Source: Bacteroidaceae bacterium (GTDB lineage: Bacteria > Bacteroidota > Bacteroidia > Bacteroidales > Bacteroidaceae). Taken from it: a DNA stretch of 54,187 nt. Positions 1 to 54,187 of this stretch are shown here, one piece after another; position 1 is the first letter of the stretch, and each line of letters begins with the position of its first letter. The notes beneath the pieces were generated by a model. The model searched no databases. It was not told the origin of the DNA and saw only the letters and a program-made list of their open reading frames with translations. Position numbers and translations under genes: made by a program. The stretch covers positions 1 through 54,187 of the forward strand of contig JAFRQD010000003.1 of assembly GCA_017428785.1 (NCBI GenBank), written 5' to 3'.

Positions 1-2
1 AA

Positions 3-143
3 CCAGGGGCAAAGCCCTTGGACAGAACATAGAGAGCACCTCGCCGCTCCTGCCTGGAGGGCAGTACCCTGTAGTCTCATAGTACTGCCCTCCAGGCAGC
101 GAGAAGCAAGTTATCAGCTGATTCCGAGGGCTTCGCCCCCGGT
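3..143. repeat. Large imperfect palindrome forming the outer part of the end repeat
   Basis: Positions 3-21 (CCAGGGGCAAAGCCCTTGG) are an imperfect inverted copy of 125-143. Positions 50-67 pair perfectly with 82-99. The whole block is therefore one nested palindrome centred near position 74. The sequence between the arms is less well matched. Confidence 0.8.
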
Positions 144-231
144 TACTAATAGTAAAGCCCTACAGGCTTAAAAATACAAACTGACTTTACCCGGTAGCAA
201 AGCAGTCAGTACGATTTTACCGGACAGCAAT
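57..231. repeat. Left copy of a 175-bp inverted repeat that also ends the window
   Basis: This segment is the reverse complement of 54013-54187 with one mismatch that I can find (ATACAAAC here against ATGCAAAC in the other copy). It contains a perfect 18-bp hairpin (50-67 with 82-99, loop of 14), a second hairpin at 125-143 (CCGAGGGCTTCGCCCCCGG), a small one around TAAAGCC-ctaca-GGCTTA, and two similar boxes, TTTACCCGGTAGCAA and TTTTACCGGACAGCAA. The right copy stops inside the 18-bp hairpin at the contig edge. I infer a dispersed genomic repeat at which the assembly broke. Confidence 0.93.
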
Positions 232-280
232 GAAAAAGAATTGTTATATATTAAGGATTGCTGCAACTTTCCGCTCAATG

Positions 281-401
281 CGACTTACCCCACCCCTACC
301 CCTCCCCTTAGAGGAGAGGGGAGTATAGATGCCTAATTCCCGTATCAGGGAGGGGAGTATAGATGCCTACTTCCCATATCAGGGAGGGAGTATAGATGCT
401 T
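281..401. repeat. GC-rich palindrome followed by three 33-34-nt tandem repeats
   Basis: At 286-320 there is a copy of the dispersed palindrome (ACCCCTCC...TTAGAGGAGAGGGG). It is followed by three repeats of a unit containing GGAGTATAGATGC; GAGTATAGAT begins at 321, 355 and 388, giving periods of 34 and 33. No open reading frame here looks genuine. Confidence 0.75.
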
Positions 402-648
402 CCGTCGGAGACCTATGTTTTTGTAAAGATTTTTCGCGGCGGACTCTTTCTAACGGCTTGTTTTTTGTCGGGTGGCACTTTGCTACCCTGAACACAAAAT
501 AAGGGCTTAAAACGCGTTTCGCCCTATAGCAGGCGTTTAGCGAGGACGAAATTTCCAGAGCCGAGCAAAGAAAGTACAATTCACATATATTGTTCTGTTA
601 AATTCGGCGTGCTTTTCGGCGGATTTTCGCCTGTGGGAATAGTGAACG

Positions 649-740
649 TCGCACAGGGAAATTACAAACTCCGCGTGCGGCGTTGACCAACTCCGCGTGC
701 GGCGTTTGATTTCCCCGCATGCGCCGATGCCGATTGCCCC
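649..740. repeat. 22-bp tandem palindrome array, CCGC-NN-GCGG family, copy 1
   Basis: Three clear 22-bp units start at 671, 693 and 715, each with the core CCGCGTGCGG or a variant (CCGCATGCG). A weaker unit lies just upstream (CGTCGCAC). The array lies in the gene-free left end. The same family occurs at 16708, 45701 and 49139. Confidence 0.8.
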
Positions 741-879
741 GTTTTGCGTGACAATTTTTGTAAAGTTTTTTGCTGGTGTCCAGTGTGAAGTTTTAGGCAG
801 CTCAGATACCCGAGGATGAACGCTCCTTATCCTCACTTTTAGCGCAAAGTTGGCTTGGGATGCCCCTAAGGGACAGAAT

Positions 880-921
880 GCAATCAGGAGGATATGCCTG
901 TATGCACATCCTTCTGATTGC
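880..921 (-). terminator. Stem-loop downstream of the RND efflux operon
   Basis: GCAATCAGGAGGAT (880-893) pairs with ATCCTTCTGATTGC (908-921) with one non-Watson-Crick position and a 14-nt loop. It lies about 40 nt beyond the stop codon of the outer-membrane factor gene on the minus strand. There is no T-run after it in that direction, so if it ends transcription or protects the mRNA end it is not a classical intrinsic terminator. Confidence 0.45.
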
Positions 922-960
922 TCTTTGGCCTTTTTCCCTGTGAGAGAAAAGTGGCGGGCT

Positions 961-2355
961 TTACTGTGCTCCGCCGCCGAGGGCTTGGTAGAGGTCGATG
1001 GTGGCCCGGATAGCGTCCATGCGGTTGCTGATTTGGCTCATCTGGGCAGAGAGCAGCGAGTTCTGTGCGGTGATGACATTCAGGTAGTTCGTGCCAGTGT
1101 TCTGATAGAGCTTCTGCGTGGCATCGAGTGCCTTAGTCAGAGATTCCACTTGCTTGTCGATGAGTTCCTGCATTAAGCGGGAGACGTAGATGTCGTCCAT
1201 TGCCAGATTCACCTCGTTGCCAGCCTTTATGACTGCCTGCTTGAAGTCGTTTGTGGCAATCTCCATCTCAGCCTGCGAAATCTTGTACTGAGCGCGGATG
1301 CGTCCGTTTTCGAAGAGGGGCTGTGCCAGGCTCGCCACTGCCTGTCCGATGAAGACGCCCGGATTGACAACGGCACCTGCGGCGTTGGTGAACTGTCCTG
1401 TGGCTGAGATGTTGAGCTGCGGGAAGAAACCGCTCAGGGCAATGTTCTTGTCGTAGAATGCAGCTGCGAGTTTGTACTCGGCGTCGCGGACATCAGGCCT
1501 GCGGTCGAGGATTGTGATGGGCAAGCCAGTAGAACAAACGGCAGGCGTCTGGAAGGAGGCCAGCGAGTTTCTGTCGATGCTGCTTTGCGTCTCTCCAAGG
1601 AGAGTGGCAAGTGCACTCTCGAAGGCACGTATGCTGTTGTCGATGGAGAGGACAGACGTCTGGATGCTGTAATAGGTGGCTTCTATGCTTGCTACGGCAG
1701 CCATGTTGCTTTGTCCTGCGTTCATCAGCTGCTTCTGCATCTGCAGGTACTTGCCCCAGTTCTCTTCCGTCTGCATCGTCAAGAGCCGTTGCTCGTCGAG
1801 CATCGAGAGGTTGTAGTACATCGATGCGATGCTTGCCACGATTTGCGCCTGAATGGCTTGCTTGGCGTTGCGGAGCTGGTCGCGCGTCACCTCAGCCTTC
1901 TTCTTGTTGTTGCGCAGCGAACCGATGCTCCCTACCTGCCAGCTAGCGGAAACGGGCAGGGAATAGGTCTTGGCGGCAGCATAGTCGTTGCGGTCCCAAG
2001 GGTCCCATGTCTTGCTGACGGTGCCGCTTGGCTTGAAGTAGAAGCTTGGGATGTAGGCAAGTTTGGCGCACTTCAGGGCATAGTCGGCCTCCTTGATGCG
2101 CAGGTCGGCATTCTTCATGTCAGTGTTCTGGCTAATGCCTTTCTCGATGAGAGCCTGCAGCTTCGGGTCGGTGAAGATGTCGCGCCACCCGAGGTCGCCC
2201 AGGCTGTTGTCGCCAGCAGTCTGCATGTCGCCGTAAATGCCATCGGTGATGATGTCGGAAGGACGCTCGTAGTTCTTGTAGAGTTGGCAAGAACTGAGAA
2301 GCATGGCCCCCACCAAACCTCCCCAAAGGGAGGCTTTCTTAATGTGTATGCTCAT
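961..2355 (-). CDS. Outer-membrane factor of an RND efflux pump (TolC/OprM family lipoprotein)
   Basis: This 464-residue protein should form the outer-membrane channel and periplasmic tunnel of a tripartite efflux pump. It begins with a lipoprotein signal (MSIHIKKASLWGGLVGAMLL, then SSC with the lipidated Cys at 23), followed by YERPSD, typical of the NodT/OprM group. Two long helical OEP repeats follow, rich in Ala, Gln and Asn, with the usual RRPDVRDAEYKLAAA segment in the middle. It is the last gene of an operon, 3 nt after the permease. Part of its signal peptide (residues 8-15, ASLWGGLV) is encoded by a copy of the dispersed GC-rich palindrome (about 2306-2338), so the leader may have been remodelled by it. 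The substrate cannot be told from sequence. Confidence 0.93.
   Translation of the reverse strand: MSIHIKKASLWGGLVGAMLLSSCQLYKNYERPSDIITDGIYGDMQTAGDNSLGDLGWRDIFTDPKLQALIEKGISQNTDMKNADLRIKEADYALKCAKLAYIPSFYFKPSGTVSKTWDPWDRNDYAAAKTYSLPVSASWQVGSIGSLRNNKKKAEVTRDQLRNAKQAIQAQIVASIASMYYNLSMLDEQRLLTMQTEENWGKYLQMQKQLMNAGQSNMAAVASIEATYYSIQTSVLSIDNSIRAFESALATLLGETQSSIDRNSLASFQTPAVCSTGLPITILDRRPDVRDAEYKLAAAFYDKNIALSGFFPQLNISATGQFTNAAGAVVNPGVFIGQAVASLAQPLFENGRIRAQYKISQAEMEIATNDFKQAVIKAGNEVNLAMDDIYVSRLMQELIDKQVESLTKALDATQKLYQNTGTNYLNVITAQNSLLSAQMSQISNRMDAIRATIDLYQALGGGAQ
2306..2338. repeat. Dispersed GC-rich palindrome inside a coding region (signal peptide of the outer-membrane factor)
   Basis: The element CCCCCACC-AAACCTCCCC-AAA-GGGAGG matches the recurring palindrome also seen at 286, 17780, 18480, 20595, 25660 and 32590. 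Here it is read in frame. Confidence 0.7.
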
Positions 2356-2358
2356 TTC

Positions 2359-5300
2359 TTATTCTCTTATTTTCTTATTATCTGATTCTTCTTTCTCTCT
2401 CTGCGAACGCTCTCTTTCCTTGAGGAACTGCTGGTCGGTTTCTTCGTGCATGACGGGGCGAATCTTTTCCTGCAGGAACTCGAAGATGATGAAGAAGAGC
2501 GGCACGGTGAAGAGGATGGCAAGCGTACCTACCGTCATGCCGCCTATCACGCCGATGCCGATGGTGCGGTTGCCGTTGGCGCCGGCTCCTGTTGCGAAGA
2601 CAAGAGGAATCATGCCGAATATCATGGTCAGCACCGTCATGAGGATGGGGCGCAGACGTGCCTCGGCAGCAGCAAAGGCGGCTTCCACGATGCCCATGCC
2701 TTTGCGGCGGCGCTCAAGGGCGAACTCCGTAATCAGGATGGCAGTCTTGGCAAGCAAGCCAATCAGCATGATGACACCCGTCTGCAGGTAGATGTTGTTC
2801 TCAATCTGTCCCATGAACAGCATGCGGCCTATCGGAGCGGCCTGCCCGTTCATGGTTATCGTCCAGTTGAAGCCTGTATTCCAAAGCCAAGCAAATCCGT
2901 AGGTTCCCATCAAGCCTGCAGGCACAGAGAAGATGACGGCGAAGGGGATGAGGAAACTTTCGTAGAGACAGCTCAGGATGAGGAAGATGAGGATGACGCA
3001 GATGGCGTAGGTGAGGTAGGTGTCGTAGCTGTCGAGCGTCTCCGCCTCCTCACGAGCCATGCCGCCGTACTCGTAGCTGTAGCCCTCGGGGAACACTTCC
3101 TTGTGCACCTGCTCGATGACCTTCATCACCTCCGTGTTGCTGACACCCGTGTTGGCTGTCACATTGACAGAGATTGAGCTGAACAGGTTGAAGCGGTTGT
3201 CTATCTCGGGGCCGAGCACAGGCGTCAGCTTCACGAACTGGCTCAAGGGAGCCATCTGCCCGTTGTTGCGGATGAACATGTTGCTGAGGTCGCTCTCCGT
3301 CGTTCTGCTTTGCGGATTGCTCTGCAGCATGACACGATAAACCTTCGAGAACTGGTTCATGTTGCTGACGTACGAACCGCCGCAATAGCTTGCCAAGGCG
3401 CTCAGCACAGCGGCTGGCGAGATGCCTGCACGCTTACATTGGGCGGCATCGACCTCCACCTGGAACTGCGGGAAGTTGCGCTCGTAGGTCGTGATGCAGC
3501 GTCCTACCTCGGGATGTTCGCTCAGCTCTGCGATGAACTTCTTGGTGTAGTCGAAGAAGAGCGCCTTGTCGGCAATACCCGTCTTGTCCTGGAGCTGCAG
3601 CTCGATGGAGCCCATGCCATAGCCGGGTATCATGCCTGGCTCGAAGACGAAGCACTGTGCCTCGGGTATCTCTTTCAGCAGGCGGGCATTGAGCTTTGCG
3701 TTGGCCACCATCGTGCTCGAACTCATCATATTGTCGAGCGGGTGGTAGTTCAGGAGAGCAAGGGCTGCTAAGGCTGTAATGATGCCAAGTGCCAAAGCCT
3801 TCTTGCCAATGTGCTTCCGCTTGATGATGCCTCTGATAAAGACTATCAAGGCTATGATGAATGCCAGAAGGGCAAGCGTAGCAATGCCGAAACCGATGCC
3901 GTATTGGCGTTCGCCCCAAGGCTTCATTCGGATGACGGACATGCCGTAGCTGGTGCCTTGGCCCGACATGAAGCCGTAGCCTGCCACCTTTGTGTAGTCC
4001 TTCACCTCGGGCACTTCCTCGATAATCTTCTGCGCCTTGTTCATCACGCTGTATGTCGAGGCCACATTTGAGCCGGGAACGGCGCTCACGTTCATCATGC
4101 AGACGCCCTGGTCCTCGCTTGGAACGAGTCCGCCTGGCAGGTGACTGCCGAAGAAGAGCACGCCGACAATGGCTACGGCCAAGGCGCCGAAGCATACGTA
4201 GAACCTTACCTTACGCGACACCATGCGGCGCAAGACGCTTGCGTACTTCTCCATCATGGCCGTATAGGTTGCCTCATAAGCGAGGCGAGTACGGTAGTTG
4301 ATGGCTCCGAAGAAGCCTTTGCGGCGCTCCTCGCTTGCCGGGCGCATCATCATGGCACAGAGCGCAGGGCAGAGCACTAGGGCGCTGACGCAGGACAGAC
4401 CGACAGCCGTGGCCAGCGTCACGCCGAATTGCGTATAGAAGATGCCGGCTGTGCCGCCCGTGAAGCTGACGGGAATGAACACCGCCATGAAGACGAAGGT
4501 ACAGGAAATGACGGCCATCGTCACGTCGCTCATGGCGTCCTTGGTCGCTTTGTAGGGGCTTGTGTAGCCCGCATCGAACTTCGCTTGCACGGCTTCCACG
4601 ACGACGATGGCGTCATCGACCACCGTACCGATGGCAAGCACCAAGGCAAAGAGCGTCAGCAGGTTGAGCGTGAAGCCTGCCAGGGAAAGGCAAGCGAACG
4701 TGCCTACCAAGGATACTATAATAGATATAGAGGGGATGAGCGTTGCCTTGAAGTCTTGCAGGAAGAAGTAAACCACGAGCACCACCAGGAGGATGGCAAC
4801 AAGCAGCGTCTCCTCTACATTCGCGATGGATGCCAGAAGGAAGTCGTTGCTCGACATCATCTTGATGAACTTCATGCCCTTGGGCAGGTCCTTGCTCAGC
4901 TCTTCCAGCTTGGCGCTGACGCGGTCGTTGGTCTCCTTTGCGTTGGCACCAGCCAGCTGGAAGCAGAGGAATGTGACGCCCGGGTGTCCGTTTGCTTCGC
5001 CGTGGAAGGCGTAGCTGACAGCACCAAGCTCCACGTCGGCGATGTCCTTGAGCCGAAGCAGCGTGCCGTCCGGATTGGCGCGTATCACGATGTCCTCGAA
5101 CTCAGAGATTTCCTTCAGACGTCCCTTGTATTTCAGGGTGTATTGATAGTAGTTCTCGATGCCGTCGCCATGCGTGCCGTTCACGGGCTTCTCGCCCAGC
5201 TGTCCGGCAGGCGACTCCAAGTTCTGCTCTGCCAAAGCGTTCGAAATGTCGGTGGGAATGACGTCGTATTGCGCCATCAGTTCCGGCTTCATCCAGATGC

Positions 5301-5856
5301 GCAGCGAGTATGTGCCGCCCAGGAGCATGACGTCGCCCACGCCCTCCACGCGCTTGATTTGCGGGATGACGTTGATGTCGAGGTAGTTCGAGATGAAGTC
5401 CTCGTCGTACTTGCCGTCCTCGCTGCACAGCGCGTCGATCTGCAGGAAAGACGTCTGGCGCTTCATGGTCTGCACGCCTACCCTTGTCACATCGGAGGGC
5501 AGCAAGCCTTGCGCCCTCGAGACGCGGTTCTGAACATTGACGGCCGCCATGTCGGGGTCGGTGCCTTGCTTGAAGATGACATTGATGGTGGCAGAGCCTG
5601 CGTTGGTGGCCGTACTGCTCATGTACAGCATGTTCTCCACGCCGTTGATGGCCTCTTCGAGTGGCTGGATGACGGCGTTCATCACGGCATCCGCACTTGC
5701 TCCCGTGTAGGTGGTATAGACGCTGACCGTTGGCGGCGCGATGTCGGGGTACTGCTCCAGAGGCAGGGAACTGAACGATATGAAGCCGACCAGGAGAATC
5801 ATGATGGCTATGGAGATGGCCATCACGGGTCGCTTGATAAAGATATTACCTTTCAT
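2359..5856 (-). CDS. RND multidrug efflux permease (HAE1/AcrB family) with an unusual membrane insertion
   Basis: This is the proton-driven inner-membrane pump. At 1,165 residues it is about 100 longer than usual AcrB-type proteins. It shows the N-terminal helix (FIKRPVMAISIAIMILLVG), the porter-domain start (LPLEQYPDIAPPTV), the proton-relay pair D414-D415 in TM4 (AIGTVVDDAIVVVE), and the TM10 lysine (GLLAKTAILITEFALERR). The extra length is mostly at about residues 651-710, directly after KPWGER, where two strongly hydrophobic stretches (about 654-678 and 684-703) separated by IKRKHIGKK interrupt a domain that is normally periplasmic. The gene lies between the adaptor (86 nt upstream) and the outer-membrane factor (3 nt downstream). 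The substrate is unknown. Confidence 0.95.
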   Translation of the reverse strand: MKGNIFIKRPVMAISIAIMILLVGFISFSSLPLEQYPDIAPPTVSVYTTYTGASADAVMNAVIQPLEEAINGVENMLYMSSTATNAGSATINVIFKQGTDPDMAAVNVQNRVSRAQGLLPSDVTRVGVQTMKRQTSFLQIDALCSEDGKYDEDFISNYLDINVIPQIKRVEGVGDVMLLGGTYSLRIWMKPELMAQYDVIPTDISNALAEQNLESPAGQLGEKPVNGTHGDGIENYYQYTLKYKGRLKEISEFEDIVIRANPDGTLLRLKDIADVELGAVSYAFHGEANGHPGVTFLCFQLAGANAKETNDRVSAKLEELSKDLPKGMKFIKMMSSNDFLLASIANVEETLLVAILLVVLVVYFFLQDFKATLIPSISIIVSLVGTFACLSLAGFTLNLLTLFALVLAIGTVVDDAIVVVEAVQAKFDAGYTSPYKATKDAMSDVTMAVISCTFVFMAVFIPVSFTGGTAGIFYTQFGVTLATAVGLSCVSALVLCPALCAMMMRPASEERRKGFFGAINYRTRLAYEATYTAMMEKYASVLRRMVSRKVRFYVCFGALAVAIVGVLFFGSHLPGGLVPSEDQGVCMMNVSAVPGSNVASTYSVMNKAQKIIEEVPEVKDYTKVAGYGFMSGQGTSYGMSVIRMKPWGERQYGIGFGIATLALLAFIIALIVFIRGIIKRKHIGKKALALGIITALAALALLNYHPLDNMMSSSTMVANAKLNARLLKEIPEAQCFVFEPGMIPGYGMGSIELQLQDKTGIADKALFFDYTKKFIAELSEHPEVGRCITTYERNFPQFQVEVDAAQCKRAGISPAAVLSALASYCGGSYVSNMNQFSKVYRVMLQSNPQSRTTESDLSNMFIRNNGQMAPLSQFVKLTPVLGPEIDNRFNLFSSISVNVTANTGVSNTEVMKVIEQVHKEVFPEGYSYEYGGMAREEAETLDSYDTYLTYAICVILIFLILSCLYESFLIPFAVIFSVPAGLMGTYGFAWLWNTGFNWTITMNGQAAPIGRMLFMGQIENNIYLQTGVIMLIGLLAKTAILITEFALERRRKGMGIVEAAFAAAEARLRPILMTVLTMIFGMIPLVFATGAGANGNRTIGIGVIGGMTVGTLAILFTVPLFFIIFEFLQEKIRPVMHEETDQQFLKERERSQREKEESDNKKIRE

Positions 5857-5942
5857 ATAAAAGTTAAAGCGTTGAAAAATTAAAAAAACGGAAAGTTGAA
5901 GAGTGAAGTTCTTACCTTTTCACTATTTCCCCTTTTCTCCTT

Positions 5943-7058
5943 TTATTTATTTGGCTTTATGTTCTGACCGTCTCTCAGCATGCCGGCTCCTTCAGACACG
6001 ATGACGTCGCCCACCTTCAGGCCGTCCTTTATCACATATTCCTTGCCGTTGGAGAGCGTTTCTGTGGTGACGAGCTGTTCGTGGGCAATGTTGTCCTTAT
6101 CCACGATGTAAACCTTGAACTTGTCCTGCATCTGCACTGTGGCTGTCACGGGAATCACGATCTTGTCCTTGAAGGTAGTGGGGATGACCACATATCCCGT
6201 GCTGCCGCTGAGCAGGAGCTTGTCGGGATTGTCGAAGACGGCGCGAACCTGCACTGTACCCGTGCTGCGGTCCACCACGCCACTCACGCTTTCCACCTTG
6301 CCTTTGTACTGATATTCGCTACCGTCCACCAGAAGCAGGTTCACGTCGGGCATCCCTCCGATGGCAGCCTCTTTGCTTCCGCTGTCGCGAGTCATGGCCA
6401 GCAGTTGGGCTTCGCTGATGGAGAAATAGACATACATCTGGGTGTTGTCGCTCACCGTGGTGAGAGGCTTCGACATATTGCTGCTCACCAGAGCGCCCTG
6501 ACGGTAGGGGAGTGTGCCTACCACACCGTTTGCGGGGCTCTTCACGACAGTGTAGCTGAGGCTGTTCTTTGCGTTGACCACCTGTGCATTTGCCTGGGCA
6601 ACCTGAGCCTTAGCGGTGAGCAGCGTGTTGTGAGCCGTCTGGAGTTCCACATCGCTGATAATCCCGTCGTCGAATAGCTTCTTCTTGCTGTCGTAGGTCA
6701 GCTGGGCGGTTGCCAGACTGGCGTTCGCCGCTTCCTGCGATGCCACAGCCGTGTTCAGCGCAGCCTGATAGGGGACTTGGTCGATGATGAAGAGCGTCTG
6801 TCCCTTCGCAACCTTCTGGCCTTCTGTGACACAGAGTTTCCAGAGCGTACCGCTCACTTGCGGATAGACCTCGATGTCCTGCCGGCCGCGGATGGTAGCG
6901 CTGTACTTCGTGTTCATAGTCACATCCTTGGTGTCAACCTTCATTGTCTCGAAGTTGGCAGTTGGCATCTGTTGTTGTGTTTTCTTGCCGCCGCAGGAAC
7001 CCAGGGTAAGAAGCAGGGCGCTGGGAGCAAGGAGCATGAGAAATGATTTGATTTTCAT
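5943..7058 (-). CDS. Periplasmic adaptor of the RND pump (AcrA/MexA family lipoprotein)
   Basis: The adaptor links the inner-membrane pump to the outer-membrane channel. I chose the start at MKIKSFLMLLAPSALLLTLGSC (371 residues). It gives a proper lipoprotein signal ending in LGSC, whereas an upstream in-frame start would lie at the promoter. The order of domains is typical: lipoyl-like half (EVYPQVSGTLWKLCVTEGQKVAKGQTLF), helical hairpin (SLATAQLTYDSKKKLFDDG), second lipoyl half (YTVVKSPANGVVGTLP) and a beta-barrel domain (RAVFDNPDKLLLSGSTG). It is the first gene of the three-gene operon, followed by the permease. A Bacteroidetes promoter lies about 45 nt upstream. Confidence 0.94.
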   Translation of the reverse strand: MKIKSFLMLLAPSALLLTLGSCGGKKTQQQMPTANFETMKVDTKDVTMNTKYSATIRGRQDIEVYPQVSGTLWKLCVTEGQKVAKGQTLFIIDQVPYQAALNTAVASQEAANASLATAQLTYDSKKKLFDDGIISDVELQTAHNTLLTAKAQVAQANAQVVNAKNSLSYTVVKSPANGVVGTLPYRQGALVSSNMSKPLTTVSDNTQMYVYFSISEAQLLAMTRDSGSKEAAIGGMPDVNLLLVDGSEYQYKGKVESVSGVVDRSTGTVQVRAVFDNPDKLLLSGSTGYVVIPTTFKDKIVIPVTATVQMQDKFKVYIVDKDNIAHEQLVTTETLSNGKEYVIKDGLKVGDVIVSEGAGMLRDGQNIKPNK

Positions 7059-7102
7059 AGAATATACAATCTTACTTATTATAATCTTAAAAAATTGCGC
7101 GG

Positions 7103-7110
7103 CAAAGGTA
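7103..7110 (-). promoter_or_regulatory. TACCTTTG -7 box for the RND efflux operon
   Basis: On the minus strand the sequence TCGTACCTTTGC matches the Bacteroidetes -7 consensus TAnnTTTG, 44 nt before the ATG at 7058. A poor T-rich stretch stands where the -33 TTTG would be. Confidence 0.75.
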
Positions 7111-7425
7111 CGAAAAAAATAGGAATTATGGACTTGTGCCCTAACCAAAAAGGCATACAGATGTGTTCAATATCTCCTATTCCAACATGTATTTTAAGAA
7201 ATTTTAAGGCTTTCCTGTCCAAAATGATGCCAAAATGATAGTCAATCGGCGAAAATGTTGCTGTATTTTTAGGAACGCGACATCGGCATAGATGGGTTTG
7301 AGGGCGGAGAACTGATGTTGCGGGTATTGAAATGGAGCGCACGGACGGAATCCTCTTCACGCATGAGGACGACAGAGAGAGGGCAGGGGCCGAACATGAT
7401 GGACGGCTTCTTTGCATCTCGCTGA
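7111..7425. other. Intergenic stretch with no recognised gene
   Basis: Upstream of the efflux operon promoter lie about 315 bases with an open frame on the minus strand, but it has no family resemblance, no convincing start and an odd composition. I see no repeat or RNA here. It may include further remnants of the broken gene at 7426-8274. Confidence 0.4.
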
Positions 7426-8274
7426 CTAATAGATTGTTATCTTTTTCGGCTGCCGATTATGGCATCCCTCGGGAAGGCCGTTTCTGAATGCCCTCAGCAC
7501 CTCGGCCTGGTCTATCAGGTTTTCTGCTGCTCTGAATACAGCCACGTATGCCTTGCGGCAGTTATAGACTTCATCAAACAGCGTAGAGAACTTGTTGATG
7601 AAGGTCATCATCTGTTCGCCTGAGATGTCCTCGGCCTGGCTTTCAGACAGTGTGCTTCTCAGGTCGGCCTTCAAGGCCTCGGACATGTTGGGGAACTTTG
7701 CATATCCATCCGTTTCGCTCCATATGAAGTTCAGGATGTTCTCTGCTCGGTCTTGATAGCCCTTCAATACATTTACGAGAGATGCGCTGCCCTCTTCTGC
7801 TGTGCCAAGGTAGATGACTCTCAAGCCTCCGAATGGCATCCAGTCGTTTTCAAGGCCAGACCCGAGGTTGCGAACACTTAAGGTAAGGGTGCCGTCGGTA
7901 ACCTCTACCGCTGTGTAGTTTGCATAGCGGCCGCCGCCAAAAGCATAGGAGGCACCTGCGAGAGATGCTGGCACATAGCCTTCCACATCGCTTTCGAACT
8001 TGTCATCTGGTCCTTCGCCTGTGAGGTGGCAGTTCACGCCGTCCTGAGCGTCTTCCGTCTTCACGACGTCCTCGGCAATGGTCATCACGAAGTTGCTGTT
8101 GCCGTTGAGGTAGAGCTGGCCTGTGTTCAGGAGCGAATAGAAGTCGTCGAACGGGCGAGTGAAGGCGTTGGCGCTGAACAGATAGATGCCGTTGGGTATC
8201 TCGCTGAGTGTCTGCTCTGCGGAGAAGACGGTCTCCAGGCCTTTTGGCTTCCCTGTTCCCGCGTGTTTGCAATT
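7426..8274 (-). pseudogene. 5'-truncated remnant of a secreted Bacteroidales protein of unknown function
   Basis: The minus-strand frame is open from just after a TAA at 8275-8277 to a TAG at 7426, but the coding-like sequence begins with no start codon (GLETVFSAEQTLSEIPNGIY, then LFSANAFTRPFDDFYSLLNT). The first possible starts are a GTG and ATG far inside, at about 8088 and 8085, in the middle of what reads as a domain. Residues further on (ANYTAVEVTDGTLTLSVRN) look like a beta-sandwich module of a secreted Bacteroidales protein, followed by a helical tail. I therefore call it a remnant whose N-terminus, signal peptide and promoter are gone. It abuts a 21-bp repeat array (8301-8384). An internally started, shorter functional protein cannot be excluded. 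Confidence 0.7.
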
Positions 8275-8300
8275 TTATCCTGCCTCGTGCGATGTTTGAG

Positions 8301-8384
8301 ATGCAAGTTGCGTATGTCTGTATGCAGGTAGCGTTTGTCCGTTTGCAGGTTGCGTACGCACAGACGCAAGCTGTGTTTCAGGAT
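8301..8384. repeat. 21-bp tandem repeat array, TGCAGGTTGCGT family, copy 1
   Basis: Four units of exactly 21 bp start at 8301, 8322, 8343 and 8364, sharing the core TGCAGGTTGCGT (CGCA-nnn-TGCG type palindrome) and diverging in the other nine bases. Degenerate units may extend to about 8260. The array sits directly upstream of the broken gene at 7426-8274. A second copy of the family lies at 23394-23477. Confidence 0.85.
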
Positions 8385-8493
8385 TCCCGCAGCCGGAAGG
8401 GGAGCACTCACACTGCGGCGACAGCTTTGTCCCGAGGCGGCGGCTTGTTTCCCTCCGTGCGTCGCGCGAGAACATTTTATTGGCTGGCAAAAT

Positions 8494-8524
8494 TTTGAAT
8501 TGTGGAATAATTGTCGTACCTTTG
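8494..8524 (+). promoter_or_regulatory. Bacteroidetes promoter for the large secreted protein gene
   Basis: TTTG at 8494-8497 and TACCTTTG at 8517-8524 are separated by 19 nt, a good fit to the Bacteroidetes sigma consensus. The ATG follows at 8547. Confidence 0.85.
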
Positions 8525-8546
8525 CCCCCGACTAAAACTAAAACAC

Positions 8547-11543
8547 ATGAAAAAACTCCTTCTCTTCAGCTTCCTGCTGCTCTCTTCCCTCAGCATGATG
8601 GCAGATGCAAGCGTGACAAACACTTATGTGGAAAACCCCGATTTCGAGGCAAGGTTTGCCGGATGGATCAACAACGGCTTCTATTATCAGGTCAACCAGA
8701 GTTTCGGCAAGAAACACGGCAAGGTGTATATGGAAAGATGGGTGTCGTCGGGCAGCAAGCTCCCCAATGTGGAGATATGCCAGGACCTGTATCTCCCCGT
8801 CGGGACATACAAGCTGACGGCCGGTTGCCAGAACATCCAGCAGTCGGGGCAGATAGCAGAATGCAAAGGCGCCGTCCTGTATGCTAACGACGAGTCGGTG
8901 AAGGTAACCGCGAGCAATGACTACAGCGTCACCTTTACCGTGCTGCAAGGCGTGACGCACATCGGTTTCAAGGTGACCTCGACCGACGCGAACTGGGCGG
9001 CCTTCGACAATGTGAGGCTGGTACGCCTCACCACGGACATAGAGGCCGAGCATGCCGAACTGCAGAAACTCATCACGAATGCCGAGGAGGCGCTTGGAGA
9101 TGGTGAAGGCGCCGCCGAGCTCGCCGCCTGCATAAACGAGGCGAAAGCTCTGATAGAGAGCGGAACAGACGAGAACATCGGTGCCCTGGCCAAGCAGCTC
9201 AGCGACCTGACCCTCAACTACCGCATCCTGAACGCTACAGGCACGGCTCCCACGATAACAACCAACCAATATGTTGCGGCCGGAGCCACCATCCTGCTGG
9301 GACGCATGACGCTGAGCAGCTCGTCGAACATCCTGGAGAAAGGCTTCTGCTGGAGCGAGCAGCCGGAACCCACAATCTTCGATAACCGCTCCACCCGCAC
9401 CTTCTCGAGCAATGGCGACATATACCGCATGGAGAAACTCACCCCGGGCACCATGTACTATGTGCGTCCGTATGTCATAACCAAGAAATACAAGCTCACC
9501 TATGGCGACGTGGTGAAGGTGCCTACGCTCCTGAAGGGCGCAGTGACTGCCGATTACGACAACGGCGGCAGCACCGACGAGAACAGCCGCATCTACTCTG
9601 CCATTCAGGAAATCCTGTGGCTCTACAACAACCTCTCCTCCGTCAAGGGCATCAAACTGAGCGTGCACTACGGAGCGCAGACGCAAACGGCCGACTGCTC
9701 CTATGGCGGCTACATGCGTGTAGGCCCCAATGCCTCTTACCAGCAGACGGGCACGGTGCTGCACGAAACCAACCACGGCGTAGGCGTCGGCACGAGCGAT
9801 GTCTGGTGGAACGGCAACTACCGTGCAGATGGGGACAGAGGGAAATGGCTCGGACCGCGTGCCACACAAATGATTCAGTTCCTCAATAAGGACGACGGCG
9901 CCTATATGACGGGCGACAACACGCACATGTGGCCGGTATCGTCGTACAAGGGACTGAACTACGGCATCAACGGCGCTCATGAAGATACCTACAATCCCGA
10001 GAACACGCTGCTCTATTACGGCAATGTCCTCATCACCCACGCTTTGCATCAGGACGGGCTCGTCTGCTCCGAATCGGTGGGATTCGCATCGCCCGCCTAC
10101 ACCTTCGCTCAAGAGGATGAGACGAAATACTACATCAAGACCACCGACGAGACCTTCGGCAACGAGACCTCGTACCTCTATGCCAACGAGGACGGAACGC
10201 TCTCGCAGAAAGCGATGAGCGCGGCTCAGGCACAAGCCGACGACAACTGCGCCTGGAATATCGTCTATACGCCGAAGACGGCCTACTATTCGCTCCGCAA
10301 CGTGGGCACCGGACGCCTGCTGACTTGTTCCAGCCAGCGGTTCCGGACATCAACCCGCACATCACCCTCCACGACGGAACGCGTGCAGCTGCTCCCGTCG
10401 AGAAAGAACTTCGTGAAAGGCCCCCTCAACACCCCGTCGTATTGGATCATCATCGGGAAAACCGCTATGAAGGCAAACAGCCAGACGATAATAGGCGGCG
10501 CGAATTTCGATGCCAACGACGACAACACCAAACAGCACTGGCTTATTCTCACGGCAGAAGAGGTGGCCACCTTCGACAGCTACTGCATCGACAAGGCGAT
10601 GCCCACCCTCGACGAGATACTCTCGGCAGCCAAAGCATCTGTGCAGACCGACGCGCTCCCTCTCTCAGAAGAGATGAGCCTGGAAGCCGCCGCAACGCCC
10701 CTCACAGACCTCATAGCACAAACCGAAGCCGAGAAAGAAGGCTATAGCATCAACGACATAGAGAATGCCATCAGCAACCTCCGCGAAACATTCATCGCCT
10801 ATCTCGGAAACGTGAAACCCGCCTCTGCCACACAGCCCATTCCCGCTACATGGCTCATCGACAACCCCTCTTTCAACGAGAACGCCGACGGATGGACAGG
10901 AGGCCCCGCAAGCATCAGCTCCGGTATCGCCGCATTTTCGCAGACGAAATTCGATACCTATCAAACCATCTCGCCCGAGCTCCCGGCAGGCAACTATGTG
11001 CTCTCCGTAAAAGCCTTCCAGCGCCCCGGAACCTATCAGAACACCTATGCCGACTGGGCTGAGGGCAAGGAAACCGTCAAGGCCCAACTCTATGCCACCT
11101 TCAGCGGGCAGACAGAAGACAGCGGACAGCAGGAGACGCTTCAACAAACCATCCACAACATTTGGGACGGAGCCAGCGAAACGAGAAAGACAGGGCAATG
11201 CTCATTCTACAGCAGCCTGTATATACCCAGCAACGCCGTAGCGGCCAACTCATGGTTTGCCGACGGCTGCTACGAGAATCAGCTGACCATAGGCCTGGCT
11301 GTGCCTTCAACGCTGCTGATTGGCATCAGCTCGCAGGAATACGGCACATCATGGTGGACATGCTTCGACAACTTCGGCCTCCTCTACTACGGCCCCTACG
11401 ATACAGGAACCGGCATCCACGAGATACAAACGCCCATGACGGGCGATTCCGACGCTTGCTACTCGCTCGATGGCCGCCGCGTGAACAAAGCGCAACTGAA
11501 GCACGGCATATATCTCTGGAAAGGGAAAAAGATTCTCTTCTAA
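8547..11543 (+). CDS. Large secreted multidomain protein with an HExxH motif
   Basis: I recognise no named family for the whole protein (998 residues from ATG 8547, chosen because it follows the promoter and starts the signal peptide MKKLLLFSFLLLSSLSMMADA). It opens with a jelly-roll, carbohydrate-binding-like module (YVENPDFEARFAGWINNG), then a helical linker and a fibronectin-like module (EKGFCWSEQPEP, as in other Bacteroidales proteins). Around residues 330-480 is a region with HETNHGVGVGT (H406, E407, H410), a possible zinc-peptidase motif. Next comes a beta-trefoil-like segment, then a second jelly-roll (LIDNPSFNENADGWTGG). It ends in a Prevotella-type tail (YSLDGRRVNKAQLKHGIYLW) that may mark export. 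Peptidase activity on glycoproteins is an inference; the third zinc ligand is not obvious. Confidence 0.8.
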   Translation: MKKLLLFSFLLLSSLSMMADASVTNTYVENPDFEARFAGWINNGFYYQVNQSFGKKHGKVYMERWVSSGSKLPNVEICQDLYLPVGTYKLTAGCQNIQQSGQIAECKGAVLYANDESVKVTASNDYSVTFTVLQGVTHIGFKVTSTDANWAAFDNVRLVRLTTDIEAEHAELQKLITNAEEALGDGEGAAELAACINEAKALIESGTDENIGALAKQLSDLTLNYRILNATGTAPTITTNQYVAAGATILLGRMTLSSSSNILEKGFCWSEQPEPTIFDNRSTRTFSSNGDIYRMEKLTPGTMYYVRPYVITKKYKLTYGDVVKVPTLLKGAVTADYDNGGSTDENSRIYSAIQEILWLYNNLSSVKGIKLSVHYGAQTQTADCSYGGYMRVGPNASYQQTGTVLHETNHGVGVGTSDVWWNGNYRADGDRGKWLGPRATQMIQFLNKDDGAYMTGDNTHMWPVSSYKGLNYGINGAHEDTYNPENTLLYYGNVLITHALHQDGLVCSESVGFASPAYTFAQEDETKYYIKTTDETFGNETSYLYANEDGTLSQKAMSAAQAQADDNCAWNIVYTPKTAYYSLRNVGTGRLLTCSSQRFRTSTRTSPSTTERVQLLPSRKNFVKGPLNTPSYWIIIGKTAMKANSQTIIGGANFDANDDNTKQHWLILTAEEVATFDSYCIDKAMPTLDEILSAAKASVQTDALPLSEEMSLEAAATPLTDLIAQTEAEKEGYSINDIENAISNLRETFIAYLGNVKPASATQPIPATWLIDNPSFNENADGWTGGPASISSGIAAFSQTKFDTYQTISPELPAGNYVLSVKAFQRPGTYQNTYADWAEGKETVKAQLYATFSGQTEDSGQQETLQQTIHNIWDGASETRKTGQCSFYSSLYIPSNAVAANSWFADGCYENQLTIGLAVPSTLLIGISSQEYGTSWWTCFDNFGLLYYGPYDTGTGIHEIQTPMTGDSDACYSLDGRRVNKAQLKHGIYLWKGKKILF

Positions 11544-11586
11544 AGGAAAAAGAACTGTTTTCTTTTCATATTTAAGAATTATGTCG

Positions 11587-11594
11587 TAACTTTG
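11587..11594 (+). promoter_or_regulatory. TAACTTTG -7 box for pgk
   Basis: TCGTAACTTTGC matches the Bacteroidetes -7 consensus, 39 nt before the ATG at 11634. The -33 region is only T-rich. Confidence 0.75.
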
Positions 11595-11633
11595 CAGCCG
11601 AAAAGAACATCAACCCTAAATACATTAATACTT

Positions 11634-12902
11634 ATGACAGTCTCTGATTACAACTTTGCCGGTAAGAAGGCAATCGTGCGCGTTGACTTCAACGTGCCCC
11701 TGAATGAAAATGGTGAGATTACCGACGACACCCGCATCCGCGGTGCCATCCCCACCTTGAAGAAGATTATAGCCGATGGCGGCGCTGCCATCATCATGAG
11801 CCACATGGGCAAGCCAAAAGGTAAGGTGAACCCCAAGCTCTCACTCGGCCAGATACGTGGTGCCGTGGAGAAGGCACTTGGCTGTCCCGTTGCCTTTGCT
11901 CCGGATTGCGCCAAGGCTCAGGACGCAGCTGCTGCCCTCAAGATGGGCGAGGCTCTGCTTCTCGAAAACCTCCGCTACTATCCTGAGGAGGAAGGCAAGC
12001 CCGTAGGCATCGACAAGGAAGACCCCGCTTACGAAGAAGCCAAGAAGGCTATGAAGGCAAGGCAGAAGGAGTTCGCCAAGACTCTGGCAAGCTATGCCGA
12101 CTGCTACGTGATGGACGCCTTCGGAACAGCTCATCGCAAGCACGCCTCTACAGCCGTCATCGCTGATTATTTCGACGCCGACAACAAGATGCTCGGCTTC
12201 CTGATGGAGAAAGAAGTGCAGGCCGTGGACAATGTCCTCTCGAACATCAAGCGTCCCTTCGTTGCCATCATGGGCGGCTCTAAGGTGAGCACCAAGATCG
12301 GCATCATCGAGAACCTGCTCGGCAAGGTGGACAAGCTTATCCTTTGCGGCGGCATGACCTACACATTCATGAAGGCTCATGGCGGTGAGATCGGCAACAG
12401 CATCGTTGAGCTGGACAAGCTCGATGTGGCTCTCGGCGTGGAAGAGATGGCAAAGAAGAACGGCGTGGAGCTCGTTCTGGCAGAGGACAGCGTATGCTGC
12501 ACCGGCTATGACTTCGGCACCTTCAGCGTGAAGCCAGGTGCTGAGGTGAAGACTTTCCCAAGCAACGCCATTGAGGAAGGCTGGGACGGTCTCGACGTAG
12601 GCCCCAAGAGCCAAGCCAAGTTTGCAAAGGCCATCGAGGGTGCAAAGACGATTCTCTGGAATGGCCCTGCAGGTTGCTTTGAGTGCGACGACTTCTGCGC
12701 CGGCAGCCGTGCCGTAGGCGAGGCTGTGGCAAAGGCAACTGCAGAAGGCGCCTTCTCCCTCATCGGCGGCGGCGACAGCGTGGCTTGCGTCCACAAGTTC
12801 GGCCTTGAGGACAAGGTGAGCTACATCTCTACCGGCGGCGGCGCTCTTCTCGAGGCCATCGAAGGCAAGATCCTTCCTGGCGTAGCTGCCATCAAGGGCT
12901 AA
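11634..12902 (+). CDS. pgk: Phosphoglycerate kinase
   Basis: It transfers phosphate between 1,3-bisphosphoglycerate and ADP in glycolysis, in the cytoplasm. The 422-residue length is normal for Bacteroidetes. It shows [20 protein letters not shown] (substrate binding), [10 protein letters not shown], the hinge region, and the nucleotide-binding parts [16 protein letters not shown] and [14 protein letters not shown], followed by [15 protein letters not shown]. The start ATG 11634 gives the conserved [20 protein letters not shown]; an upstream in-frame ATG would fall within the promoter. It is transcribed alone or with the lipoprotein gene 49 nt downstream. Confidence 0.99.
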
Positions 12903-12951
12903 GCTAAAGTAAAAAAAGTGAAAGGTTGAAAAGGTGAAAAAGGAGCGTTCC

Positions 12952-13872
12952 ATGACTAAACGTTATTATTCGTATATCCTTTTTCACCTTTTCCTTTTTT
13001 TTATTATGATGCAGGTTTCCTGTTCTCACAAGCAGGAGGCCGTGCAGTTTGATGCAGACAGCACAGGCATCGACACCACGGTTCTGTGTATCGCCGTGAT
13101 GCCTGCCATGAATTGTCTGCCGGTATATTATGCCGAAAGGAGCGGGCTTGCTGACAGTCTTGGCTTGGAGATGCAGGTGCTTCGCTATCAGGCACAAATG
13201 GATATCGATACGGCGATGATCAACGGCTATGCCGATATCGCCTATACCGACCTGATTCGTAGCGCAAAGCTCAACAAGACAATCTCGGTTACGCCCTTTG
13301 CATCTTGCGACGAACCGCTTTCCCTCATCTCGCTCAAGACGAAGCGTGTGAAGCAAGTCAACCAGATGAAGGAGCAGATGATTGCCGTGAGTCGCCTTTC
13401 TGCAACGGATTATTGGACAGACCGATTGCTCGACAGCACGCGGACAAGCTACGACGACATCTATCGGCCGCAGGTAAACGACGTCCAGCTCCGTGCCGAG
13501 ATGCTGAGGCTGGGCCTCATTGATGCTGCGATGATGGGGGAGCCTTATGCGACTTGGATGACGATGCTTGGGCACAAACGCCTCTTCCAATCGAAGGGCA
13601 AGCAACCGCAGCTCTATGCATGGGCAAACATCTCGGCCACAAAGATGCAGCAGAAAGCTTTCCTCAAAGTGCTTGATGAGGCAATAGAGCGTATGGGAAA
13701 ACTGAGCGAGGCTGACCTCCTGCGCGACATCCTGAAGCAGGAATACCTTTTGCCGCCGGCTTTGGTCGATTCGATGGCGTTGCCACCAGTCAAGCCTGTC
13801 TCGGCCATTCGCACCGCAGATGTAGAGACTGCTGAAGCTTGGCTCAAGAAAAGAACCAGCCACAAAAAGTAA
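12952..13872 (+). CDS. Solute-binding lipoprotein (NMT1/SsuA-like ABC substrate-binding family)
   Basis: This 306-residue protein has a lipoprotein signal (LFHLFLFFIMMQVSC) and reads as a type-2 periplasmic binding protein. IAVMPAMNCLPVYYAERSGL resembles the start of NMT1/THI5-like proteins, followed by GYADIAYTDLIRSA and IDAAMMGEPYATWM. The family binds small molecules such as sulfonates or thiamine precursors for ABC uptake, but no ABC genes are adjacent, so the ligand is unknown. I prefer ATG 12952 over the in-frame GTG at 12934, which adds only KKERS. The spacer after pgk (12905-12950) is a GTGAAA-type microsatellite. A TPR protein gene follows after 29 nt and may be co-transcribed. Confidence 0.75.
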   Translation: MTKRYYSYILFHLFLFFIMMQVSCSHKQEAVQFDADSTGIDTTVLCIAVMPAMNCLPVYYAERSGLADSLGLEMQVLRYQAQMDIDTAMINGYADIAYTDLIRSAKLNKTISVTPFASCDEPLSLISLKTKRVKQVNQMKEQMIAVSRLSATDYWTDRLLDSTRTSYDDIYRPQVNDVQLRAEMLRLGLIDAAMMGEPYATWMTMLGHKRLFQSKGKQPQLYAWANISATKMQQKAFLKVLDEAIERMGKLSEADLLRDILKQEYLLPPALVDSMALPPVKPVSAIRTADVETAEAWLKKRTSHKK

Positions 13873-13901
13873 TTGTCATTCTTCTTCACTCTTCGTTTTC
13901 C

Positions 13902-15938
13902 ATGGTTGACGCCAAGACACTTCGCCTCATCACACAGAATGGCCTGCAGAACTTTGCCGAAGGGCACATCCTGGACGGCATCGCTGCTCTGCGCTCTCTC
14001 CTTCCTTATTGTGATGGGGACACGATTCTTTGTGCCGAGGCTGAGAGCCTGGAGGAGAACTACCATCACATGCTCTCGTTCCTTCGGAAAGGAGGGGACG
14101 ATGAGAAGCGGGGCGAGGTGCAGAAGAGGCTTCAACAAAAAGGCGTTTCCCTTTTGGAACAGGCAAACAGAGCCATTCGCATCAGCCTCGACAGCGACCT
14201 TTATTGCAGGGCTCGGAAGACGGTGTCGCTTGATGCAGACATCCTCGAAACCGACGAAAGACAGGACGATATCTTCGACATGCTGTGGACTTCACCGCTA
14301 TGGACGGCAGGGGACACGGCGCTTTGGTACGACTTTATCCTGAGACAGAGGGACATGGTGCAGCAGCACTTGGCCGGAGCCTTGTTCCTTTCCCTATGGG
14401 AACATTACGATGCAGAGAAGATGCAGCTGTTGAACATGCTGGCTGAAAGCGAGTGCCATCGCACGCACATCTCGGCTGCCTCCTATTTGCTGTTGCTTAG
14501 GCTGCGCCACAAGGAACTGGTGCCCCTGATGCCGCCTTTGCCTACGAGCCTTCTTTCCCGTAAAGGGAGGCGCCTCATTGCTCAGGTGCAGTACGAGTTT
14601 CTGCTGATGCTTGTCTCGGAGAAGGACATGGAGAAGGAGATGAAGGAAGCCGAAGGGCTCACCAACGACCTGCTTTCGGGCAAGCAGACGCTGAATGTGA
14701 GCAACATCAAGGAAATAGTCTCTATGCGCGGACGCTACTTGAGGAACCGTTTGCAGCGAGGGCTCGACATCAATCTTTCCAAGATAGCGCTCCTGCACCA
14801 CTGCCGCTATCTGCGTCGCGTCAGCCATTGGTTCCTGCCTTTCGACAAGACGCATCCCCTCTTCCAGTCGGTCATGATTGACGAGAAAGGCAATGAGAAG
14901 CAGCATCTCTCCACGCTGGTTGACCTCATCATGGATTGCGATGTCGATAAGTTGGCGATGCTCTATCTCGTTTCGAACGACAAGGACTTCTCGAAGGCAG
15001 TGCAGAGGTTGGACGAGCAGGAACTGCCCGACCTCGAGAATGCCGTGATTCCCGAGTACACCATCCGCTTCATCATGCAGGACCTCTATCGCTTCTTCAT
15101 GCATTCTCCCCTGCACTCCCAACTCGTCAACCCTTTCCGAAAGGCTGAGACACTGCTCGACTTCCCGGAAATAGCCACGTTGTTCTTGGCCGATGACTGT
15201 GTGAAATGCTGCGACTTGCTCTTTGAGCTCGGGCGTGACAAGCAGGTCCTCGCCATTCTCGATGACTTGATAAACAGGGAAGGCGCCTCTGCTATGGCCT
15301 TGCTTCTCAAGGGGAAAGCCTTGCGACAGCAGAAGCGTCTTGCCGAAGCCATCAGCTGTGTGCGCAATGCGGAAATGCTGGAGCCGGACAATCCGGACCT
15401 CATCCGTTTCCTCATCGAGTGCTATGTGATGCAGAACCGCTTCGAGGAGGAGCTGGAATACCTGCAGAGGCTGGCCGAGCTCGAACCCGAAAACAATCAT
15501 CTCCCCCGCCTCATTGCTACGGCGATGGACAAGGCAGGCAGGAAGGAGGAGGCCTTGCAGCTCTTCTTCAAGCTGGATTATGAGTTGGCGGAGGACGATG
15601 AGGACCACAAAATCCTTGTTTCCTCCATCGCCGACACTGCGCTGGCCCTCGATAAACTCGACATTGCAGAGCGATACACCGAGAAGGAGCTGGAGCTCTT
15701 CGACGGAAAAAGGTGGGAAGCGCATCTCAGGATGGGACACATCAAACTGCTCGGAAACGACCTGAAAGGCTGCCTCGACCACTACGAACAGTTCGTCAAC
15801 AATTTCGGCGAGCAGTTGGTGCCGGAAAAGAAAGTCGCGCTGGCCAAGTTTGCCGAGAGTTGGGAGATGCTCATCAGCAAAGGCATCAAGAGGCAGGACC
15901 TCCTGCTCATCTACGACATCCTGCTGGGCGACTCATAA
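13902..15938 (+). CDS. TPR-repeat protein of unknown function
   Basis: The protein (678 residues from ATG 13902) has no signal peptide or membrane segment and is mostly helical. Residues near the C-terminal third form clear tetratricopeptide units (ALLLKGKALRQQKRLAEAIS; AEMLEPDNPDLIRFLIECYV; ELEYLQRLAELEPENNHLPR). The N-terminal two thirds are helical but not assignable to a named domain. TPRs usually mediate protein-protein contacts. An upstream in-frame start at 13839 would overlap the preceding lipoprotein gene by 34 nt and adds a low-quality extension, so I reject it. The reading frame is intact and codon use matches the neighbours. Confidence 0.85.
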   Translation: MVDAKTLRLITQNGLQNFAEGHILDGIAALRSLLPYCDGDTILCAEAESLEENYHHMLSFLRKGGDDEKRGEVQKRLQQKGVSLLEQANRAIRISLDSDLYCRARKTVSLDADILETDERQDDIFDMLWTSPLWTAGDTALWYDFILRQRDMVQQHLAGALFLSLWEHYDAEKMQLLNMLAESECHRTHISAASYLLLLRLRHKELVPLMPPLPTSLLSRKGRRLIAQVQYEFLLMLVSEKDMEKEMKEAEGLTNDLLSGKQTLNVSNIKEIVSMRGRYLRNRLQRGLDINLSKIALLHHCRYLRRVSHWFLPFDKTHPLFQSVMIDEKGNEKQHLSTLVDLIMDCDVDKLAMLYLVSNDKDFSKAVQRLDEQELPDLENAVIPEYTIRFIMQDLYRFFMHSPLHSQLVNPFRKAETLLDFPEIATLFLADDCVKCCDLLFELGRDKQVLAILDDLINREGASAMALLLKGKALRQQKRLAEAISCVRNAEMLEPDNPDLIRFLIECYVMQNRFEEELEYLQRLAELEPENNHLPRLIATAMDKAGRKEEALQLFFKLDYELAEDDEDHKILVSSIADTALALDKLDIAERYTEKELELFDGKRWEAHLRMGHIKLLGNDLKGCLDHYEQFVNNFGEQLVPEKKVALAKFAESWEMLISKGIKRQDLLLIYDILLGDS

Positions 15939-15947
15939 TTCCTTTTT

Positions 15948-15987
15948 AGCACCCCTCACATTCCTTGTGGGGGAGGGGTAGGGAAGG
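15948..15987. repeat. Dispersed GC-rich palindrome (intergenic copy)
   Basis: ACCCCTC...GGAGGGGT arms flank a short spacer between the convergent TPR and endonuclease III genes. The position is also suitable for a bidirectional stem-loop at the ends of both transcripts. Confidence 0.65.
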
Positions 15988-16009
15988 GGCAGGAAGCGTT
16001 GCTTCTTCC

Positions 16010-16654
16010 TCACCGCTCCGCCTCTCGCTTTGCTTTGCAGAGATGTGCGAGGCCGCATTTGTCGCACTTCGGCCGCTGGGCTGTGCAGGTGTAGCGGCCG
16101 TGGAGGATGAGCCAATGATGGGCGTCGGGAATCTCTTCTTCTGTGAAATGACGGGTGAGCACCTGCTCGACGGAGAGCGGTGTCTTACAAGAGGATGGCA
16201 CGAGCCCCAGCCGGTGGCTGACACGAAAGACATGGGTATCGACTGCCATCCGTGCCTCGCCCCAAACCACACTCAGCACCACATTCGCTGTCTTGCGGCC
16301 CACTCCGGGCAGCTCGGTCAGTTGCTTCAGGTCCTGCGGCACCTCGCCACCGTATTTCTCCCAAAGCATTCGGGCCATCTCGGCAAGGTGCTTGGCTTTG
16401 TTGTTAGGGTAGGAGACGCTTTTTATGTAGTCGTAAATCACTTCGGGCGTCGCCAGAGCCATCGCCTCGGCGGTAGGATAGTCCTCGAAAAGGCGGGGCG
16501 TGACCTGATTGATGCGTTTGTCGGTGCATTGCGCACTCAGTATGACGACCACGAGCAGCTGGAACGGATTGTCGTAGTGCAACTCCGTCTTGGCCTCCGG
16601 CATTGCCTGCCGGAAGTAAGCCGCCACTTCGCGATATAGCTGTTTGCGAGTCAT
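16010..16654 (-). CDS. nth: Endonuclease III
   Basis: This bifunctional DNA glycosylase/AP lyase removes oxidised pyrimidines during base-excision repair. The 214-residue protein carries the helix-hairpin-helix LPGVGRKTANVVLS with the catalytic lysine K121, the catalytic aspartate D139 in VDTHVFR, and a C-terminal [4Fe-4S] motif C-x6-C-x2-C-x5-C (CTAQRPKCDKCGLAHLC). I chose MTRKQLYREV as start because the upstream in-frame extension is only the translated 22-bp repeat array. It converges on the TPR gene and follows that array on the 5' side. Confidence 0.97.
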   Translation of the reverse strand: MTRKQLYREVAAYFRQAMPEAKTELHYDNPFQLLVVVILSAQCTDKRINQVTPRLFEDYPTAEAMALATPEVIYDYIKSVSYPNNKAKHLAEMARMLWEKYGGEVPQDLKQLTELPGVGRKTANVVLSVVWGEARMAVDTHVFRVSHRLGLVPSSCKTPLSVEQVLTRHFTEEEIPDAHHWLILHGRYTCTAQRPKCDKCGLAHLCKAKREAER

Positions 16655-16707
16655 GTTTTTTCCCTTTTTCTGTGGCTCAAAAAAACGCCTGCAGCGAGGC
16701 TTCAAAA

Positions 16708-16791
16708 CGCCGCCTGCGGCGATTGCCAACGCCGCACGCGGAAATGGCCAACGCCGCACGCGGAAATTGCAATCGCCGCAGGCGGCGTTTT
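16708..16791. repeat. 22-bp tandem palindrome array, CCGC-NN-GCGG family, copy 2
   Basis: Four units begin at 16708, 16730, 16752 and 16774, each CGCCGC-nn-GCGG plus a spacer related to ATTGCCAA. The outer flanks are complementary (AAAACGCC...GGCGTTTT), so the complete array can also fold on itself. The centre dinucleotide varies (CT, AC, AC, AG). Confidence 0.9.
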
Positions 16792-16800
16792 GGGGTTCTG

Positions 16801-17811
16801 CTATCTCTTTATTTTACTGCGACTTACGCCTTCGAAAGTCATCTTGACAGGAGCAATTGTTCCGTCCTCGTTGAAGATGAGCTTGTCGATGCAGGTGACG
16901 CGGTGGTTGCCATCGGTCTCTTCGAGCGGACGGCGGTGGTAGATGATGTAGTACTCGTCCTTGCCAGGCACTTTTATCACGCTGTGATGACCGGCGCCGC
17001 GAGCGATGCTCTCGTCCCTCTGCAGGATCTTGCCCTTGAGTTTGAAGGGGCCGAAAGGACTGTCGCTGATGGCGTAGGCCACACAATAGTCGGGACCGGT
17101 CCATCCGCCCTGGCTCCACATGAAGTAGTACTTGCCGTTTCGCTTCAGCATGAAGGGACCCTCAACGTACTCCTTGCTCGGCGTTATCTCGTGGAACTTC
17201 TGCCCATCTTCCCACGGCACGATGGAAAGGAGGTCGGGGCTCAGCTTGCAGACATTGCAATGCCGCCAGCCGCCGTAGAACATGTAGTATTGTCCGTCGT
17301 CGTCGCGGAAGACAAACTGGTCGATGGGTTGTGCGCCGTTGACTATCTCGTTGATGAGCGGCTTGCCGAGCGCGTCTTTGTAGGGGCCTTCGGGCTTGTC
17401 GCTGACAGCCACGCCGATGCCGCCCACCTCGCCCTCATGTACGTCGTTGCCGCCGAAGAAGAGGTAGAACTTGTTGTTGGCCTCGATGATGGCAGGCGCC
17501 CAAAGCGCTCTGCGAAGCCAAGGAATGTCGGCCTTGGTGATGACGTTCTCGTGCTTTGTCCAGTTCACGAGGTCTTTGCTCGAGAAGGCATCGAAGTGAA
17601 GCTGCTCGTCGTAGGGCGCACTGAATGTCGGGAACACCCAGTACTTGCCGTCCAGCACGGCGCCTTCAGGATCGGCATACCAGCCGGGGAAGATGGGGTT
17701 GCCGCTGGTCTTTTTCTTCTTTGCGTCGGCAGTCGCCTGGATGCAGCACAATGCGAGGATAAGGAGTAAGACTCTGCGTCCCCCTTTAGGGGAAGAACTA
17801 AAAGTTTTCAT
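16801..17811 (-). CDS. Secreted glycoside hydrolase family 43 enzyme
   Basis: GH43 members are five-bladed beta-propeller arabinofuranosidases, xylosidases or galactosidases. The 336-residue protein has a signal peptide (RRVLLLILALCCIQATADA) and the three expected carboxylates: D47 in GWYADPEG (base), D164 in QPIDQFVFRD (pKa modulator) and E217 in YVEGPF (acid). It is a single-domain enzyme with no binding module. The exact substrate cannot be fixed. The first residues SSSPKGGRR come from a copy of the GC-rich palindrome (about 17778-17800). It lies 60 nt after the DUF4468 gene on the same strand, with no other plant-polysaccharide gene nearby. Confidence 0.92.
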   Translation of the reverse strand: MKTFSSSPKGGRRVLLLILALCCIQATADAKKKKTSGNPIFPGWYADPEGAVLDGKYWVFPTFSAPYDEQLHFDAFSSKDLVNWTKHENVITKADIPWLRRALWAPAIIEANNKFYLFFGGNDVHEGEVGGIGVAVSDKPEGPYKDALGKPLINEIVNGAQPIDQFVFRDDDGQYYMFYGGWRHCNVCKLSPDLLSIVPWEDGQKFHEITPSKEYVEGPFMLKRNGKYYFMWSQGGWTGPDYCVAYAISDSPFGPFKLKGKILQRDESIARGAGHHSVIKVPGKDEYYIIYHRRPLEETDGNHRVTCIDKLIFNEDGTIAPVKMTFEGVSRSKIKR

Positions 17812-17870
17812 CTTATTTGATTCTTTCGTTGTTATCTTTTCACAATCCCCCCTAATGGGGACTGGGGATT
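17778..17870. repeat. Two copies of the dispersed GC-rich palindrome around the GH43 start
   Basis: One copy (CCCCCTTTAGGGGAAG, about 17782) is read in frame as the start of the GH43 signal peptide. A second (CCCCCCTAATGGGGAC, about 17846) lies in the 60-nt gap before the DUF4468 gene. Confidence 0.65.
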
Positions 17871-17871
17871 C

Positions 17872-18531
17872 TTAGTCCTCCACTACACCCTGCTTCGTGG
17901 AGAAGGTGTCGATGAAGCCTTGGAAGATTTCCTCCACGCGGTCCACCGTCTTCCTGCGGAACTTGCCGCTGCGGGGATAGAGCTTCGTGCCCTTCTTGTT
18001 GACGGCGAGCTTGTCCGTAATCCACTCCTCTGCCTTGTAAGGCACACCGTTCTTGCCCTCCATGTCCTCATTATAATAATAGGAAATCTGTGTGATGGTA
18101 AGGGCGACTTTCTTTCCCTTGACGGTAGCACTCAGCAGATAGCGGAAGCGGGTGCGGTCGAGGTTGAGGAAGACGTGGCTGAAGGTCATGTACTCCTCAA
18201 TGCGAGCCACGATGGTGCCGTTCTCCTTCTCTTCGGAGATGACGCGCGTGTAGGGCTGCATTTTGTCGTGAATGGCATTCGCGATAATGGTGTTGGAGAT
18301 GTAGGCATGCAAGCCGTCGTAGATTTGTTGCTCACTCTTGTCCGTCACGCTGAAGTTCTTCTGGAAGGTGACCACGCCGTCCACTTCAGGGACTGCCCCA
18401 AGCAGATACTTGGGGTCTTTCATGTAATCCCTCTTTCCTGCCATAAGGAAAAGAGGCAAGCAGAACAGAAGGATAAAGACCCCTCCAAACCTCCCCTTAA
18501 AGGGGAGACTTAATAATGAGTTAGTTTTCAT
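17872..18531 (-). CDS. Secreted DUF4468 protein
   Basis: The 219-residue protein has a signal peptide and a domain (PEVDGVVTFQKNFSVTDKSE, then TFSHVFLNLDRTRFRYLLSA) that I recognise as DUF4468, a TBP-like fold common in secreted Bacteroidales proteins. The function of that family is unknown. Residues 7-17 (LSLPFKGRFGG) derive from a copy of the GC-rich palindrome, placed just before the hydrophobic core of the signal peptide (VFILLFCLPLFLMAG). The gene lies between the MacB-type permease gene and the GH43 gene on the same strand. Confidence 0.75.
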   Translation of the reverse strand: MKTNSLLSLPFKGRFGGVFILLFCLPLFLMAGKRDYMKDPKYLLGAVPEVDGVVTFQKNFSVTDKSEQQIYDGLHAYISNTIIANAIHDKMQPYTRVISEEKENGTIVARIEEYMTFSHVFLNLDRTRFRYLLSATVKGKKVALTITQISYYYNEDMEGKNGVPYKAEEWITDKLAVNKKGTKLYPRSGKFRRKTVDRVEEIFQGFIDTFSTKQGVVED

Positions 18532-18617
18532 AATCGATATATTCTATATTATATTTAACGTTTAATCATTTGCCATCTGTCTCCCTCCATTATAAGAGAG
18601 GGGAGAGCCGGGGGATG
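18480..18617. repeat. Copies of the GC-rich palindrome around the DUF4468 start
   Basis: One copy (GACCCCTCCAAACCTCCCC then TTAAAGGGGAGA, 18478-18509) is inside the DUF4468 coding region. A second (CTCCCTCC...AGAGAGGGGAGAG, about 18580-18610) fills the gap after the MacB permease stop. Confidence 0.7.
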
Positions 18618-18622
18618 GCCTT

Positions 18623-19846
18623 TTATTCGTATCTTATTGCTTCGATGGGATCCATGAGCGCTGCCTTTCTGGCAGGAACGTAGCCGAAGAAGATGCCGAT
18701 GAAGGCACAGATGCAGAAGCTCAAGCCTACACTCCATAGAGGCACGCTGCTCGGCAACATGAACACATCCTTTGCCAGCCAACTGCCCCCGTAGCCGAGG
18801 GCAACGCCAAGCAAGGCGCCCGTCAACGATATCAGGACGCTCTCGATGAGGAACTGGCTCATGATGTCGATGCCCCTGGCGCCTACACTCATGCGAAGGC
18901 CAATCTCCTTCGTACGCTCCGTCACGCTCACCAACATGATGTTCATGATGCCGATGCCAGCCACCAGCAACGAGAAGGCGGCTGCCACGACAAGGATGAG
19001 GGTGATGGTGTCCATCGTGCTCGACATCGTCTCCATCCATTCTGCCTGCGAACGGATGGTGAAGTCGTCGTCGGCATCCTCCTTGAGCTTGTGGTTGCGG
19101 CGCAGTATCTGCGTCACTTCCTCGATGGCATCGTCGCTCAGCTCTTCTGCGAGGGCACTCATCACGATGCTGCCGAAGAAGGTCTGTGCGGCAAGGCGTT
19201 TCATGACGGTTGTATAGGGAGCAATCATTAGATTGTCCTGATCCATTCCCCAGCTATTGTAGCCTTTCGACTTCAGCACGCCGACAATACGGAACGGGAT
19301 GCTCTTGAAGCGGACAACCTTGCCGATGCAGTCGGCATCCTCGCTGCCGAAGAGCTCCTTGACGACGGTCGTTCCCACAAGACACACCTTGGCGCTCTTC
19401 AGCACGTCTTCCTCGGTGAAGCAGTCGCCACTCTTGATGTCCCAAAGCTTGATGGTCATGTAGTCAGGACTCTCGCCGTACATGGTGCTTGTGGTGTTCT
19501 TGGAACCATGAATGACCTGGCCGCTGCTTGTCACTTCGGGGCTGACGTGAGTGATGAGGGTCGCTTCGTTGAGGATGCTCTCGTAGTCTGCCATCTTAAG
19601 CGTCTGCATGGCCGATGGGTCCAAGCGTACGCCGCCTCGCATATCGCCGCCAGGACGAATGGTCAGCAGGTTCGTGCCCATCTTGCTCAGGTCTTCGCGA
19701 ATGCTTTGCTTCGAGCCTTGTCCGATGGCCATCATGATGATGACCGCAGCCACACCGATGATGATGCCAAGCATGCTCAGGAAGGAGCGGAACTTGTTGC
19801 TCATGATGGCGGTGAGGGCAACTTTAAGTAGGTTCGTTATGCTCAT
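18623..19846 (-). CDS. MacB-type ABC exporter permease (FtsX family)
   Basis: This is the membrane half of a mechanotransmission ABC exporter that works with a MacA adaptor and a TolC channel to move substrates out of the periplasm. The 407-residue protein has an N-terminal membrane helix (FLSMLGIIIGVAAVIIMMAI), a periplasmic domain of about 220 residues, and three C-terminal helices (LILVVAAAFSLLVAGIGIMN; FLIESVLISLTGALLGVALG; SVGLSFCICAFIGIFFGYVP). In E. coli, MacB carries ATPase and permease on one chain. Here they are separate genes 2 nt apart, as is usual in Bacteroidetes. It ends the four-gene export operon. Confidence 0.95.
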   Translation of the reverse strand: MSITNLLKVALTAIMSNKFRSFLSMLGIIIGVAAVIIMMAIGQGSKQSIREDLSKMGTNLLTIRPGGDMRGGVRLDPSAMQTLKMADYESILNEATLITHVSPEVTSSGQVIHGSKNTTSTMYGESPDYMTIKLWDIKSGDCFTEEDVLKSAKVCLVGTTVVKELFGSEDADCIGKVVRFKSIPFRIVGVLKSKGYNSWGMDQDNLMIAPYTTVMKRLAAQTFFGSIVMSALAEELSDDAIEEVTQILRRNHKLKEDADDDFTIRSQAEWMETMSSTMDTITLILVVAAAFSLLVAGIGIMNIMLVSVTERTKEIGLRMSVGARGIDIMSQFLIESVLISLTGALLGVALGYGGSWLAKDVFMLPSSVPLWSVGLSFCICAFIGIFFGYVPARKAALMDPIEAIRYE

Positions 19847-19848
19847 TG

Positions 19849-20643
19849 TTAATCGTCGTTAGTGTTAGGCAAAGCAGCCAGCGCGTCTCTCGCGTCGAGG
19901 ATGTTTGTGTTCTCCACATCATCGCGAATCTTGCCGTCGCTAAGCATGATGTTGCGGCTGCTGTATTGTGCTATCTCGGGGTTGTGCGTGACGAAGATGA
20001 TGGTGCGTCCTTGCCTGTGCAGCTCTTGGAAGAGGCACAGTATCTCGAAGGAAGTGCGTGTGTCGAGGTTGCCTGTCGCCTCGTCGGCAAGGATGACGGC
20101 AGGGTTGTTGACCAGCGCCCTTGCGATGGCGACGCGCTGCATCTGTCCGCCCGACATCTGATTGCTCTTGTGGTCGAGGCGGTCGCCAAGTCCCACGGCC
20201 TGCAGTGCCTTGATGGCCGCCTCGCGGCGCTGTCGTGCGTTGTATGTCTTGTTATACATGAGAGGCAGCTCGACATTCTCCACAGCCGTCGTCTTGGCAA
20301 GCAGGTTGTAGTTCTGGAAGATGAAGCCTATCTTGCGATTGCGCAGGACGGCCCTTTCGCTGCGACGCATCTTGCGGACAGGAACGCCGTCGAGGATGTA
20401 CTCGCCGCTGGTTGGCGTGTCGAGGCAGCCAAGCTGGTTGAGCAGCGTGCTCTTGCCGGAGCCGGATGTGCCCATGATGGTGACGAACTCGCCCTCGTGT
20501 ATCTTGAAGCTGACGCCTCGAAGGGCCTTCACCACTTCGCTGCCTACATGGAACTCGCGCCGCACGTCCTGCAGTTCGATGACGACCTTGGACCCCCTAT
20601 TCCCCTTTAAGGGGGACTCTTGCTTGTTATTAACGTCTGACAT
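19849..20643 (-). CDS. MacB-type ABC exporter ATPase with an in-frame palindromic-element insertion
   Basis: This ATPase drives the adjacent permease. It has Walker A GTSGSGKST, Q-loop region FIFQNYNLLAKTT, signature MSGGQMQRVAIARAL, Walker B VILADEATGNLD and the switch histidine in FVTHNPE. Relatives normally begin close to VVIELQDVRREF. Here about 17 residues (SDVNNKQESPLKGNRGS) precede it, and SPLKGNRG is encoded by a copy of the GC-rich palindrome (20592-20622). The core domain is complete, so the enzyme should be active. It lies between macA (38 nt upstream) and the permease. Confidence 0.95.
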   Translation of the reverse strand: MSDVNNKQESPLKGNRGSKVVIELQDVRREFHVGSEVVKALRGVSFKIHEGEFVTIMGTSGSGKSTLLNQLGCLDTPTSGEYILDGVPVRKMRRSERAVLRNRKIGFIFQNYNLLAKTTAVENVELPLMYNKTYNARQRREAAIKALQAVGLGDRLDHKSNQMSGGQMQRVAIARALVNNPAVILADEATGNLDTRTSFEILCLFQELHRQGRTIIFVTHNPEIAQYSSRNIMLSDGKIRDDVENTNILDARDALAALPNTNDD

Positions 20644-20685
20644 ATATTGTAACTTTATTCCCCTTAAAGGGGGGCAGGGGTCTAT
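20592..20685. repeat. Two GC-rich palindromes, one in the ATPase gene and one at the macA end
   Basis: CCCCTATTCCCC-TTTAAGGGGGACTC (20595-20622) is read in frame in the ATPase gene. TTCCCC-TTAAAGGGGGGCAGGGGTC (20658-20682) fills the 38-nt intergenic gap up to the macA stop. Confidence 0.75.
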
Positions 20686-21857
20686 TTCTTCTTATCCTTA
20701 TCTTGGTTCCTGTTCCTGGGCTTGGGCATGAAGGGGTTGCTGTTCTGCTGCGCCCCGTCCTCAAGGTCGGGCATGCTGCTTTGTACATCGATGATGACCT
20801 TGGCGCCTGCCGAGAGGCCGCTTGTTATCTGTGTCAGCGTGCCATTCGTCACGCCGGTCTGCACGGCGATGGCTTTGAGGTTGGGGCCTTCCTTTGTCCA
20901 TACCTTCAGAGGACTCTCCACGTCCGTTATCGTCTCGCCTTCGTTGAGCATGGCCTCGCTTGGCTTGAAGCGGAGCGCTTTGCTGGGAATGGCAAGCACA
21001 CCGGGCATCTCGAGCGTGTAGATGTTGACATTAGCCGTGAGGCCTGGCTTGAGCTTGAGGTCTTGGTTGGGAGCGCTGATGACGACCTGATAGGTCACCA
21101 CGTTGCTCTCTGTCGTGGGCTGCTGACGAACCTGAGTCACGGCGCCTTCGAAGGTGTCGTTGGGGAAGGCATCGACTGTGAAGCTGACGCGCTGCCCTTC
21201 CTTCACTTCGCCTATGTCTGCCTCGTCCACATCAGCGATGACTCGCATGTCGGTCAGGTCCTTGGCAATCGTGAAGAGCGTGGGCGTGTTGAAGCTCGAG
21301 GCGACGGTCTGTCCTTCCTCCACCTCCTTCTTCAGCACGACGCCGTCGATGGGGCTGGTGATGGTGGCATAGCCGAGGTTTGTCTGTGCCTTCTTGACGC
21401 TTTCCCTTTGGTGAGTGACTGTCTGCTGCGCCTTGATGTAGGCGAGGCGGGCCTGTTCATAGTCGTTGGCCGAGATGAGGCCTTTGTCGTAGAGCGCCTT
21501 GAAGCGTTCGTAGTTGGTCTTCTGGTAATCGAGGTCGCTCTGTGCGCTCTTCAGGTTTGCCTGTGCGCTGCTCAGCTCGCTGATGAGGTTCGTGCGGTCG
21601 AGCTCTGCGATGATTTGGCCGGCCTTGACCACGCTGTTGTAATCTACATAGAGCTTGCTGACGATGCCGCTCACCTGTGTGCCGACATCGACGCTCGTCA
21701 CGGGTTCGATGGTGCCGGTGGCTGTCACACTTGTGGTGACGTCCTGTACTGCGGCTTCTGCCTCTGTGTAGGTAAATTCAATCTTCTTGCTGCAGCTGCC
21801 CACTGTGGCTGCTGCAACTATCAGCATCGCTGCTTTGATGAATGTGTGGGTTCTCAT
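20682..21857 (-). CDS. MacA-type periplasmic adaptor lipoprotein
   Basis: The 391-residue adaptor bridges the MacB-type ABC exporter and a TolC-like channel. It has a lipoprotein signal (AMLIVAAATVGSC), a first lipoyl half (SVDVGTQVSGIVSKLYVDYN), a long helical hairpin with YDKGLISANDYEQARLAYIK, and the second lipoyl half (YATITSPIDGVVLKKEVEEG). A membrane-proximal beta domain and a charged tail (KPRNRNQDKDKKK) follow. It lies 30 nt after the TolC-like gene and before the ATPase in a four-gene operon. Confidence 0.95.
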   Translation of the reverse strand: MRTHTFIKAAMLIVAAATVGSCSKKIEFTYTEAEAAVQDVTTSVTATGTIEPVTSVDVGTQVSGIVSKLYVDYNSVVKAGQIIAELDRTNLISELSSAQANLKSAQSDLDYQKTNYERFKALYDKGLISANDYEQARLAYIKAQQTVTHQRESVKKAQTNLGYATITSPIDGVVLKKEVEEGQTVASSFNTPTLFTIAKDLTDMRVIADVDEADIGEVKEGQRVSFTVDAFPNDTFEGAVTQVRQQPTTESNVVTYQVVISAPNQDLKLKPGLTANVNIYTLEMPGVLAIPSKALRFKPSEAMLNEGETITDVESPLKVWTKEGPNLKAIAVQTGVTNGTLTQITSGLSAGAKVIIDVQSSMPDLEDGAQQNSNPFMPKPRNRNQDKDKKK

Positions 21858-21887
21858 CTTATATAATATATAATAATGTATATCGTT

Positions 21888-23219
21888 TTATAGTTCGATC
21901 TTTTCTCCTGTGTAGAACTTGAGGAGCTGAATGTTGAGCAGTGCCATGTACTTGCTTTGCAGCATGTCCTGCTCGGCGCTGATGACGTTGTCGCGGCCCT
22001 GCAGCACATCCACGGTGTTCTTCAATCCGTTCTGGAACTGCTCGTTCAGGAGCTCGTAGCTTGCTTCCTGACTCTTGACGCGAGCCTTTGCGGCAATATA
22101 GTTCTGCTGGCCGCTGTTGGCGTTGAGCCAGTACTGCTCGATGGTGCTGGAGAGGGCGTTCTTCCTGTCCTGCAGGTCGAGTTTCGACGAGAGCTGTTGC
22201 AGCTTTGCCGTCTTGACGTTCGACATGTTGCGACGGTTGTCGAAGATGGGCACACTGAAGTTGAGGCCGGCGCTCATGTTGAGGTTCGTCTTCATCTGTT
22301 CCCCCCAGCCGTTGCTGCTGCCTGTCGAGTGGTTGCTGCCCAGGCTTGCGCTTGCGCCGATGGTGGGATAGAAGCCGCGTTTGGCTATGTCGAGCTGCAT
22401 GTCGGCTGCCTCGATGCTGAGCTCGGCGCTCTTTATCTCGGGACGCATGTCGAGGGCCTTTGCGTAAGCTTCCTGTGCGCTTGGCACGAGTGCCATCACC
22501 TGCTCGTCGGTCGGGATGTTGCCTGCCACATCGAAGGATGTGTTGAGGTCGAGCTCGAGCAGCGCCTTGAGCTGACGCTTGTAGTTGGCAAGCTGTGTCT
22601 CGCTATTGACCACAGCATATTGTGCGCTGCTCAGTTGTGCCTCGAGTTGCACGACGTCTGCCCTTGCCATCTGCCCTTGCTTCATCATCTCCAGGCCGCG
22701 GTCGTATTGGCTTTGTGCCGTGGAGAGAAGTTGTTCGTTGACGCGCTTGGCTTCCTTCGTGTACATGATCTGTACATACAGCTGCGCTATCTGTTCCTGG
22801 ATGGAAAGCTCGCTTTGCTCTGTGGTGAGTTTCGTGATGCGGTTCTCCAGCTCCTGAGCCTTGATGTTCTTGTAGTTGATGCCTCCGTTCCAGAGCGTTA
22901 CATTGGCATTGAGGCCGTAGGTGCCTTGGTAGGTGACATTGCTGCGAGTGCTCGTCACCTGGTCGCCTTGCACGACAGCCATGACCTCGGTAAACGGACG
23001 ATAGCCCATGCCTTGGTTCGTACTGAAGCTGAGGCTGGGGAAGAGTGCGCCTTTATCTTGCCACAGGTTCACCTCGCCTCGTTCTTCGCTGATGCGATTC
23101 TTCTGTACTTGTATGTTATGCTCCAATGCGTAGTCCAGACAGTCTTGCAACGTCCAGGCCTGCTGTGCAGCGGCAGAAGCGGCACAGAGCATAAAGAGGA
23201 ATAGAATTTTTGTTTTCAT
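21888..23219 (-). CDS. TolC-family outer-membrane channel of the MacAB-type exporter
   Basis: The 443-residue protein has a cleavable signal peptide (KILFLFMLCAASAAAQQ) and two OEP repeats typical of TolC (AWTLQDCLDYALEHNIQVQK at the start; QFQNGLKNTVDVLQGRDNVI in the second). It has no lipobox, unlike the outer-membrane factor at 961. It heads the operon tolC-macA-ATPase-permease and follows a good promoter. Substrates for such systems include peptides, lipids and macrolides; none can be inferred here. Confidence 0.94.
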   Translation of the reverse strand: MKTKILFLFMLCAASAAAQQAWTLQDCLDYALEHNIQVQKNRISEERGEVNLWQDKGALFPSLSFSTNQGMGYRPFTEVMAVVQGDQVTSTRSNVTYQGTYGLNANVTLWNGGINYKNIKAQELENRITKLTTEQSELSIQEQIAQLYVQIMYTKEAKRVNEQLLSTAQSQYDRGLEMMKQGQMARADVVQLEAQLSSAQYAVVNSETQLANYKRQLKALLELDLNTSFDVAGNIPTDEQVMALVPSAQEAYAKALDMRPEIKSAELSIEAADMQLDIAKRGFYPTIGASASLGSNHSTGSSNGWGEQMKTNLNMSAGLNFSVPIFDNRRNMSNVKTAKLQQLSSKLDLQDRKNALSSTIEQYWLNANSGQQNYIAAKARVKSQEASYELLNEQFQNGLKNTVDVLQGRDNVISAEQDMLQSKYMALLNIQLLKFYTGEKIEL

Positions 23220-23247
23220 TTAACGATATTACCAATGTTTTGCTATG

Positions 23248-23255
23248 CAAATATA
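23248..23255 (-). promoter_or_regulatory. TATATTTG -7 box for the MacAB-TolC operon
   Basis: The minus strand reads TCTATATTTGCATAGC, 28 nt before the ATG at 23219. It is a perfect TAnnTTTG match. The -33 box is weak. Confidence 0.75.
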
Positions 23256-23393
23256 GACAATTTTCCTGAAATGGATGCAACTCCTGTAAAGAAAAACCGG
23301 CAATAATGCCATTTCATCTTTTTGTTTTCCGTCTTTTATCTTTTGTCTTTTCGCCTTTTTGCTTATTATTCTCCCCGTTTCTTGTTCTTCCGG

Positions 23394-23477
23394 CGCAGGC
23401 TGCGTACCGATATTCGCAAGTTGAGTTTCCCCGTTCGCAGCCCGTATCTCTGCAAACGCAGGTTGCGTATGAAGAAT
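23394..23477. repeat. 21-bp tandem repeat array, TGCAGGTTGCGT family, copy 2
   Basis: Four 21-bp units start at 23394, 23415, 23436 and 23457, with cores CGCAGGCTGCGT, CGCAAGTTGAGT, a degenerate CGCAGCCCGTAT and CGCAGGTTGCGT. The adjacent 23310-23375 is a T-rich CTTTT-type low-complexity run. The array lies between the glycosyltransferase stop and the tolC promoter. Confidence 0.85.
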
Positions 23478-23515
23478 GGCGTGTCTTGGAAATAAAAAGA
23501 GAGAAGCGTGTGTGA

Positions 23516-24535
23516 CTATTCTTTAAGTGTGAGGTGACGGAATTGGTGCCGCCGTCGGACATAATATTCCCACAGGAGATTGATGGGGGAGAGTATGTGC
23601 TCGTAGGATACGACGGTAGCTGCCAGGTTCTTGTCTCTGTCTTCCCTGAAGTCCTTCTGTATGCGTCGGAAGTCGAGATGCGCCTTCAGCACGGCTTTGC
23701 AAGCAGCCCAGTGACCGCCTGCCAGGAAGTGGAGGGCAGCAGCTGCATCGAGCAGCCGGCGCCAGGGCATGACTTTGCCGAACCTGTCTTCCGGCAAGTT
23801 CTTGTAGAGGAGCAGCAGATTGTTCCGGAAGTTGAGGTAAGCCTTCTGCGGACTCTCCTTGGGCAGAGTGCCGCCGCCCACATGATAGACTACGCTTTGA
23901 GGAATGCAGACGATACCGTAGCCGCGACTCCTGAGGCGCCAGCAGAGGTCTATCTCCTCCTGATGCGCAAAGAAGCGGGCATCCAGTCCGCCCACCTCAA
24001 GATAGATGTCGCGCCGGATGAGCAGGGCTGCTCCTGTTGCCCAGGCCAAAGCGGCAACGGTGTCGTACTGGCCTTCGTCGCGCTCTACTGTGCCAAGGAT
24101 GCGGCCTCGGCAGAAAGGGAAGCCCAGCCGGTCGATGTAGCCGCCGCAAGCTCCTGCATACTCCAGCATGTCCGGTGCCCATTCGCATCGTATCTTTGGC
24201 TGGCAGGCAGCCACTTCGGGATGCGCCTCCATGTAGTCGAGCATCGGCTGCAGCCAACCCTCCTCCACACGGACATCGCTGTTGAGCAGCAGGCAGAGGT
24301 CGCACTCCACCTCAGCGATGGCTTTGTTGTAGCCTTCGGCAAAGCCGTAATTGCGGTCGAAAGAGAGGGTGCGGATGCCAAGGAACTGCTCGGCAAGCAG
24401 CTTGAGCGAGTCGTCATTGCTGCCGTTGTCGGCCACAACGACCTCAGCCTCGGGCGAATGCTCGATGACCGATGGCAGGAAGCGCCGCAACATGTCGGCT
24501 CCGTTCCAGTTGAGTATGACGATGCCCAAAGTCAT
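23516..24535 (-). CDS. Family 2 glycosyltransferase
   Basis: The 339-residue protein has a GT-A fold: MTLGIVILNWNGADMLRRFL, VVVADNGSNDDSLKLL (nucleotide binding), NYGFAEGYNKAI, and the metal-binding DxD-like LLLNSDVRVEEGWL. Acceptor-side motifs ATGAALLIRRDIYLEVGGLD and HQEEIDLCWRLRSRGY follow, as in rhamnosyl- and similar transferases. It lacks a signal peptide and should act at the cytoplasmic face of the membrane, probably adding a sugar to a cell-surface glycan. It lies 74 nt after mtaB on the same strand, with no other glycan genes nearby. Confidence 0.93.
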   Translation of the reverse strand: MTLGIVILNWNGADMLRRFLPSVIEHSPEAEVVVADNGSNDDSLKLLAEQFLGIRTLSFDRNYGFAEGYNKAIAEVECDLCLLLNSDVRVEEGWLQPMLDYMEAHPEVAACQPKIRCEWAPDMLEYAGACGGYIDRLGFPFCRGRILGTVERDEGQYDTVAALAWATGAALLIRRDIYLEVGGLDARFFAHQEEIDLCWRLRSRGYGIVCIPQSVVYHVGGGTLPKESPQKAYLNFRNNLLLLYKNLPEDRFGKVMPWRRLLDAAAALHFLAGGHWAACKAVLKAHLDFRRIQKDFREDRDKNLAATVVSYEHILSPINLLWEYYVRRRHQFRHLTLKE

Positions 24536-24544
24536 TTGCTATTT

Positions 24545-24655
24545 ATGGCCCCCTCTAGGAGAGGGAGATTGGATTCCGTGTTAATTCGTTTCTGATAGTT
24601 CTTCTTTTCTCATCCTCCTTTCTCCCCTCCGTTGGAAGGGCCGGGGGAGGCTGTC
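24545..24655. repeat. GC-rich palindromes between the glycosyltransferase gene and mtaB, including the mtaB 3' end
   Basis: CCCCCTCTAGGAGAGGGAG (24549-24567) is intergenic. CTCCCCTCC-GTTGGAAGGGCCGGGGGAGG (24622-24651) is read in frame as the last residues of MtaB (SPGPSNGGEKGG). Confidence 0.65.
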
Positions 24656-25950
24656 CCTTTCAGCGCGTCGCCCTTTTCATTCCATTCGCCCAGATGAACC
24701 GGCACGACAATGTTGTCCATTGCCCGTCCTTCTGTATGCACCTCGACGCGTATGTAGTTGTCCGTGAAGCCGTGCAGTATGCCGGCATTCTTGCTGTGCT
24801 CCAGCAGGACAGGGCGCGTCTGTCCTTTATATATATTATAATGTGTACGCAGTTTCTCGTCGCTCAGCGACAGGATCTGCTGACTGCGCTCGTGCTTCTT
24901 CTGCGGCGACACCTTGCCTGGAATGCCGAGAGCCTTCGTGCCCGGGCGTTCGCTGTAGCTGAACACATGGTACTGGCTGACGGGCAAGTCCTGCATGAAC
25001 TTGTAGGCATCGGCGAAGAGTTCGTCAGTCTCGCCACGCATGCCCACGATGACGTCCACGCCGATGAAGGCATCGGGGATGTATGTCCTCACCTCTTCTA
25101 TCTTCTCAAGGAAGAACTTAGTGTCGTAGCGGCGATGCATCAGCTTGAGCACCTCGTCGCTGCCGCTCTGCAGAGGGATGTGGAAGTGCGGCATGAAGGC
25201 TCGGCTCTGGCTGCAGAAACGGATGACATCCTCGGTGAGCAGGTTCGGCTCGATGCTGCTGATGCGGTAGCGCTGGATGCCTTCCACCTCATCGAGGGCT
25301 TTCAGGAGGTCGATGAACGCCTCGCCCGTAGTCTTGCCGAAGTCGCCGATGTTGACGCCTGTCAGCACGATTTCCTTGCCTCCCTGCTGTGCTGCCTCTT
25401 CTGCCTGCTCGACGAGTGAGGCGATGCTGCCGTTCCTGCTCCGTCCTCTTGCAAAAGGAATCGTGCAGTATGTGCAGAAGTAGTCGCAGCCGTCCTGCAC
25501 CTTGAGAAAGAAACGGGTGCGTTCGCCGCGGGCGCAGGCCGGCACGAACAATGCCCTGTTGTCTTCCTCCTTTGAAGAGCCTGATTCCTCTCCCTTGAGA
25601 GCGAGGCTATCGGCTATCCGCTTCACTATCTCCCCCTTTTGCTTTCCATCTACGAAGAGAAAGTTTTCTCCCCATAAAGGGGGAGTCTGAGGAGGTCTAT
25701 AGCAGCCCGTCACCACCATCAAAGCATCGGGATGCTTGCGGTGGAGCCGGCTGATGGCCTGACGGCTCTTGCTGTCCGCCACCTCTGTGACGCTGCAAGT
25801 GTTCACGATGCAGATGTCCGCAGCCTCTCCGTTCCTGGCAACACTGACGCCAGCATCCTCCATTTGCTTCTGGATGGTACTCGTCTCTGCGAAGTTCAAC
25901 TTGCAGCCGAGGGTGTAGAAGATTGCCTTTTTACCTTTTAGCGCTTTCAC
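24610..25950 (-). CDS. mtaB: tRNA t6A37 methylthiotransferase MtaB carrying palindrome-encoded insertions
   Basis: This radical SAM enzyme adds a methylthio group to t6A37 of tRNAs that read ANN codons. It shows the N-terminal cluster cysteines (YTLGCKLNFAET, NTCSVTEVADSKSRQ, VTGCY), the radical SAM motif DGCDYFCTYCTIPFARGRSR, and the TRAM-like C-terminus (GQTRPVLLEHSKNAGILHGF, TDNYIRVEV). Between VTGCY and the radical SAM domain, a conserved linker is replaced by RPPQTPPLWGENFLF, encoded by a GC-rich palindrome (25655-25700). The C-terminal end (GPSNGGEKGG) is also palindrome-derived. The GTG start lies only 4 nt from a -7 box, so the mRNA is probably leaderless. Confidence 0.95.
   Translation of the reverse strand: MKALKGKKAIFYTLGCKLNFAETSTIQKQMEDAGVSVARNGEAADICIVNTCSVTEVADSKSRQAISRLHRKHPDALMVVTGCYRPPQTPPLWGENFLFVDGKQKGEIVKRIADSLALKGEESGSSKEEDNRALFVPACARGERTRFFLKVQDGCDYFCTYCTIPFARGRSRNGSIASLVEQAEEAAQQGGKEIVLTGVNIGDFGKTTGEAFIDLLKALDEVEGIQRYRISSIEPNLLTEDVIRFCSQSRAFMPHFHIPLQSGSDEVLKLMHRRYDTKFFLEKIEEVRTYIPDAFIGVDVIVGMRGETDELFADAYKFMQDLPVSQYHVFSYSERPGTKALGIPGKVSPQKKHERSQQILSLSDEKLRTHYNIYKGQTRPVLLEHSKNAGILHGFTDNYIRVEVHTEGRAMDNIVVPVHLGEWNEKGDALKGTASPGPSNGGEKGG
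25655..25700. repeat. GC-rich palindrome in frame inside mtaB
   Basis: On the minus strand the element reads AGACCTCCTCAGACTCCCCC, then TTTATGGGGAGAA. It encodes the linker peptide after the conserved VTGCY of MtaB, in place of the sequence usual in relatives. Confidence 0.8.
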
Positions 25951-25954
25951 GCCA

Positions 25955-25962
25955 CAAAGTTA
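25955..25962 (-). promoter_or_regulatory. TAACTTTG -7 box immediately before the mtaB GTG
   Basis: The minus strand reads TCGTAACTTTGTGGCGTG. Only 4 nt separate the box from the GTG start at 25950, which would place the transcript start at or next to the start codon. Confidence 0.75.
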
Positions 25963-26070
25963 CGACTTTTCCCCGAAAACGCCAAAACTTTTAAGAAAAG
26001 ATAAGAAAAGCCATTGTTGATAATCAGGCACTTAGAAAAAACTTGTGAAAAAAGATGAAAAAAAGTGCGA

Positions 26071-26108
26071 TAAATTTGCACGTAATCCAAAAAATAGCCG
26101 TACCTTTG
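26071..26108 (+). promoter_or_regulatory. Two tandem -7 boxes for the small Cys-rich lipoprotein
   Basis: TAAATTTG (26071-26078) and TACCTTTG (26101-26108) both match TAnnTTTG. The TTTG of the first could also act as an upstream element for the second, although its 22-nt spacing is long. The ATG follows at 26163. Confidence 0.7.
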
Positions 26109-26162
26109 CACCGTTTTAAAGAACAATTGATTGTTTTACAAGTTTTAAAAAGCAAAAAAGAA

Positions 26163-26348
26163 ATGAAAAAGTTAGCATTTTTGTTCGCAGCTGTTGTAGC
26201 AGTATCTTTCGCATCTTGCGGTCAGAAGACTGAGAAGGCTTGTGAGGAAGTTGATAGCGTATGCGAAGTTGTAGAAGAAGCTAGCGCTGACACTTGCGCT
26301 TGCGACACTTGCGTTTGCGACACCTGCGCTTGCCCCGTAGCTGAATAA
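26163..26348 (+). CDS. Small Cys-rich lipoprotein
   Basis: The 61-residue product starts with MKKLAFLFAAVVAVSFASC, a clear lipoprotein signal with lipidated Cys at 19. The mature peptide is only about 42 residues, acidic, and ends in DTCACDTCVCDTCACPVAE, a repeated C-x-C pattern. I recognise no named function; metal binding or a redox role is possible from the cysteines alone. Upstream in-frame starts precede the promoter and are excluded. It has two tandem promoter boxes and a strong terminator, so it is a single-gene, probably well-expressed transcript. It lies next to, and is divergent from, mtaB. Confidence 0.85.
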   Translation: MKKLAFLFAAVVAVSFASCGQKTEKACEEVDSVCEVVEEASADTCACDTCVCDTCACPVAE

Positions 26349-26374
26349 TCAACAGACGAGCAAAAAAAGTCACG

Positions 26375-26408
26375 GAGGGCTGCACCGATAGGTGTGGCCC
26401 TCTTTTTG
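26375..26408 (+). terminator. Intrinsic terminator of the small lipoprotein gene
   Basis: AGGGCTGCACC-gata-GGTGTGGCCCT forms a strong stem, followed by TCTTTTTGTG. Confidence 0.9.
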
Positions 26409-26455
26409 TGTTTCTAAAATAAGGAGTTGTGTCAAAATACACCCCATAGCTTTAA

Positions 26456-26600
26456 ACCACGAATTGCACGAATTTATAATTAACGTGAGTTCGACGAAAA
26501 ATAATTCATGGGCAAGGGAATTATATGTTAAAGATAAAACAAAATTCGTGTAATTCTTGAATGCTCTTGCATCAAGGCGCGATTGTAGTCAATTCGTGGT
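26456..26600. repeat. 145-bp element with terminal inverted repeats (MITE-like)
   Basis: ACCACGAATTG (26456-26466) and CAATTCGTGGT (26590-26600) are perfect inverted ends. Inside, CACGAATTT (26467-26475) pairs with AAATTCGTG (26542-26550). The interior is AT-rich and non-coding. It lies between two terminators. A short non-autonomous element is possible, but no target-site duplication is evident. Confidence 0.6.
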
Positions 26601-26602
26601 AA

Positions 26603-26643
26603 AAATAAAAAAGAGGGTATGTCCGTTCTTGGACATACCCTCT
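26603..26643 (-). terminator. Intrinsic terminator of the giant Cys-rich protein gene
   Basis: On the minus strand AGAGGGTATGTCC-aagaac-GGACATACCCTCT is followed by TTTTTTATTTTT, a textbook terminator 26 nt after the stop codon. Confidence 0.93.
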
Positions 26644-26668
26644 GGTGTGTCAGGATAAGTATTGAGTG

Positions 26669-29600
26669 TTACTTCCTGAGAGTCTTCTTGCCGCCCTCGA
26701 TGACGATGCCCTTGTAGTCCTTGCCAACCCTCTGGCCAGCCAGATTGTAGGTTCCCTCGTCGTCGGAGAGGGTTGGGGTGAGGCTCTCTATGCCGTCGAT
26801 GTAGTCCTGACGGGCAAACGTTACCCATTCGCCTGCCACTATATGATCATTGTTGACGACGCCGAATTTTTCAGCATAGAATGCTCCGACAGGCTCGATA
26901 ATCTGAATGCCGTCGTTCAGGGAAATATCCTCGAAGTAGGCGAACGAGCCCCAGCCGCCCTTTACTCTCAGCATCGTTTCACTCCCCTTCATTGTCAGGG
27001 TCGGGAGGAGCATCGAGCCGGACCTTTGTCCACGGAAGCCATAGGAGTTCTCCTCGTCTATGCCTTCTGCCGTGATGCTCACGCCGTCGGTCAACACCAG
27101 ATTGGCAGTTGTTTGGAGTGCTCTTAGGTTGGCCCTGATATAGAGCGAACCGCCGCCGTAGAAGGTCACATTGTCGGTGTCGGCAGTCTTCCGGATGTTC
27201 ATGCCATAGGTGTTGTCGTTGGCAATGATGGTGTTACTTCCGAGCAACTCCACCTTCATGGTGCCCATGTTTGCTTCCACACCGATTTCCGTTGTGTTGA
27301 TGTAGGCATTGTCGAGCGTCAGCGTCTGTGTCATGGGGTTGTAGCGGACTTTGCCGTCGCCCAGGATGTCATGCTTGTTGATGTTGTAAACTCCCACGCC
27401 GGATACAGCGAGGTCATAGGCAACGAGCTCGTCACGACTTGTCGTCAGCAGGTAGGTTGTCCTGGCAGACGTGTAGTGGGCATTGCCGGCAAAGGTGGCA
27501 ATTATCGTAGCAGAGCCTTCCCTCAGGATGGTCGGAGTGCCCGTTAAGGCATCCACCCTTGCGACGGACTCGTCGGAACTCTTGTAGGTGACGGCTATGT
27601 TGCCCGGCGACTTCTGCAGCTTAGGCGTATTCAGTACCGTGCCCATTCCGGCTCTCACAATCTTCTCGCTGAACGCCATGCTTGCGGCTTTCTTCTTATA
27701 GACGGCCCGGATGGTGACGTCGTGGCAAGGCATGATGAAGAACGCATTCTTATCGCTGGAATTCTGTACATGTTCCAGGCCTTTGTTGTTGCCGACAATC
27801 TCCCAGCGGAGGAAGTCGTCCTGCCATTCCTCTTCAGGCTCGGGCATGATTACCTGGCCGCCGCGCACCAGCAGCTTCTTGCTCCAGCTCGAGTTTTGCT
27901 TCGGTGGCAGATAGCCGTATTCATCGGGAGTTGCTGTTGCGGCAAGACCATCCTCCACAGTCAGCGTGTACTTCTCTGGAGTCTTATTGACTTTACGGAA
28001 AATTGTGAACCAAGGAGTCTCTCTAAGAACTACTTCCCCTTCGTCTGTGAGGACCTTTTGGACGATTTCCACTTCGTCAAGTTCAGAAACTCCACACCTA
28101 ATACTATAAGTAACAGGTTTGGGCGTGATGGTAACGCTCATGTTATTGAAGGTATAGTCGAAGAAATTATCAGCATAAGATGAGTAATTAAGTTTAGTGA
28201 TGGCATGGACCTTGTTTCGGCCAATGGACCGGAAGGTGATGGTCTGCGAAGGCGGCTCCTCGCCAAATACCCACTCGAAGCGAATCGTGCTCTTGTCGGG
28301 TTTTATTGTATAGTCGGGACCGCTGTAGTCGGTGACGCGAGTCTCCTCAGCATCGCAGTATATGCAGGTGTGCCTCTCCATGCCCTTGATCTTCGTTGTT
28401 GCCTCGCGGATGGTCTCCCATTCGCCCCACTTGTGGCCGGGGTGATGTACTATATCGCCCTTATAAACAAGTTTTCCGCAATAACCGCAATATGCATCGC
28501 CAGTGTAGCCGTCTTTCGTACAGGTCGTATAGATTTCTCCTACACCATCCCAGTCATACGTTACCACACCAGTGCCATAGTGGTAGCATCCGTGCTTGAG
28601 AGGAGTCCTTTTGCCCTTCACGTTCTCGTTGCAGCGCCTGCAAGTGTAATAGCCTTCGAAGCCATACTTGGCATCATTCGGCTTCGCTGGCCTACCATTC
28701 CAAATCGTCGTGCAGTACTCCACAATCTCTGTGCCTGGATTCGGTGTGCTGGGCAGGTCGTGACCGAGGGCAGGAATGGTTGCGCCTTCCACAAGTATCT
28801 CGTGACAGTCAGCGCAAAGTGTATGGGGTTCGTGGCCGTGGCTATTGCAAGTCGGCTCCACGCGCCCACTCATTATGGTTCCGCCCGTGTGGTCGCATTC
28901 CTCAGTAACTGCGAAGATAGCAGCAGGCCCATTTTTCATCCTGAACGTAGCCGTGGAAGTTGTCGGTTGCATGAAAGTCAGGCGAGGCAGTTCGATGTAG
29001 CCGCTGCCCCAGTCGATGGTCGAGTAAATATCGCCTAAATAGTCTACTACATCATTCCACATCACGAACTTGACAGGACCGCCGCCGGTATAATACATCT
29101 TCCTTGCCGATTCCGGGTTGTACTGAATGGTAACAATATCTCCTGCCTTTGCATAGTCCCTGTCGGCTGTGCCGCCTTCTATCATCACGGGATAGCTGCC
29201 GTAGGGGAAGAATTTGGTTTCTTCGTAGTAACATGTCTGGCAATGACGTACCATCCTTCCTGGCTCGTCGGCTGACTTGGGAACTCTCGCGCATAGCCAC
29301 ATCTCCCATGTGTGGTTCTCGATTTCCCATTCGTCGCAGCCCTTGCACTTGAAGCTGTGGGACAAGGGGCCTCGTTTGCACTTCTGTGGGTCGGGAACGT
29401 ACTTGCCATTTTTAGTAATAAACATGTCTTCGTCGTTGATTGAGTAATAGTCATGCACGTGCGGCAACTTGTCCGTCTTCACGGTCTTGTAGTATCCGCA
29501 GGCGGAGCATATCAAATTGCTCTCGCCCATCCTCTTCTCGGTTGGTTCGGTGACGACTTCCGTCTCGTTGAAGTTGTGGTCTTCCTTCGGGTCGGGGCCT

Positions 29601-31840
29601 ATGACGCCGCACCTGCAGACAAACCAGTGCTGCGTGAGGCTGTGCCTTGCCACGTCGAAGCTGTGAACGTGGTTCGGCTCCACCTTCGGGATGACTTCGC
29701 TGATTGCAAAGGAGCAGTCCCTACATACCTGTTCGCGCAAGCCTGTCTCGTCGGAGGTGGCAGGCTTTACGAGTGTCCAGTCGTTGAAGCGGTGCTTGGA
29801 GGTTCTCAGCATTTCGTCACACTCACCGACGCAGTAGTAGCCATGAGTCTCAGCGTCAATCTCCCCGTACCATCCCCACGTGTGCTGCGCCTTGACGTAG
29901 GCCACATTAGAGGTGACGGTGCCCTTGTCGTTAGAAACTTCACACTTGATTTGGCGACGGGGATTGGTGTAGCATTCTACAACATCAACCGCAACCTTCA
30001 GTGTGGCAGTCTCATCGCTTCCATCGACACCTTCTGCCTCATTCCATGTTGCTCCGCCGTCCCATGAGTCATACCACTGGTAGGACAAGTCTTTGCCACT
30101 GGCGTACACCTTGAAGGTAGCGTAGCGTGTGAGTATTCCGCCTGCAGCTTCCGCCCGTGGGCCTTCATCTTCGCTCACCTTGCCAGTGTAGTCGGTCGGA
30201 TGTGTGATGATGTAGGGCTTGCCGTCGGAGGTGGCCTCTACGTATGGAATGGAGACGATGTCTATGTTATAGTTGCAGACTGTGCAGCTGACCTGAGCCG
30301 TGCCGTTCGTGCGGGTGCTTGGGTTGGGTGCAACCAGAATGACGGGTGCTCCCTCGGTGTGGATAGCCTTGTCGATGGCTTTGCCGCAGTCGATGCAGAC
30401 ATGCCAGTGTGCGTTCCCGTCTTTGCTCCATGCCGTGCTCACGTCGGGGTGTTCGCAGCCTTCGTCGTGCTGGCAGAACTCGAGGCATTGGTCGTCTTCG
30501 TAGCACCAGTGCTCGGCGAAGTCGTCGCTCTCGATGCAGAAGTCGTGTTCGCATCCCTTCTCGGAGATGTTGTCATGGCAGCAGTCTAAGCAGAGCTCGC
30601 AGACGTCGCATTGGTCGTCGCCTTCATAGCAGTCGCCGCACTGCTCACAGATGAAGTGGTCGCCCTGGTCGTCGCTCTCGGGGCAGAAGCCGTGTTCGCA
30701 GTGTTCCCAGCAGTTCTCGCATAGGCCGCAGAACTCGCAGAGCTCGCTGTCTTCGAAGCAGTCGCCGCAGTCGGGACAGACGTGTGCTTCCCAGTCAGAG
30801 CCGTCGGGGCAGAGACCGTGCTCGCAATGATGGTCAGCTTGGCAGTCGAGGCACAGGCCGCAGTACTCGCACTCTTCGTCCTGCGGGCATTGTCCGCACC
30901 CGGGACAGAGATGGTCTTCGAAGTCATAGGATGCGATGCAGTAGCCGTGGTCGCAGCCGCTCGACTCGCTGAAATCGTGGCAGCAGTCCTCGCAGAGTCC
31001 GCAGTCGTCGCACAGGCTGATGCCGAGGCTCTCGATACACTTGCCGCACAGTTCGCATTTCCAGTCGTTATCGATGCAGCAGAAGTTGCAGTGTTGTCCG
31101 CCGTAATCGCAGAACTGGATATCTCCATCGAAGCAGTGGCCGCATTCGGAACAATGCGTCTCGCCGCTGGCACAGCTTTCGCAGAGTCCGCACACCTCGC
31201 AGACGTCCTCGTCGCAGTGGAGGCACAGTCGGCAGTGGATGTCGTCTTCGGCCGCTGCGGCCTCCATACATTCGTTGCAGATGGCGTGTTCAACGCAGGC
31301 GTCGCCTACGACGTCCAGTTCCTCTCCTGCCACAATCATGCAGTTGCCGCATATTTCGCAGGCCAATTCGGTGCAGTCTGTACAGTGTAGTTTGAGATTA
31401 CCCATTTCACATGTACATTCTGTTACGTCTGCGCCGAACAGTTCATGGCAAAATTCGCACACATCGTCTGCTCCTTCGGAAAGCACGTCAAAGCAGTCGT
31501 TGCAGATGCGGTCTCCGTACTTGTTGTACCAGCCTTCGTGGTAATCGCCATCAGAGATGCAACCGTAGCAGACCAGGCAATGGCGTTCATTAAAGCAATC
31601 AAGGTTCACGTCTTCAATACATGAGCCGCAACCTTCGCAGAAGAATTCTGCGGCAATCTCTTCTGCGTCGGAAGTGTGCTCGGCATAGAAGGTGTACTCC
31701 TCGCCGCACTCGTCGCAGATAGCTACGGCTTCGTTCCATGTGTCGGTCCAGTGCCACTCCCAGGCATGGACTCTGAGCAGTGGGAACAACATTATGGCCA
31801 GCGCCATAATCATTCTCATTGTGGTGTGATACGTTTTCAT
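26669..31840 (-). CDS. Giant secreted cysteine-rich repeat protein
   Basis: I do not recognise a named family for this 1,723-residue protein. A signal peptide (MIMALAIMLFPLLRVHA) is followed by an extraordinary block, about residues 42-462, with about 80 cysteines, many as C-x2-C-x2-C. From about residue 277 it forms 4-5 repeats of about 42-46 residues with the pattern CxxCGLCxxC...CEHGxC...HxCxxCGDC. Next come Ig-like regions and several weak repeats of the type HxF/W...C..CG (ICSACGYYKTV, CADCHEILVEGA), a BIg2-like domain (YKSSDESVARVDALTGTPTI), a carbohydrate-reading beta-rich region, and the Prevotella tail YNLAGQRVGKDYKGIVIEGG. Metal binding or a disulfide-stabilised surface stalk are guesses. 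It is a single-gene transcript. Confidence 0.85.
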   Translation of the reverse strand: MKTYHTTMRMIMALAIMLFPLLRVHAWEWHWTDTWNEAVAICDECGEEYTFYAEHTSDAEEIAAEFFCEGCGSCIEDVNLDCFNERHCLVCYGCISDGDYHEGWYNKYGDRICNDCFDVLSEGADDVCEFCHELFGADVTECTCEMGNLKLHCTDCTELACEICGNCMIVAGEELDVVGDACVEHAICNECMEAAAAEDDIHCRLCLHCDEDVCEVCGLCESCASGETHCSECGHCFDGDIQFCDYGGQHCNFCCIDNDWKCELCGKCIESLGISLCDDCGLCEDCCHDFSESSGCDHGYCIASYDFEDHLCPGCGQCPQDEECEYCGLCLDCQADHHCEHGLCPDGSDWEAHVCPDCGDCFEDSELCEFCGLCENCWEHCEHGFCPESDDQGDHFICEQCGDCYEGDDQCDVCELCLDCCHDNISEKGCEHDFCIESDDFAEHWCYEDDQCLEFCQHDEGCEHPDVSTAWSKDGNAHWHVCIDCGKAIDKAIHTEGAPVILVAPNPSTRTNGTAQVSCTVCNYNIDIVSIPYVEATSDGKPYIITHPTDYTGKVSEDEGPRAEAAGGILTRYATFKVYASGKDLSYQWYDSWDGGATWNEAEGVDGSDETATLKVAVDVVECYTNPRRQIKCEVSNDKGTVTSNVAYVKAQHTWGWYGEIDAETHGYYCVGECDEMLRTSKHRFNDWTLVKPATSDETGLREQVCRDCSFAISEVIPKVEPNHVHSFDVARHSLTQHWFVCRCGVIGPDPKEDHNFNETEVVTEPTEKRMGESNLICSACGYYKTVKTDKLPHVHDYYSINDEDMFITKNGKYVPDPQKCKRGPLSHSFKCKGCDEWEIENHTWEMWLCARVPKSADEPGRMVRHCQTCYYEETKFFPYGSYPVMIEGGTADRDYAKAGDIVTIQYNPESARKMYYTGGGPVKFVMWNDVVDYLGDIYSTIDWGSGYIELPRLTFMQPTTSTATFRMKNGPAAIFAVTEECDHTGGTIMSGRVEPTCNSHGHEPHTLCADCHEILVEGATIPALGHDLPSTPNPGTEIVEYCTTIWNGRPAKPNDAKYGFEGYYTCRRCNENVKGKRTPLKHGCYHYGTGVVTYDWDGVGEIYTTCTKDGYTGDAYCGYCGKLVYKGDIVHHPGHKWGEWETIREATTKIKGMERHTCIYCDAEETRVTDYSGPDYTIKPDKSTIRFEWVFGEEPPSQTITFRSIGRNKVHAITKLNYSSYADNFFDYTFNNMSVTITPKPVTYSIRCGVSELDEVEIVQKVLTDEGEVVLRETPWFTIFRKVNKTPEKYTLTVEDGLAATATPDEYGYLPPKQNSSWSKKLLVRGGQVIMPEPEEEWQDDFLRWEIVGNNKGLEHVQNSSDKNAFFIMPCHDVTIRAVYKKKAASMAFSEKIVRAGMGTVLNTPKLQKSPGNIAVTYKSSDESVARVDALTGTPTILREGSATIIATFAGNAHYTSARTTYLLTTSRDELVAYDLAVSGVGVYNINKHDILGDGKVRYNPMTQTLTLDNAYINTTEIGVEANMGTMKVELLGSNTIIANDNTYGMNIRKTADTDNVTFYGGGSLYIRANLRALQTTANLVLTDGVSITAEGIDEENSYGFRGQRSGSMLLPTLTMKGSETMLRVKGGWGSFAYFEDISLNDGIQIIEPVGAFYAEKFGVVNNDHIVAGEWVTFARQDYIDGIESLTPTLSDDEGTYNLAGQRVGKDYKGIVIEGGKKTLRK

Positions 31841-31880
31841 AATAGCGTAGTTTCTGATATTATAATAATGTATTTGGTAA

Positions 31881-31888
31881 TAAAGGTA
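31881..31888 (-). promoter_or_regulatory. TACCTTTA -7 box for the giant Cys-rich protein
   Basis: The minus strand reads TTTCGTACCTTTATTACC, 40 nt before the ATG at 31840. It differs from TAnnTTTG at the last base only. Confidence 0.6.
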
Positions 31889-31899
31889 CGAAAAATGTT

Positions 31900-32073
31900 T
31901 CAGGAAGACAAGCGTTCCTCAATCTTTTTGTCGATGAACTGCTCCAGCCTGGGCTCTATTTCTTTCCATTTGCGGTCGATCAGTCTGTTCACCACTGCTT
32001 CCTGCTGCGACAGAAAACTCAGATAGTCTGCCGCAAACTTGTGGGCTGCTTTTTGCTTTTCAGTGAAGGACAT
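31900..32073 (-). CDS. 57-residue charged helical protein
   Basis: A short intact frame (ATG 32071-32073, TGA 31900-31902) encodes MSFTEKQKAAHKFAADYLSF, then LSQQEAVVNRLIDRKWKEIE and a tail ending in KKIEERLSS. The amino-acid composition is that of a soluble amphipathic helix or coiled coil, with no signal peptide. I recognise no family. A good promoter (TACCTTTG at 32102-32109) precedes it, and its TGA is 11 nt before the -7 box of the giant Cys-rich gene, so the two could also be joined by read-through. The promoter and intact frame are the main reasons to believe it. Confidence 0.6.
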   Translation of the reverse strand: MSFTEKQKAAHKFAADYLSFLSQQEAVVNRLIDRKWKEIEPRLEQFIDKKIEERLSS

Positions 32074-32101
32074 AGTGATGGGTTTTGTATGTTTTCTGCT
32101 G

Positions 32102-32109
32102 CAAAGGTA
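32102..32109 (-). promoter_or_regulatory. TACCTTTG -7 box for the 57-residue protein
   Basis: The minus strand reads ATCTACCTTTGCAGC, 28 nt before the ATG. Confidence 0.7.
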
Positions 32110-32178
32110 GATTTTTTGGGGGGAAGGTCATTTGTCTTTTTCTTCCAAAATGCTGCCCGCCACTTGTCATTTTCTTCC

Positions 32179-32209
32179 AAAAACAAAAAAGCGAGCCACA
32201 TAGCTCGCT
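32179..32209 (-). terminator. Intrinsic terminator of the TPR-AraC regulator gene
   Basis: On the minus strand AGCGAGC-tatgtg-GCTCGCT is followed by TTTTTGTTTTT, 14 nt after the stop codon. A near-direct repeat (TTGTC-TTTTTCTTCCAAAA and TTGTC-ATTTTCTTCCAAAA, 32136 and 32165) lies just beyond it. Confidence 0.92.
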
Positions 32210-32222
32210 ATTTTTGCCTATT

Positions 32223-33872
32223 TCATCGCTTATCTCTGTATTCCGAGGGTGAGCAGTCGTAGATGCGTTTGAATGTATGTGTGAAGGTGCTCGCTTCGTC
32301 GAAACCACAAAGATTGGCAACTTGCGAGACCGGCATCTCCGGGTTGTCTGTGAGCAGCGTGACGGCTCGCTCCATCTGTATGGCTTGGATGTAGGCCTTG
32401 GGCGATTCGCCAGCTGCGCCCTGCAAGCGACGGCGGAATGTCTGCACGCTCATGTTCAGTTCGGATGCAATCTGCTCCACGCCGAAGTTGCCGGTGGGCA
32501 TCGCTGCATTGACAGCCTCGATGACGCGCATGAGGAACAACTTGTCGGCTTCCGAGCCTTTCCAGCCCGTCTTTTCTTCGGGGAGGTTTTCTTGTGTCCC
32601 TCCTGTAGAGGGAGAGTCGGAGGGAGTCTTCAGCCTCTCAATCTCTTTCACCAGTTCCTGCATCTGCAATTGCTGACGATGGCGGATGCGGCGAATGATG
32701 AGGCAGGCTGCGATGGCTATCAGCAAGATGAGTGCGATGGCGATGACGATGGTGCGCCTGTGAGCTTGACGCACTTCGGCATTCTCTTGCAGCAGTTGGT
32801 CGTTGCCGAACTCGGCGTTGTAGCGCGACAGGGCATCTGCTGTGGCGTGCGTATAGAGCGAGTCTTTCAGCAAGTCAAAGTAGTCGAGTTCTATCTTCGC
32901 CGAGTCGGGATTCAGCTTCCAATAGCTCTCATAAAGTCCTTTGTGCGAATGTATTTCGTTGTATAGGTCGCCCATCTTCGAGAAGAGGCCGGCTGCTTCC
33001 CGATAATAAGGTATTGCTTCTTGCTGCCGTTCCTGGCAAAGCAGCGACATGCCCAGCCGGTTCAGGGCGATGGCATAGGAATGGTAGTCGCCGATGGCCT
33101 TCAGTCGGGGAATGATGCGTAGGTAGATGTCCTCAGCCTCCTTGTATCGATGCAAGCCAAGAAGTGCCGAGCCCTTTTGCGAAAGGCGAATGCTGGCTTG
33201 TGGCTCTCGCTGCAGCATAGAGTCAATCTGGTAGGCCTGCTCAGCATAGGGCAGCGCTTTCTCGTCGTTTCCCAGAGAGTGATAGACTTCGGAAGCCATG
33301 CCGAGCAGGACAGCCTTTCGTGCTGGATTGTCCGCCTTCTCTGCATGCTCCAGCGCTCCAAGTATGTAATGCTCAGCCTCTTTTGCCTGAAAGCCCGCCA
33401 TGTAAATGCCAGCCACCGTGTTCATGCTCGACGAAATGCGGTCGTCGTCGCCACTCTTCATGTCTATCTTGAGGCATTGCTTGGCATAGTTGGCAGCATT
33501 CTTCACATCGCCCATGCGCACATAGATGAGCCCCAGCAGGTTCAGGCAATCGGCCATGTTGTCGTTCTCGTCATAAAACAACGGCAGAGCCTTCAGAGCA
33601 TACGCCTCTGCCTGCCCGTACTTTTGCACGTCGTACATCCACTCCGCTGCCCAGTACCACACTTGCTGCTTGAGCGAATCGACAGGCGTTCCGTCGGGGA
33701 ACACAGTCTCCTCGTCAACGAATTCTGCCTTAAGCAGTTCGCTGAAGAACAGGTTAGCGGCAGCAGCGTTCGTCTGCTTGTCGAACTTAGCCAATGCCGA
33801 CTCCACATCTTGCGCCATCGCGCAGACACTCGTCAGCCATGCCAGCAGTATCGTTGTCAAACCTCGTTTCAT
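32223..33872 (-). CDS. TPR-AraC hybrid membrane regulator
   Basis: This 549-residue protein (start MKRGLTTILLAW chosen after the promoter) combines a signal peptide, a periplasmic array of TPR units (residues about 40-370), one membrane helix (TIVIAIALILLIAIAACLII), a linker and a C-terminal AraC-type DNA-binding domain (FGVEQIASELNMSVQTFRRR and NLCGFDEASTFTHTFKRIYD). Such hybrids are typical of Bacteroidetes and are thought to pass a periplasmic signal to DNA. The linker just after the membrane helix contains PSDSPSTGGTQENLPEE, encoded by a copy of the GC-rich palindrome (32588-32625). No target genes can be named; the 57-residue and giant Cys-rich genes lie downstream. Confidence 0.92.
   Translation of the reverse strand: MKRGLTTILLAWLTSVCAMAQDVESALAKFDKQTNAAAANLFFSELLKAEFVDEETVFPDGTPVDSLKQQVWYWAAEWMYDVQKYGQAEAYALKALPLFYDENDNMADCLNLLGLIYVRMGDVKNAANYAKQCLKIDMKSGDDDRISSSMNTVAGIYMAGFQAKEAEHYILGALEHAEKADNPARKAVLLGMASEVYHSLGNDEKALPYAEQAYQIDSMLQREPQASIRLSQKGSALLGLHRYKEAEDIYLRIIPRLKAIGDYHSYAIALNRLGMSLLCQERQQEAIPYYREAAGLFSKMGDLYNEIHSHKGLYESYWKLNPDSAKIELDYFDLLKDSLYTHATADALSRYNAEFGNDQLLQENAEVRQAHRRTIVIAIALILLIAIAACLIIRRIRHRQQLQMQELVKEIERLKTPSDSPSTGGTQENLPEEKTGWKGSEADKLFLMRVIEAVNAAMPTGNFGVEQIASELNMSVQTFRRRLQGAAGESPKAYIQAIQMERAVTLLTDNPEMPVSQVANLCGFDEASTFTHTFKRIYDCSPSEYRDKR
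32588..32625. repeat. GC-rich palindrome in frame in the regulator linker
   Basis: On the minus strand GACTCCCTCCGACTCTCCC, then TCTACAGGAGGGACAC encodes TPSDSPSTGGT, between the membrane helix and the AraC domain. Confidence 0.75.
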
Positions 33873-33897
33873 TTTGTTTTTGTTTAGTTTCCGCCCA

Positions 33898-33905
33898 CAA
33901 AGATA
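33898..33905 (-). promoter_or_regulatory. TATCTTTG -7 box for the TPR-AraC regulator
   Basis: The minus strand reads TCGTATCTTTGTGGGC, 25 nt before the ATG at 33872. Confidence 0.75.
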
Positions 33906-34004
33906 CGAAAAAAAGCGGAACATGCAAGGGCATTCCGGCATTTTTTACAGGTTGAAATGCCTGATTCGACTGCAGGCATCACTCAGGTCGGCGTGCTTAG
34001 TTGA

Positions 34005-34070
34005 TTGATTTGTCATGATGCAGCAATTGATTTATCATGATGCAGCAATTGATTTATCATGATGAATCAA
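34005..34070. repeat. 22-bp tandem palindrome array, TTGATTTATCATGATG family
   Basis: Three 22-bp units begin at 34005, 34027 and 34049 (TTGATTT-nTCATGATG-CAGCAA); the last ends in AATCAA, which pairs with the TTGATT at the front of each unit. The 270-nt gap between the regulator and the dehydrogenase gene holds nothing else recognisable. Confidence 0.88.
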
Positions 34071-34143
34071 CAAAGATGGCGTGCCGCGTTTTGCAACCTG
34101 GCACGTCGTGATGGTTATTCCCAAAGGTTAAACGAGGTTTCCC

Positions 34144-35106
34144 TTATATTCTGTTCAGTTCCTTTCCCTGCAGGAAGGCGGCGACGTTGCTTGTTGCGAT
34201 GTCGATGAGCCGGCGCCGTGCTGCCAGGGATGCCCAGGCGATGTGGGGCGTGATGAAGCAATTGGGGGCTGAAATCAAAGGACTGCCGTGTCTGGGCGGC
34301 TCTTCGGTCAGCACATCGACACCTGCGGCATAGAGTTTCCCTGCTGCAAGTGCTTCTGCCACAGCCTGTTCGTCGAGCAGAGGGCCGCGGCCTGTGTTGA
34401 TGAGGATGGCAGAGGGCTTCATCAGAGCCAGGCGTTCGCGATTGACGAGATGGTGCGTCTCGGCAGTCAACGGACAATGCAGACTCACCACATCCGACTC
34501 GCTGAAAAGCCGCTCATAGCCTGTTGCCTTTCTGATGTTTAGGTGTCGAAGTTCCTCTTCCGGCTTGCTGCTGACGGCCATGACCTTCATTCCAAAGGCC
34601 TGAGCCATTCGCGCCACTTGCTTGCCGATATTGCCGAGGCCGACGATGCCGAAAGTGAGGCCGTCCAACTCGATGAGAGGAGCCTTCGTGAACGAGAAGT
34701 CTTTGCAGTTTTGCCATGCTCCCTCTCTTACCGCTTTTGCGTGGAGCGCCACCTGGTTCGTGATGTTCAGCAAGTGCGCCATCACCATCTGGGCAACTGA
34801 CATCGTGCTGTAGGCAGGGATGTTCGTCACGGCAATACCTCGACGATGAGCTTCTTCAATATCGACCACATTGTAGCCCGTGGCCAAGACTCCGATATAA
34901 CGAAGATGGGGCAGGGCAGCCATCGCCTTGGCATCGATGATGACCTTGTTCGTCAGCAACACTTCGGCATCTTTGGCTCTTTCAAGCAACTCTTCCGGTT
35001 TCGTGCGCTCATAGACCTTGAGCTCGCCGAAAGCCTTGAGCCCATCCCACGACAAATCGCCCGGATTGGCAGTGTAGCCGTCAAGAATGACCAGCCTTCT
35101 GTTCAT
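34144..35106 (-). CDS. D-2-hydroxyacid dehydrogenase (glycerate dehydrogenase-like)
   Basis: The 320-residue NAD-dependent enzyme interconverts a 2-keto acid and its D-hydroxy acid; hydroxypyruvate/glycerate is the likely pair. It shows the NAD-binding VGLGNIGKQVARMAQAFGMK, the catalytic arginine in INTGRGPLLDE, the glutamate in VDVLTEEPP and the histidine in FITPHIAW. It is the last gene of a run on the minus strand, and its ATG overlaps the stop codon of the PreA-like gene (ATGA). Confidence 0.95.
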   Translation of the reverse strand: MNRRLVILDGYTANPGDLSWDGLKAFGELKVYERTKPEELLERAKDAEVLLTNKVIIDAKAMAALPHLRYIGVLATGYNVVDIEEAHRRGIAVTNIPAYSTMSVAQMVMAHLLNITNQVALHAKAVREGAWQNCKDFSFTKAPLIELDGLTFGIVGLGNIGKQVARMAQAFGMKVMAVSSKPEEELRHLNIRKATGYERLFSESDVVSLHCPLTAETHHLVNRERLALMKPSAILINTGRGPLLDEQAVAEALAAGKLYAAGVDVLTEEPPRHGSPLISAPNCFITPHIAWASLAARRRLIDIATSNVAAFLQGKELNRI

Positions 35107-36584
35107 GCTTTAACTTTATTAAATCTCTTTGACATTCCAATTGCTCCGGTCGGGCAGACGAGGCGGCAGAGGTGGCAGCCCACACACTTTGTGCCGATGA
35201 TGTGCGGCTTCCTTTCTGTCGGGTCGAAAGAGATGGCTTGGTGCCCGCCGTCGGTACACGAGATGTGGCAGCGTCCGCAACCCATGCATTTCTCGCGGTC
35301 TATCTTGGGCAGCACCATCGTTTCTCTGTCGAGCTCAGAAGGTTGGACGAACGAGGGCAGTTGCTCGCCCACGAGGTCCTCGAGGGTCAGCGTCCTGCCT
35401 GCTGCGAGCGAACGCTCTGTGAGGTATGTCTGCATGCCCAGCATGAGGTCGTCGATGATGCGGTAGCCATACTCCATGACAGCCGTGCAGACCTGCACAT
35501 TTCGGCAGCCTATCTGGATGTATTCCAAAGCGTCTCTCCATGTCTCTATGCCGCCGATGCCGCTCAGTTCCAAGCCTTTCATGATAGAATTCTGCGCCAG
35601 TTCGAGGATGAAACGCTGAGCGATGGGCTTCACTGCACGACCCGAATAGCCCGAAACAGTCTTCTTTTCGCTGACCTCTGCCTCGGGCGAGAAAGTGACG
35701 CTCTTGATGGTGTTGATGGCTGAGATGGCGTCTGCTCCGGCGAAGTACGCGCCCATAGCAGGCTCCTTCATGTGTGTGATGTTCGGCGTCATCTTAGGAA
35801 TGACGGGAATCTTCACATTCTGCTTGACATATGCGGTGTAGGCGGTGACAAGTTCGTGGTCCTGTCCCACATCGCTTCCCATGCCAGCCAGTCGCATTTG
35901 TGGGCAGGAGAAGTTCAGCTCCACAGCATCGCAGCCCGCAAACTCCGCCATCTTTGCCAGCTCTATCCACTCCTCTTCGAACTGCCCCATGATGCTTGCG
36001 ATGACAATCTTCGAGGGGTAGTTCTGCTTCAGGCGACGCAAAATGTTGAAGTCCACTTCGTAAGGATTCTCGCTCAGCTGCTCCATATTGCGGAAGCCGG
36101 CAAAGGAAGTGCCCTCTTTGATAGCGTCGAATCGAGGCGAGACCTCGTGGATGTCCTGCTTGCAGATGGTCTTGTAGAAGACGCCTGCCCAGCCCATATC
36201 AAAGGCACGCGCCACCATCTCGTAGTTGGTGCAGACGGCCGAAGAGGCAAGGAAGAAGGGGTTCTCGCACTTGATGCCGCAGAAAGTGATGGAGAGGGAG
36301 GGGGCTTCGTCTGCAGCGGCGGTTGTGTTTGTTGCGATGGCATCGCAACATACGGGACGCAGCAGCTCGCGGATGCGGATAGGCTGGTCGTAATGGATGC
36401 AGGCCTGTTCTGCGCGCTCCAGGTCGGCTTCCTTGCAGTCTGCAATCCACCTGCCGGCATTCTTGATATTGTCAAAACGAATGGCACGAATGGCACGGGC
36501 CGGGTCTCCATTGATGCAAGCTTTCGTGCAAGGAGCGTCTTCGCACAGGAGGCAGCGTGCAGCCTCTTCATTGATGTGTAGCAT
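35103..36584 (-). CDS. preA: PreA-like dihydropyrimidine dehydrogenase with an extra N-terminal iron-sulfur domain
   Basis: The central part (residues about 100-410) is the dihydroorotate-dehydrogenase-like FMN barrel of PreA (LNFSCPQMRLAGMGSDVGQD; ELSGIGGIETWRDALEYIQI). The C-terminus has two [4Fe-4S] motifs (CMGCGRCHISC; CVGCHLCRLVC). In addition, the first about 75 residues resemble the GltD/PreT-type iron-sulfur domain (CLLCEDAPCTKAC, plus C50 and C62), without the FAD and NAD domains that accompany it in DPD. PreA reduces uracil and thymine with NADH through PreT; no PreT gene is present in this window. The electron donor is unclear. It follows the NTase-GHMP gene by 12 nt. Confidence 0.88.
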   Translation of the reverse strand: MLHINEEAARCLLCEDAPCTKACINGDPARAIRAIRFDNIKNAGRWIADCKEADLERAEQACIHYDQPIRIRELLRPVCCDAIATNTTAAADEAPSLSITFCGIKCENPFFLASSAVCTNYEMVARAFDMGWAGVFYKTICKQDIHEVSPRFDAIKEGTSFAGFRNMEQLSENPYEVDFNILRRLKQNYPSKIVIASIMGQFEEEWIELAKMAEFAGCDAVELNFSCPQMRLAGMGSDVGQDHELVTAYTAYVKQNVKIPVIPKMTPNITHMKEPAMGAYFAGADAISAINTIKSVTFSPEAEVSEKKTVSGYSGRAVKPIAQRFILELAQNSIMKGLELSGIGGIETWRDALEYIQIGCRNVQVCTAVMEYGYRIIDDLMLGMQTYLTERSLAAGRTLTLEDLVGEQLPSFVQPSELDRETMVLPKIDREKCMGCGRCHISCTDGGHQAISFDPTERKPHIIGTKCVGCHLCRLVCPTGAIGMSKRFNKVKA

Positions 36585-36596
36585 AAGTGTTTGTAT

Positions 36597-37766
36597 TTAA
36601 GTCCTACGAATAGTGAGTGGGATAGCTTCTTCGTTTTTCTGGCAGAAAGTGGGGGCATCATTGACGACGAGTGCCAAGTAACCTCCTCCGCCTGCTCCTG
36701 GCATCTTCCAAGCCAGGACATCATCCAAGGCAGAGTAGCGGTCGATGTAGTCCTGAACACCCGGCTGAATCATGGCAGGGAACATCGCAACCTGAGCTTC
36801 GAACGATGCGTTGTATGCCGAGGCAAAGGCTTTGAGGTCGAGCTTCATGATGGCTTCCCAACAATCGTCAGCCGCCCGGGCAAGCGTCTTTACCTTTGGC
36901 TCCGTGATGTCCTTGCCTTCCACGACTGAGCAACCAGGTCTGCGAGGAAACATCGGAATGAGGCACAGATGACTCTCCAACCAACCGAGCACCTTTTCCT
37001 CTTGACATTGCTCTATCTTGTCGGGCCAATAGCGTGCATCATAATGATGTCGGCAAAGCCCCGGGATGCAGATGCCGATAGAGTCTTGTGCTCCGGATAT
37101 GATGCCGTCACTTCGCTCTGGGTCGTTCTCGAAGCAGAAGACGAGCTTGGCCAACATTTCGGGGTCCATGTCGGGCAGCTTCACAGGCCAAATCCTCTGT
37201 ATCTGTTTGCGAGTGGAGGTGGAGAGACCGCATCGCTCTCTAACCTCGAAGTCGGGAACAAGCGAGATGGTAAGTGCCCAGCCTGGTGCAAAACAACTGA
37301 CATAAGGCTGGTCTATCCATGTTCCTGCAAGGTCGAGGCGAGTCGGTATCTCGCTAATCTGCTTCTTCAGATCAGTGCTCGAACGGGCATCGAGGCCTTC
37401 AGCAGGCGTCCTTTCAAGCACGATGTACTCGATTCCATGCTCTTCGCAGAACCGCCGCTTCTCTTCGCTCGAGCCGTCGGCATTCACCACAAAGCGGTCA
37501 GGTTTCAGCCATTCTACCGTCGGCACGAAGTCCATCACGCCGCTGCCCTTGTTGATGAAGGCATCTTTCACATATCGAATGCTCTGCACCATAAAGAGGC
37601 GTTCCTGCTCGGGATAGAGCGTCTTGTGGTTCTTATACTTCAATATCGTGTCGTCCGACCCGATGCCCACATACAGGTCGCCATACTGCGCAGCCTGACG
37701 AAAGAACTCCACATGCCCGCTATGCAGCAAATCATAGCAGCCGCTAACAAAGACCTTTTTATTCAT
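36597..37766 (-). CDS. Nucleotidyltransferase-GHMP kinase fusion protein
   Basis: The N-terminal domain (residues about 1-130) is a cytidylyltransferase-type fold with VFVSGCYDLLHSGHVEFF (HxGH-type motif). The C-terminal part (about 143-389) is a GHMP kinase-like domain with motif 1 (IPTRLDLAGTWIDQPYVS) and motif 3 (MPGAGGGGYLALV). A canonical GHMP motif 2 (GLGSSA) is absent; ISGAQDSIGI sits in its place. Bifunctional sugar kinase/activating enzymes are the closest idea, but I cannot name a substrate. It lies immediately after a FucP-type permease gene, overlapping it by ATGA (start MNKK chosen for this), and before the PreA-like gene. Confidence 0.8.
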   Translation of the reverse strand: MNKKVFVSGCYDLLHSGHVEFFRQAAQYGDLYVGIGSDDTILKYKNHKTLYPEQERLFMVQSIRYVKDAFINKGSGVMDFVPTVEWLKPDRFVVNADGSSEEKRRFCEEHGIEYIVLERTPAEGLDARSSTDLKKQISEIPTRLDLAGTWIDQPYVSCFAPGWALTISLVPDFEVRERCGLSTSTRKQIQRIWPVKLPDMDPEMLAKLVFCFENDPERSDGIISGAQDSIGICIPGLCRHHYDARYWPDKIEQCQEEKVLGWLESHLCLIPMFPRRPGCSVVEGKDITEPKVKTLARAADDCWEAIMKLDLKAFASAYNASFEAQVAMFPAMIQPGVQDYIDRYSALDDVLAWKMPGAGGGGYLALVVNDAPTFCQKNEEAIPLTIRRT

Positions 37767-38968
37767 TGAACATTGACCATTGAACATTGACCATTTCTTT
37801 GACTATATATGCTGTATCCCAGCACCACGACGAAGCAGATGAGTGGCACGATATAAGAGTTCGAGATGCCGAACTTGTCGCTTACCATTCCCTGAAGCGG
37901 CGTGAGGAGGGCGCCTCCGAGTATCGCCATGATGAGTCCCGAAGCACCGATCTTGGCGTCGTCGCCCACGCCTTCGAGGGCTATGCCATAGATGGTCGGG
38001 AACTGGAGCGACATGAAGAAGCTGATGAGGACGAGTGAGACGACGGCAATCATGCCGCTTCCGCTCATCAGTATCACGATGAGGCAGAGCACGATATCAA
38101 GTGCTGCGGCCCACGCCATCAGCTTTGCCGGCTGGAAGAACTTCATCAGCCAAGTGAAGAAGAAGCGAGCCACACAGAAGCAGATGATGCTGGCCAGGTA
38201 GTAAGTCGCCGCGCTTGCTTCCTCGATGCCTAACTCTTGCATCACCAGCCTGATAGTGAACGACCAGACACATATCTGCGCTCCCACATAAAAGAACTGC
38301 GCCACAACGCCCCCAACATATCGTTTGTTCTTCAGCAGACGGGCAAAGGAAGCTCCGACGCTACCTTTCGCTGTGTCCTTTCCGCCAGGCATCTTCGAGA
38401 AGGCCATCACAATCATAATGGCGATGAGCACAAAGCCGAGCCCCATATATGTCTCTGAAATGCTGTTCAGCGAAATGTCTTTCAGGATGAATTGCTTGCT
38501 GAGCATGATGCCTGTGATGCTGCCAATCGGGTTGAACGACTGGGCGATGTTGAGCCTTCGGGTTGCTGTCTCGGGCGCTCCCATTGAGAGGATGTAGGGA
38601 TTCGCCGTCGTCTCCAGCACGGAGCAACCGCCGGCAAGGATGTAGATGGCGACAAGATAGAACGGATAACTCTCGGTCAGAGCTGCGGGATAGAACAGCA
38701 TGGCGCCTCCCGCATAGAGCAGAAGTCCCAGGATGATGCCGGCTTTGTAGGACACTTTCCTGATGAAGAGGGCTGCCGGCAAAGCAAAGCAGAAGTAGGA
38801 ACCGTAGAAGGCAAACTGGATGAACGAGGTTTCTGTGTCGCTCATCTGCATCACTTTCTTGAAAGCCGCCAGCAGGGTGTCGGTCATATTGTTTGCCAAT
38901 CCCCATAGGAGGAAGAGAATGGAGACAAGTGCAAACGGCAAGAGGTATTTTTTTTCGAGAGTTTTCAT
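37763..38968 (-). CDS. Sugar:proton symporter of the FucP family
   Basis: The 401-residue, twelve-helix major facilitator resembles L-fucose permease: LFLLWGLANNMTDTLLAAFK, the conserved FYGSYFCFALPAALF, ANPYILSMG and FNPIGSITGIMLS. It should import a hexose or deoxyhexose. Its last residues (NGQCSMVNVQ) come from a TTGAACATTGACC-type microsatellite at the gene junction. The RhaM-like mutarotase gene follows upstream by 43 nt, consistent with a deoxysugar or related sugar system. Confidence 0.93.
   Translation of the reverse strand: MKTLEKKYLLPFALVSILFLLWGLANNMTDTLLAAFKKVMQMSDTETSFIQFAFYGSYFCFALPAALFIRKVSYKAGIILGLLLYAGGAMLFYPAALTESYPFYLVAIYILAGGCSVLETTANPYILSMGAPETATRRLNIAQSFNPIGSITGIMLSKQFILKDISLNSISETYMGLGFVLIAIMIVMAFSKMPGGKDTAKGSVGASFARLLKNKRYVGGVVAQFFYVGAQICVWSFTIRLVMQELGIEEASAATYYLASIICFCVARFFFTWLMKFFQPAKLMAWAAALDIVLCLIVILMSGSGMIAVVSLVLISFFMSLQFPTIYGIALEGVGDDAKIGASGLIMAILGGALLTPLQGMVSDKFGISNSYIVPLICFVVVLGYSIYSQRNGQCSMVNVQ
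37767..37796. repeat. Low-complexity TTGAACATTGACC repeat at a gene junction
   Basis: Two copies of about 13 nt at the boundary between the permease and the fusion gene encode the last permease residues. Similar short repeats occur at 39391-39430, 45881-45959 and 12905-12950. Confidence 0.6.
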
Positions 38969-39011
38969 AAGGTATTTAATATTCTGTTGTCTGTTGTCTG
39001 ATGTCTGTTGT

Positions 39012-39389
39012 CTATTCGTACAGATAGAACATCCGCTCCATCATTTGCCATTTCTCGTCGCTTGTGGCATTAGCCGAGCACCCTTGGAACTGGCTGACGA
39101 AGGCTTCCCATTCAGCTTGACGGGGCAGAGTGGCGAGTCGGGCCATCGCTTTGTCCCAGTCGAAGTGGGCAGGAGCATCCACAATCATGACCAGCATGTT
39201 GCCCAGGATGTAGATTTCCATCTCGAGGATGCCGACCTCGCGAATGCCGTCGCGAACCTCTTTCCAATTGTATGCCTGCGAGTGCCACTTGATGTATTCG
39301 CGCCTGGCCTCTTCGTCGGACTTGAGCGTCAGCGTTTGCACGAACCGCTTCGTCCTGCCTTGATGCTGCTTTTGTAAGTAACCTTCCAT
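39012..39389 (-). CDS. RhaM-type L-rhamnose (or L-fucose) mutarotase
   Basis: The 125-residue protein (start MEGYLQKQHQGRTKRF) belongs to the dimeric alpha/beta-barrel L-rhamnose mutarotase family, which interconverts sugar anomers. Recognisable are YIKWHSQAYNWKEVRDGIRE, ILEMEIYILGNMLVMIVD and WQMMERMFYLYE near the end. A longer in-frame start would run into a low-complexity repeat. It lies between the permease and the MscS channel. Confidence 0.9.
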   Translation of the reverse strand: MEGYLQKQHQGRTKRFVQTLTLKSDEEARREYIKWHSQAYNWKEVRDGIREVGILEMEIYILGNMLVMIVDAPAHFDWDKAMARLATLPRQAEWEAFVSQFQGCSANATSDEKWQMMERMFYLYE

Positions 39390-39390
39390 A

Positions 39391-39511
39391 AAATCATTTA
39401 ACCATTTAATCATTTACCATTTACCATTTTCCCTCCTCAAAGCGGGAATACTGGAGAGTTAGACGCTATTGGTAACTGCTCCCCTCCATAGAGGGAGGGG
39501 TTTGGGGGTCT
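39391..39511. repeat. Low-complexity TTTACCAT repeat and GC-rich palindrome
   Basis: 39391-39430 is a run of ATCATTTAACCATTTA-like units just upstream of the mutarotase start. 39478-39511 holds the palindrome CCCCTCCATAGAGGGAGGGG. A weaker element (CCCTCCTCAAAGCGGGA) lies between them. Confidence 0.65.
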
Positions 39512-39512
39512 T

Positions 39513-40382
39513 TTATTGGTGTACTTGAATCTGCGGGAACGGGAATCCGATGCCTTGCTTGTTAAACTCCGTGTAGATGCGTTCGGTCGTGTCGAAGAAG
39601 ACATTCCAGTATTCGGGAGCAGTAGTCCAGACACGAAGAACGAAGTCCACGCTGCTATCTGCCAGTTCCTTTACGGCGATGAAAGGTGCAGGGTCTTGCT
39701 TGATGCGCTCATCTTGGGCGACGAGTGCCAGCGTGACATCCTTAACCTTTTGTGTGTCAGTGCCATACTCCACGCTTATCGTGAAGTCCACTCGCCGCAA
39801 GTCGTTCTTCGTGTAGTTTGTGATGTTGCCGCTCGAAAGTGCACCATTGGGAATGAAGAGCTCTTTGTTGTCGGTCGTGGTCAGTATCGTGTGGAAGATT
39901 TGGATGGCTTTCACGATGCCGCTCACGCCTTGAGCCTCAATGAAATCACCAACCTTGAAAGGCTTCAGGAACAGCAGGATGATGCCGCCTGCCAGGTTCT
40001 GCAGGTTGCCGCTCAAAGCCATACCGACAGCCAAGCCTGCAGAAGCCAGCAAGGCTGCAAGGCTCGTCGTGTTCACGCCAAGCGTGCCGACAACTGTTAT
40101 GATGAGCAGAGTGATGAGGGAGATATTGACGAAACTCTTCAGGAACGACTGAACGGTCGGCTCCACATTTCGTCTTTCCAACATTCTTGCCACGAGTTTG
40201 TTGACGAACTTAATGGCATAGCGACCGATTACGGCCAGAACAACGGCGAGCAGAATGCTCTTTCCTGCTTCCATTCCCATCGAAATGCCCTCCTTGATCA
40301 GCTGATCCAGTTGTCCGTTTTTCGCTGCTTCAATCACTCCTTTACCCGCCTCAATAGGCGCTACTTGCAAAAAAGATATCAT
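39513..40382 (-). CDS. Small-conductance mechanosensitive channel (MscS family)
   Basis: The 289-residue inner-membrane channel opens on membrane tension and releases solutes during hypo-osmotic shock. It has three membrane helices, the pore helix with the Gly/Ala pattern (ASAGLAVGMALSGNLQNLAG), the adjoining KPFKVGDFIE, and the beta domain (LFIPNGALSSGNITNYTKND). Length and order are typical. A promoter of its own (TAACTTTG at 40413) precedes it. It is the first gene upstream of the mutarotase run and may or may not belong to that operon. Confidence 0.95.
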   Translation of the reverse strand: MISFLQVAPIEAGKGVIEAAKNGQLDQLIKEGISMGMEAGKSILLAVVLAVIGRYAIKFVNKLVARMLERRNVEPTVQSFLKSFVNISLITLLIITVVGTLGVNTTSLAALLASAGLAVGMALSGNLQNLAGGIILLFLKPFKVGDFIEAQGVSGIVKAIQIFHTILTTTDNKELFIPNGALSSGNITNYTKNDLRRVDFTISVEYGTDTQKVKDVTLALVAQDERIKQDPAPFIAVKELADSSVDFVLRVWTTAPEYWNVFFDTTERIYTEFNKQGIGFPFPQIQVHQ

Positions 40383-40412
40383 ATTTTCCGTGTTTTGTTA
40401 GATAAATCAGGG

Positions 40413-40420
40413 CAAAGTTA
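40413..40420 (-). promoter_or_regulatory. TAACTTTG -7 box for mscS
   Basis: The minus strand reads TTTTGTAACTTTGCCC, 30 nt before the ATG at 40382. Confidence 0.75.
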
Positions 40421-40496
40421 CAAAACTTTTTTCACATAAACAAAGATGACGCAAAAAAGCATCTCGATAAAGTTCTCCAGAGTCATCGCCAAACAA

Positions 40497-40607
40497 GTAA
40501 CGAGTAAATTGCAATTAACTAATGTGTCGTTTGCAATTTACTCGTGTTATCTTTTCAAACTTCACGTGGGAAGTCTGGCAAGAACTCGTGTTGCCCTAAT
40601 AGTTTTC
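40497..40607. repeat. Degenerate 22-bp periodic array with a 15-bp inverted repeat
   Basis: ACGAGTAAATTGCAA (40500-40514) and TTGCAATTTACTCGT (40531-40545) are perfect inverted repeats with a 16-nt loop. The core CTCGTG or a variant recurs at 40541, 40563 (CACGTG) and 40585, all 22 nt apart, and a weaker match (CTAATG) lies at 40519. Confidence 0.65.
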
Positions 40608-40689
40608 TTTCGGAGCCGAACAAGGACTGAAAGGTCAGGCGAAGCCGAAGCAGACAGCTTGTGCCCGACTTACTAAAGACGAACCTTAT

Positions 40690-40777
40690 AAATCCTCGTG
40701 TGGATTTACCGAAATCCTCGTGTGAATTTGCCGGAATCCTCGTGTGGATTTGCCGGAATCCTCGTGTGGATTTTCCT
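40690..40777. repeat. 22-bp tandem palindrome array, AATCC-TCGTGT-GGATT family
   Basis: Four near-identical 22-bp units start at 40690, 40712, 40734 and 40756: AAATCC-TCGTGT-GGATTT plus a GCCG or ACCG spacer. The arms AAATCC/GGATTT are an inverted repeat. The array lies in the 426-nt gene-free gap between MscS and the symporter gene, which also holds a stretch resembling TTCGGAGCCGAAC (40610-40623). Confidence 0.9.
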
Positions 40778-40808
40778 GGATTCACATGAAGTTACTTAGC
40801 AGGGGACG

Positions 40809-42215
40809 TTACTGACGGGTTTCTTTCAGTTGTCGGTTGATGTCTGTCATGCGTTCGGCTGTCAAGGGATAAAAGTGACAGGTGAGAATGGCAATGAGAG
40901 CGACGGCGGCAGGAATGAAGGACATGAGCATACGGAGGCAAAGGAGTGCAGATTCAGGTTGGGAGATGACAACCTGATTGACCAATTGTTCATCGGTACG
41001 CGGCATGTAGCCACAGGCAGAGAGAAGCCATAGAACGGCAGCACCGCCAATGGCTCCGCCAAACTTCTGCGCCATAGAACTGGAAGAGAAGATGAGGCCT
41101 GTGGAGGCTGTCTTGTATCGCAACTCAGCATAGTCGCTTACATCGGCATACATCGACCATACGAGGGGCGACATCACACCCGTGAGCATGCTGATGAGAA
41201 CTTGGAAAAGGAGCATAATCCAAAAGCCGACAGGCGAGACAGGAATGAAGAAGAAGCCGATGCTCAGCACCAAGAGGACGGCATTGACGACCATAAACAG
41301 CGGTTTCTTGCCGAGGCGACGAGCGAGGGGAACGGTGCAGGCCACGCCTATCATGTTCGACACTTCGCCTACACTAAGGAACAGACCGGCATAGAAAAGA
41401 AGTGAAAAGTGAAAAGTGAAAAGTGACAAATCAATTGTGGTGTCGAAGCCGATGATGTCGGCAAAGTAATAGGCGACTGTAGCGCCTCGAACCGTACAGA
41501 AGAGATTAAAGCAAAGGGCGGCACCGATGAGCAACCACCAGGGGCGATTGGAGAGGAGCGAACGGAAGTCCTTGCCGATGCTGACCGAGGAAATAGTCTT
41601 TAGGCGCTCGCGTGTCAAAGCAAAGGTGAGCAGGAAGAGCACGAAGCAAGCAGCGGCAATCACCATCATGGCGTGCTGCCAGGCCGTTGTGACAGAAGCA
41701 TCGCTCTTAAAGAAATTCACCAAAGGTTCCCATGCAGCCAAGGCGATGAACGAGCCGCCATAGGCAAAGAACATGCGGAAGGAGGAAAAGACGGTCTTTT
41801 CCTGCGAGTCGTCGGTCATCACGCCCAGCATGGCGCCGTATGGCACGTTGATGGCCGTGTAGATGGTCATCATCAGGATATAAGTGATGTAGGCGTAGAT
41901 GAGTTTGGCGCCATATTCCCAGTCGGGTGTTGTGAAGAGCAGGATGCCTGCAATGCTGAACAACGGCGCCACAAACAACAGGTAAGGCCGATACTTGCCC
42001 CAGCGCGTCTGCGTGCGGTCGGCGATGATGCCCATCATGGGGTCGCTGACGGCATCCCAGATGCGAGTGACAAGTACCAACACGCCGGCATCTACAAGGC
42101 TCAGCCCGAAGATGTTGGAGTAGAAGAAAGGCAGGTAATACGAGAACACCTTCCAGAACATCGACGACGACATATCGCCGAAGCCGTAACCTATTTTTTC
42201 ACTTAAGTGTGCCAT
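40809..42215 (-). CDS. GPH-family sugar:cation symporter
   Basis: This 468-residue, twelve-helix transporter belongs to the glycoside-pentoside-hexuronide (MelB-like) group: [50 protein letters not shown] and [14 protein letters not shown]. In Bacteroides mannan loci the equivalent gene imports mannobiose/mannosylglucose through the inner membrane. It is the last gene of the mannan cluster and overlaps the GH130 gene by 17 nt. Residues 262-274 ([13 protein letters not shown]) are encoded by a 7-nt microsatellite (AAAAGTG, 41401-41425) that is normally intergenic in such genomes. Confidence 0.93.
41401..41425. repeat. AAAAGTG microsatellite inside the symporter gene
   Basis: Nearly four copies of the 7-nt unit lie inside the GPH symporter gene. 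Because 7 is not a multiple of 3, any change in copy number by one unit would shift the frame. Confidence 0.8.
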
Positions 42216-43365
42216 GATTCTTGCGGATGAGTTTCTTGATGGTTTTCACGCTTGCTCCCGTCGTCAGCCTGTCTTCGGGCGTGTTCATGCAATAGTCGAT
42301 GAGGCGGTCGAGCGAACTGACTGCCACATGCAGACGTGTGTCGGCTGTTGCATAATAGATGAGGACGCGTCCGTTGTCGTCGAGAATCCAGCCGTTGGAA
42401 AATGCCACATTCATCACATCGCCCACATATTCCTCTCCCTCGGGCACCAGGAACCAGCCCCCGGGTTTGGCTATGACGCGTGTGGGGTCGTCGAGAGCCG
42501 TCATATACATATATAATACATAGCGAAGGCCGTCGGCAGTTCCGCGTACGCCATGAGCCAGATGCAACCAGCCCTTCGGTGTCTTCAGCGGAGCCGGTCC
42601 CTCGCCGTTCTTCACCTCCTGAATGGTGTGGTAGTGTCGCGGATTGATGATAATCTCCTCCTTGACCTCTGCATGAGCGATGTCGTCCACCAAAGCCCAA
42701 CCTATGCCTCCGCCGCTTCCCGTGTCGATGAATCCGTCTTGAGGGCGCGTGTAGAAGGCATATTTGCCGTCCACAAACTCGGGATGAAGCACGACATTGC
42801 GTTGCTGGCTGCGGCTTTTGAGGTCAGGCAGGCGTTCCCACTTGATGAGATCTTTCGTGCGTGCGATAGCGGCAGTGGCAGTTGCGGCACTGAGGTTGCC
42901 GGGCTGCGAGTCGTCGTGACGCTCGGCACAGAACACGCCGTATATCCATCCGTCTTCGTGCTGCGTGACGCGCATGTCGTAGATGTTGGTGGCAGGGATG
43001 ACGTCTTCAGGCATCGTGATGGGTTCGTCCCAGAAGCGGAAGCCGTCGATGCCGTTGGAACTCTCTGCTACGGCGAAGAACGACTTGCGGTCGGCACCTT
43101 CCACACGACACACCAGCAGGTATCGTCCGTCGAGTTTGATGGCGCCGGCATTCAGCACGGCATTCATCATGATGCGCTGCATCAGGTAGGGATTGTCCTT
43201 CTCGCAGAAGTCATAGCGCCACTCTAAAGGCGTGTGCTCTGCCGTCAGTATGGGGTGTTGATACTTCTCATAAATGCCATTGCCCCAAGGCTGAGGCTCA
43301 TTCTTGAGGGAGAGTAACTCTTCGTGTCGTTCGAACAGCTGTTTCTTTCGTAATTCGTAAGTCAT
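42199..43365 (-). CDS. 4-O-beta-D-mannosyl-D-glucose phosphorylase (GH130)
   Basis: In the mannan pathway this cytoplasmic enzyme phosphorolyses Man-beta-1,4-Glc to mannose 1-phosphate and glucose. The 388-residue protein carries [29 protein letters not shown] with the probable catalytic D130, and [18 protein letters not shown], matching the subfamily GH130_1 that includes the Bacteroides fragilis enzyme. It has no signal peptide, as expected. It lies 20 nt after the GH36 gene and overlaps the symporter gene, so transport and phosphorolysis are probably translationally coupled. Confidence 0.95.
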
Positions 43366-43385
43366 CAGTTTTCAATCTTTAATGT

Positions 43386-45569
43386 TCAATCTTCAATAAT
43401 AAACACACGGCTGGCGTATTCCTCTCGGAGGGAAACTTCAAGGCCGACCTCCATGAGGAAGCGGCCCGTGAACCGCTTGCCTGAGAGCGCACAGGGCTTC
43501 TGGCCTACGCGCACGTTCTTTTCCGTCAGGGTGTATGTGGCATCGGGGTTGAGCCCTGCCAAACGGATGCGGGGAAGCGGCTGGTCGTAGTAGTTGGCAA
43601 TCTTATAGACGAACAGCACCGCCTTCCGACGCGCATCGTCGGTGTACATCAGCGAGGAGACGCCCTTCCCGTCGTAAGGTGAGATGAGACGATAGAGGTT
43701 GCCTGTCTGCACGACCTCGCGCAGCTGTTTGTAGTCGGCCATGCAGGTGGATGTCTGCTTGCGCTCCTCATCGGTCATGTCCTTTGGCTGCAACTCGATG
43801 CCGAGACGTCCCGACATAGCGACATCACAGCGGAACTTGATGGGAATGACCCTGCCGCCCGTGTTCCAGTAGGGGCAATGGTTGATGTGGCAGGCCATGG
43901 CATTGGCGGGGAAGAAGAGCGACGTGCCCCATTGGATGAAGACGCGCTGCAGGGCATCGGTGTTGTCGGAAGTCCAGAACTCGTCGAAGTACGGCAGTAA
44001 GCCATAGTTGGCACGTCCGCCGCCAGATGCGCAATCCTGGATGACGACGTCGGGGTACTTGGCTCGGATGCGCTGGAGGGTCTTGAGCAAACCAAGGTGG
44101 TAATCGACATAAAGGTTCTGCTGTCTGTTCTTGGGTAGATAGAGCGAACCGTAGTTCTGGATGGAGGCGTTGGCATCCCATTTGATGTAGGCTATCTCGG
44201 GGTTCTGCGTGAGCAGGTCATCCACTATCTTGAATACGAAGTCCTGTACCTCGGGATTGGTCATGTCGAGCACCAGTTGCGTGCCTCCACGCCCCAGTTT
44301 CAGGTCGCGCCCTTTTGTCTGCAAGGCCCACTCAGGGTGCCGCTCAAAGAGTTCGCTTTTCGTGTTCACCATCTCAGGCTCTATCCAGATGCCGAACTTG
44401 ATGCCGCGCTCGCGGGCAGCCTTCGTCAGCGCACCGAGTCCGTTTGGCAGTTTGTTCTTGTCCACCACCCAGTCGCCCAGGCTGGAGGTGTCGTCCTTGC
44501 GCGGATACTTATCGCCGAACCAACCGTCGTCCATGACGAACAGCTCGCCGCCGAACTGGCTGATGTCGTCCATCATGGCAATCATGCGCGCCTCGTCGAT
44601 GTTGAAGTAAAGGCCTTCCCACGAGTTGAGGAGGATGTCGCCCGTCTTCATCCCGCGGTGCAACATGCCTTCTGTGCGAGCCCAGCGGTGGAAGTTGCGA
44701 CTGGCACCGCTCAAGCCTTCATTGGAAAAGGTGAGGGCAAGATGCGGCGTCTCGAACGTTTGCTTCGGGTCGAGAATGTATTCGCTGGATTGCGGGTCGA
44801 TGCCGGCATAGAAATGGTGTTCCTTGTGCGATATCGTATTGAAGCGAAGTTCGAAGTTGCCGCTCCAGCAGAGCGCAGCACCCACTACGCGACCACTGTT
44901 CTCCTGTGGACGTCCGTCGAGGGAAACCATCACCTCGGGCGCATCGAGATGAGCGTTTCGGGTGCCGTCTGTGTTGCGGATGGTCTTGACGCCGCCTGTC
45001 AGAGGCTCTGATGTGGGTTCCGTCTCTGCTGCCCAATTGCCGTGCATGTGCGTTATCCACACATCACCTTGGCGCAAAACCAGATGCCCCGAATCGTAAC
45101 GCTTTAGGGTGACGGGCTTCTTCTCGGCGTTCTCTATCTCTGTCCACGTCTCGATGATGTCCACCCCAGTGTATGCCTTGTAGAAGACCTTGACGGTGAC
45201 GGGCTGCAACTTGTCCTGCATGGTGAAGACGTGCGTCTTCGCAGCATCCTCCGTTTTCAGTTCATAACGCTCTACTTTCAGTTCAAGGTTCAGGTCGCCG
45301 TCGGCATGAAGCACCTGCAGAGCGGGCAGCTGCACCATGTCCACCGTACCGAAAGCAGGCAGAGCCGACGAGCCCAGATTGGCACCGGCATCGCGCAGCT
45401 CCTGCAGACTGACGCCACGCGAACCATAATATGCCATGCGCAGGTCGCCGCCCTCATGAGCATACAGAACTAGCACAGTGTTTGGCGTCTCTATGGTCAC
45501 ATCGCCACTCCATGCGTTGGCACTTAATGTTCCCAGCAGTGGGAGCAAAAACATAATGAATCTTTTCAT
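43386..45569 (-). CDS. Secreted alpha-galactosidase (GH36)
   Basis: This 727-residue enzyme removes alpha-linked galactose from oligo- and polysaccharides such as galactomannan. It has a signal peptide (FIMFLLPLLGTLSANA), an N-terminal beta-sandwich, the (beta/alpha)8 barrel with nucleophile D465 in YIKWDAN and acid/base D535 in FWTSDNTDA, and the substrate-binding FVMDDGWFGDKY, FGIWIEPEMV and IQDCASGGGRANYG. A C-terminal beta-domain follows. It is part of the mannan cluster, where it would debranch side chains before or after mannanase cleavage. Confidence 0.95.
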   Translation of the reverse strand: MKRFIMFLLPLLGTLSANAWSGDVTIETPNTVLVLYAHEGGDLRMAYYGSRGVSLQELRDAGANLGSSALPAFGTVDMVQLPALQVLHADGDLNLELKVERYELKTEDAAKTHVFTMQDKLQPVTVKVFYKAYTGVDIIETWTEIENAEKKPVTLKRYDSGHLVLRQGDVWITHMHGNWAAETEPTSEPLTGGVKTIRNTDGTRNAHLDAPEVMVSLDGRPQENSGRVVGAALCWSGNFELRFNTISHKEHHFYAGIDPQSSEYILDPKQTFETPHLALTFSNEGLSGASRNFHRWARTEGMLHRGMKTGDILLNSWEGLYFNIDEARMIAMMDDISQFGGELFVMDDGWFGDKYPRKDDTSSLGDWVVDKNKLPNGLGALTKAARERGIKFGIWIEPEMVNTKSELFERHPEWALQTKGRDLKLGRGGTQLVLDMTNPEVQDFVFKIVDDLLTQNPEIAYIKWDANASIQNYGSLYLPKNRQQNLYVDYHLGLLKTLQRIRAKYPDVVIQDCASGGGRANYGLLPYFDEFWTSDNTDALQRVFIQWGTSLFFPANAMACHINHCPYWNTGGRVIPIKFRCDVAMSGRLGIELQPKDMTDEERKQTSTCMADYKQLREVVQTGNLYRLISPYDGKGVSSLMYTDDARRKAVLFVYKIANYYDQPLPRIRLAGLNPDATYTLTEKNVRVGQKPCALSGKRFTGRFLMEVGLEVSLREEYASRVFIIED

Positions 45570-45663
45570 GTTGCTATTAGTTTATTCAAGTTTCGAAAGT
45601 TCAGAGAGTGAAGGCAGCAGAGGGTTTATCTCTTTGATATTGAGCGCAATATGACACCCTCTG

Positions 45664-45695
45664 TGAGGACTTCCCTAACCCCTTATAAGGGGGTT
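45664..45695. repeat. GC-rich palindrome (intergenic copy)
   Basis: TTCCCTAACCCC-TTATAAGGGGG lies directly before the 22-bp array upstream of the GH36 gene. Confidence 0.6.
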
Positions 45696-45700
45696 TCAAA

Positions 45701-45806
45701 CGCCGCGTGCGGAGATGGGCAACGCCGCGTGCGGAGATGGGCAACGCCGCACGCGGGGATGGGCATCGCCGCACGCGGGGATTGGCAACGCCGCACGCGG
45801 CGTTTA
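45701..45806. repeat. 22-bp tandem palindrome array, CCGC-NN-GCGG family, copy 3
   Basis: Five units start at 45701, 45723, 45745, 45767 and 45789. The centre is GT in the first two units and AC in the last three, and the array ends are complementary (AAACGCC...GGCGTTT). It is the longest and clearest copy in the window. Confidence 0.93.
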
Positions 45807-45880
45807 AAACCACCCTGTAGGGGGCATGTGGAGCTCAAATAGTCCTTTCATAATTCCGATACTTCAGTGAGTTAAATTAT

Positions 45881-45959
45881 CAATCTTCAATCTTCAATTA
45901 TTCAATCTTCAATCTTTCAATTTCCGATCTTCAATCTTTCAATTTTCAATCTTCAATTA
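45881..45959. repeat. TTCAATC low-complexity run
   Basis: About ten imperfect copies of a 7-8-nt TTCAATCT-like unit run up to the stop codon of the GH59-GH26 gene. It has no coding sense. Confidence 0.8.
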
Positions 45960-48900
45960 TCAATCAACAATGTCTTTCAGCATCAATATTCGCTTGTCCT
46001 CTACCATCTTTCGGAAGTCGGGAGCGTCCTTGGTCGATGGCGCAGGCGCAAAGTACTGACGATGGTCGGCGTTGCGCCAGACGAGGAAGTAGCTGAGGGG
46101 GAACTTCTCGATTTGCGGTTTCAGCACGCGCGTCCACCAAGTCGGGTCGGGGAGGTTCTGATAGCCACATTCCGTGAGGGCGACCATGCGATTGGCCTTC
46201 TTGGCATAATTGCAAAGCCGGGTGAGGTCTTGCCCAAGCGTGTTGATGAAAGCCTCCTCGCCATTCCGCTGCTGATAAGCGTCAAGGCCGATGATGTCCA
46301 CGCGGTCGTCGCCAGGATAGGTGTCGAAGTCGTCGTCTTTCATGCCGTAGTTCGGACTCCAGCTCCATACGATGTTCGTGAGGCCATCGGCAAGCAGGCG
46401 GTCCTGCAAGCAGTTCCACAGCGCTTTGTATTCCTCTGCGGTGCAGAGTCCCTTGCCCCACCAGAACCAGCCGCCGTTGTTCTCGTGCCAAGGACGGAAG
46501 ATGAAAGGAACGGGCTGCCCCTGTTCGTCCTTCAACGACAGAAGGAAGGAGGAGAGGCGCTGCATCCATGTCTGGAACTTCTGGTGCTGACTGCTGCCTG
46601 GGAGGATGCTGCGGACGACGGTGGCGTTCTTGTTGTCCCACGCCGTGCCGCCCGTCAGCGGGTTGCGCGGATGCCACGAGATGGTGGCGATGCCGCCGCG
46701 ACGAACGTGGGCAAGCACTTCTTCCCTGATGCGGGCGAAGGGTACGCTGTCCAGGCTCTTCGCGTCGCCCATCTCGATTCCGCCAAGCTCGAAGCCCATC
46801 ACGGCGGGATAGTCGCCCTGGGTCGCCAAGACATCGGAATGTCCTCCGGCAGCAGAGCGGTCGTCCCAGTCAAGGCCATAGAAGGGGTCGTCCTGATGTC
46901 CGAACATGATGCCCCGCGTGCTGAGGCTTTTCAGACGCTGAAGCAGTGCCCCGCGTCCCGTGCTCAGCGAACTCGTCGGATATAGCGGCTGCAATGCAGG
47001 CACGGCGCTCGGCACAGCCTTTGTGCGGCTGAGGGGTGCTATCTTCAAGTTGTCGAAGTAGGGCGTGCTGACGCTGTGCTTGTGCAGGGGAGCGATGAGC
47101 CCGGCCATACCTTTCTTATAGTGGTCCGACGTGGCATTGAGGACTTCCTTGCCATCGACATAGCCTGTAATCTGGCTGCCGAGGAAACGCAGCTTGAGGT
47201 TATGCCATTGCAATGCGGCGATGTCGGGCACTTTTGTTGTGGCCAGCGTGTACTCGCCTCCTATTTCTACATCCTTACGTGCCAGGATGAGGGCTTGCTG
47301 CTCAGCATCGCCAATGAGTTCCTTCGGGTCGGGTTTCCCTCTGGAAAGGATGAGGGTACATGTGCCTTGATCGTCTATTTTCAGGTAGTATCCCTTGGCC
47401 CAGATGCCATAGCCAGAGCCCACATCGCAGAGTCGTCCCATCACGCCGGCCTCGTCGCCCGGATTGAGATAGATATCTGCGCTGACCTCATAATCGCGCC
47501 AGGCAGAGTCGCCGAGGATGGTGTAGTGATGCCATTCGGGTGCCCAGCTGAGAGTGTGTTCACCAACAGCCTGACGAATGCATTGGCCTTGACCTTCGGG
47601 ACGCGGCGTGAGTTCAAACGCTCCGATGAGGTCTGCCAGATAGTGCGGCAGATGGCCCCACTCGGAAGGATTCCTGTATTGCTCGAAGTTGTCCTCGTAT
47701 GGGATGGGGAAGGGCTTGGAGGCAGGAATGTCGGGGAACGAACCTTTCTGCTGACCTGTCATGGTGGAGAGGGAATAGACGGTGTTGGGCTCCAGGGTAA
47801 TGGTGAAGCGTCCGCTCTTCTGATTGATGTCCTGCTGCCTGACGAACTGTTCCTGGGCATTGCTTTTCCACACGCAGAGTGCCCTCCGGCTGAGTCCCTT
47901 TGGCAAGCGCACTTCCACGCTCTGTGCGCTCTTGGCATCCTTGGTCTCGAGGATGACGCTGTAGTCGTTGGTGGCGGGATTGCGCATCATAATCATGCTG
48001 CCTCCGCCTTCCAGCTTCATGCAACCCTGGTCGATGTACTGCCATCCCACGGCAGAGAACTGGCCGTAGTGGGCATAGCCCCACAGTGCCTCACGCAAAG
48101 CATAATGTCCGCTCCAGGGTTCACGGGCGAGCAGCATGGCGGGGTCTTGGCTATAGGGTTCCAAAGGATAGACGCCGGCGATGTCGTACCAATTGATAAT
48201 GCGTGTGGCCCCGCTGACGATGTAGTTCTCATTGAAGCACTTGACGATGCTGATGAGGCAGTTGAAGCCTTTAAGATAGACATGGTCTTCGCTGTTCCAG
48301 ATGTGCTTGCCCATGTCCTCAGCCATCTTGCGTTGTTCTGGCGTGAGTTGTATTTCGCTGTATGTGTGGGCACAGACGGCATCGAGGGCATCCCTTAGTT
48401 CCGTGTCCTCCTGCATCCGCTTCAGGAAGTCCATCTTCTGATTGCCCCAGTTGCCGAAGCCATGCAGCTTGACGTCCTTGAAGCCGCACTCGTTCATGGC
48501 TCGGCGCAAGTTCTTTGCGAATTCGGCGTTCCAGCCTTTCTCGTTGTGGCAACCCAGGGCATCCAGTTCCAGTCCATGCACATGCCGCAGTCCTTGCAGC
48601 CATGCGATGTAGTAGTCCACCATATCGTCGGACCAGAAGTTGCCTACCCAGGCAGGTGCGCTCCAAGCTGTGGCATCCAGTGCCAGCTGTGGATTGCGTT
48701 GCTTGGCCTCGCGCATCACCCACCAGATGTAGCCTCGCATAAAGTTGTTGTCGCCACGATAATGGCTGTGAGCGGGCATGGAGCCTTGTGTGCTGTTGCC
48801 GTCGCCAGGCACCTCTACGAGGATGGCACTGACGCTGGCCCCGAACATGGGCTTATAGACCATGTCCATGATTTGCGAGCGCTGTGGCTCGGGATAGTCC

Positions 48901-49055
48901 TTCAGCAGCACGGAGGTTGCACCGCCGCCGTTGACGGCTCCGATGCCATCAAAGCGTTTGCCCTGCTGCAGATTCGTAATGCGTATGGTTTGCACGGCAC
49001 TTGTGGCATTCATGGCCAGTGCCAATAGTAGGGTGAGGAGGGATAACTGTTTCAT
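45960..49055 (-). CDS. Secreted GH59-GH26 fusion: beta-galactosidase-like plus beta-mannanase
   Basis: After a signal peptide (MKQLSLLTLLLALAMNATSA), residues about 25-675 match galactocerebrosidase (GH59) along their length. They include RFDGIGAVNGGGATSVLL, FGASVSAILVEVPGDGNSTQ, the acid/base E172 in GCHNEKGWN, the nucleophile E256 in HIWNSEDH, REPWSGHYAL and a lectin-like domain ending YFDNLKI. Residues about 690-1020 are GH26 mannanase: RGIMFGHQDDPFYG, acid/base E858 in RPWHENNGGWFWWG and nucleophile E962 in ALTECGYQ. All four carboxylates are present, so both halves should work. GH59 enzymes cleave beta-galactosides; GH26 cuts beta-mannan. The fusion suggests that beta-galactose decorates the substrate. 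Confidence 0.93.
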   Translation of the reverse strand: MKQLSLLTLLLALAMNATSAVQTIRITNLQQGKRFDGIGAVNGGGATSVLLKDYPEPQRSQIMDMVYKPMFGASVSAILVEVPGDGNSTQGSMPAHSHYRGDNNFMRGYIWWVMREAKQRNPQLALDATAWSAPAWVGNFWSDDMVDYYIAWLQGLRHVHGLELDALGCHNEKGWNAEFAKNLRRAMNECGFKDVKLHGFGNWGNQKMDFLKRMQEDTELRDALDAVCAHTYSEIQLTPEQRKMAEDMGKHIWNSEDHVYLKGFNCLISIVKCFNENYIVSGATRIINWYDIAGVYPLEPYSQDPAMLLAREPWSGHYALREALWGYAHYGQFSAVGWQYIDQGCMKLEGGGSMIMMRNPATNDYSVILETKDAKSAQSVEVRLPKGLSRRALCVWKSNAQEQFVRQQDINQKSGRFTITLEPNTVYSLSTMTGQQKGSFPDIPASKPFPIPYEDNFEQYRNPSEWGHLPHYLADLIGAFELTPRPEGQGQCIRQAVGEHTLSWAPEWHHYTILGDSAWRDYEVSADIYLNPGDEAGVMGRLCDVGSGYGIWAKGYYLKIDDQGTCTLILSRGKPDPKELIGDAEQQALILARKDVEIGGEYTLATTKVPDIAALQWHNLKLRFLGSQITGYVDGKEVLNATSDHYKKGMAGLIAPLHKHSVSTPYFDNLKIAPLSRTKAVPSAVPALQPLYPTSSLSTGRGALLQRLKSLSTRGIMFGHQDDPFYGLDWDDRSAAGGHSDVLATQGDYPAVMGFELGGIEMGDAKSLDSVPFARIREEVLAHVRRGGIATISWHPRNPLTGGTAWDNKNATVVRSILPGSSQHQKFQTWMQRLSSFLLSLKDEQGQPVPFIFRPWHENNGGWFWWGKGLCTAEEYKALWNCLQDRLLADGLTNIVWSWSPNYGMKDDDFDTYPGDDRVDIIGLDAYQQRNGEEAFINTLGQDLTRLCNYAKKANRMVALTECGYQNLPDPTWWTRVLKPQIEKFPLSYFLVWRNADHRQYFAPAPSTKDAPDFRKMVEDKRILMLKDIVD

Positions 49056-49138
49056 GTTGCGATGTTTGGTTAGATTGTTTGAGAAATATAATTATCTGTC
49101 TTTTAGGGTGTTGTGTTTCTTGCAGGAGGGCTTGCAAA

Positions 49139-49226
49139 CGCCGCCTGCGGCGTTGGCCATTTCCGCGTGCGGCGATTGCAATCCCCGCGTGCGGCGTTGG
49201 GCATCGCCGCACGCGGCGTTTTCAAG
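49139..49226. repeat. 22-bp tandem palindrome array, CCGC-NN-GCGG family, copy 4
   Basis: Four units start at 49139, 49161, 49183 and 49205 in the 255-nt gap between the two mannanase genes. Centre dinucleotides are CT, GT, GT and AC. Here too the ends are complementary (AAACGCC...GGCGTTT). Confidence 0.92.
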
Positions 49227-49310
49227 CGCCCTATGGGGCGTTAGAAAACAGCCCGTTTCCTGTGAAAATTTTGTCATTAATGGTTAGCGATTTCATTATC
49301 GGAGGCATGA

Positions 49311-51584
49311 TTATTTCAGGTAGTTGTCGATGAACGCCTCTCGCGGCTTGAGGTAGTGCTCGCGCCAATAGGAAGCGATGGGGCCCGAGGGCCAGGCATG
49401 GGTGCGGAAGGGCACACAGTTCACCGTCTTCTTGCCCGGCGCATTGTTGAGCGACGACCAGACGGCGGACGGCGGGCAGGTGGTGTCGATGAGGCCCATC
49501 TCGCAGTAGATCTCTGCCTGCGAGTGCCGGATGAGCAGGGCGCCGTCGAAGTAGGGCAGCGTGGCGTCGAGCTGTGCTGCGGAGAGGTTGGGATGGTTCT
49601 CGATAGGCTGCGGCCATCCGCTGCGACGCCCCTTGCGGGCACCGCCCAAGTCCTGCATGGCCGGCACATTGAGCACCACGCAGCTGACACGCGGGTCCAG
49701 TCCGGCAGCCGCTACTGCCTGGCCGCCTCCCTGACTTTCGCCGATGACGAGGATGCGGCGTCCGTCCCACTCGGGCTGGCGCGTCATGTATTCGATGGCA
49801 CGCAGGAGGCGCAGGTACATGCCGCGGAAATAATAGGTCTCGCGGTCGGCAGCGTTGTGTTCGTAGTAGTTACGCAGCAGTCCGCCTTCGAGCATCCGAT
49901 AATAGTCGTCGCTCTGGCCGTTGAGCATCCCGTGGGCATTGATGTCGAGGCTGAGGGCACCGTTTCCGAGGGCTGCGTTGCCCACGCACTCGCCCACCGA
50001 GCAGCGGCACCAGTTGCCACTGACACCTGCCGCACGGCAGAGGATGATGATGGGCAGCGACTTCTTCTTGGCTCCCGCAGGCTTGGCCATGTAGGCACGC
50101 ACAGGGGCGGGACCGAGACAATTGATTTCGACATCCTGACAGATGTACTTGCCCTGATACTGCTGCGGCACATCCAGCGTCGTCGTCTTCACCTGCATGG
50201 GCAGTGCCTTGAGCTGCTTCTTCAAATTGTCCCAATAGGGCATGAGGTCGGCCGGCTCCTCGTAGCCTGCACGGAAACCCTCAGGAGCCACCACATAGCC
50301 GATGGCCTCTGGTTTGCCCGTGCTCTCCTTGAGCTCCACACTCACGGCGCAAGTGCTGTCCAGCGCTTGCTCCAGCACGGTGAAGTCTGCCGAGGAAGGC
50401 AACAGACTGAACTCGCGACATACCTTATTATTATATAACACGCGCACGCGTAAGGAATCAAATGGCACGGGGTCAGCGTGACACGAGACGACAGCCCGTT
50501 CCCCCTTCTCATATATGCCGCTCTCCTTGTTGATGCTCAGCCGATAGGAGCCGGCGCGGTTCACCTCGTCGCGCGTCAGGATGAGCTCTTCATGTAGGAA
50601 CTGCCGCCAGAAGGCATCGTCGTTCTGCTGGCTGAAGACAAAGGGCACAGTCCAGGGCGCCACAAAGAGCCAGCGGGCATCGTCGTTCTCCATAGCCTGT
50701 GCGCTCGGCACGCAGTCGCACTCGGCCAGCGCCAGCATCTTCGTCGGATATTTGCGGCGCAGGATGTCGTACTGCTGCTTGAAGGAGCCGTGCTGCGACG
50801 GTGCGTGGTACTGGTCGCGGGCCACGATATCGACATACGCGTCGCCCGGGTACCAGTCATCGTCGTCGAGCTCAGATGTCCAGATGTATATGAGATTGTG
50901 CACGCCGCGCTCCATAAGATAGCGCTGCGTGTAGAGGTAAAGCTGCTTGAAGGCCTCGGCACCGTCGTTGCCCCACCAGAACCAAGCCTTGCCGCCACGG
51001 TTCGTGTTGCCTGCCGCCTCGTGGAAGGGACGCCACAGGATGGGGATGCCTTGCTGCTGATAGTGGAGCAGGTAACGGACAATGGTGTCGAGGTTCTCGT
51101 TGATGACGCGATGCTCGGGCGTGCCCTCCTGCACAGCCCTTCTTGCAGAGAAGAGTGTGCCCGGTCGGCGGCCTTCTGCTCCCGATGGCGTATAGAAGGC
51201 GAAGCCGTCCTTCGGCGACAGGTCGGCACTGACAGGGACGCTCCAGTGCCAGATGAAGCCCACGATGCCGCCTGCATCATGCCAGGCCTTGGCCGTCGGC
51301 CCCATGTAGTTGAGGTTGCGCTGGCGGAAGTGCTGGAAGTCGAAGATGTTGATGGCGGGATACTTGCCGACACGCTCATAGATGCCGTCTGCATCCGTCG
51401 TGTTGTAGTCCCATCGCGCCTGGCAGCCCGACAGCACCTGCTTGCCCCACACCTTGTCGCGCAGGTAGCGATAGAGTTGCCGCGTTGGTCCTGTCGCCTC
51501 GCGGTCGATGGGTTGCTCCTGAATCTGGGCTTGCATCGCTAAGGCCAAAAGGAGCAGGAGGAGAGAAAGAATGCTACGTTTCAT
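49311..51584 (-). CDS. Secreted GH26-CE7 fusion: beta-mannanase plus acetyl esterase
   Basis: This 757-residue protein starts with a signal peptide (ILSLLLLLLALAMQAQ). Residues about 30-345 are GH26 with acid/base E189 in WRPFHEAAGN and nucleophile E288 in ALAECD. A beta-rich linker leads to residues about 430-757, a CE7-type acetyl esterase with the nucleophile S617 in GESQGGGQA, D700 in GLIDTTCPPS and H729 in THAWPSGP. CE7 enzymes remove O-acetyl groups from xylan, cephalosporins and mannans. On one chain with a mannanase it suits acetylated glucomannan. The ATG lies 4 nt from a -7 box, so the mRNA may be leaderless. Confidence 0.92.
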   Translation of the reverse strand: MKRSILSLLLLLLALAMQAQIQEQPIDREATGPTRQLYRYLRDKVWGKQVLSGCQARWDYNTTDADGIYERVGKYPAINIFDFQHFRQRNLNYMGPTAKAWHDAGGIVGFIWHWSVPVSADLSPKDGFAFYTPSGAEGRRPGTLFSARRAVQEGTPEHRVINENLDTIVRYLLHYQQQGIPILWRPFHEAAGNTNRGGKAWFWWGNDGAEAFKQLYLYTQRYLMERGVHNLIYIWTSELDDDDWYPGDAYVDIVARDQYHAPSQHGSFKQQYDILRRKYPTKMLALAECDCVPSAQAMENDDARWLFVAPWTVPFVFSQQNDDAFWRQFLHEELILTRDEVNRAGSYRLSINKESGIYEKGERAVVSCHADPVPFDSLRVRVLYNNKVCREFSLLPSSADFTVLEQALDSTCAVSVELKESTGKPEAIGYVVAPEGFRAGYEEPADLMPYWDNLKKQLKALPMQVKTTTLDVPQQYQGKYICQDVEINCLGPAPVRAYMAKPAGAKKKSLPIIILCRAAGVSGNWCRCSVGECVGNAALGNGALSLDINAHGMLNGQSDDYYRMLEGGLLRNYYEHNAADRETYYFRGMYLRLLRAIEYMTRQPEWDGRRILVIGESQGGGQAVAAAGLDPRVSCVVLNVPAMQDLGGARKGRRSGWPQPIENHPNLSAAQLDATLPYFDGALLIRHSQAEIYCEMGLIDTTCPPSAVWSSLNNAPGKKTVNCVPFRTHAWPSGPIASYWREHYLKPREAFIDNYLK

Positions 51585-51588
51585 GCTG

Positions 51589-51596
51589 CAAAGTTA
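51589..51596 (-). promoter_or_regulatory. TAACTTTG -7 box abutting the GH26-CE7 start codon
   Basis: The minus strand reads TTCGTAACTTTGCAGCATG. The box ends 4 nt before the ATG. It would drive the carbohydrate-enzyme part of the cluster separately from the epimerase-regulator pair. Confidence 0.75.
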
Positions 51597-51652
51597 CGAA
51601 CTAATGTTGAAAAGGACTGACTCTTTCTTAACCATTCGTGGGACAGCGAGTC

Positions 51653-52552
51653 TCAAATGATAAGTTTCTTCTTGTTGAAGTTCTCGCGGAACTCTGTAGG
51701 GGTACATCCTTTATGCTTGCGGAACAGGCGATTGAAGTTGGAGAGTGTGTTGAAGCCGGAGTCGTAGCATATTTCTGCAGCCGTCATGGTGGTGTCTATC
51801 AGCATTCGTGAAGCATAGCCCAGGCGTATCTCGATGATATAGTCCGACAGGGTGCGGCCCGTTCGCTGGTGGAAGAAGCGGGAAAAGGCGACTGGTGTCA
51901 TTCCGACCAGCTCTGCAATCTGCTCCAGACGCACCTCTTCGCGGAAATGTGCCGCTATGTACTGCTGCACTTTGCCAACGCGGCGGCTCTCGCTGCTTGT
52001 CTTGATGCGTGCAAACGAGGAGCTGGAGAGGGTGCGACTGTCGTCGGCGAGAGACAGGTCGTAAAGCAGTTCAAGGAAACTCAGCACCGCATGGAAGCCG
52101 TGTTGCTGGCGTGTCAGCTCGTCTAATCTCCCATATATCTTCATAATGGTGAGCCCGGAGAAGGCGAGGCCCAGGCGGGCACGCTCCAGCATCTGACGGA
52201 TGGAATGGAACTGGTTCTTGTTGAGCAGGCTCTCGGGCAGCACGTCGGAGGTGAACTGTATGGTTATCTCCCTGATGTCCCTGCTATGGCAATCCCCTTG
52301 TTCCCATACGTGTTCCAGGTTGGGGCTGGTGATGAGAACCAAGTCATACTCCCCGATCGTTTCACTGTTATCCCCTACTGTACGCCGCACTCCGGCTGCG
52401 CCCGCGATAAAGTTGAGCTCAAACTCGGGATGGCTATGGACGGGGAAATCGAATGATGACTTGTGGCGGTCGGCCAGATAGAAGCAGTCGCTGTCCGACA
52501 GCGGCGTTATCTCTCGCATCACAGGTGCTGAGGTGAAGTCTTGTTGAGTCAT
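51653..52552 (-). CDS. AraC-family transcriptional regulator of the mannan cluster
   Basis: The 299-residue protein has an N-terminal cupin-like sensor (FDFPVHSHPEFELNFIAGAA) and two C-terminal helix-turn-helix motifs (VRLEQIAELVGMTPVAFSRF; AAEICYDSGFNTLSNFNRLF). It should bind a sugar-derived inducer and activate transcription. It lies 19 nt after the epimerase gene and before the GH26-CE7 gene, so this cluster's enzymes are its likely targets; a classical hybrid two-component sensor or SusR-like regulator is not present in the window. Confidence 0.93.
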   Translation of the reverse strand: MTQQDFTSAPVMREITPLSDSDCFYLADRHKSSFDFPVHSHPEFELNFIAGAAGVRRTVGDNSETIGEYDLVLITSPNLEHVWEQGDCHSRDIREITIQFTSDVLPESLLNKNQFHSIRQMLERARLGLAFSGLTIMKIYGRLDELTRQQHGFHAVLSFLELLYDLSLADDSRTLSSSSFARIKTSSESRRVGKVQQYIAAHFREEVRLEQIAELVGMTPVAFSRFFHQRTGRTLSDYIIEIRLGYASRMLIDTTMTAAEICYDSGFNTLSNFNRLFRKHKGCTPTEFRENFNKKKLII

Positions 52553-52571
52553 GTTTCCGAGTGTTTATGTG

Positions 52572-53828
52572 TCAGAGCATGGTGTCGATGCGCTCTATGA
52601 GTTCCATGCACATACGCCCATTGTGGTAAGGGCATTTCCAGAAGCCGGCATGGTCGTCGTCGAGGTTCACGCTTCCGTCCTCGCGAATGCTCCAGTGCCA
52701 TTCGCCGTGCTCGTGGTCGATGAGGCGGTTCTTGATGTACTCCCACAGTCGCAAAGCCTTGTGCAATGCCATCTCGTCGCCGAAATGCTGGTAGAGATTG
52801 AAGAACCCCACGACGGCTTCAGCCTGCACCCACCAGTGGCGGTCGCGGTCGAAATGCGTCCCGTCGGGCTCTCCCTCGTAAATCATTGAGCCGTCGGGCT
52901 GCAATCCCTTCTCGCTTGCCTGCGCCATCTCTCTTACTACGGGCTCCACCTTATTCAATATAGCATTGTCTCCAAGCACATGCGCAGCCTCGTGCAGCAG
53001 CCACGAACATTCTATGTCGTGGCCGTAGCTTTCGGTAGTGCTGCGGCGCGTCCAGTCCATGTCGAAGAAGAGGTCGAGGTGATGTGTTTGGGGGTTAAGG
53101 ATGTGGTCGGTGAAAAGGGAAAGCAGGCGTTTGACTGCCGCTGAGACTTTTCTGGCATCCTCGCTTTCCGGGTTTGTTTCGTGTAACAGACGAAGCAGGT
53201 TGGTATAGGGCTCAATGATGTGCAGGTGCGTGTTCTGGCTCTTTGGATAGTTCTCGTCCTTGTCAGAGAGGCGCATGTCCGCGATGGGTTGCCAGTCGCG
53301 AGTGCAGGCCTCGATGTAGCCTCCGTAACCGTTGTCCCAGGCGTGACGCTCGATGATGTCGAAGAGCTGGACGGCAATCTGCAGGGCCTCCTCGTCGCCT
53401 GCCAGCCGCGCGTATTCCGAAAAGCCATAGAGCATGAAGCCCTGAGCGTAGAATTGTTTCTTGGTATCAAGAGGCTGTCCGTCTGCCGTCACGCTCCAAT
53501 AGACGCCCCCATGCTCGCGGTCCATGAAATGGGCGAGGACATAGTCTTTCGTCATTCGCGCCGCCTCAAGACAAGCGCTGTCGCCAAGCACATGGCAGGC
53601 GGCACTGAAGGTCCACAGCAAACGGGCATAGAGGATGGCACCGCGTGGGGCTTCCTCCTCTGTCAAGCCCATTCCCGTCATCCGCCCATACCAGCCGCCG
53701 CGTTTCGTGTCAAGCATATTGTTGAGCCAGAACGGCAGGATGTTTTGTGCGAGGCATTCGCGGACTTCATGGCACAGCGTGCGCAACATGGTCTCATTTG
53801 AAAGAAAAAGGTGACTCTTTGCAGGCAT
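52572..53828 (-). CDS. Cellobiose 2-epimerase
   Basis: This 418-residue enzyme of the AGE (N-acylglucosamine 2-epimerase) family converts the reducing-end glucose or mannose of beta-1,4-linked disaccharides, in mannan use Man-Man to Man-Glc for the phosphorylase. It has the (alpha/alpha)6 hallmarks RGAILYARLLWTFSAACHVL, AQGFMLYGFSEYARL, the catalytic histidines in THLHIIEPY, SYGHDIECSWLLHEAA and RHWWVQAEAVVGF. It has no signal peptide. It heads the operon, with a promoter 30 nt upstream. Confidence 0.95.
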   Translation of the reverse strand: MPAKSHLFLSNETMLRTLCHEVRECLAQNILPFWLNNMLDTKRGGWYGRMTGMGLTEEEAPRGAILYARLLWTFSAACHVLGDSACLEAARMTKDYVLAHFMDREHGGVYWSVTADGQPLDTKKQFYAQGFMLYGFSEYARLAGDEEALQIAVQLFDIIERHAWDNGYGGYIEACTRDWQPIADMRLSDKDENYPKSQNTHLHIIEPYTNLLRLLHETNPESEDARKVSAAVKRLLSLFTDHILNPQTHHLDLFFDMDWTRRSTTESYGHDIECSWLLHEAAHVLGDNAILNKVEPVVREMAQASEKGLQPDGSMIYEGEPDGTHFDRDRHWWVQAEAVVGFFNLYQHFGDEMALHKALRLWEYIKNRLIDHEHGEWHWSIREDGSVNLDDDHAGFWKCPYHNGRMCMELIERIDTML

Positions 53829-53857
53829 AATGATGCGTTTTCTTTTATTTCAAGGTA

Positions 53858-53865
53858 CAAAGATA
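53858..53865 (-). promoter_or_regulatory. TATCTTTG -7 box for the mannan cluster (epimerase gene)
   Basis: The minus strand reads TTCCTATCTTTGTACC, 29 nt before the ATG at 53828. Confidence 0.75.
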
Positions 53866-54012
53866 GGAATAAAAGAAGCAGAGTGAGTATCCAAGGCCGG
53901 TATATTTGCCTTAATTGCTCATCATTTGCTAAAAAAGGCTCATCTCAGCCACTAAAAGACACAATACGACAGGGGTGGGGTAATAAAAATTAAAAATTAA
54001 GAATTAAAAATT
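53866..54012. other. Gene-free AT-rich stretch before the right end repeat
   Basis: Nothing recognisable is seen except an A-rich low-complexity run (TTAAAAATTAAGAATTAAAAA, about 53990-54010). Confidence 0.4.
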
Positions 54013-54187
54013 ATTGCTGTCCGGTAAAATCGTACTGACTGCTTTGCTACCGGGTAAAGTCAGTTTGCATTTTTAAGCCTGTAGGGCTTTACTATTAGTA
54101 ACCGGGGGCGAAGCCCTCGGAATCAGCTGATAACTTGCTTCTCGCTGCCTGGAGGGCAGTACTATGAGACTACAGGGTACTGCCCTC
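54013..54187. repeat. Right copy of the 175-bp inverted repeat
   Basis: It is the reverse complement of 57-231. It is cut off by the window end within the 18-bp hairpin that is intact in the left copy (82-99 with 50-67). Confidence 0.93.

What the first reader, a model, noticed from the sequence alone, without database searches (positions are those of the whole stretch)
45960..49055. GH59 galactocerebrosidase-type domain fused to a GH26 mannanase
GH59 is best known from animal lysosomal galactocerebrosidase, and a fusion to a mannan-cutting enzyme is not one I know. The bacterial half keeps the acid/base (NEK, E172) and nucleophile (NSED, E256) and the lectin-like domain, so it seems functional. 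Directly downstream is a GH36 alpha-galactosidase. The combination fits side chains of beta-Gal on alpha-Gal, as in beta-galactoglucomannan of eudicot primary walls: GH59 trims beta-Gal, GH36 removes alpha-Gal, GH26 cuts the backbone, then GH130 and the epimerase finish. The hypothesis is inference, but every needed activity is encoded in this cluster.
Basis: partly seen in the sequence, partly recalled or inferred. Interest (0 to 1): 0.85.

Follow-up and report, generated by a model that had tools for sequence, protein, structure and literature searches.

The report
Galactosidase fused to mannan-cutting enzyme
Gut bacteria, many of them from ruminants, carry an enzyme that joins a relative of the human Krabbe-disease galactosidase to a mannan-cutting enzyme, and its gene neighbourhood suggests that it uncaps the galactose side chains of a fibre in fruit and vegetable cell walls.

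Summary
Window 49055-45960 (-) encodes 1031 aa: signal-peptide-like start, GH59 (barrel, sandwich, lectin-like domain) and GH26. The operon also has a GH26-CE7 fusion, GH36, a mannosylglucose-phosphorylase-like GH130, a GPH symporter and a cellobiose-2-epimerase-like protein. The GH26 half resembles the mannobiohydrolase BoMan26A, not an endo-mannanase.

Of 80 GH59 loci from other genomes, 48 have GH26 in or near them: 22 with the same fusion, 3 with a reversed GH26-GH59 fusion built from the locus's other GH26 type. In six, the same mannobiohydrolase is fused to GH27 alpha-galactosidase and GH59 stands apart near by. Most galactose-contact residues of GALC are invariant; both halves are under purifying selection.

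Best reading: a periplasmic enzyme that removes beta-galactose caps so that alpha-galactosidase and the attached mannobiohydrolase can act. Eudicot beta-galactoglucomannan is the best-matching known substrate; substrate and linkage are inferred. 'Every needed activity is encoded' is overstated. No paper on the fusion was found in the searches made here.

The parts
46986..49055 (-). N-terminal half of the fusion, residues 1-690: signal-peptide-like start (about residues 1-20), GH59 barrel 35-332, sandwich and lectin-like domain to about 675; acid/base E172, nucleophile E256
   Evidence: Pfam; GALC alignment; residues invariant or nearly so in 80 rows. Signal peptide judged by eye.
45960..46985 (-). 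C-terminal half of the fusion, residues 691-1031: linker and GH26 domain of BoMan26A (mannobiohydrolase) type; acid/base E858, nucleophile E962, loop-2 residue D769
43386..45569 (-). GH36 alpha-galactosidase
   Evidence: Pfam; PDB 4fnq alpha-galactosidase 8e-114; an NCBIfam beta-L-arabinopyranosidase match is far below its cut-off
42199..43365 (-). GH130, mannosylglucose phosphorylase type
   Evidence: Pfam; PDB 3was 4-O-beta-D-mannosyl-D-glucose phosphorylase 2e-195
40809..42215 (-). GPH-family sugar symporter
   Evidence: Pfam MFS_2; NCBIfam TIGR00792 above its cut-off
49311..51584 (-). GH26 fused to CE7 (acetyl esterase); the GH26 is the second type, closest to 6d2x/6d2w and then 6hf2
51653..52552 (-). 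AraC-family regulator
52572..53828 (-). Cellobiose 2-epimerase-like protein (AGE family)
   Evidence: Pfam; PDB 3wkf and other cellobiose 2-epimerases; NCBIfam EpiA 375 bits, below its cut-off of 800

Best explanation
A secreted, probably periplasmic, two-enzyme protein for beta-galactose-capped galactoglucomannan. The GH59 half is a retaining exo-beta-galactosidase that removes a terminal beta-galactose, most likely the one beta-1,2-linked to the alpha-1,6-galactose side chain as in eudicot beta-galactoglucomannan (beta-GGM). That exposes the alpha-galactose to GH36 (GH27 in many relatives); CE7 removes acetyl groups. The fused GH26 half, a BoMan26A-like mannobiohydrolase that galactose substituents hold back, then trims the cleared chain to disaccharides, which the symporter imports and the epimerase and GH130 process. 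Shown here by sequence: domains, catalytic residues, gene context, repeated fusion, purifying selection. Inferred: substrate, linkage, cellular location and order of action.
For: GH59 and GH26 both complete with catalytic residues. GALC galactose-contact residues W135, G48, T93, and N181, E258, W524 (passages of PMC4445328) correspond to W131, G44, T89, N171, E256, W504, kept in 79 or 80 of 80 rows (the one miss is a gap; G48=G44 read by hand). Neighbours form a mannan pathway. 48 of 80 named GH59 loci have GH26; 23 of 32 well-flanked ones also have alpha-galactosidase. Two fusion designs in opposite order with different GH26 types, plus GH27 fused to the same mannobiohydrolase beside unfused GH59. 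dN/dS 0.10-0.14 for the GH59 half and 0.07-0.13 for the GH26 half. In beta-GGM, beta-Gal-capped oligosaccharides resisted alpha-galactosidase until beta-galactosidase had acted (PMC9614514, passages). BoMan26A is restricted by galactosyl substituents and proposed to act in the periplasm after GH36 (PMC5217682, abstract and passages).
Against: No activity data. BoMan26A, the characterised relative of the GH26 half, did not hydrolyse galactoglucomannan in PMC5217682; only BoMan26B did. GALC contacts S261 and R380 are not conserved (V259; position 381/383 variable). GH59 also sits in other loci: 6 of 80 with GH115/GH98 and 21 of 80 other. Most genomes with a BoMan26A-type GH26 lack a strong GH59 (61 of 81). 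No GH94 was found for a glucose-ended disaccharide. SusC/SusD were seen in relatives (L106, L100) but not in the window.
Confidence: 0.6

Rival explanations
1. The GH59 is a general plant-wall exo-beta-galactosidase (xyloglucan, arabinogalactan, pectic galactan or complex xylan side chains) joined to the mannan operon because these polymers occur together, not because the mannan carries beta-Gal.
For: Related GH59 genes lie beside GH115 in 6 of 80 loci (4 of them also with GH98) and in 21 of 80 other contexts; L107 is an esterase-GH59 fusion. Xyloglucan also carries beta-1,2-Gal (PMC9614514, passage).
Against: Fusion to GH26 in two orders and the pairing with alpha-galactosidase, epimerase and GH130 point to action on the same molecule as the mannobiohydrolase.
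Confidence: 0.22
2. The GH59 keeps a lipid role: with GH36/GH27 it strips plant galactolipids (DGDG: alpha-Gal-1,6-beta-Gal-diacylglycerol; MGDG), which are plentiful in forage.
For: GH59 is the galactosylceramidase family (PMC5764952, passages). Alpha- and beta-galactosidase pairing would suit DGDG, and GH27 stands near GH59 in 5 of 20 well-flanked loci without GH26. Galactolipid structure recalled.
Against: Fusion with GH26 and co-location with epimerase and GH130 do not fit a lipid; GALC needs saposin A to reach its lipid (PMC5764952, passages).
Confidence: 0.06
3. The GH59 acts on a mannan side chain but with another sugar specificity (for example alpha-L-arabinopyranoside or beta-D-fucoside).
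For: GALC contacts S261 and R380 are not conserved, so the sugar pocket is not identical.
Against: W131, G44, T89, whose GALC equivalents bind the 3-, 4- and 6-OH of galactose, are kept in 79 of 80 rows.
Confidence: 0.08
4. The GH59 half is a passenger without function, or the association with mannan is chance.
For: Some relatives are interrupted: a stop inside the GH26 half in L040/L094 and only a GH26 fragment before GH59 in L051/L115.
Against: Catalytic residues invariant and dN/dS about 0.1; GH26 in 48 of 80 loci against roughly 3% expected per 20 kb from 4 GH26 genes in 2.98 Mb (hand estimate).
Confidence: 0.03

Closest known systems
Galactocerebrosidase GALC (GH59; PDB 3zr5/4ccc)
   Same: Same family and domain order (barrel, sandwich, lectin-like domain), same catalytic Glu pair, most galactose contacts kept.
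   Different: Bacterial, fused to GH26, in a mannan operon; S261 and R380 not conserved; no sign of a lipid context.
BoMan26A of the Bacteroides ovatus galactomannan PUL (GH26; PDB 4zxo), with CjMan26C
   Same: Closest solved relative of the GH26 half; catalytic residues, H795, H857, W863, Y927, W993 and loop-2 D769 match; GH36, phosphorylase and epimerase are likewise in the locus.
   Different: BoMan26A is described as a separate protein; here a GH59 is attached, and BoMan26A did not cut galactoglucomannan.
Segatella copri GH26|GH5_4 enzyme and glucomannan PUL 7
   Same: A bimodular GH26 enzyme in a glucomannan PUL with GH130, CE7 and an epimerase (PMC12704710, passages).
   Different: Partner domain is a backbone-cutting GH5_4 and the enzyme is predicted surface-bound; 'GH59' does not occur in the paper's main text.
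Bacteroides cellulosilyticus mannan locus (CE7/CE25)
   Same: GH26A/B, GH130_1, CE7, MFS and GH3 set (PMC13276840, passages).
   Different: 'GH59' does not occur in the paper's main text; its GH36 lies outside the locus.
Bxy_22780, beta-1,2-galactosidase of Bacteroides xylanisolvens
   Same: Gut Bacteroides exo-beta-galactosidase for a beta-1,2 linkage.
   Different: Family GH35, in a cluster with GH144; 'mannan' and 'GH26' do not occur in the paper's main text (PMC11739564, passages).

Membership tests
GH59 | Full-length match to the GH59 catalytic profile above the curated cut-off | tested here: met
   279 bits against a cut-off of 27, all 294 positions
GH59 | Catalytic acid/base and nucleophile glutamates | tested here: met
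   E172 in 79 of 80 rows (one gap), E256 in 80 of 80; aligned with GALC E182/E258
GH59 | Sandwich and lectin-like domains behind the barrel | tested here: met
   GH59_C partial 477-542, 3keto-disac_hyd 515-672; W504 aligned with lectin-domain W524 of GALC. GH59M is below its cut-off.
GH59 | Beta-galactosidase activity | not testable with these tools
   Contact residues mostly kept; S261 and R380 not
Galactosylceramidase (GALC function) | Hydrolysis of galactosylceramide with a saposin | not testable with these tools
   The plant-polysaccharide gene context speaks against it
GH26 | GH26 profile match with both catalytic glutamates | tested here: met
   136 bits against a cut-off of 20.2; E858, E962, invariant in 20 fusion rows
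GH26 mannobiohydrolase (BoMan26A/CjMan26C type) | Loop 2 closing the cleft beyond subsite -2, and mannobiose as main product | tested here: inconclusive
   Loop-2 region aligns without gaps and D769 matches D99; loop 8 differs by two residues in length; product not testable here
Bacteroidota mannan utilisation locus | GH26, mannosylglucose phosphorylase, epimerase, sugar transporter and alpha-galactosidase together | tested here: met
Bacteroidota mannan utilisation locus | SusC/SusD pair | tested here: not met
   Not among the window proteins scanned; the contig ends 359 bases past the epimerase gene. Present in relatives L106 and L100. So the window is not filed as a complete PUL.
Beta-GGM degradation system | Beta-galactosidase acting on Gal-beta-1,2-Gal-alpha-1,6-Man | not testable with these tools
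   Context only

The most novel reading that the evidence does not exclude
A branch of bacterial GH59 enzymes has become the dedicated beta-galactosidase of beta-galactoglucomannan breakdown: it uncaps Gal-beta-1,2-Gal-alpha-1,6 side chains and has been joined at least twice, in opposite orders, to two different types of GH26. This would be a plant-fibre role for a family known from sphingolipid degradation, and a bacterial system aimed at eudicot beta-GGM.
Probability: 0.5. Interest if true: 0.72.

Novelty: new variant of a known kind. Interest (0 to 1): 0.6.

Why it matters
Beta-galactoglucomannan was described in eudicot primary walls in 2022, with its oligosaccharides found in tomato, kiwi and apple fruit (PMC9614514, passages). 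No bacterial beta-galactosidase for it turned up in the searches made here. The fusion names a concrete candidate, points to a named isolate-type genome with a reversed version of it (Prevotella sp. P6B1, L106), and predicts an order of steps that can be tested in a tube. It would also give the bacterial branch of the Krabbe-disease enzyme family a role in plant-fibre digestion. The swapping of GH59, GH27, CE7 and two GH26 types is a good example of gene fusions that point to substrate structure.

Tried and rejected

A first neighbour survey used non-overlapping longest ORFs and missed genes lying opposite long antisense ORFs, for example the GH26 near GH59 in L047 and L086. It was replaced by a six-frame scan; counts are unless stated. 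Five of the 80 named loci (L071, L080, L102, L122, L131) are too short to judge and stay in the denominator of 80. The tree still carries the older labels and holds 79 of the 80 named loci plus the window: L097 was left out because the first scan found no GH59 ORF in it.

The label 'GH98-GH59 fusion' for L107 was wrong: Pfam shows an esterase domain before GH59. My GH98 seed had carried an esterase-like part and was trimmed.

'One origin of the mannan link' was considered and not claimed: the rows labelled mannan fall in one 62-row branch, but its SH-aLRT is only 81, and L047, a GH59 of the 55-58% identity group that is not in that tree, is also in a mannan locus. The tree needs at least 7 gains or losses of the GH59-GH26 label on starred branches, but three rows labelled 'single' there (L127, L129, L138) are cut by contig ends and the window's own GH59 is a mosaic, so these are not counted as independent fusions; only the reversed design is.

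GH94 in the own genome: none found. Plasmids: one distant GH59 (32% identity, Kitasatospora). The other two GH26 genes of the genome: the one on C53 lies among GH20, GH127, GH92 and GH38 genes, not an obvious beta-mannan locus; the one on C55 was looked at only with my own profiles.

Paper searches that gave no report of the fusion: GH59+GH26 (14 papers, listing only), GH59+galactosidase+polysaccharide utilization (4 papers, passages of one read), GH59 or its long names (89 papers, 40 listed), GH59+Prevotella (14, listing only), beta-GGM+Bacteroides (0), a six-term search (0). In the review PMC10492685 neither 'GH59' nor 'beta-galactosidase' occurs in the main text. Most subscription papers are outside this library.
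Full report
OBSERVATION. Window 45960-49055, minus strand, is one ORF of 1031 aa. Pfam finds a full-length GH59 domain (residues 35-332), weaker matches to the GH59 lectin and central domains, and a GH26 domain (704-997). The best solved relatives are galactocerebrosidase for residues 32-539 and 4zxo (BoMan26A) for 702-1028. E172 and E256 align with the GALC catalytic pair, E858 and E962 with that of BoMan26A. The protein begins with a signal-peptide-like stretch without a lipobox cysteine (read by eye), so a periplasmic place is likely, as PMC5217682 proposes for BoMan26A and BoGal36A.

NEIGHBOURS. In order of transcription on the minus strand: cellobiose-2-epimerase-like protein (52572-53828), AraC regulator, GH26-CE7 fusion (49311-51584), GH59-GH26, GH36, GH130, GPH symporter. 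GH130 is closest to mannosylglucose phosphorylase 3was (2e-195), the epimerase to cellobiose 2-epimerases (its NCBIfam EpiA score is below that model's cut-off). The window is a whole contig that ends 359 bases beyond the epimerase gene, so a SusC/D pair or a surface mannanase farther out cannot be excluded. The GH26 domain of the GH26-CE7 gene is closest to 6d2x/6d2w and then to 6hf2 (that 6hf2 is the endo-acting BoMan26B is recalled).

HOW COMMON. Of 301 genomes of the same family, the own one included, 26 have a strong GH59 (E below 1e-70). Of 395 genomes drawn across the phylum, 3 have one at E 1e-30 or better: the own genome, one other of the family and one of another family. A scan of the named genome collection with the 23-row GH59 alignment confirmed 195 loci and returned the best 80, by their titles mostly uncultured Bacteroidaceae, Prevotellaceae or Bacteroidales, many from ruminants. 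The 80 are the nearest relatives of the window's GH59, so fractions among them are not fractions of all GH59.

CONTEXT COUNTS (six-frame scan with profiles built, up to about 10 kb on each side). Of 80 named loci: 48 with GH26 (22 GH59-GH26, 3 GH26-GH59, 23 not seen fused, of which L127, L129 and L138 are cut by contig ends), 6 with GH115 (4 of them also GH98), 21 other, 5 too short. Of the 52 with at least 5 kb on both sides: 32 with GH26 (20 fused), 5 with GH115, 15 other. Of those 32: 23 have GH27 or GH36, 20 CE7, 21 the epimerase, 20 GH130; 19 of the 20 fused ones have a further GH26 frame. Of the other 20: 5 have GH27, none the epimerase or GH130. From 4 GH26 genes in 2.98 Mb a random 20-kb stretch would hold one in about 3% of cases (hand estimate).

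FUSION DESIGNS. (1) GH59 then BoMan26A-type GH26, 68-94% identical to the window's GH26 half where the whole domain is present: 22 of 80 loci. (2) The other GH26 type, 66-68% identical to the GH26 domain of the window's GH26-CE7 gene, then GH59: L106 (Prevotella sp. P6B1), L110, L119. L106 has two SusD genes, a SusC-like gene, GH27 and a further GH26 around it. (3) GH27 then BoMan26A-type GH26, 63-70% identical to the window's, with a separate GH59 near by: L075, L076, L111, L118, L121, L138 (Pfam-confirmed in L048 and L052, which are the contigs of L075 and L076). (4) GH26 then CE7, as in the window. So one mannobiohydrolase is joined either to a beta-galactosidase-type or to an alpha-galactosidase-type domain, and a second GH26 either to an esterase or to the GH59. 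Designs 1 and 2 use different GH26 types in opposite orders and so arose separately. Such swapping is expected if all parts serve one substrate.

RESIDUES AND SELECTION. In 80 GH59 rows (79 named loci plus the window; L097 left out), G44, T89, W131, N171 and E172 are kept in 79 with one gap, E256 and W504 in 80, W289 and Y301 in 79. In GALC, W135, G48, T93, S261 and R380 bind the 3-, 4- and 6-OH, N181 and E258 bind the group at C2 in two ligands, and W524 shapes the pocket (PMC4445328, passages). S261 and R380 are not conserved here. Between the window and L128, L067 and L065, dN/dS is 0.10-0.14 for the GH59 half and 0.07-0.13 for the GH26 half, so both halves appear to be in use.

MECHANISM. 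Beta-GGM has an alternating Glc-Man backbone with beta-1,2-Gal-alpha-1,6-Gal side chains (PMC10735049, start of abstract; PMC9614514, passages). Capped oligosaccharides resisted alpha-galactosidase until beta-galactosidase had acted; the tool used was an Aspergillus niger GH35 enzyme. BoMan26A is a mannobiohydrolase restricted by galactose, proposed to act after GH36 in the periplasm. Putting GH59 on the same chain as such an enzyme places uncapping where GH36 and GH26 need it. With an alternating backbone the released disaccharide would be largely Glc-Man rather than Man-Man (inference); cellobiose 2-epimerases link Glc-Man with cellobiose (recalled). In S. copri a GH94 is proposed for that branch (PMC12704710, passages); here none was found in a genome 84% complete, a gap in the pathway. 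Some relatives have GH3 and an endoglucanase-like GH5 in the locus (L039/L069; others), which suits a backbone that contains glucose.

AGAINST. BoMan26A did not attack galactoglucomannan. GH59 is not confined to mannan loci. The link of strong GH59 with BoMan26A-type GH26 over 301 genomes (20 of 26 against 61 of 275, Fisher p 3e-8) ignores kinship, and 61 of 81 genomes with that GH26 at E 1e-60 lack a strong GH59, so GH59 is an accessory. All 11 genomes, the own one included, whose GH26 is at least 60% identical to the window's do have a strong GH59. Substrate and linkage are unproven.

HISTORY. The window's GH59 is a patchwork: residues 1-100 are 96% identical to fusion L067; residues 251-450 are 52-78% identical to L067 but 78-98% to the unfused L062 and L063; the GH26 half is again 91-96% identical to L067. 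This suggests exchange of parts of GH59 between fused and unfused genes.

VERDICT. A real, conserved and recurrent fusion with a well-supported link to mannan. The beta-GGM reading is the best available, with about even odds for its exact form. No mention of the fusion was found in the searches listed under Tried and rejected.

Noticed in passing
window 49311-51584 (-): Second fusion in the operon: GH26 joined to a CE7 esterase domain, kept in many related loci; its GH26 type is the one that is fused to GH59 in the reversed design.
   Followed up: partly
L048:12449-14680, L052:893-3199, also L075, L076, L111, L118, L121, L138: GH27 alpha-galactosidase fused to the BoMan26A-type GH26, with an unfused GH59 near by.
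   Followed up: yes
L058:15660-19139, also L049, L052, L055, L056, L059, L060: A family of 976-1159 aa proteins in GH59-mannan loci; the two tested at L049 and L052 have no Pfam match, the one at L058 only a sub-threshold F5/8 type C match and weak PDB matches.
   Followed up: partly
L058:5371-7233, also L055, L056, L059, L060: A family of 620-626 aa proteins next to GH59 in mannan loci without a Pfam match in the two tested and without a clear PDB relative.
   Followed up: partly
L107:9095-11965, and L099, L101, L105, L109, L134: GH59 genes in GH115-bearing loci (GH98 too in four of the six), one of them an esterase-GH59 fusion: GH59 seems to serve other plant-wall side chains as well.
   Followed up: partly
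window 45960-49055 against L067, L062, L063: Patchwork of the GH59 half: some stretches match a fused relative, others unfused relatives.
   Followed up: partly
L040 / L094 and L051 / L115: Interrupted relatives: a TAG stop inside the GH26 half of a fusion, and a GH59 preceded only by a GH26 fragment. Described only.
   Followed up: no
window 26669-31840 (-): A 1723 aa protein whose only Pfam match is one Big_2 domain near residue 1400 and which has no NCBIfam match.
   Followed up: no
window 8511-11543 (+) and 8538-10235 (-): Long overlapping open frames on both strands; the 1010 aa plus-strand frame has no Pfam match.
   Followed up: no
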